Positions 1-28,265 of a stretch of DNA of 28,265 nucleotides are shown here, in pieces. The stretch is taken from positions 1 to 28,265 of the IMG/VR virus record IMGVR_UViG_3300020472_000132. One strand, 5' to 3'. The stretch comes from a virus. How positions within the stretch are numbered: position 1 is the stretch's first letter; each line of letters starts with the position of its first letter. The notes beneath the pieces are model-generated. The model was not told where the DNA came from, did not search any database, and saw nothing but the letters and a program-made list of their open reading frames with translations. The position numbers and the translations under genes are program-made.

Positions 1-1947
1 CTGACTTGCAGCGTATTCAAATGCATATTTAGCAACCATGTCAACTGCGTGCAATCTAGCAAGCTTAGAAGACTCTGCGTCTCCTACTCCATTGTTCCTA
101 AGTTCTTTAAATTTATCAACAAAAGAATATCTGAACATATGTTTTCTTAAAAAGTTTTCAGTAACTCTTTGCAATACCGCTCCTTGACCAGCAGCTGATG
201 ATAAAATAGAATCAAAAGTTCTCCAAGCTTTTCCTTCTTTATATTGCAATACATAATTGCCTTGAGCATTCTCTCTTAATTCTATGTTTTTTGTTTTTAC
301 ACCTTCAGTTGGCAGCAATCCTTCAGTAAAAATAGGAGATGCCATATCTTCAAATTTAAATCCTTGTTCTTCCTCAGCTTCTCTAACTTTCTGTCTAATT
401 TCTTTATTTTCAAATTTATTCCAATTACTAAGGTATCTTGTAAATGCTAAATTACCGACACCTTGAACATAGTATAGACCAGATAATGTATTTCTAGTTG
501 CTGTACCAACACCAAATCCAAGTTTAGATAAAAATTGAAACCCAGTTAAAGTTCTTACCATCTTATTAACCCAGCCTGGCCTGTCCTTATGTCCATTTTC
601 AGCTAATTTAAAAGTATCAGCAACGTAATCAGACATAGCCTCAGCTGCTTTACCATCTTTAGGAAGCCCTTTCATTCCCTCAAAGTAAAGAGATTTTAAA
701 TGCTGAGCTTTGTTAAATGTAATAGCATCAATAGAATATTTTCTCAGAACTGTAATTGGATTCTTTAAATAATTTTCATATGGAGCAGATTTTCTAAATC
801 TAGCAGATGAAGGAGTTCCCATACTTCCTCTCATTTCAGTTAAAATACCAGCTAATTCTGAAATATCTTTATCTGCATTTTTATACCCTTCTTTATCAGC
901 TCTTTCCATTACTCTTTCTAAATGTAAAAATCCTTCAGATAAATAATGAGGAAAGTAATTACCATTTTTCTTTCCGTCTTCTATAGCTTTTATTTCTTCC
1001 TTTATTTTATCAAGGTATCCCTTAACTTTTTTACCCATACCAGTTTGTAAAGCAGATTTTTCCATTGTTCCTAAATATCCAAGTTGAATAACATCGGAAT
1101 GTTTTTTAAGCCCAGATACAAGAACATTGCCCATATCGTTTAAAAGAAGTCTTGATATTTTACCAGCTTCTACTATATGATTAGAAAATGGAACTCTTTT
1201 ACCATAATCAAGGCTATTAGGGTCTTCAATAAGTCTACCTTCGGATATTTCTTCAGGAGTTTTTTCTAAATATTCTACAAGTTCTTTTAAAACTTCGCCA
1301 CCCTTAGAACCTAAAAGTTCTTTTATGTCTTTTACAATTTTATTAGCTCTTCCAGATTTGTAATCAGAAGTTGGGTTATTAATTTCTAAAACTAATTCAT
1401 TTTCAAGTTTTTCTAATTGCCTTGTTTCTTTTATACCCGGTATAAGACTGCTTCTATTTGGATTTCTAGATAGAATTTCAGTTCTTAATAATTTAGATAT
1501 TGCTATATGTGAACTAAGATATTTAGTGAATTGATTTCTTTCATAATTTGTAATAAAGTTTATTTGCTTATTTAAATGATTAGTGATAGCATATTTTTGC
1601 ATCACACCTCTTCTAACAAATCCATATTTTTCTAAAAAATTAAACTTAGGATTGTCAAGTTTTTTTGATTCCCTTACAATTTCATTTTTTATCCTTCTAA
1701 AATCTCCACTATTAAATCCAGTATATGATTCAATAGCTGGCTTATAAGTACCTCTCCATACTATTTCATCAAACATTTTCCTACCTAAATTGTCTTCAGC
1801 TTTGCCATAATGCTTAGTAATAGAATCACCTAATTTATAATCTTTACCCTCAAAATTAATTTTTTCACCATTAAATAATCTTTTCATTAATCTAAGATTA
1901 TCTGATGTAAATTGTTCTTTCTCAGATAGTGTTACACATTTAGGCAT
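1..1947 (-). CDS. Giant virion-type protein, 3' end beyond window (at least 649 codons)
   Basis: The frame is open from ATG at 1947 to the window edge with no stop, giving 649 codons. The start abuts the TAA of the 2960-aa gene and has AAGGA seven bases upstream. The chain is Lys/Glu-rich and mostly predicted helical, with no signal peptide. A glycine- and aromatic-rich hydrophobic stretch lies around residues 465-505 (FLSKLGFGVGTATRN, then LSGLYYVQGVGNLAF), near a GxGTATRNxLSGLYY pattern that I remember only loosely from large phage structural proteins. No catalytic motif was recognised in the visible part. Its place directly after the polymerase-like giant gene suggests a co-expressed, co-packaged internal virion protein. 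That role is inference. The C-terminal part is unseen and could hold the defining domain. Confidence 0.85.
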   Translation of the reverse strand, partial: MPKCVTLSEKEQFTSDNLRLMKRLFNGEKINFEGKDYKLGDSITKHYGKAEDNLGRKMFDEIVWRGTYKPAIESYTGFNSGDFRRIKNEIVRESKKLDNPKFNFLEKYGFVRRGVMQKYAITNHLNKQINFITNYERNQFTKYLSSHIAISKLLRTEILSRNPNRSSLIPGIKETRQLEKLENELVLEINNPTSDYKSGRANKIVKDIKELLGSKGGEVLKELVEYLEKTPEEISEGRLIEDPNSLDYGKRVPFSNHIVEAGKISRLLLNDMGNVLVSGLKKHSDVIQLGYLGTMEKSALQTGMGKKVKGYLDKIKEEIKAIEDGKKNGNYFPHYLSEGFLHLERVMERADKEGYKNADKDISELAGILTEMRGSMGTPSSARFRKSAPYENYLKNPITVLRKYSIDAITFNKAQHLKSLYFEGMKGLPKDGKAAEAMSDYVADTFKLAENGHKDRPGWVNKMVRTLTGFQFLSKLGFGVGTATRNTLSGLYYVQGVGNLAFTRYLSNWNKFENKEIRQKVREAEEEQGFKFEDMASPIFTEGLLPTEGVKTKNIELRENAQGNYVLQYKEGKAWRTFDSILSSAAGQGAVLQRVTENFLRKHMFRYSFVDKFKELRNNGVGDAESSKLARLHAVDMVAKYAFEYAASQ

Positions 1948-4900
1948 TTAACATTCCTTCTCAATTCTTTTAACCAAATCTTTTTCTCCAATGTAATACT
2001 CTAAATTGTTTTGTATTTTTTCATAAGTACCACGTTCTTTTACAAATTGTAAATCACCATTTTCATCATATCTTTTTCTAGCTCTAGATGACATAGATTC
2101 AATTTCAGTTCCATAATGATGTCTAAACGCTGGGTCGTGTAAATAACCTCTATCTAATGCTAAGTCAAACAATGGGTCATCTAATTGCTTTGATTTTCTA
2201 CTTCTATATAATTGCGATGTAAATGCATCTGTAACTGTATCTGACAATACATTATCGTACCTTCTTCTATAATCTTTTCCATATATACTTGCTATTCTAT
2301 TTAAAGTATCAGCATGCCCATTATTAACCAACCATCTACTCATAGCTTTAAACATTCTTTTATTAACTTTTACAACTGGCAACTTAGCTCCACCAGCTGT
2401 GACATATGAATTAAAAACTGGGTCAGGTTTCATCATGAATCTAACTAAATCAGTAACTTGATTGTTGTCTAAATTAATTTCAGACTTTCTTCTCTCAGGA
2501 TTAGTCCACCTATCCATAAAGACTTTAACCATAGCATCTTCTAAAGCTCTATCTAGAACCCAATTTTCTTGAGCATTTGGATTCTTTTTATTAAATCTAA
2601 ATGTTTCAGAAGCCATCGCTCCAAGAGTTTTCTGTAAATTTTCTTTTTCTAAAACAAATCTAGACATTTGTCCTTCATTTCTAAATCCTAAATGACCTAT
2701 TTGAACATCTCCAGTAGCCTCAAGCATAGCCCACCCGTCAAGAGCTTCACTTGTTTTAATAGGTTGACTAGTGATTGGATTTTTCATAACGTAATAATCA
2801 CCTTTGCCATACCATTTTCTTGAACCAGATTTAACATATCCGACTTCTTGAAACCTTGTTAATCCATTTTGATTTTTTGTTTTCTTATATACAAACATTA
2901 AATTATTTCCATTATTGTTTATATATCCACCTTTAGAACTTTTCGACAAATTAAATCTTCTTATATTTAATCTCTCACTGGTTTTTTTAAAATCTTGAGG
3001 ATTCTTTATAACTTTTTGAACCATAGAACTTTCCAAATCCCTAAGATGCTCAGATATGTGTTCTATATGTGTAATCTTTCTTTTTGCTCTATGATGACTT
3101 AAATCAAGATGTTTACCTGCTTTATTAACAAAGTTTTGCAAACTCTGTTTTTCAATTCTAAATGATTCTTGCAATAGAGCATATCTCTCTAAGCTTTTTA
3201 CACCAATATCTTGACCATTTCTTAAATTTTTATAAAATTTATCATACCATCCACCTTCAAATATCCCATCTGATTCATTTAATTTTTCAGCAATTCTAGA
3301 ATCACCGCTAATAGATAATAATATATCTAAATTTTCTATTGCTCTACCAGCTTCCATAAAAGCCTTATCTCCTTTTGGAGACCTAGATTGAGTAAACCCA
3401 TTAAAACTTTTTTTACTTTGACTTAATTCCATTACCAATCCACCAGCAACTGTTGAACCCATAAATTCACGATTCATAGTAGGAGGAATGTTAAAAATTG
3501 ATTCAGTTGGAATTAAACTTTTATATCCATTTTCCTTTCTAAATGCTTTAAGCTTTTTCATATCCAATGTTAAGTCTGCATATTTTTTACCAAAAAACAT
3601 TCTATTAAGAGCTTCTCTCATTTTTACATTTTCAGGGCTTGTTCCTCTATATTTAAAAGACAATGAATCGTATATATATTTATTTGGATTAGCTGCAAAA
3701 TCGTAATAATCACCTCTAATTTTTTGTATCTCTTCAGAGCTTGGTGGCCTTCTCCCAGATACATCAAAAACATCAGTTAATAATCTCTGTGGTTTATTCA
3801 TTTGTCGTATAAACTCAAGGATAGAAGACTTTAATATTTCTTGTTGTTGAGGGTTTTTAATCTTATCAAATCCTTTAAAAAATCCATTAAAGTTTTCCAT
3901 TCCAAAATTCTTTTCCATTTCTGGAGTAAGATTATAAAGCTCAGGTTTTTCTCCAAATAATAAATATCTTGTAATTTGCTCTGATGGAGAAGCTCCTGCG
4001 AAATTAGGTCTCTTAGCGGAGTCTATTATAGATTGTAAAACATTTTTATATGTTTGAAGAAATTCAGAAACTTCCTTTGTTCCTTTTGCGTGAGTAATTC
4101 CCATATCTTTAAGTGATATAGTAAAATTATCAGCTGTTTCATTAAATCTTAATATACCAGATAAAGAAGTTGACAACTTTTTAACTGCTCCAAAGTTTGC
4201 CTTAGATTGTAAAAACATTTTATTATGAGCATCAAACGAATCCCCATGCTGAGTTCTACTTCCAGCTCTTCCAGAACTGTTGCTTGTTTCAAAAAAGTTT
4301 AAAGGAGTTTCTATTGATGGAAATTGATATGCTTCTATTGAATGGCCTGCAAATTTATGCAATTCTTTACCCATTTTACTTGGAGACATATTGTAACTAA
4401 ACATAGCATCAACATCAAAATCAGCTTGATGTATTTGAGCTATATCAAAAACATTTACGCCAACTATATTACCTTGTTCCCTTCTGTAGAATCCTTCCAC
4501 TCTATGAACTCCAACATCTCCACCTAAATTCGGCATTCTCAATGAAAGAGAACTAAGATATATTCTATTGTTCTTGTCAAACTGATTTTTAAGATTATGG
4601 TCTCTTAGATTATTATGTAGTTGCCCAAAGAGAGGTTTATTATATTCAGTTTCCATACTTTTTTGAATATTTTCTATCTTATTTATTTCTTGTTGAATAT
4701 TTCTATCAGTTATTTTAGCCTCTCCAAGAGGGTCATATAAAACCCATTCGCCTTTTTCTTTTCCTAATCTAATATCTCTTCTAGTTTTTGATTTAACTGA
4801 AGGTGATGATATTAAATATTGAATAGTATCAAAATTATTTATAACTGCATCTTTTCCAAATCCATCCTCATGAGATAATTTTTTACCACCAGCTTTAATA

Positions 4901-7900
4901 AGTTCCTTTACGCCAGTGTTAGGATTTTCTCTATAGATAGGAATAGTTCCATTTACATATGGAGTCAATATCGAATAAGAAGCTCCAGTCGCCTTAGGTT
5001 TTCTAAGATTAGACATTAAATTATCAAGCATCATTCTTTTTAATTCTTGATGTATTATAGGTGAGTTAGGGTCTATACCAGATTCAAGAAGTTTAACTGT
5101 TAATCCTTGACCAGAATCTTCAATTAATTCATTTTTTTCTTTAAGAGCATTTGTTAAATGCCTTGCAACTCCATGCCTGTCCCCAGCTCCTAATACTAAT
5201 TCTCCAAGATTTCTTAATCCATCATTTAATGTTTCAGAATACCTTCCAAATTCTTTATAGCTTTGAAATCCTTCTTTATTTAAAAAGTCAGAAAATGAAT
5301 ATGTAACACTTGTTAATCCTTTTCTATCTTCAACTTTGCCAAGATATATATCTTCAAGCTTCATAACAGCTTCGTGTTTTGATTCAGATTTCCCAATAGC
5401 TATTTCAGCTAAGTTCTCTACATTTTTACTTGATAAAGAATCGTATTCACCTTTGTTTATTTCAACCATTTCTTTATTAAATGCTTTAGCAGCTGATTCA
5501 GTTGTTAGTATATCAACACCTTTTTTGCCCATACTATCAGCTATAACTGGGTCGTATATAAAATTTGTTTTTAATAAAATGCTTTCACCTTCCCTACTAA
5601 ACCAACCAGTAGGTTTTACACCAGCTGTTCCATACTTATTGCCTTCCTCAGTCCTTCTTCCCTTCATTAAATATAACAAATCAGCTAATCTATGACTAAT
5701 AAATGATTGAGCGTTTATTGAAGAACTATTCAAACTGCTTAATCTTTTCTCAGCTAATTCAACCATTTCCTTATTATATCCCTCGTATCCATTATCTTTC
5801 ATTCTTTTAAGTTCTTCTAGAACAATTTTTTCAGCAGATAGAGGGCCTGTTAATTTGCCATTTGAATCTTTCATTTCATCTCTGATTCCAACAACTTTTA
5901 AATTTGGATTATCTAAATAAGATGATATAGACTCGGATTGTCTTTCGTTTAAAATGGCTGGTTCTTGTTTAGCATCTAACACTATTTCTCTTAAAAAACT
6001 TTCAGAAGCTTGAACCTTAGCTCCAGTTGCTTCAGCTAATCCAACATATTTAAAAAATGATGAAGACAATGTTTTAAGTTGCCCTTCATTTTTAGACGCT
6101 GCAACCATTTCATCAAACTTATTAGAAGAAACTTTATCAAAATACAAAGCTCTTACCATAGATTTTATTTCTTGATTAGTAGCTGACTTTTCTGTTCTTT
6201 CTAATATATGGTCATATAAATTTTTAAAATTATTTATTTCAGAACGCATTCCATTTGCTTCGTACCATTCTAATTTAGAATTATACCATTCTCTAAATTT
6301 AGTATTTAATACCCCAGCTGCTTGGTCTCTTGGAATTACTAATGAACTATTTTGACTAACAACTATTCTTACAGGTTCTCTAAATGGTTCAATGTTTACA
6401 TCATTCCTATTCTCAATTTCCAATCCTTTTAAATGCCTTAGTATAGTTTCCTGAGATGAATCTTGAATTTTTGCCCGTTGTATAATTTCTTCAATTTTTG
6501 GAATAGTGTTTATATCTACTTTTCTACCTTGATGAACTCCAGTGCTTTCTAAATACATAACATCTATACCAAGTTCTTTCATTTCCCTCTTAAAATCATT
6601 TATTAAACCACTGCCAACAGTTACTTTATCTAATGATAATGTAGGCTTGCCTCCAAATCCAACTGACAATCTCAAAGAACCTACAGATTCTCTTCCCATT
6701 TGATTGTTAATTATTTGAGGATAAACAACTTGTAAAAATTCACTCCATTCTCTTTGATACCCTTCAGTTCCCTCACCATGTTTATTAATAAGGGCTTCAG
6801 ATACGTCATTTCTTATATCTTGTTTTCTTTGTTGAAGTATTTCCCTATTTAATTTATTCGGTTCAGATTCAAATACGTTTAAAGATTCTTTTAAAGACTC
6901 TAATCTAGAATTAAAAGCATCATGCTTCATTGCATCGCTATATCTTCCATATTTATTAGATAATCCAGAAGCTGAAAGAGCTATTTCTCCTTTTTCAACA
7001 TTGTAGGATGCGTAATCATCCATAGCCTCTCTTATTTTTTCTTGAGTTTCAAAGTATTTTTCTTCACTTACGGAAGATTTCCAAGCTTGATGAGATGATT
7101 CTAATATTTTTATAGCCTCTCCAATCCTATTGCTTTTAGCGTATATTCTAAGCATAGCATTTAAATCTCTTGCTTCTCTAGATTCTGTTTCAAGGGGAGT
7201 GTCTTTAAAATGATTTCTTAATCTAGAAAGAAGTCTTCCCTTTCTTTCCTCAAATGCAATCCTATCCCTGCTATTGTTTTGCAAATCAAATATAATTTCT
7301 TCTAATACTTTATTAGTCCTTCCTAAAGTAGATGCCTGCTCAAGCATTATGTTATTAATAGCTTCAGCTGGACTTTTAACAGCGTTTTCTATTCTTGATT
7401 GTTGTTGCTCAGAAACCAATCCCTCAGCTAAAATATCTAAAGTCTTTCCCCATTCCAATTCTCTAATCAATTCTGGTGGATTATTTTTTAATACCTCTAT
7501 TTGTTTTAAAGCATTATCAAGTCTTTCTGGGCTATCCATTAACTGTCTTTCCCTTTCCCCTACTTGACCTTCTTCTCTAGGTTTATATATTATATCAAAT
7601 AACTTTGCTATACCTTGTACACTATCAACATCCCGATGAATAGATTCTCTTATCATATCTATTTCTTGAAGATTTCTTTTTTGGAATCCAGCAGTTTCTC
7701 TATGAATAGCATTTATAGACATATCTATGTTGTCTAATCTTTCAAAAGAAGCAGTCTTGGAAAATTCTATTTGACTACCAATTAAAGGGTCTATTTCTTT
7801 AACAATTTCATCATACTTCCTAATAAATTCTTTATATTCTGGACTGGTGCTTGAATATTGCTCTGACAAAGCTTGCTCAACTGATTTTCTATCAAGAATT

Positions 7901-10830
7901 TCTATTACATAATTATCATTACCCTTTGGTTCAATAGAGCCTAATTGCCAATCCCTAATTGATTCAATTAATGTAACATGCTTAGCAGTCAAGTTTGGAT
8001 TCTTTAAAATACCTCCATATATTTCTCTTTTTATACTTTCAACGCTATATCTGTCAAATGTATGTCCTTCCATTTTTAACATATCTATTAAATTTTCAGC
8101 ATGCTCAAAAGGAATTCCGTCTTTATCTATTTTAAGTTTTCCATTAGACCTTCCGACTCCCCATACATCAGCTAACATTGTTAATTGTTCTTCAACTTCA
8201 GTTCTTTTTTCAGATTTTTCAGCCCATTCTTTGTCGGACATCTTTTCTGGTTTAGTAACTGATAGTATATTACCCTCTCTAATAAAATCTTTAGGAGAAT
8301 TCTCACCCAATACTTCAGATAGAACTTCATGTAATCTAGATTCTCTTTGAGTAAAATCAGAAGTCCTTCCCTGAGCTACATTAACTATTTCTGTTTGTTT
8401 TTGTTTTCCCTTATACTGTTTGATTGAATTTAAAAATCCATTTTCATGTATTTCTATCATACCTTTTGGGTAATGCTCGCCAAAATTATTTACTCTTAAA
8501 CTTTCAACTACATTATTAGCTCTTTCTGATATATTACTAGACAACGATTCAAGATTCTCAACTTGCTCAACGTGTCTTCTTTGTCCTACCTGTTGTGGTA
8601 TAAAATCCACTAATCCCATTTCAGCTAATATCTCAACAGTACTTCTAAAATTGTTTAATTCATTATATTTTGGGTCAGTATAATGTCTTCCAAATAACCT
8701 ACCATCATCGTGAAGTCTAGCCATTCTAATTGGCCTATCTATGTCTATTGTTTCTGGCCTTTCAACTTCTAATCCTATTTTTTCAGCAATGTCCATAACA
8801 TATTCTAAATATGTCTTTGCAGAATTTTCAATCGCTGTTTTTTCTACCTCAGTTTTCCATCTATGGATATTCTGTTCAGATAATTTTTCACCTTTAAAAT
8901 GACCATCTAAAAGTTCAATAGATTCTAATTTATTTTTAATATTAGTTAATTCAGATAATGTAAAATCTTCAAGTCTTACATTTTTATCATGCTGACCTTC
9001 TTCGTGTAAAGACCTCGCTTTAAAAGCTTTGTCATATATTTCAAAAGCTTCTAATACAATTTTAAATTCCTGAGTTAATGTTTGAGTATCTTTAACAGCA
9101 GTTGCTGGAGCTTCCCAATCTTTTCCTCTTTGTTTTCCACCTGCTTGTTCAAAAATCATTTCTAATGATTTAATATTTTCATTTCCAAGAACTCCTGTAT
9201 ACACAGATGCTTCAGACATGTCTTCTCTAAATGAGGAAGCCCATACTTTATAATTTGAAGAATCCATACCAAGATATTCTAGAACTCTTAATCTTTCTTC
9301 AGTACCACTACCAACATGTTTATGAGTTGTTTGAACTATTGGTTTTTTTATTTTTGTAAAATAGTTACCTACTAAAAAATGAGCTAATAATTCTTCTGGT
9401 TCATGATGCCCCAATCCTCCAACATTTACAATATCCATAATAGCACCAGAACTAAAATAAAGACCTCCAACAAGCATTCTTCCAGTGGAAGCTACAAAAT
9501 CTTCACCAGCTTCTTTGTAAAACCCTTTCCACATTTTATCCACATCAACTTTATTGTATATTGCTTTTATAGCTGCTATAGCTTCGTTTCTATCTATATC
9601 AACATCGCCTGGTCTTCTCCTAGATGCTGATTTACCAATTCCAAGCATAGATTTTGAATCGGATAAATAACTATCTTTACTTAATATTCTCAAAACTGAA
9701 TTTGCTTCTTCAGATGTCATTTTATCAAAATCACCTTGTTTCATCTTCTTTTTAACAGATGGTATTACTCTCCATAATTTTTTAACTTGCTGAGCTATAT
9801 GAACTTTACCACCACCACCTATAGCTTCTACACCCGGTAAGAATAGTGAAAATACAACAGCATCTTTAATTGCTTTACCCGGTTCAAAATCTTTTTCTCC
9901 AGCTATTGCATAAACGCCATCTTGAATTAAATTGTATGTTGCAAAATTCATACTTAAATCAGCCCATTTAGCAGCGTACCCAGCTATCATTTCTTTATGC
10001 TTATTAGTTAATGTTCTGCCTAATTTATTTTCAACATATCTACCAAGAGTGTTAATGTGAACACCTCTCGATTTTAATCCATCAGTTGTTGCCTTTACAA
10101 TTTGGGCTAGGTCTTCAGTTTTAGCAGTTGGAAAAGCTTGTTTTAAAGATTTTGCCAATCCACCCATTACTTGAGCTTCTACTTTGTTAATAGCTTCTAA
10201 AGAAAGTTCGTATGAATTAATTGCACCGGGAGGAGGAGGCCCACCTCTCCAATTTGCAAACCATTTACTTTCTCCCTTAATAATAGGTTCATCAAATCCT
10301 TTCTTTAAAGCTTCTGAAACTTTATCTACAGAACCAACATTACGAGCTCCTTCTGCTTTTGCTCCTAATTCGATAGCTTTAGAAGTAACTCTACCAGTCC
10401 CAGCTTTTATTACTTGACTACCAGCTAGCCTTATACCCTTACTAACCCATTTCATAGGGCTTATAAATCCAGCAGCTTGGCCAAATACTTCTCCCATTTT
10501 AGCAACACCTTCAGTCCCCTCTTGATAAGGTTTCCATCCAGTTGCCCCTTCTAATAGAAAACCGGGTATATCAAAAAGAGCAGTGTCTACAAATCCCCAT
10601 ACACCAGCTCCGACTGCGTGATGTAATCCACTAGCTTTATCCCCTTCTTTAAGATGACTTACATCATAGGGTTTTTTATCTCCTACGCTTGCAAATAAAT
10701 CTTCATATAAAGTTCTTTGAGTTTCTTCACCCTCTCTCTGAACTGGCAATGAGGGAGTTGTTGTAGATATTTTTTCTCTATCTCTTCTTAAATCATCAAG
10801 AAGTCTTTGAGTTAATGTGTCTAATGCCAT
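1948..10830 (-). CDS. 2960-aa giant protein with DFDVD motif; candidate virion RNA polymerase (double-psi beta-barrel type)
   Basis: Candidate injected RNA polymerase that would transcribe early phage genes from a single chain. Seen: DFDVD at residues 2137-2141 preceded by QA and followed by AM; RMP at 2098-2100; a VGVHRVEGF stretch between them. In E. coli beta' the order is RQP (R425), about 35 residues, then NADFDGDQM, so order and spacing agree (39 here). The three Asp would hold the catalytic Mg2+. A possible first barrel with candidate lysines lies near 1930-1995 (KKLSHEDGFGK at 1983-1993), and a possible bridge-helix-like segment at 2203-2225. Residues 1-500 hold glycine-rich hydrophobic stretches (about 70-95, 323-340, 450-490) and GGPPPPG near 196-202; the middle is helical and Glu/Lys-rich. 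Known family: gp66 of crAss-like phage phi14:2 is a virion-packaged single-chain polymerase. G-to-V in DFDGD is a departure from the cellular form, though I recall DFDV/ID in giant phage proteins. The start overlaps the previous stop as TAATG. The gene call is near certain; the function is about 0.65. Confidence 0.93.
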   Translation of the reverse strand: MALDTLTQRLLDDLRRDREKISTTTPSLPVQREGEETQRTLYEDLFASVGDKKPYDVSHLKEGDKASGLHHAVGAGVWGFVDTALFDIPGFLLEGATGWKPYQEGTEGVAKMGEVFGQAAGFISPMKWVSKGIRLAGSQVIKAGTGRVTSKAIELGAKAEGARNVGSVDKVSEALKKGFDEPIIKGESKWFANWRGGPPPPGAINSYELSLEAINKVEAQVMGGLAKSLKQAFPTAKTEDLAQIVKATTDGLKSRGVHINTLGRYVENKLGRTLTNKHKEMIAGYAAKWADLSMNFATYNLIQDGVYAIAGEKDFEPGKAIKDAVVFSLFLPGVEAIGGGGKVHIAQQVKKLWRVIPSVKKKMKQGDFDKMTSEEANSVLRILSKDSYLSDSKSMLGIGKSASRRRPGDVDIDRNEAIAAIKAIYNKVDVDKMWKGFYKEAGEDFVASTGRMLVGGLYFSSGAIMDIVNVGGLGHHEPEELLAHFLVGNYFTKIKKPIVQTTHKHVGSGTEERLRVLEYLGMDSSNYKVWASSFREDMSEASVYTGVLGNENIKSLEMIFEQAGGKQRGKDWEAPATAVKDTQTLTQEFKIVLEAFEIYDKAFKARSLHEEGQHDKNVRLEDFTLSELTNIKNKLESIELLDGHFKGEKLSEQNIHRWKTEVEKTAIENSAKTYLEYVMDIAEKIGLEVERPETIDIDRPIRMARLHDDGRLFGRHYTDPKYNELNNFRSTVEILAEMGLVDFIPQQVGQRRHVEQVENLESLSSNISERANNVVESLRVNNFGEHYPKGMIEIHENGFLNSIKQYKGKQKQTEIVNVAQGRTSDFTQRESRLHEVLSEVLGENSPKDFIREGNILSVTKPEKMSDKEWAEKSEKRTEVEEQLTMLADVWGVGRSNGKLKIDKDGIPFEHAENLIDMLKMEGHTFDRYSVESIKREIYGGILKNPNLTAKHVTLIESIRDWQLGSIEPKGNDNYVIEILDRKSVEQALSEQYSSTSPEYKEFIRKYDEIVKEIDPLIGSQIEFSKTASFERLDNIDMSINAIHRETAGFQKRNLQEIDMIRESIHRDVDSVQGIAKLFDIIYKPREEGQVGERERQLMDSPERLDNALKQIEVLKNNPPELIRELEWGKTLDILAEGLVSEQQQSRIENAVKSPAEAINNIMLEQASTLGRTNKVLEEIIFDLQNNSRDRIAFEERKGRLLSRLRNHFKDTPLETESREARDLNAMLRIYAKSNRIGEAIKILESSHQAWKSSVSEEKYFETQEKIREAMDDYASYNVEKGEIALSASGLSNKYGRYSDAMKHDAFNSRLESLKESLNVFESEPNKLNREILQQRKQDIRNDVSEALINKHGEGTEGYQREWSEFLQVVYPQIINNQMGRESVGSLRLSVGFGGKPTLSLDKVTVGSGLINDFKREMKELGIDVMYLESTGVHQGRKVDINTIPKIEEIIQRAKIQDSSQETILRHLKGLEIENRNDVNIEPFREPVRIVVSQNSSLVIPRDQAAGVLNTKFREWYNSKLEWYEANGMRSEINNFKNLYDHILERTEKSATNQEIKSMVRALYFDKVSSNKFDEMVAASKNEGQLKTLSSSFFKYVGLAEATGAKVQASESFLREIVLDAKQEPAILNERQSESISSYLDNPNLKVVGIRDEMKDSNGKLTGPLSAEKIVLEELKRMKDNGYEGYNKEMVELAEKRLSSLNSSSINAQSFISHRLADLLYLMKGRRTEEGNKYGTAGVKPTGWFSREGESILLKTNFIYDPVIADSMGKKGVDILTTESAAKAFNKEMVEINKGEYDSLSSKNVENLAEIAIGKSESKHEAVMKLEDIYLGKVEDRKGLTSVTYSFSDFLNKEGFQSYKEFGRYSETLNDGLRNLGELVLGAGDRHGVARHLTNALKEKNELIEDSGQGLTVKLLESGIDPNSPIIHQELKRMMLDNLMSNLRKPKATGASYSILTPYVNGTIPIYRENPNTGVKELIKAGGKKLSHEDGFGKDAVINNFDTIQYLISSPSVKSKTRRDIRLGKEKGEWVLYDPLGEAKITDRNIQQEINKIENIQKSMETEYNKPLFGQLHNNLRDHNLKNQFDKNNRIYLSSLSLRMPNLGGDVGVHRVEGFYRREQGNIVGVNVFDIAQIHQADFDVDAMFSYNMSPSKMGKELHKFAGHSIEAYQFPSIETPLNFFETSNSSGRAGSRTQHGDSFDAHNKMFLQSKANFGAVKKLSTSLSGILRFNETADNFTISLKDMGITHAKGTKEVSEFLQTYKNVLQSIIDSAKRPNFAGASPSEQITRYLLFGEKPELYNLTPEMEKNFGMENFNGFFKGFDKIKNPQQQEILKSSILEFIRQMNKPQRLLTDVFDVSGRRPPSSEEIQKIRGDYYDFAANPNKYIYDSLSFKYRGTSPENVKMREALNRMFFGKKYADLTLDMKKLKAFRKENGYKSLIPTESIFNIPPTMNREFMGSTVAGGLVMELSQSKKSFNGFTQSRSPKGDKAFMEAGRAIENLDILLSISGDSRIAEKLNESDGIFEGGWYDKFYKNLRNGQDIGVKSLERYALLQESFRIEKQSLQNFVNKAGKHLDLSHHRAKRKITHIEHISEHLRDLESSMVQKVIKNPQDFKKTSERLNIRRFNLSKSSKGGYINNNGNNLMFVYKKTKNQNGLTRFQEVGYVKSGSRKWYGKGDYYVMKNPITSQPIKTSEALDGWAMLEATGDVQIGHLGFRNEGQMSRFVLEKENLQKTLGAMASETFRFNKKNPNAQENWVLDRALEDAMVKVFMDRWTNPERRKSEINLDNNQVTDLVRFMMKPDPVFNSYVTAGGAKLPVVKVNKRMFKAMSRWLVNNGHADTLNRIASIYGKDYRRRYDNVLSDTVTDAFTSQLYRSRKSKQLDDPLFDLALDRGYLHDPAFRHHYGTEIESMSSRARKRYDENGDLQFVKERGTYEKIQNNLEYYIGEKDLVKRIEKEC

Positions 10831-11909
10831 TATCTAGGTGAAAGCAGGTCTAACCCCTGTCCTATATCGAATTTTTTCCTTGTTAATCCGTACTCACCCC
10901 TTAAATCAATATTGAGTTGTTTTAAATCAGCTATATCTCTTCCAAGAGCGTCTACTCTTTGATTAATTGCAGATTTTATAGCATCTTGATGTTCAACTCT
11001 TTCAGCTAATGCAGTTGGTATAGACTGACCCAAACTAGTAAGGTCATTTGCTTGTTGGATATACTCATCTAAAGCATCTAAATCTTTAAAGCTATCATTA
11101 AGATGTTGTTGCTTTGTTTGTAATTTAGACTCAACCATTCTAAGTTGCGAAGCTGGGTCATTACTCCATTCAACTTCAGTTTCTTTGCTAGTAGGTGGTT
11201 GTTTCGTTTTTACTTCTTTTTCTAAATTCTCAATAGCTTTTTGGGTAAAGGTAAAATCTTTTTGTAGCTGATAATCTCCTTTCATAAAACCTTCAGTCTC
11301 TTCTAATAAATCAGCTTCTACTTTTTGAGCAGAAGTCATGCTATTTAATACGTCCATAACTTCTTCATTGTCTCTCATATCAGCAGATATATAATTCATC
11401 TTTTTTAAAGCTTCTATTAATTTATAATCCTTAGTCCCCTTTCTAGGCATGGTACCCTTATTAGCCATCTCACCAATAGGAGATAATAACTCCATTAATG
11501 GGTCAGCATCTTTAGCGGTGTATAAAGCCCAAGTTGCAGATACAAGTCGACTAGCTGTTTCTTTATCTATGCTATCCTTTCCTAATACCCCCGGCCAATA
11601 TGATTTATCATACATAGCATCAACAGCGTCTGTCATTCCTGTGTCTTTATCATGATGAGATGAATAAAGACCAGCTAACCCAGATTGAGTAATAAATTTA
11701 TTAGCAGCTTTTAACTTTAAACTGTCATTAGTCCCTTTCATTATCTCCAAGTTCTTTGCCATTGTTTGCATATCAGTCATTCTTTTTGACTGGGAATATT
11801 GCATTATTTGTAAAGCTTGCTGAACGTCAGATTTATCTTGAGCTTGCTTATATTGTAATATTCTATTTAAAGATTGTAATACGTCAGAACCGTATGGATT
11901 TACTGCCAT
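10830..11909 (-). CDS. Internal virion-type coiled-coil protein (359 aa)
   Basis: No family recognised. The protein is hydrophilic and largely helical, with Gln/Lys/Asp-rich stretches. The N-terminal 60 residues (ILQYKQAQDKSDVQQALQIM region) and the C-terminal half (from about residue 225, many heptad-like Leu/Ile positions) look like coiled coils. There is no signal peptide or TM segment. I chose ATG at 11909 because it forms a TAATG overlap with the 220-aa gene; an ATG four codons upstream (11921) gives 363 aa but overlaps by 13 bases. The stop overlaps the start of the giant polymerase-like gene (TAATG). Position between the nozzle and the giant proteins, together with helical composition, suggests an inner-core or ejection protein analogous in place to T7 gp15. 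That comparison rests on synteny, not sequence. Confidence 0.85.
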   Translation of the reverse strand: MAVNPYGSDVLQSLNRILQYKQAQDKSDVQQALQIMQYSQSKRMTDMQTMAKNLEIMKGTNDSLKLKAANKFITQSGLAGLYSSHHDKDTGMTDAVDAMYDKSYWPGVLGKDSIDKETASRLVSATWALYTAKDADPLMELLSPIGEMANKGTMPRKGTKDYKLIEALKKMNYISADMRDNEEVMDVLNSMTSAQKVEADLLEETEGFMKGDYQLQKDFTFTQKAIENLEKEVKTKQPPTSKETEVEWSNDPASQLRMVESKLQTKQQHLNDSFKDLDALDEYIQQANDLTSLGQSIPTALAERVEHQDAIKSAINQRVDALGRDIADLKQLNIDLRGEYGLTRKKFDIGQGLDLLSPR

Positions 11910-12571
11910 TATGAGAACCATCCTTGATTAGCTTGTTTGTCAGCTAATTCTTTTTCCATCATTAATCTACTTTTTTCACCTCTTATTCTAGACTTTTCAG
12001 TTTCTTGAAATTCTGTTATAGTAGCCATGTCTTCTCCAAGTTTACCCATAAGTCCTTCCATTCCAGATGTATGCGTAGCTGCAATTCTTTTATATTGAGT
12101 AGATTCTTTTTCTTTGGCTGTCCCAGATACTGCCATATTACTTTTTTTAACAATGTTTTGTAATTCTTTATTTGTGTCGGCTATTGTAGTATCCATTTGA
12201 AAAGAAAAATCTCTTTTGTCTTTTTCATGTTGTTGAAGTGCTAAATCTTTTCTAGCTCCAACTGCAGTTTCTAAATTCTTTTCAGCGGATTCTAAATCAT
12301 TAATACCTTGTTGAGCATATTTAGAAGTTGTTCTTGCAGTACTTTTTTGAGATTGATTTTGTTTATGAGTTTGATATAGACTTAAACCAAATCCCAAAGC
12401 TGTAAAAGGGTCAAAGTATTCTTTTAATCCAGTCTCAGGGTTAGTTGTTCCAGAGCCGCCTAAAGATTTAAGTAAATCCCTTTCTTGTTTATTGACATGA
12501 ACTAATTCAGTATCTCCAAATCTTCCCTTTTTTGCAGTATTGGATAAATGTTTAGTTGCTATCGTTGCCAT
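11909..12571 (-). CDS. Internal virion-type protein with RFGDTELVHV...GGSGTxNPxTGL N-terminus (220 aa)
   Basis: Residues 17-50 carry RFGDTELVHV and then GGSGTTNPETGLKEYFDPF, a motif I remember from phage virion proteins in which GDT-(hydrophobic)-H is followed by a GG-GT-NPxTGL block. A short glycine/Phe hydrophobic stretch (FDPFTALGFGLSLY) follows. The rest, from about residue 70, is Lys/Gln/Glu-rich and helical. The architecture (short N-terminal hydrophobic part, long helical tail) resembles small ejection proteins such as T7 gp14, but no homology is claimed. AAAAGG lies six bases upstream of ATG, and the stop of the preceding gene is two bases away. The last codons form TAATG with the next gene. 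It is probably part of the DNA-ejection assembly. Confidence 0.85.
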   Translation of the reverse strand: MATIATKHLSNTAKKGRFGDTELVHVNKQERDLLKSLGGSGTTNPETGLKEYFDPFTALGFGLSLYQTHKQNQSQKSTARTTSKYAQQGINDLESAEKNLETAVGARKDLALQQHEKDKRDFSFQMDTTIADTNKELQNIVKKSNMAVSGTAKEKESTQYKRIAATHTSGMEGLMGKLGEDMATITEFQETEKSRIRGEKSRLMMEKELADKQANQGWFS

Positions 12572-12573
12572 TG

Positions 12574-13299
12574 TTAACCTTTTTTATTAAGACCACTGGT
12601 CTGTATAACATTTTCGCCTTCTTCATCTGGATTATAATCAGTTGTGTTTAAAATATCTTCATTCCAATCTACATCATCAAACATTGTATCAACATCTAAA
12701 TCTAAATCATTATCTTCATTTTTAACTTTTTTATCATTTGAAAGATTGGATAAAGACTTTTTTATTTTATCTACAAAATTTGGTTTATTTTTATTTGGAT
12801 TATCTTTTTCATCACTTACTGGAGTAACATCCCCACCAGATAAATCTACAGATTCAACATTTTGTTTTAATTCACTTGCTCCTAAAATTTCATCGCCCTT
12901 TATTACGATACCTGCCCTAGATAAGCTATGTACTTTACCAGATTCATCTTGAAAATGATACAACTTTTCTTCCCCACTTAAATAATCCCAAGCTTTCTTT
13001 AAAACATTTCTATCATCTGGTAATTCAACTTCTTTTATTCCTTCGCTTTTTACATATGCGTCTTTTCTTTTTTCAAATTTCTTTTTTTCTTTAATGCCTC
13101 CATGTATAGTAGAACCAAGTTCTAAAGCAGTACCCACAGTTGCAAACATTGCTGATAAATTTTGTTGTTTTATCTGTCCAAGAGCTTGGGATTTATCAAT
13201 ACCCGTTCTTGCAGTTGAAAGAGCATCCGCTAATGAAGAGCCGTATTTACCAGCACTTTTACCAGCAGCTAGATGTGCAGAATATAAATTTTTAGCCAT
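12574..13299 (-). CDS. Virion-associated hypothetical protein, acidic C-terminus (241 aa)
   Basis: Not assigned to a family. The first 70 residues are Ala/Gly/Ser-rich, with a moderately hydrophobic helix (LSAMFATVGTALELG) before a basic KEKKKFEKRKD segment. The middle (about 95-145) looks globular (WDYLSGEEKLYHFQDESGK). The last 65 residues are strongly acidic and low in complexity (NEDNDLDLDVDTMFDDVDW), consistent with a disordered tail. No clear Shine-Dalgarno is visible before this ATG; the upstream sequence is AT-only for about a dozen bases. A 14-codon mini-ORF spans the gap and ends inside this start (see 13292-13336). Context suggests an inner virion or ejection component. Confidence 0.85.
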   Translation of the reverse strand: MAKNLYSAHLAAGKSAGKYGSSLADALSTARTGIDKSQALGQIKQQNLSAMFATVGTALELGSTIHGGIKEKKKFEKRKDAYVKSEGIKEVELPDDRNVLKKAWDYLSGEEKLYHFQDESGKVHSLSRAGIVIKGDEILGASELKQNVESVDLSGGDVTPVSDEKDNPNKNKPNFVDKIKKSLSNLSNDKKVKNEDNDLDLDVDTMFDDVDWNEDILNTTDYNPDEEGENVIQTSGLNKKG

Positions 13300-13336
13300 A
13301 TATATTTAAAGTTTTACGATTTAATTTACCAAACAT
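13292..13336 (-). other. 14-codon mini-ORF bridging two genes
   Basis: An ATG two bases after the TAA of the 60-aa gene opens a 14-codon frame whose TAA lies within the first codons of the 241-aa gene (ATGGCTAA). The predicted peptide starts MFGKLNRKT. It may serve only to carry ribosomes across the one gap in this block where the downstream gene lacks a clear Shine-Dalgarno, or it may be chance. No strong ribosome site precedes it. Confidence 0.25.
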
Positions 13337-13337
13337 G

Positions 13338-13520
13338 TTACGCTTTATCTAATGCTTTCTTATAAAGAACTCCGTTACTTTTTACATACTCAACAACACC
13401 TTCAGTTGTTCTTCTTATCTCAGGAATTCCTTCTTTCATTTCTACTAAAACAGGAACTCCATTCCTGACTTGTATTCTTTCTTGTTTTTTGTGTAATGCG
13501 ATACGTTCTTGTCTTGTCAT
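13338..13520 (-). CDS. Small nozzle-linked hypothetical protein (60 aa)
   Basis: Starts in an ATGA overlap with the stop of the 896-aa nozzle candidate, so it is probably translated by re-initiation. Residues 1-20 are charged and helical (MTRQERIALHKKQERIQVRN). Residues 20-60 alternate Gly and beta-prone residues (NGVPVLVEMKEGIPEIRRTT, then EGVVEYVKSNGVLYKKALD). The Glu-Gly-x-Pro ... Glu-Gly-Val-x-x-Tyr-x-Lys layout is one I recall from short beta-structured segments of phage fibre and adhesin proteins. The function is unknown. Tight coupling suggests a minor tail or nozzle component. Confidence 0.8.
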   Translation of the reverse strand: MTRQERIALHKKQERIQVRNGVPVLVEMKEGIPEIRRTTEGVVEYVKSNGVLYKKALDKA

Positions 13521-16207
13521 TTTACGTTTTTCATCCTGAATACTATATTAATATCATTTATTTCAAAATCAGCTGGAACACTATTCCCATTAATATAAAA
13601 TTTTGCACTATATATATTATTACCTTGAGATGATGAAGTTGGTTTTAATTCAGCTAAAGTCCAATCAGTAGAAGAACTTTTATCTAATAAAGGAGTGTCG
13701 CTTCCACTGAATTGATAATAATTTGAAACATCTGATTCACCATTTGTTGCATACTTGCAAGTAACTCCACTAGCATCTCCTTTATAAGTGAGATAAATTT
13801 TATGAAGTCTTTTTCTTTGGCCCGGTTGTCCAAATGTCATATCCTTAGTTTGAAATTTAAGATTACCGGCAGCTGATGTATCATCCCATTTTTTAAAAGA
13901 CACATTAGAAGCGCTTGTTTTAGCGTGAATTAAATCATGATTCCAATCAACTACAAAATTAGATTTCTTATTACTATCATCAAATTTTGAATCACCAGTA
14001 ACCCAACTTTTAGTAACCATATCATATAAATAAACATCTCCTAATCCACCACTACCAGCAGTTCTTACTACTATTATTTGTCTTTTCTTTGGAAGGTATC
14101 CACACATAGGATTTGTTCCTATATGAGTAGCCCAATCACTTTCTTTGATAATTTGCATACCATTATTTTCTAATAGGTCATGGACTTGTCTTCCGTCATA
14201 CAAATAGCAACCTTCTTCATTTACCCAAGCTACACCGTAATCTGTTTCAGCAACGGAAGCTGGAGTTTTAATTCCTTTATGCATATGTGTCTCTTCTAAA
14301 AATTCTATTTCTTGAGATACATTTATTATATGCATTTTATGTTCTTTGTATTGTAATATTCTATCTGCGTATGATGCTAATGCTATTATTGAATCACCGT
14401 CTCTTACAGAAGCCTCTATTATCCTCCTAGACGGGAATACATCAAATTGATTAACATTAGACTTTAACATACCATCAGACCTTATTTCAGTAGTTCCATC
14501 TTCATTTTGCATTTCTATATTAGCTATATAAGCAACTCTGTTTGCAACAACAGCTGTTTTATATCTAGAAGATATAGATTTTTCATCTGATGATACACCA
14601 GTAATAGTTTCATACGAACCAACAAGATTCGGAGTTAATAAATTTTCTCTAGCTATTAAACAATTATATTCAGAATACACCGAATCAAAATCAAAATCAA
14701 AGTCAACTCCATTCGGATACACCTTTCCTTTTCCAAGAACTAAATCATATGCTGTCTGAAGATACCAATCTGTTTTTTGAGTTTCATCCTGTTCTCTCAT
14801 ATATAAATTGACTCCAGTTATTCTACTGTTCCAAAGACTAATATCTCCTATATTAAGTTTAATATTTGGACAATGATTACCAGTTGAAACTGTTTGTTGA
14901 AAAACTGTTGAATCATCTTTTTCATATAATTGCCTTATGAGGCTTTCCTGTTTTTCATCATAAATAAAAGATACACCAAAATTCCATTTCTTATCCCAAC
15001 CAACTCCTGTTCCGACAGAAGCCGTACTCCAAGCAGCTTCAACGTAAACATCCATTGGAGATAGACTATGGCTTGAGTTACCAGCGTCTATAGCTTGATA
15101 TAATTTTATAGAATCAATCTTTAAATTAGTAACATCACCACCTAAGTATTCATTGGATATAACTGCATAAAATCCTTTAGTAGTGTCTGATGAATCATCA
15201 GGCTTTCTAACTAATAATTCAGAGCTTGCCCCATGTGTATAATCTGTGTTATCAACATCCCAATAATAAGTTATTTCCGCTTGGTAATTATCACCGCTTA
15301 TCTTTGTCCCCCAATCAGAACCATTTTTATTGTAATCATGTTCATGAGCTCCAGATGAACTAAATGTTGTTGAATTATCAGCGTCTCCAATTTTAAAATC
15401 AAAATGAATAGTTTCGTCTTGAGACTCAGGGGCTGAATCATCATATTGATACTTAAACTTTACAACTGCTTTTGCAATATTTACAAAACTGTCATTAGTT
15501 GGAGCATTGCTAGTATCAATCCATATTTGTGAATATGTTTTAAAAAACGTATCAGCGTTGATAGAAGAATATGTATGTATGCTATCATCATAAGTAATAC
15601 CAGCAGATGCAATATTCTCATCAAACTTAGATGAGCTTGAAGGTTTTTCTATTTTTTGGTCTACAGTATACCATTTATTATACTCAACTTGCCTTGTGGA
15701 TTGCATTAATTTTCTATCTATATAACCATACCATTTATTTATATTTCTAAGATTTCCAAAAGCTCCATCGGAAATTCTTAAAGCCCCGTCTACATTGTAG
15801 AAACATGGTTTTAAATCAGTTCCGCTTTCTGGTTGACCTAAATCTATTATACCATATCCCCAATCATCATTAACTCTTGAATAAACATCAACAACTGAAT
15901 CAGTCTTGTTCATAAAAAATAAATAATCATCCCCAGTCTCAGCTGCGTTAATTGCACTTGCTGCCGCTAGGTTTCCTTTTGTCATATCATGGCTCATGTA
16001 ATGCAAACAATAGCCGGGCGTAATAGTGACTCCATTTAAAGTAGGAGCGTCATGAGCTACATTAGAGCCCATCATTCTTACCTTACCTATTTCATCTACC
16101 ATAATATCTTGAGCTAAAGAAAGTTCTTCAACCTTTATATCTCTTGGGTCTGCTTGACTATTTAATCCACCGTGAAATGGATTTATTTCCATTATTTGTT
16201 TAGGCAT
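13517..16207 (-). CDS. Tail nozzle / tail hub-type structural protein (896 aa)
   Basis: The N-terminus (residues 8-50) has NPFHGGLNSQADPRDIKVEE and then a DxIGKVRMMGS segment, close to the GGLN...PRD(L/I)...N(hydrophobic)...R pattern of phage tail nozzle or tubular-B/stabilisation proteins that I know from podoviruses. The body is beta-rich with many Asp/Ser/Tyr/Trp, consistent with a propeller or beta-sandwich. From about residue 590 a typical series follows: FPSRRIIEASVRDGDSIIAL, a YADRILQYKEHKMHIINVS stretch, ETDYGVAWVNEEGCYLYDG, and later a VYLYDMVTKSWVTGD repeat. It would form the distal tail channel and link the portal/adaptor side to fibres. ATG at 16207 overlaps the upstream stop by eight bases; the ribosome site is weak. 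A second ATG five codons in is possible. It precedes the internal virion genes, as expected for a short-tailed phage. Confidence 0.85.
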   Translation of the reverse strand: MPKQIMEINPFHGGLNSQADPRDIKVEELSLAQDIMVDEIGKVRMMGSNVAHDAPTLNGVTITPGYCLHYMSHDMTKGNLAAASAINAAETGDDYLFFMNKTDSVVDVYSRVNDDWGYGIIDLGQPESGTDLKPCFYNVDGALRISDGAFGNLRNINKWYGYIDRKLMQSTRQVEYNKWYTVDQKIEKPSSSSKFDENIASAGITYDDSIHTYSSINADTFFKTYSQIWIDTSNAPTNDSFVNIAKAVVKFKYQYDDSAPESQDETIHFDFKIGDADNSTTFSSSGAHEHDYNKNGSDWGTKISGDNYQAEITYYWDVDNTDYTHGASSELLVRKPDDSSDTTKGFYAVISNEYLGGDVTNLKIDSIKLYQAIDAGNSSHSLSPMDVYVEAAWSTASVGTGVGWDKKWNFGVSFIYDEKQESLIRQLYEKDDSTVFQQTVSTGNHCPNIKLNIGDISLWNSRITGVNLYMREQDETQKTDWYLQTAYDLVLGKGKVYPNGVDFDFDFDSVYSEYNCLIARENLLTPNLVGSYETITGVSSDEKSISSRYKTAVVANRVAYIANIEMQNEDGTTEIRSDGMLKSNVNQFDVFPSRRIIEASVRDGDSIIALASYADRILQYKEHKMHIINVSQEIEFLEETHMHKGIKTPASVAETDYGVAWVNEEGCYLYDGRQVHDLLENNGMQIIKESDWATHIGTNPMCGYLPKKRQIIVVRTAGSGGLGDVYLYDMVTKSWVTGDSKFDDSNKKSNFVVDWNHDLIHAKTSASNVSFKKWDDTSAAGNLKFQTKDMTFGQPGQRKRLHKIYLTYKGDASGVTCKYATNGESDVSNYYQFSGSDTPLLDKSSSTDWTLAELKPTSSSQGNNIYSAKFYINGNSVPADFEINDINIVFRMKNVK

Positions 16208-16439
16208 TTTCTGATTCTATATCTTCTATAATAAGATTCTGAGCATGTTCTGGTAATTCACATAATGTACAATCATCTTCTGTGAAATCGTATTCAGAAT
16301 TAGCATCATGATTAAATACATCTAATCGAAGACCGCCTTCAACTCCTTTTAATCCAGCTCCTCTTACTTCTCGTACCGCTTGGTCTCTGGATTCCTGAAT
16401 GGCATTAATCTGTTCAATGATTCTTTGCGTTTGCGACAT
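16200..16439 (-). CDS. Small acidic protein with CxxC (79 aa), overlapping the upstream gene by 76 nt
   Basis: A helical, charged N-terminus (IIEQINAIQESRDQAVREV) is followed by a Gly-rich turn and an acidic tail with CTLC at residues 57-60 in DDCTLCELPEHA. ATG at 16439 is preferred over the in-frame GTG at 16448 because AAAGGAG (16448-16454) sits eight bases before the ATG but abuts the GTG. The first 76 bases are also read in another frame as the C-terminal part of the 59-aa CxxC gene. The stop overlaps the nozzle gene start. The function is unknown; the CxxC could bind a metal or form a disulfide. Confidence 0.75.
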   Translation of the reverse strand: MSQTQRIIEQINAIQESRDQAVREVRGAGLKGVEGGLRLDVFNHDANSEYDFTEDDCTLCELPEHAQNLIIEDIESENA

Positions 16440-16543
16440 CTTCCACACTCCTTTATTCTTCCTCCGGTGACAGTTTTAATTACACGACTAACGGTGTCAC
16501 CAAGACCCTTGTCATGTCCAAACAAATCTACCCTTTTAGACAT
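16364..16543 (-). CDS. Basic 59-aa protein with CGRCRKRKE motif (short gene)
   Basis: The reading frame ATG 16543 to TAA 16364 encodes 59 residues: a GDTVSR-type helix and then ECGRCRKRKESLNRLMPF at residues 32-49. A CxxCxxRKxxLNxxxPF layout is one I recall in small phage proteins of unknown function; the two Cys (C33, C36) with flanking basics look like a knuckle or turn. The start is a TAATG overlap with the 78-aa gene and AAAGG lies six bases upstream, so the start is well supported. Its last 76 bases overlap the 79-aa gene out of frame. It may bind nucleic acid or scaffold protein; this is unproven. Confidence 0.8.
   Translation of the reverse strand: MSKRVDLFGHDKGLGDTVSRVIKTVTGGRIKECGRCRKRKESLNRLMPFRNPETKRYEK
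16448..16454 (-). promoter_or_regulatory. Ribosome binding site deciding the 79-aa gene start
   Basis: AAAGGAG on the minus strand, eight bases upstream of ATG 16439 and directly touching GTG 16448. This spacing favours the ATG. It lies inside the coding frame of the 59-aa gene. Confidence 0.7.
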
Positions 16544-16779
16544 TAATAACCTTTACCTTGCTTATGACCTTTGCCATATTGAAGACTATCTGCACGTTGT
16601 ACATTTCTTTTAAGTTTATTCATCGTTCTAGCATTTTTAGATTTAGCCATTTCCCACATTACTTTATCTTGCTCTTCTTGTTTTGTGGAACTTGCTTTTT
16701 GGTTTGGATAGCATGCTTTATGAGCTTTAGCTCTAGACATGCCTTTTTCCATTAATTTCTCTACACATTTTTTTGGCAT
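16543..16779 (-). CDS. Lysine-rich small protein with two cysteines (78 aa)
   Basis: The N-terminus is MPKKCVEKLMEKGMSRAKAH followed by KACYP, placing Cys at 5 and 23 on what looks like a helix-turn-helix-sized segment. The remainder is Lys/Gln/Asn-rich, ending in a Gly/Lys repeat (YGKGHKQGKGY). AAAAGGA lies seven bases before ATG, and the preceding stop is one base away. Such CV...LM..GMSRA.A..ACYP peptides are familiar to me from phage genomes without a known role. Strong positive charge suggests contact with DNA or RNA, or packing in the virion. This is inference. Confidence 0.8.
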   Translation of the reverse strand: MPKKCVEKLMEKGMSRAKAHKACYPNQKASSTKQEEQDKVMWEMAKSKNARTMNKLKRNVQRADSLQYGKGHKQGKGY

Positions 16780-16780
16780 A

Positions 16781-17059
16781 TTATTTTCCTTTTTTAGCTT
16801 CCATCATTTTCATTCTATCTTTTTTAGAAACTGGTTTTTTAGGATTGTCATGTTTGCATCCAGCTAGGCTAGAGTATCCTAACTTTTTCCATTGCGCACA
16901 TTTATCTTTACTTTTCCATGGTTTGATTTTATCCATCGCACCTTTAACTTTATTTTTAGGAATTTTCATATTGTATTTCCTCTTACCGCCTGTTTTTAAT
17001 TTACTTCCTCTACCTGTGTCTTCAGAAGAGACATCAGATAATCCAATTACGTCAGCCAT
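16781..17059 (-). CDS. Lysine-rich small protein (92 aa) with WKSKDKCAQWKK...GCKHD
   Basis: The acidic/neutral N-terminus (MADVIGLSDVSSEDTGRGSK) is followed by a very basic body (TGGKRKYNMKIPKNKVKGAM) and a Cys/Trp segment with C54 in KDKCAQWKKLGY and C68 in AGCKHDNPKK. The C-terminus is KKDRMKMMEAKKGK. The start overlaps the previous stop by eight bases (ATGGCTGA), and the ribosome site is weak. Composition is consistent with a nucleic-acid-binding or head-internal protein, but no family is recognised. It sits in a run of similar basic mini-proteins. Confidence 0.8.
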   Translation of the reverse strand: MADVIGLSDVSSEDTGRGSKLKTGGKRKYNMKIPKNKVKGAMDKIKPWKSKDKCAQWKKLGYSSLAGCKHDNPKKPVSKKDRMKMMEAKKGK

Positions 17060-17198
17060 TTATACCCATTCTGCTATTTAGTTTAGCAACTTGCTCTTTT
17101 AAATGTTCTAATTCATCTAATAAAAAAGTAATTGCCTTGCTCAACTCGCTTTGAACATCGTCTTTTTTTGTTGTTTTTTGTTCTTTTGCTTTTGGCAT
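17052..17198 (-). CDS. Small coiled-coil protein (48 aa)
   Basis: A lysine-rich head (MPKAKEQKTTKKDD) is followed by an amphipathic helix of about 30 residues (SKAITFLLDELEHLKEQVAK, then LNSRM) with Leu/Ile/Val at heptad-like positions. The longer in-frame reading from 17270 (72 aa) is rejected: it would run through the upstream gene and lacks a ribosome site, whereas AAAGGA lies six bases before ATG 17198. It is probably a small oligomerising accessory protein. No known family. Confidence 0.75.
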   Translation of the reverse strand: MPKAKEQKTTKKDDVQSELSKAITFLLDELEHLKEQVAKLNSRMGING

Positions 17199-17204
17199 AG
17201 TATT

Positions 17205-17210
17205 TCCTTT
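17205..17210 (-). promoter_or_regulatory. Ribosome binding site deciding the 48-aa coiled-coil gene start
   Basis: AAAGGA on the minus strand, six bases from ATG 17198, in the short gap after the upstream stop. It supports the short reading over the 72-codon one. Confidence 0.65.
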
Positions 17211-17403
17211 ATTTAGCTCCGAAGACCTTTGACCAGAATCCTTTCTTTTTCTTCTTACCTTTCTGTCCAATCTTCTTACCTTTTTTCTTTTTCTTTTTTA
17301 CATCTTCCATAGCAACTATAGCTGAATCTGTTTGTACTGGTTCGGGTTTCGCGGGGCTACCATTAACTATTGCCATGAAAAGTATCATTTCAATTACTTT
17401 CAT
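17209..17403 (-). CDS. Small protein with hydrophobic N-terminus and poly-lysine body (64 aa)
   Basis: The N-terminus MKVIEMILFMAIVNGSPA is a short hydrophobic segment ending in a signal-like SPA, followed by a Pro/Asp/Glu linker and then dense lysine runs (VKKKKKKGKKIGQKGKKKKK) ending FWSKVFGAK. It could be membrane-anchored or secreted with a basic tail, or the hydrophobic segment may be a packing helix. I prefer ATG 17403; GTG 17412 in frame (67 aa) has AAGG upstream and cannot be excluded. It overlaps no stop of the 58-aa gene if ATG is used (one-base gap). Function unknown. Confidence 0.7.
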   Translation of the reverse strand: MKVIEMILFMAIVNGSPAKPEPVQTDSAIVAMEDVKKKKKKGKKIGQKGKKKKKGFWSKVFGAK

Positions 17404-17404
17404 T

Positions 17405-17581
17405 TTAGACACCTAACCTTTTTAACAATACTCCTTTGATTATTTTCCAAAGCGCTTCTAGTATTGCTTTTTCTGTTTTTTCACTAATTATTGGGATATC
17501 AACAGCTTTGTTAATTTCATCAATAATCTCATCTTTTGTTTTATCAGATAATAACTCATCTGCAATCATCTTAACTAACAT
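17405..17581 (-). CDS. Small amphipathic-helix protein (58 aa)
   Basis: The sequence begins MLVKMIADELLSDKTKDEII and ends in an amphipathic segment (EALWKIIKGVLLKRLGV) that could lie on a membrane. A middle AVDIPIISEKTEKAI segment connects the two helices. The start at ATG 17581 has AAAGGAG five bases upstream and forms TAATG with the upstream 48-aa TM gene. The longer in-frame reading from 17677 overlaps that gene and is rejected. The location after several membrane peptides suggests involvement in lysis or membrane contact; this is weak. Confidence 0.78.
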   Translation of the reverse strand: MLVKMIADELLSDKTKDEIIDEINKAVDIPIISEKTEKAILEALWKIIKGVLLKRLGV

Positions 17582-17727
17582 TACGACTCCTTTATTTTCT
17601 TTGTTTTTAAATATAAATAATAAATCTGAACTGCAAACATTATACACATTAAAATGCCTGACAATAAATCTGTCCAATATACAAATCCTAATCCTGTTGT
17701 CATCCCAGTTGCCCTTAAACTATCCAT
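17581..17727 (-). CDS. Single-TM small protein, holin-like (48 aa; short gene)
   Basis: The frame from ATG 17727 to TAA 17581 encodes MDSLRATGMTTGLGFVYWTD, then a hydrophobic segment (LLSGILMCIMFAVQIYYLYL) of about 20 residues and a basic tail KTKKIKES. One TM helix with a positive C-terminus suggests N-out/C-in insertion. Both ends are TAATG overlaps with neighbours, strong evidence that it is a real gene. Size and topology fit small phage holins or other membrane accessory peptides. No sequence family is claimed. Confidence 0.8.
   Translation of the reverse strand: MDSLRATGMTTGLGFVYWTDLLSGILMCIMFAVQIYYLYLKTKKIKES
17587..17593 (-). promoter_or_regulatory. Ribosome binding site deciding the 58-aa gene start
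   Basis: AAAGGAG on the minus strand, five bases from ATG 17581, lying within the last codons of the 48-aa TM gene. It rules against the longer reading from 17677. Confidence 0.7.
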
Positions 17728-18044
17728 TAATGTTTCCCATTTATTCTACTTAAAGAACCATCTATTCTTGAAACTTGATTATCTAAATCATTTATTTCTT
17801 TTGTTAATGCATCAAACTTTCTATCTAATTTATCATCCGATTGATTCCATCTTCCAATAAGTTTAATGACCATCGACTCCATATTTTCAAGAGTTTCTGA
17901 TTGTCCCCTATTTTCTGTTTTTAAATCTTCTAATACTTCTTGTTGCTTAGCTGCTTTATTTGACATTTGCACTACTAAATATACAAACATAGCACCAACA
18001 ACACCAATCATGCCAGCTTCACCGTATAATGCTAAAAAATCCAT
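17727..18044 (-). CDS. Membrane-anchored coiled-coil protein (105 aa)
   Basis: Residues 10-27 (EAGMIGVVGAMFVYLVVQMS region) form one TM helix, followed by about 75 residues of charged helical heptads (QQEVLEDLKTENRGQSETLE and onward, then IDGSLSRINGKH). The layout (short N-terminus, TM, long soluble coiled coil) fits holin-associated or inner-membrane spanin-like proteins, and also tail accessory proteins. Both ends are TAATG overlaps with the neighbouring membrane genes. I see no amidase, lysozyme or peptidase motif. Function is inferred from topology only. Confidence 0.82.
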   Translation of the reverse strand: MDFLALYGEAGMIGVVGAMFVYLVVQMSNKAAKQQEVLEDLKTENRGQSETLENMESMVIKLIGRWNQSDDKLDRKFDALTKEINDLDNQVSRIDGSLSRINGKH

Positions 18045-18340
18045 TATTTCTTTTTCCTACCTAATGCTTTTTCATACCATTTTAATTCTTCTTCTAATTC
18101 AGCAAATCTTTCTTGTTCTTCAGCAATATGTTTTTGAACTAATTCTGCTATTTGAATATCAGACTCATAAACCTTTTTTTCAAGGTCAATAATCCTCGTT
18201 TCAATTCTCCAATAACCATAAACCAAAGTTGCGACAAGAACGCATCCTTGTGCAAGCCATTTAAGATTAATGCTAACAATGGCGTTGTCATCAAGAACGG
18301 TAGCGCGATAACTTCTAGCGGTATCTGGCTTTCCACTCAC
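18044..18340 (-). CDS. Membrane-anchored coiled-coil protein, i-spanin-like topology (98 aa, GTG start)
   Basis: From GTG 18340 the protein begins MSGKPDTARS, has a TM helix near residues 28-47 (LKWLAQGCVLVATLVYGYW), then a Glu/Lys-rich coiled coil to the end (IIDLEKKVYESDIQIAELVQ, then EERFAELEEELKWYEKAL). GTG was chosen because it forms a GTGA four-base overlap with the 45-aa lipoprotein-like gene and GGAGGT lies three bases upstream; an upstream TTG reading (18367) would give 107 aa. The topology resembles the inner-membrane partner of spanin pairs. The lipoprotein-like gene directly before it strengthens that reading, but gene order is the reverse of lambda Rz/Rz1. Confidence 0.78.
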   Translation of the reverse strand: MSGKPDTARSYRATVLDDNAIVSINLKWLAQGCVLVATLVYGYWRIETRIIDLEKKVYESDIQIAELVQKHIAEEQERFAELEEELKWYEKALGRKKK

Positions 18341-18474
18341 TTCACCTCCCATCCGCATACAGACCAACCAGAGTCACACCCTGTTAATATAGTCATTACA
18401 AAAATAACCAATAAAAACAGGATGTACCCTGTAATCATCTGATGCTCAGGTTTAGTATTTTTCCACGAAAACAT
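18337..18474 (-). CDS. Lipoprotein-like membrane peptide (45 aa; short gene)
   Basis: The frame from ATG 18474 to TGA 18337 encodes a charged N-terminus (MFSWKNTKPEHQ), a hydrophobic stretch (YILFLLVIFVMTI), and LTGC at residues 30-33, which fits a lipobox with Cys33. After it comes a short DSGWSVCGWEVK tail with a second Cys. If processed, the mature peptide would be only 13 residues, with Asp at +2, an inner-membrane retention signal in enteric bacteria. Alternatively it stays as an uncleaved TM peptide. The stop overlaps the next gene (GTGA). The ribosome site is weak. It may be a spanin- or holin-type lysis peptide. Confidence 0.7.
   Translation of the reverse strand: MFSWKNTKPEHQMITGYILFLLVIFVMTILTGCDSGWSVCGWEVK
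18344..18349 (-). promoter_or_regulatory. Ribosome binding site for the GTG-started 98-aa gene
   Basis: GGAGGT on the minus strand, three bases from GTG 18340 and inside the lipoprotein-like gene. The spacing is short; another GTG four bases further opens the out-of-frame 62-codon reading, so the site alone does not settle the choice. Confidence 0.5.
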
Positions 18475-18500
18475 ATTGCACTTTGATGTTGTAGCTTGTA

Positions 18501-18737
18501 CTACTCGACCACTTCTGCTTCTTCACCATTATCTTCAAGAGCCTCTTCTAATTTCTTCATAAAGAATTCTCTTCCACCAGTCAACTGGTCTAGATTGAAT
18601 TGCGAACCTGCAATCTTCCTATCTAGGTCAGCCACATGATTTACAAGCATTGCTTGTTCTTCTGTGAAGTCTTCAGGTTTATACTCAACATCATTGATAA
18701 CAACTTTCTGAGTTTCTTTTTTTGTTTTATCAGACAT
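18501..18737 (-). CDS. Small helical phage protein, DUF6447-like (78 aa)
   Basis: Residues 10-25 (KVVINDVEYKPEDFTEEQAM) followed by LVNHVADLDRKIAGSQFNLD and an acidic tail match a short layout, I/V-(D/N)-(G/D)-x-E-Y then helix-turn-helix, that I associate from memory with DUF6447 proteins of cyanophages and other marine phages. The match is unverified. AAAAGGA lies six bases before the ATG. It is hydrophilic, with no TM segment. No function is known to me; it occurs between the fibre and the membrane genes. Confidence 0.82.
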   Translation of the reverse strand: MSDKTKKETQKVVINDVEYKPEDFTEEQAMLVNHVADLDRKIAGSQFNLDQLTGGREFFMKKLEEALEDNGEEAEVVE

Positions 18738-18752
18738 TATTTATCCTTTTGT

Positions 18753-19076
18753 TTACAGAGCTTTTATATCAGTCTTCAAGGCTTCCCACCCTGCTTTGAC
18801 TGCTGTTTGCTCTGCTATGTTATTGTCGCATCTTGCAATTTCATTATCACAATCTGCAACGGTTACGGTTTGAACATTATCAGTACCTGCAGCCCCAGTC
18901 TCAGGGTCGAAGGTCTTCTTTGTTAGTTTGATTTCTTCATGGCTCACTTCAGCACTTGCTTTACGAACCACAACGCCTTTATCATCTTTTACTTCTGAAA
19001 CAGCAGGAGCATCGACTACCTTAGTCTTCGCCACCGACCATTTCTTGTTTTTCTTTCTGGTTGCATAGTCTTTCAT
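18753..19076 (-). CDS. Hypothetical soluble protein (107 aa)
   Basis: A basic N-terminus (MKDYATRKKNKKWSVAKTKV) leads to a Val/Lys/Glu-rich beta-prone section with an FDPETGAAGTDN loop and then a helical tail (DCDNEIARCDNNIAEQTAVK) carrying two Cys. AAAAGGAG lies six bases upstream of ATG, one of the strongest ribosome sites in the window, so this gene is probably translated independently of the fibre gene before it. The C-terminal helix with N/D-x-x-I-A-x-x-x-x-x-I repeats resembles small phage proteins that accompany tail fibres. Role unknown. Confidence 0.82.
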   Translation of the reverse strand: MKDYATRKKNKKWSVAKTKVVDAPAVSEVKDDKGVVVRKASAEVSHEEIKLTKKTFDPETGAAGTDNVQTVTVADCDNEIARCDNNIAEQTAVKAGWEALKTDIKAL

Positions 19077-19092
19077 TCTATACTCCTTTTTA

Positions 19093-22000
19093 TTATAATT
19101 CCTGTGTTACTTCCCAAACTGATGTAATGTACCAGTCAATAGTACTGCTTGGGTCAACACTTGCTTTTATGTGTAAACTTACTTTATCTAATGCACCTAC
19201 TGATGGAGTAGCACTAAAACCAGCTTCTGATAGGGTGAAAGCTGTGTTATTACCATGAGACCCAGCACTCGTTTGAGTAGCCACAGTATCATCAGTTGTG
19301 TCACCATCATCTTGTTTCTTTAAAAATATCTTAAATGTTGCTGCTGCATTTGAAATTGTTTCTGGTCTTAAAATAATTTTCTTTAATGTCATAGCAAATG
19401 GAGCCATGTAAGCAACTTGAGATGCATTAGCATTTGTTTGCTCACCTGTTCCAGCCCAAGGAATAGCGTGTTCAGTTGTTCCAATATCATCAGAAAAGTT
19501 GTGAATAAAAGTAACTAAATATTTACCTTCTATTCTTCCTGATGTGCTAATAGCTCCATTAAACTCAACATCGTCATCTTTAATTCTCATTGCGATGTCA
19601 CCACCAGTATAGACATCTATCATGTCATTGGCATTGTAGTGTAAATAAGTATCACCACCAGAACCATCAAATCGTAGATAAGAATCAACTGATGATGTAC
19701 CTGCTAAACTAAGTGTAGTCCCAGATAAATGAACATTACCTTTAGCATACATAGCCTTATCACTTCCACCCCATTCAACTACACTTGCCCAAGAACCACT
19801 TTCCTTAGACTGAATATCAAACATACCATCTGTCTCAGCAGATAGCCTCCAATTATCAGCATTGTTATCATTGTTATCAGCTTGTATGTAAACATAGGCT
19901 GCTGTGTCATTAGCTGCTTTGACTACTAACGAACCCGAATAAACGCTTAATTGCCCATAAAACATAGCGTGTTGTGATGAGTCTATGGTTAAAGCAGTTG
20001 TGCCATCTGTAACAAAGTCTTGTCTATCTGTTTGAAATCCTATATAATTATTACTATCTCCACTATGGACAATGTTAGCAGGTATATATAAGTCTCCACT
20101 AAAAATAGCAGTTTGTGAAGAGTTAATTGATAATGCTTGTGTTCCACCTGTAGCAAACGCTAACCCATTTGCTTCAGTACGAAACATTCCAGTATCTGTA
20201 TCATCTTTAAATGAATAAGCAGGAGTAGCCAAGGCTCCTGAACCAACATTCATTCTTCCGTCTTGTGTATGGTGAGACTTACCATAAGATGAACCATCTA
20301 AACCTGCATTGCTTTGCCCTGCTGTTGTAGTATGCTCAAGAGTGTTTGCACTATATCCACCTTCACTACCAAACTCAACTGTTGTAGTTGATGTGAGAGC
20401 TTGAATATTGACCTCTAAGGTCATATCGTGGTTATAAGTACCTGTTGTTGCTTTCTTTAGAAATACATCAAAGTTTTCATTACCATCACTAACTATTTTT
20501 ATTTTTAATTGACTATAATCACCATTCCAAGACTTTAATTGAATATCTTGATAATGACTTACCATAATATCTATTACATGACTATGTAGATGCCCAGATG
20601 AGGACACGCCTTTTAATGTCATTTTTATAACATTAGTAAGTTGGTCACCAGTTACTTTACAAGCATGAAACCACTCATCAGCATCAAAGTTTGCTATAGT
20701 GGTAGTATAAAATTTGTGACCATTTAAAGTGACAGTATTGCTAAATGTCGCACTTTGGTCTGATGCAATAGTAACCGCAAGAGTACCAGCTCCACTTGTT
20801 CCACTATAAATCTCTAATTTACCACCATTATTTCCTCCATAAGAACGGATATAACCACCAAGATTAGTTCTACCTTCTCCACCTATTCTTTGGTTTCCAC
20901 TTGAATCTGCGTCCCCTATACCACCTGCATTTATATATAAACCATTAATAGTTCCTGAAGTTATCGAACCAGTAACTGTTAAATCATTTCCAATCCATAA
21001 ATCAGCACTATTGCTCAAATGCATTATCTTTGTTCCACCATCAATAGTCGCACTATTATGCCACCATTCAAATGGATTGTGACCTCCATTAGCATTTGAA
21101 TCTGCAATAAAATGCATAGTATCTGAATCAGTAGTAATGGCAGAATTAGTTCCACCTGCATTTATATTTAGATATGCCCCACCAAATGTAGAGTACCCAA
21201 GTTCATTAATTTGCAAAGCAGAAAAAGAAGAACTTGTACCAGCATCATTCATTGGCTGATATTTCATAATACCTTCTTCAAATACCCATCTTCCTGTCTT
21301 CTTACCACTCGCTGCACCAGTATCATTAAAGTAAAGACTTGATTCAACTGCATCCGTAATAATTAAATCAGCAGTAGTCTCAGTAATATCCCCTAAAGAT
21401 GTAGCACCTATAGTTACAGAACCATTCGGAGATATAGATAATCTTCTTGTAGTGGAACCACCAGAAGGCTTTGTCCATATTGAATACCAATCAGTTGAAC
21501 TTTGATATATTCTTAGTTCACCCGTACTATTCTCTACATAGGTATGAGTGCCATCATGCATCATTGTATAATCATTACCATGACCAACTCTTAGATATTT
21601 ACTATCAGCACTTACACCTGTATTACCATAAAAAGATGTAGTTCCTGAATCGGCTACTACCATTCTAGTAGCAGTAACTCCATCTTTAGTAGTTTGAAGG
21701 CATAAATTAGCAGATTGGGCTCCTGAACTAGCAAAATCTTCCGTTCTCTCAGAGAATATCTTAGCACCAGTTGCCCCAGCGTGTCTTAATCTAATTGCTA
21801 CTGTTTCATCTGTTGAGCCTGCAGCAGCACTATTATCAAGAATGAACTCTGTAGCAGCACCATCATTTGCTTGTACTGCATGAAGAATAGAACCTGGACT
21901 CGCAGTTCCAATGCCGACATCGCCACCGATTGTAGCACCATCCTGTGAAATGACAGTTGTATATTGACCATATCCACCAACATTAAGACTTCTAGTGTTT

Positions 22001-25000
22001 TCAAGATTTATGTCTTTATCAAAAAATGTACCTGCTGCTCTATCTGTGTATATGTGACAATAAGTACTATTCATAGGACCAAGTTCAAGATACCCATCAC
22101 CAGTATCAATCTTTAGTGAATTAGCACCACCTTGTGTTAAATATGGCTGGCTTCCTACCCCAACAATAAATCTTCCCGATATTACATCCCCACCAAATGC
22201 AGCATTGCCATTAACATTAAATATTTCAGTCATAGAGCTTGAACTATATCCAAGTCCAACTTTACCATCTCCAGACACTATAAAGGCATTTGCAGAACCA
22301 CCAGTTTGAACCTTCAAGCCGTGCGCCCCACTTCCTGAAGAAGCTATTTGAATGTGAAGACCATTGTCCTCACTCTGACTACCTGTGTTATTAATGTGTC
22401 CTAAATAGCTTCCATTACCTGTATCACCAGACACAACAAGAGAGCCACCGATGTTCACATTCCCAGCAAATGTGGCGTGACCAGATGAATTAATAGATAT
22501 ACCAGTTCCATTTGAACCACCTATAGTCATTGTTGAAGCATCGGGGTCGTACTTGATTATACCACTACTAGCTGTTCCACTATCATTTTCAGCGTACATA
22601 TAAATCTGGCTATCGCTTCCATGAATATGATTGTACAACATAATTCCATTTGGAGTACCTGCACTTCCAGTAGTAGAGTCCACATGAAGGGTTTTTGACA
22701 TTCCTGAAAATTTATTTATACCAACTAATCCACCACTTGTTATTACCAATCTTTCAGTTGGGGCAATGTCACTTGTTGAATCTCTAGTTGCGAATACTAA
22801 ATCAGCTTTAGTATAAACACCTGCATCTACTACCTTTGCACCAATAGCTACTGGCTGATAGGCATTAATAAGTCCAAAGCCTATTTGAGCAAGATGACCA
22901 ACTGAATTTGTATTATCCGATGAACCAGAATCTATAGATAAAGGCATCCCTGTATCGACTTTTCCGATAGAAGAAGATTTAGCAGTAGATGAAATAGTTA
23001 ATTTTGGATTTAATGCTTGGTCTCTTCCTATAACGGTATTCCCAGAAATATATGTAGTACCACCTACCTCAAGTTTAAAGTTATCATCAGTTGAACCGAT
23101 AGACACATTCCCAGAATTGAGAATCTGCATATGCTGAGAGCCATTATTTGTATAAAAGTATATTCCAGTATTATTCTGTGCTTTAATAGTCCAATGTCCA
23201 CCCTCATCTAAAAATCCTAATCCATAACCAGTCGCATAAACCCATCCATCGGTATTACTTGATGAGTTAATAAATTTTATACCTTCTTCACTACCTGCAC
23301 TTTTTATTCTTAACTGGCTATAATTAGTTGAACCAACTATAGAAACATCACCATCGTGTGCAATAGAAAGTTTACCTGCTATGTCACATATATCACCTGA
23401 ACCTTGTTGCACAACAGTAAATGCTGTGTTCCCTGTAGTAGATGTATGGGTTACTTGACCAGTAGCAGTAATGTAAAATTGTGAATTACCTGAACCTACT
23501 GCATTTAATAAATGACCTGATGTATTTGTAAACCTTGCACTACCTGCTACATCGAGTTGATATGTATCTGGTGTCTTATTTATACCAACTAATCCATCAG
23601 AGCCTTGCACAAATAAAGCATGGGTTTTAGCATCTGATTCAATTCTAAAATCAAGGTCTGCACCATCCTCATTAAATACAGTACCAGAAGCACCATCGAG
23701 ATTTGCCATAGTAACGCCATTGGCAAAAAGTAATATATTATTAGCAGATGTTTCTCTTAAACCAGTATCACCATCGCCATCAAGCCAAATTGTTTTTGTC
23801 GCAGGAATAATTATATCAGAAGTTGTTTGAATCTCTCCACCAACAGTAACTACGCCAGTATTAGGATTAAGAGCAAGATTTACACCTGATGTAGTTTTAA
23901 ACTGACCACCAGTTATTGTAAGATTCCCCAATAAATGAGCATTCCCAGTATTAGAACCACCACAAGTCACCTTAAAGGCTTCACTTCCATTATTAGTTTT
24001 TAATAAAATAAGATTTGGGGCATTTCCAATATTTTCTACAACGATAGCATCATTATCATTAGCCTTAACATAAAGTGAATCAAGTCCATTTCCATATACG
24101 CTTAGTTGTCCTTTACTGCTAGGAGCTATACCCATTCCAATTCTTTGAGATGAATCTATTGTAAGAGCAGTAGTACCGCCTGTAGCAAAAATCATAGTAT
24201 CTGCTGAATCTTCTTCTATGTATGTATTACTACCACCATCTAAGTATAATTTTTCTGTTGAGGACACCTTGACTGGCATATCCTTAAATTCAAATCCTGT
24301 GTCAGAGATTTTAAATCTTTCAGTACCACTTGTATAAAATGATTGAGTGTCAGTACCGAATCCTATATAGTTATTAGTATCACCATTATGTATTATTTCA
24401 TCATTAACATATAGCTTATCTGTTGTGGTGCTACCACCTGCTATTGTAGTACCTGCTGTTGCACCATCACCTTTATATATTGTTAATGTACCATCATCAC
24501 TAGCACCGCCAGGGGCAAATGTTAATCTTTTCTCAGAGCTATCAGCAGATGATGTTTGAAATTCAATAGCACCAGAAACTAGTAGAGCACGCCAACTATT
24601 ACCACTATTAGCAGTAAGAGCAGATTGACCAGTTACATTTAAAGTATTACCCACAGTTAATCCATCATTAACGCTTACATCATCTTCAAGAACAATTTGA
24701 GAAGCTTCCATTCGTACTTTTCGAGTACCAGCAACTGAAAAATAAAGTTGGCTAGTCCCTGGCTTATACATACCAGTTGATGCTTGGTCAGTAAAGGCAT
24801 AAGCTGGGGCTGCTGCTGTGCCACCAACAGCTAATGTTTGTCCATATGTAGTAAGCTTCTTATCATGCCCAATCATAAATCCTAACTCAAGATTAGGGGC
24901 TGAACTATCGGCATCACTTGTATAGAATTTAAAAGAGCTTGTATGCACTGCCCCAGGTTCATGTACTTGAATTCTAGCAGTAGCAGTAGATGCTCTATGG

Positions 25001-25344
25001 AAATCAATTACACTATTATAATGGGTATTCTTTATTAAGATACCTTCATTCTGTGCACTTAGACTTAAAGTTAAATTCTCAGAGTTTATTATTATATCGC
25101 CAGTCGCATAAAGTTCTAAGTCATTACCTTCTGTACCATATATTGAACCTAGAGTGCTTTGATTTGCATTTTTAAAATAAATTGCAGGTCTACCTGAACC
25201 TATTGCATTTAGCTCTATACCTTTATAATTAGCAAGAGAAGTAATGACCAGACCATGATTTGTAGTCTCATCAATGGTTTGAGTGCCACCAAAAGTTTGA
25301 GATGAACCAGAACCAGCTAATGCGAGTTTTTTCCAAGTAGCCAT
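19093..25344 (-). CDS. Giant repetitive tail fibre protein (2083 aa)
   Basis: Receptor-facing fibre candidate. The N-terminus MATWKKLALAGSGSSQT matches the start of the 343-aa protein and is probably the docking end. The shaft is low-charge and rich in Gly/Ser/Thr/Asn/Asp, with recurring modules: PAY(A/S)F...TGM near residues 180 and 1710; NNYIGF-TD-Q near 323 and 1765; ALTIDSSQ or ALSINSSQ several times; GLVGINK twice. Such repeats suggest a trimeric beta-helical shaft. The last 145 residues, from about 1938, change style (HNFSDDIGTTEHAIPWAG, FKIFLKKQDDGD) and look like a beta-sandwich head. No peptidase S74 chaperone Ser/Lys pattern was seen at the end. The start is a TAATG overlap with the 52-aa gene. 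It is unusually long for a fibre. Confidence 0.88.
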   Translation of the reverse strand: MATWKKLALAGSGSSQTFGGTQTIDETTNHGLVITSLANYKGIELNAIGSGRPAIYFKNANQSTLGSIYGTEGNDLELYATGDIIINSENLTLSLSAQNEGILIKNTHYNSVIDFHRASTATARIQVHEPGAVHTSSFKFYTSDADSSAPNLELGFMIGHDKKLTTYGQTLAVGGTAAAPAYAFTDQASTGMYKPGTSQLYFSVAGTRKVRMEASQIVLEDDVSVNDGLTVGNTLNVTGQSALTANSGNSWRALLVSGAIEFQTSSADSSEKRLTFAPGGASDDGTLTIYKGDGATAGTTIAGGSTTTDKLYVNDEIIHNGDTNNYIGFGTDTQSFYTSGTERFKISDTGFEFKDMPVKVSSTEKLYLDGGSNTYIEEDSADTMIFATGGTTALTIDSSQRIGMGIAPSSKGQLSVYGNGLDSLYVKANDNDAIVVENIGNAPNLILLKTNNGSEAFKVTCGGSNTGNAHLLGNLTITGGQFKTTSGVNLALNPNTGVVTVGGEIQTTSDIIIPATKTIWLDGDGDTGLRETSANNILLFANGVTMANLDGASGTVFNEDGADLDFRIESDAKTHALFVQGSDGLVGINKTPDTYQLDVAGSARFTNTSGHLLNAVGSGNSQFYITATGQVTHTSTTGNTAFTVVQQGSGDICDIAGKLSIAHDGDVSIVGSTNYSQLRIKSAGSEEGIKFINSSSNTDGWVYATGYGLGFLDEGGHWTIKAQNNTGIYFYTNNGSQHMQILNSGNVSIGSTDDNFKLEVGGTTYISGNTVIGRDQALNPKLTISSTAKSSSIGKVDTGMPLSIDSGSSDNTNSVGHLAQIGFGLINAYQPVAIGAKVVDAGVYTKADLVFATRDSTSDIAPTERLVITSGGLVGINKFSGMSKTLHVDSTTGSAGTPNGIMLYNHIHGSDSQIYMYAENDSGTASSGIIKYDPDASTMTIGGSNGTGISINSSGHATFAGNVNIGGSLVVSGDTGNGSYLGHINNTGSQSEDNGLHIQIASSGSGAHGLKVQTGGSANAFIVSGDGKVGLGYSSSSMTEIFNVNGNAAFGGDVISGRFIVGVGSQPYLTQGGANSLKIDTGDGYLELGPMNSTYCHIYTDRAAGTFFDKDINLENTRSLNVGGYGQYTTVISQDGATIGGDVGIGTASPGSILHAVQANDGAATEFILDNSAAAGSTDETVAIRLRHAGATGAKIFSERTEDFASSGAQSANLCLQTTKDGVTATRMVVADSGTTSFYGNTGVSADSKYLRVGHGNDYTMMHDGTHTYVENSTGELRIYQSSTDWYSIWTKPSGGSTTRRLSISPNGSVTIGATSLGDITETTADLIITDAVESSLYFNDTGAASGKKTGRWVFEEGIMKYQPMNDAGTSSSFSALQINELGYSTFGGAYLNINAGGTNSAITTDSDTMHFIADSNANGGHNPFEWWHNSATIDGGTKIMHLSNSADLWIGNDLTVTGSITSGTINGLYINAGGIGDADSSGNQRIGGEGRTNLGGYIRSYGGNNGGKLEIYSGTSGAGTLAVTIASDQSATFSNTVTLNGHKFYTTTIANFDADEWFHACKVTGDQLTNVIKMTLKGVSSSGHLHSHVIDIMVSHYQDIQLKSWNGDYSQLKIKIVSDGNENFDVFLKKATTGTYNHDMTLEVNIQALTSTTTVEFGSEGGYSANTLEHTTTAGQSNAGLDGSSYGKSHHTQDGRMNVGSGALATPAYSFKDDTDTGMFRTEANGLAFATGGTQALSINSSQTAIFSGDLYIPANIVHSGDSNNYIGFQTDRQDFVTDGTTALTIDSSQHAMFYGQLSVYSGSLVVKAANDTAAYVYIQADNNDNNADNWRLSAETDGMFDIQSKESGSWASVVEWGGSDKAMYAKGNVHLSGTTLSLAGTSSVDSYLRFDGSGGDTYLHYNANDMIDVYTGGDIAMRIKDDDVEFNGAISTSGRIEGKYLVTFIHNFSDDIGTTEHAIPWAGTGEQTNANASQVAYMAPFAMTLKKIILRPETISNAAATFKIFLKKQDDGDTTDDTVATQTSAGSHGNNTAFTLSEAGFSATPSVGALDKVSLHIKASVDPSSTIDWYITSVWEVTQEL

Positions 25345-25502
25345 TATTTAGGCTCGTTATCTTTTTCGACTTGTTTTTTAAAAGCAGTATTTAAACGTTG
25401 TAGGAGTTTGGCAACACGAGGTGAATCAACACCTTTTATTGGCATGTTTTCAATAGATGCTTTTAATAAATATAGTTCGTCAGATGAAAGTTCAAGCTTC
25501 AA
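25344..25502 (-). CDS. Small helical protein with TTG start (52 aa; short gene)
   Basis: The frame from TTG 25502 to TAA 25344 encodes MKLELSSDELYLLKASIENM, then PIKGVDSPRVAKLLQRLNTA and a Lys/Glu tail. The amphipathic helix, KGVDSPRVAKLL loop and helix look like a compact two-helix protein. AAGG is six bases before the TTG, and the stop overlaps the fibre start as TAATG, so the frame is used. ATG 25445 would leave only 33 residues and truncate the first helix. It may be a fibre-assembly or chaperone-like accessory; position is the only evidence. Confidence 0.72.
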   Translation of the reverse strand: MKLELSSDELYLLKASIENMPIKGVDSPRVAKLLQRLNTAFKKQVEKDNEPK

Positions 25503-25674
25503 GATTAACCTTATGCATTTCAGCTAATTTATTTAAAACAGAATATGCAACCTCTAATTCAGTCCCCTCAAAAGAAGACCTCATAATAAGTTTTAATAAA
25601 AAATCTGTATCTTTTACATTTAATTTTTTTATTTCTATTGTATTATCTGTTTTTTCTTTTACATATTTAGACAT
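25492..25674 (-). CDS. Small helical protein (60 aa)
   Basis: Charged N-terminus (MSKYVKEKTDNTIEIKKLNV) followed by a two-helix segment (FLLKLIMRSSFEGTELEVAY, then SVLNKLAEMHKVNLEA). The Phe-x-Gly-x-Glu-(hydrophobic) turn between helices resembles that in the next 52-aa protein (helix, Gly-containing loop, helix), so the two could be distant paralogues or partners. The start forms TAATG with the 343-aa fibre gene, and the stop overlaps the 52-aa gene by 11 bases. It may assist fibre assembly. No family is recognised. Confidence 0.8.
   Translation of the reverse strand: MSKYVKEKTDNTIEIKKLNVKDTDFLLKLIMRSSFEGTELEVAYSVLNKLAEMHKVNLEA
25509..25512 (-). promoter_or_regulatory. Ribosome binding site deciding the TTG start of the 52-aa gene
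   Basis: AAGG on the minus strand, six bases from TTG 25502. The site lies within the last codons of the 60-aa gene. It is short, so support is moderate. Confidence 0.5.
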
Positions 25675-26705
25675 TAAGCAACTCTTACATAAAGAGTATC
25701 ATCGTTTGTATTTAAACAAAGCGAACCAATTCCAGCTGAATTTCCTGAAGGAGCTCCAGCGTCTGCTTTGTAATCCATAATTGCTATTGCAAAATCTGCT
25801 TGGTTACTAGCTTGATGATTTGAAAGACTCCATCCAGTTAATCCTTTTATTGCTCCAGCTCCATCATAAGTTCCATCATTACTAGCTCCTATGTCTTTTG
25901 TCCATTTTAATTCAGGCCATTCCGCTTCTGTCCCACTTGTTTCAACTTGGATTCCAGCTCCATCCGCTGTATCTGGTGTGGGGGAGGATGCATTTGCTAT
26001 CATTATTAATTTATCTTCTACTTTTAGATTAGTAGTATCTATGCTTGTAGTAGAGCCATTAACTGTTAAGTTTCCTGTTACAGTTGCATTTCCAGCTACT
26101 GATAAATTACTATCAAGAGTAGCGGCCCCAGTAACATCCAATGTACCAGCTACATCTATATTGTCTGACAATTTAGAGCCGTCTATTGCATTAGCTGCCA
26201 CTGTTACTGCACCAGCATTTGTCATAGTTACATCCCCAGATAAAGCCGCTGCGGTAAATCCAGTTCCATCACCTATCAATATTTGAGTATCAGTTACTGC
26301 TTTAGCCGAAACTGCACCTGCAGTACCAGCATCCCTTACAAGGACTGTATTAGCCGAAGTTTGTTGAATCTTACTATAAGTAACTCCCCCATCTTCTATC
26401 ATAGATGATTCTACCGAGTCATCAGCGATAGTTACTGCTCCAGTATTAGACATTGTAACATCACCACTTAAAGATACTTCAGCTTTCGCATTACTACTAT
26501 TTCCTAACCATATTTTAGCGCTAGTTAGTGAAGTGTCACCTAAAGCTGCTTGAGTATCTACATATGCAGTAGTAGCCACCTTTGTTGAATTATCACTTGC
26601 CGACTGCGTGGTGGCTGTTGAACTTCCAAGAGCCGCTGTCGTTAGTGTTTTATTTGTTAGAGTCTGTGATGAACTAACATCAACCAACTCTTTCCATGTT
26701 GCCAT
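25674..26705 (-). CDS. Tail fibre protein (343 aa)
   Basis: N-terminus MATWKELVDVSSSQTLTNKT followed by ATTQSASDNSTKVATTAYVD, the latter matching the ATTA(F/Y)V repeat type of phage tail fibres. The middle alternates Val/Ala/Gly segments (LSGDVTM appears twice, each with an AGAVT(V/I)A follow-up; a DVTGAATLDSNLSVAGNATV stretch), suggesting a beta-helical shaft. The C-terminal third includes KVEDKLIMIANASS and DGAGIQVETSG, then a small domain ending LYVRVA. It is probably a trimeric fibre or a fibre adaptor sharing the docking peptide of the 2083-aa fibre. One-base gap after the 189-aa gene. Confidence 0.87.
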   Translation of the reverse strand: MATWKELVDVSSSQTLTNKTLTTAALGSSTATTQSASDNSTKVATTAYVDTQAALGDTSLTSAKIWLGNSSNAKAEVSLSGDVTMSNTGAVTIADDSVESSMIEDGGVTYSKIQQTSANTVLVRDAGTAGAVSAKAVTDTQILIGDGTGFTAAALSGDVTMTNAGAVTVAANAIDGSKLSDNIDVAGTLDVTGAATLDSNLSVAGNATVTGNLTVNGSTTSIDTTNLKVEDKLIMIANASSPTPDTADGAGIQVETSGTEAEWPELKWTKDIGASNDGTYDGAGAIKGLTGWSLSNHQASNQADFAIAIMDYKADAGAPSGNSAGIGSLCLNTNDDTLYVRVA

Positions 26706-26706
26706 A

Positions 26707-27276
26707 TTAAACTCCTACGTTTATTACCCCATTGTAATTTACTATATCTCCAGCCGCGGGGTTTGACGGCAGAGAGCTTACATTTTGAAATTTTATAGTA
26801 CCATCTTCTTTTGCTACTAATAAATCATTAGTCCCTTTCCTCAATGAAACATCTGTGTCTCCTAATTTTACCTTACCTTTAGTACCATCACCTCTTTCCA
26901 TAGTCCCGCTTTCAGCGCTCATAACCAAGTTTTCATGACCAGCTTTAGTAAAAGTAACAGAACCTTTTGTTTTAATATTTGTTTTTAATTCAACTTCCCC
27001 AGCCGTAGAAACATCCATTACTTCATGAACTGAATTACTAGAATCTCTTAACTTTATTGCTTTAGATGTCATGTCTCCATGAATATCAATACTAGCTGTT
27101 GTAGAAGTTGAACCAACTTGCAATAAATTTGTACTTACCCATAATGCACTAGCTACACCTTCTCCATCAAATATTTGCTTAGCTGAACCTGTTAAACCTT
27201 CATTTGCAGTAGTTCCAGCTATAGTTAATAAATCTTTATAACTATCTTTTATTAATTGCCCTGCTAGATTAGCCAT
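26707..27276 (-). CDS. Fibre-type structural protein (189 aa)
   Basis: The N-terminal MANLAGQLIKDSYKDLLTIA is a helix of the sort found at the anchoring end of phage fibres. It is followed by a Gly/Thr/Ser/Val beta-rich body (SIDIHGDMTSKAIKLRDSSN; a GEVELKTNIKTKGSVTFTKA stretch; TKGKVKLGDTDVSL) and a short C-terminal tail ending in NYNGVINVGV. No enzyme motif is visible. TAATG overlap with the upstream 86-aa gene; one base separates it from the 343-aa fibre gene. It is probably a short fibre or fibre-base protein. Confidence 0.84.
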   Translation of the reverse strand: MANLAGQLIKDSYKDLLTIAGTTANEGLTGSAKQIFDGEGVASALWVSTNLLQVGSTSTTASIDIHGDMTSKAIKLRDSSNSVHEVMDVSTAGEVELKTNIKTKGSVTFTKAGHENLVMSAESGTMERGDGTKGKVKLGDTDVSLRKGTNDLLVAKEDGTIKFQNVSSLPSNPAAGDIVNYNGVINVGV

Positions 27277-27536
27277 TAATCACCCCATGCCAATGTTAAT
27301 AAATTCCAATTATCTGCGTTGCTATCCCAATAAGGTATAAACCCAAAATCTGTAAGAAAATAAACACCCTCTATTCCATCTGGGGAATGTGTAAAATTCC
27401 CAGCTACTTCACCTGATTGAGTTGTCCAAGAAACCCCTACTTCATTACCTTTATATGTAAATGAACCAGTTGCTCTCTTATCATTGTAAGTAAAGGAACC
27501 AGCGTTTTCGTTTGCGTCAGTTACCCATGTTGTCAT
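27276..27536 (-). CDS. Small beta-rich structural protein (86 aa)
   Basis: Short repeated strands, GSFTYNDKRATGSFTYKGNE, then VSWTTQSGE and GNFTHSPDG, each about 10 residues, suggest a small beta-sheet or beta-solenoid. The C-terminal WDSNADNWNLLTLAWGD is Trp/Asp-rich. The MTTW start resembles the MATW starts of the two fibres. ATGA overlap with the 111-aa repeat gene; TAATG with the 189-aa gene. Probably an appendage or neck accessory. Confidence 0.8.
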   Translation of the reverse strand: MTTWVTDANENAGSFTYNDKRATGSFTYKGNEVGVSWTTQSGEVAGNFTHSPDGIEGVYFLTDFGFIPYWDSNADNWNLLTLAWGD

Positions 27537-27868
27537 GAAGGAATACCGTTATTGAAGTTTGTTGAATTTTCTATTTCATTCAAAGCTTCTTGCTCTGTGT
27601 ATTTATATTTATTGGTATTACCAGAAACCATAAGGTTTAAAACTTCCTGACTTGTCATATCGTAGTAACCAGAATTCTTATATATAATATTCAAAGCTTC
27701 AGTAGATGTGTATTTTTGATATGATATTCCACTGTAATCTACAGAATTATGAGTTCCTAAAGATTTTAACTTTTTGTTAAGAGCTTCTCTATAGGTGTAC
27801 TCATGCAAGTCATCACCATTTATTGAATTCATTCTTTCTTGTAAACTATAATCTTGTAAATTAGCCAT
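27533..27868 (-). CDS. Small repeat protein, five (Y/M)(T/S)xxEx(L/M)N units (111 aa)
   Basis: The 111-residue protein contains five copies of an octad: YSLQERMN (7-14), YTYREALN (24-31), YTSTEALN (53-60), MTSQEVLN (71-78) and YTEQEALN (90-97). Each Thr/Ser is an expected helix cap followed by Glu and two apolar residues. Spacings are 17, 29, 18 and 19, so one linker has an insertion. Both ends overlap neighbours (TAATG upstream, ATGA downstream). It may be a neck or fibre-base scaffold. No known family is claimed. Confidence 0.82.
   Translation of the reverse strand: MANLQDYSLQERMNSINGDDLHEYTYREALNKKLKSLGTHNSVDYSGISYQKYTSTEALNIIYKNSGYYDMTSQEVLNLMVSGNTNKYKYTEQEALNEIENSTNFNNGIPS
27578..27850 (-). 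repeat. Five-unit protein-coding repeat within the 111-aa gene
   Basis: Region coding residues 7-97, which holds the five octads described for the 111-aa gene. The units are diverged at DNA level, so this is an old repeat rather than a recent tandem duplication. Confidence 0.7.
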
Positions 27869-28265
27869 TATTTTATTGAATAAGTTGCACTAGGAACAGA
27901 TACAGAAATTACTCTTTTATTACTTTCATTATCACCTAGCTTTTTATAAAATTGTTTTAAATAATATTCTTTTCTTTCAATATCTCCATTTTCTTCATGT
28001 AGCATTGCTCTTACATAATCAACAACTGCTAATGACAACATTCTATTTAAATTAACATGGTCATCTTCATCTGGGGAAGCTTGTTCTGTAAGAGTTGGCT
28101 GAGCTCCTCCATTTAATGCATTTGGGTCATTATCTACAAAAGCTTCAATAAAAGCAGTCCCTTCAAACATAAGTCCATTTGTTATGCTTTCATCTGGATA
28201 CATTAAAGTATCCCAAGTATTATCGACTGGTAGCCTTACTTTATATCCAGCTATAGTTGCAATCT
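27868..28265 (-). CDS. Neck/adaptor-type protein, 5' end beyond window (at least 131 codons)
   Basis: The frame has an internal ATG at 28203 but stays open through the window edge, adding 20 codons that read IATIAGYKVRLPVDNTWDTL before MYPDES. The real start is therefore outside and ATG 28203 is probably an internal Met. The visible part has an acidic, Asn-rich loop and a helical segment (MLSLAVVDYVRAMLHEENGD, then KEYYLKQFYKKLGDNES) followed by a short beta tail. The helix pair and tail recall small head-tail adaptor or connector proteins of marine phages in my memory; unverified. TAATG overlap with the next gene. It belongs upstream of the fibre block, where adaptors usually lie. Confidence 0.72.
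   Translation of the reverse strand, partial: IATIAGYKVRLPVDNTWDTLMYPDESITNGLMFEGTAFIEAFVDNDPNALNGGAQPTLTEQASPDEDDHVNLNRMLSLAVVDYVRAMLHEENGDIERKEYYLKQFYKKLGDNESNKRVISVSVPSATYSIK

Follow-up and report, generated by a model that had tools for sequence, protein, structure and literature searches.

To our knowledge, injected polymerases of the cellular superfamily have been firmly shown in only a few phages, namely, the crAss-like phage phi14:2, phage P23-45, and giant phages. A giant virion RNA polymerase (RNAP) that is injected is also known from phage N4 (gp50). The nearest precedent for the protein studied here is gp66 of phi14:2 (PDB 6VR4), for which the GenBank record (KC821624, annotated Phi14:2_gp077) reports detection in virions by mass spectrometry; crAss-like gp66 is discussed in PMC7886860 and PMC8713982. 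In gp66 and its homologues, a single chain carries a beta-type barrel before a beta'-type barrel, as is predicted for our protein; in both, an RxP motif lies 39 residues before DFD[VI]D, lysines are conserved (with the same 15-residue gap in phi14:2), large extra regions are present, and the gene adjoins structural genes. The differences lie in the genomes, of ca. 52 kb in the phages described here and ca. 100 kb in those with gp66, and in an N-terminal extension of ca. 1440 aa that is peculiar to our protein. A gp66 homologue outside Crassvirales, annotated as a structural protein, is found in Flavobacterium phage Fpv1.

Other two-barrel enzymes are further removed. Thermus phage P23-45 gp96 (triad DFDGD) also joins a two-barrel RNAP to a giant virion protein, and its injection with the DNA has been proposed (PMC10770324); in contrast to our protein, its RNAP lies at the N terminus of the tape measure protein of a long-tailed phage, without significant profile similarity to the family described here. 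YonO of SPbeta, a non-virion RNAP of ca. 100 kDa (PMC5467207), and P23-45 gp64, which is absent from virions (PMC10770324), share the single-chain two-barrel principle, but both are small; gp64 gave no significant match to our family, and YonO was set apart by its description. PHROG 25317, labelled "head protein," matches gp64 end to end (L039:35290-37140); since gp64 is a non-virion RNAP (PMC10770324), this family is mislabelled. Finally, QDE-1 and RDR2 also have two barrels in one chain and fall in the same clade as the phage single-chain RNAPs in a published dendrogram, but they are cellular, RNA templated in RNA interference, and were set apart by description.

We analyzed a stretch of 28,265 nt from an uncultured virus (IMG/VR record IMGVR_UViG_3300020472_000132), referred to here as the window. 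The first-pass annotation had pointed to an open reading frame of 2960 aa, which is indeed present; its strand, left out there, is the minus strand.

1948 to 10830, minus strand: gene of the single-chain RNAP candidate, 2960 aa, with residue 1 at 10830 and the stop codon at 1948 to 1950.
6511 to 10830, minus strand: N-terminal extension, residues 1 to 1440, conserved in homologues.

Within the extension, Gly-rich hydrophobic stretches occur near residues 75 to 93, 320 to 338, and 452 to 470, and perhaps this part has a role in ejection or membrane passage. Pfam, PHROG, and PDB sequence searches with the whole protein gave no usable match; one weak Pfam match, to DUF5694, was under its cut-off and was taken as chance. 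Searches with PF00623 and PF04997 also found nothing. This result is uninformative, because PF04997, a Pfam Rpb1 model, does not detect gp66, gp96, or gp64 in their records either; PHROGs fails on gp66 as well. Standard family libraries thus miss such enzymes. The kinship with gp66 is too distant for direct BLAST or HMMER detection, and the sequence comparisons with crAss-type RNAPs below are between profiles; the crAss-type set was gp66 of phi14:2 together with nine diverse homologues, of which eight come from Crassvirales and one from Fpv1.

The catalytic center of the beta' subunit was the starting point of the first-pass annotation, which had placed DFDVD at residues 2137 to 2141, with Ala before it and Met after it. 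The motif stands there, preceded by Ala2136 and followed, two residues after the last Asp, by Met2143.

4408 to 4422, minus strand: DFDVD, residues 2137 to 2141, predicted Mg-binding Asp triad of the beta'-type barrel (DPBB-A), conserved as DFD[VA]D in every homologue that covers the site.
4531 to 4539, minus strand: RMP, residues 2098 to 2100, corresponding to RIP of crAss-type RNAPs and RAP of E. coli beta'.
4351 to 5004, minus strand: predicted DPBB-A region, residues ca. 1943 to 2160, in which residues around 2092 to 2146 align with gp66 DPBB-A; its fold model is of low confidence.

The Arg of RMP, at 2098, lies 39 residues before the first Asp, as had been stated, and the spacing of 35 given for E. 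coli beta' also holds, but the E. coli motif ahead of DFDGD is RAP and not RQP. The spacing is 39 in the window family and in 10 of 10 crAss-type RNAPs, and 40 in the most distant homologue (L023). When the 2960-aa protein was shuffled, the pattern R.P.{33,37}[AG]D[FYL]D.D turned up in 1 of 20,000 shuffles, and the triad motif is kept in all 12 distinct relatives that cover the site. Comparison by hhalign of the DPBB-A profile of the family with the crAss gp66 family profile, a test that the first-pass annotation had asked for, gave a match for the DFDVD region, with a score of 41.8, a probability of 93%, and a pairwise E value of 2.7e-7, against scores of at most 20.0 in 100 column shuffles and 10.9 for the reversed profile. 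In this alignment, read by eye, RMPNLGGDVGVHRVEGFYRREQGNIVGVNVFDIAQIHQADFDVDAMF pairs with RIPNQGQSSNDPLQIVGILPEAMGDTIVAYTEIPTKTGSDFDIDKMY free of gaps. The Asp triad with its upstream RxP that marks single-chain two-barrel RNAPs is found here both as an invariant motif and as a profile match to gp66 DPBB-A.

A search for a second barrel with two catalytic lysines before residue 2098 had been proposed, and an upstream segment with conserved lysines does match the profile of the gp66 partner barrel.

5386 to 5748, minus strand: predicted beta-type barrel (DPBB-B), residues ca. 1695 to 1815, with the invariant Lys1739, Lys1754, and Lys1782, within the model part that aligns with 6VR4.
5614 to 5616, minus strand: Lys1739 (GVKP), candidate catalytic lysine, invariant in 14 sequences, counterpart of the K in QPxK of crAss-type RNAPs.
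5569 to 5571, minus strand: Lys1754 (ILLK), candidate catalytic lysine, invariant in 14 sequences, proposed counterpart of the K in YxKxS of crAss-type RNAPs.
5749 to 6210, minus strand: region ahead of DPBB-B, residues ca. 1541 to 1694, colinear with its gp66 counterpart (hhalign score of 30.3 versus at most 14.6 in shuffles, at a stated probability of only 8%).

With the triad region removed, DPBB-B scored 35.9 against the crAss profile (shuffles, at most 20.2; reversed profile, 15.4), and a longer query raised the score to 42.4. The features shared between the window family and the crAss-type RNAPs are NAQ/DAQ, GVKP/QPxK, LLK/KxSxxxLL, and SAAK/SxVK, and the 15 residues between Lys1739 and Lys1754 equal the gap between Lys1012 and Lys1027 in phi14:2 gp66; here the register of Lys1754 was set by eye, that of hhalign being a few residues off. 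At the sequence level, a partner beta-type barrel with conserved lysines is thus found in the same chain and before the triad.

Chance likeness has to be weighed at this point, with DFDVD as an acidic loop of another kind and the protein as a large internal virion or tape-measure-like one, a view that could draw on the low-confidence loop model and on the failure of the Pfam, PHROG, and PDB sequence searches. The two profile matches already strongly disfavor it: two separate segments match, in the correct order, both barrels of a single known RNAP family, with scores well in excess of those of shuffles and of other phage families. When 15 protein families of the same phages (at least three members each) were compared with the crAss profiles, only the RNAP-candidate family stood out, with scores of 34.2 and 32.6 versus 20.9 and 24.1 for the next best family. 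The best fold match is also to the same RNAP (6VR4; see below), and we regard a chance resemblance as highly improbable. With gp96, gp64, and rpoC as hhalign targets there was no significant match, these being single sequences and weaker targets.

An AlphaFold model of residues 1440 to 2560, built with 14 sequences, was weak overall (mean pLDDT of 58.5), though good in parts. Its fold search against the PDB gave 6VR4, the phi14:2 virion RNAP, as the sole strong match (Z score of 11.2 over 184 residues; next chain, 4.2), and the aligned part, model residues 161 to 517 (1600 to 1956 of the protein), includes the conserved lysines. Plain Foldseek also ranked 6VR4 first, with an E value of just 0.033. 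A second model, of residues 1930 to 2300 (mean pLDDT of 53.8), retrieved unrelated helical and proteasome chains and no RNAP, and in both models most of the DFDVD stretch was below a pLDDT of 50. In the structural comparison that had been proposed, 6VR4 is thus the best PDB fold match, but the local fold around DFDVD is modelled with low confidence. Because the triad-region models are weak and the 6VR4 match spans the lysines, the triad barrel rests on sequence and the partner barrel on sequence plus fold. In sequence and fold, the protein is closest to gp66, by the family profile match and the top fold match. Among predicted viral structures (BFVD), the best matches were four unnamed proteins (A0A516L9L2, A0A516LHK8, A0A516MLC8, and A0A516M3R5; E values of 7e-13 to 3e-7), which are probably additional unannotated members of the same RNAP family; three weaker matches (4e-3 to 7e-3) came next, to a fifth unnamed entry, to a protein from a crAss-like virus, and to a structural protein from Azobacteroides phage ProJPt-Bp1.

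Scanning IMG/VR with the 94-aa motif region yielded nine homologous loci, and with profile scans 14 contigs other than the window were reached; two of them carry an identical protein (L003 and L004), and one has a truncated copy (L019). Complete homologues have 2837 to 3015 aa, with core identity to the window protein down to 22%. Viral scans that started from the most divergent member and from L018 added no relatives, and none were found among 50,697 phage records or, with the patterns used, in 84,980 bacterial and archaeal genomes. The most divergent homologue (L023:4711-13755, from IMGVR_UViG_3300006929_004375) has RIP and DFDVDKLFYY, as in crAss RNAPs; it looks closest to the crAss motif and may be a bridge between the window family and the crAss-type RNAPs.

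Lys1739, Lys1754, Lys1782, Arg2098, and Pro2100 are invariant across the family, as is the Asp triad where covered; a GNxV block is also conserved, and two more conserved blocks, LQSIID and DxSGRRPP, follow the triad. Between the barrels and downstream of the triad, hhalign scores were not above those of shuffles, with no match for the bridge helix and trigger loop region. These observations bear on the idea that an RNAP ancestor gave rise to a large ejected virion protein that no longer polymerizes. The long non-RNAP part would suit such a protein, activity is only predicted, and the bridge helix and trigger loop were not recognized; nevertheless, triad, RxP, and lysines do not vary even where core identity falls to 22%, as would fit selection on an active site, and we consider loss of activity very unlikely. 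The two-barrel active site is well supported. In it, the beta-type barrel (Lys1739 and Lys1754) and the beta'-type barrel (triad 2137/2139/2141) would together form one active site, at residues ca. 1550 to 2160, preceded by the extension of ca. 1440 aa and followed by a C-terminal part.

The surroundings of the gene are as follows.

1 to 1947, minus strand: next gene, 649 aa to the window edge (about 880 to 935 aa in relatives); PHROG search of a homologue gave no match.
10830 to 13299, minus strand: three preceding genes (363, 220, and 241 aa), candidate internal virion proteins, co-oriented and in a three-gene order that relatives keep.

The first of these is likely to encode another virion or ejection protein. 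Upstream, the first-pass annotation had named nozzle and internal virion genes; co-oriented genes do precede the RNAP gene, but these labels stay positional, since no convincing PHROG or Pfam match was obtained. In the 40- to 52-kb contigs of relatives, the late plan comprises TerL, an endolysin (in some), portal, capsid, tail and fiber genes, three small internal-virion candidates, the RNAP gene, and a gene of ca. 890 aa (899 aa), after which the early genes follow on the opposite strand (Holliday resolvase, DnaB helicase, DNA methyltransferase, and Cas4-like nuclease). The window corresponds to the late part of this plan. The early regions of two contigs, G005 (L026) and G011, hold a DnaB-like helicase, a Holliday resolvase, and a Cas4-like nuclease; no family A DNA polymerase was found among the homologous contigs searched for it.

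This arrangement is relevant to whether the enzyme is packaged. A two-barrel RNAP could instead be made during infection to transcribe middle or late genes, like YonO or P23-45 gp64, and some phages do use such non-virion RNAPs (PMC5467207; PMC10770324). However, the gene is embedded in the late structural cluster, where candidate internal virion genes of the same orientation flank it, and the early genes are on the other strand; a free enzyme needs no extension of ca. 1440 aa (YonO has ca. 100 kDa); and the nearest relative is a virion protein. A non-virion enzyme thus seems unlikely. A T7/N4-type single-subunit virion RNAP would agree in size and role with the N4 virion RNAP, but the motifs belong to the two-barrel superfamily, and PF00940 was not found in six homologous contigs (G001, G002, G004, G005, G011, and G012), with the T7 record detected as a control. 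A diverged N4-type enzyme could escape this model; even so, we give this explanation almost no credence. Among proteins of at least 150 aa in G004, G005, G011, and G012, no other DxDxD-type stretch had the RxP plus DFDxD context.

Given that both half-sites are conserved, that the gp66 profile and the 6VR4 fold match, that the gene sits in the late cluster, and that no T7-type RNAP was found, the 2960-aa protein is very probably a single-chain two-barrel RNAP. The first-pass reading, a single-chain RNAP of the cellular superfamily with gp66 as the nearest precedent, is supported by the two profile matches and the fold match. Its packaging is inferred from gene position and kinship with the virion protein gp66, and RNAP activity, injection, and the choice of early promoters are inferred as well. 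Most likely, the enzyme would be made late, alongside the structural proteins, packed into the particle, and ejected together with the DNA, and it would then transcribe the early genes, adjacent on the opposite strand. Since the protein holds both halves of the active site and is distantly related to a crAss-like virion RNAP, this small phage probably brings its own enzyme with which to begin transcription. We are fairly confident of the reading as a whole, that is, a DNA-dependent, single-chain two-barrel RNAP whose closest known relatives are the crAss-like virion RNAPs and which is packaged, ejected, and transcribes early genes. Direct repeats were screened for a recurrent early promoter, and sigma-70 consensus sites were compared with those in shuffles; neither gave a signal.

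As far as the open papers show, the protein belongs to a new and very diverged branch, as yet unannotated, of a kind of RNAP that is already known. Among the matches listed, those of TerL were best to Campylobacter and Vibrio phages (24 to 25% identity), and portal matches were only to Aeromonas phiA008 and a Caudoviricetes sp.; the best-scoring ones were not crAss-like. From these comparisons, the ca. 52-kb phages appear to be a group without close TerL or portal relatives among sequenced phages. We lean slightly toward the further proposal of a separate lineage of virion-injected, single-chain, cell-type RNAPs outside Crassvirales, apparently the sole RNAP gene of these phages, with which early transcription would start without the host enzyme. 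If small environmental phages carry a diverged branch of injected cellular-superfamily polymerases, the known spread of these enzymes would increase; the branch would also provide a smaller system to study and sequences that lie between single-chain RNAP families very far apart.

Elsewhere in the window, positions 19093 to 25344 hold a tail-fiber-like open reading frame of 2083 aa in which similar repeats of the type TGMYKPGTSQLYFSVAGTRKVRM recur many times, and positions 17727 to 18367 encode two adjoining small membrane-anchored proteins, the 105-aa one weakly matching Rz-like spanins (PHROG 739; E value of 5.5e-05). Beside the terminase genes of one relative (L024:2436-3506), an N-terminal zinc-ribbon-like stretch is fused to a DNA repair exonuclease domain (PHROG 7339), and zinc-ribbon-like N termini occur at the equivalent place in G004, G011, and G012.
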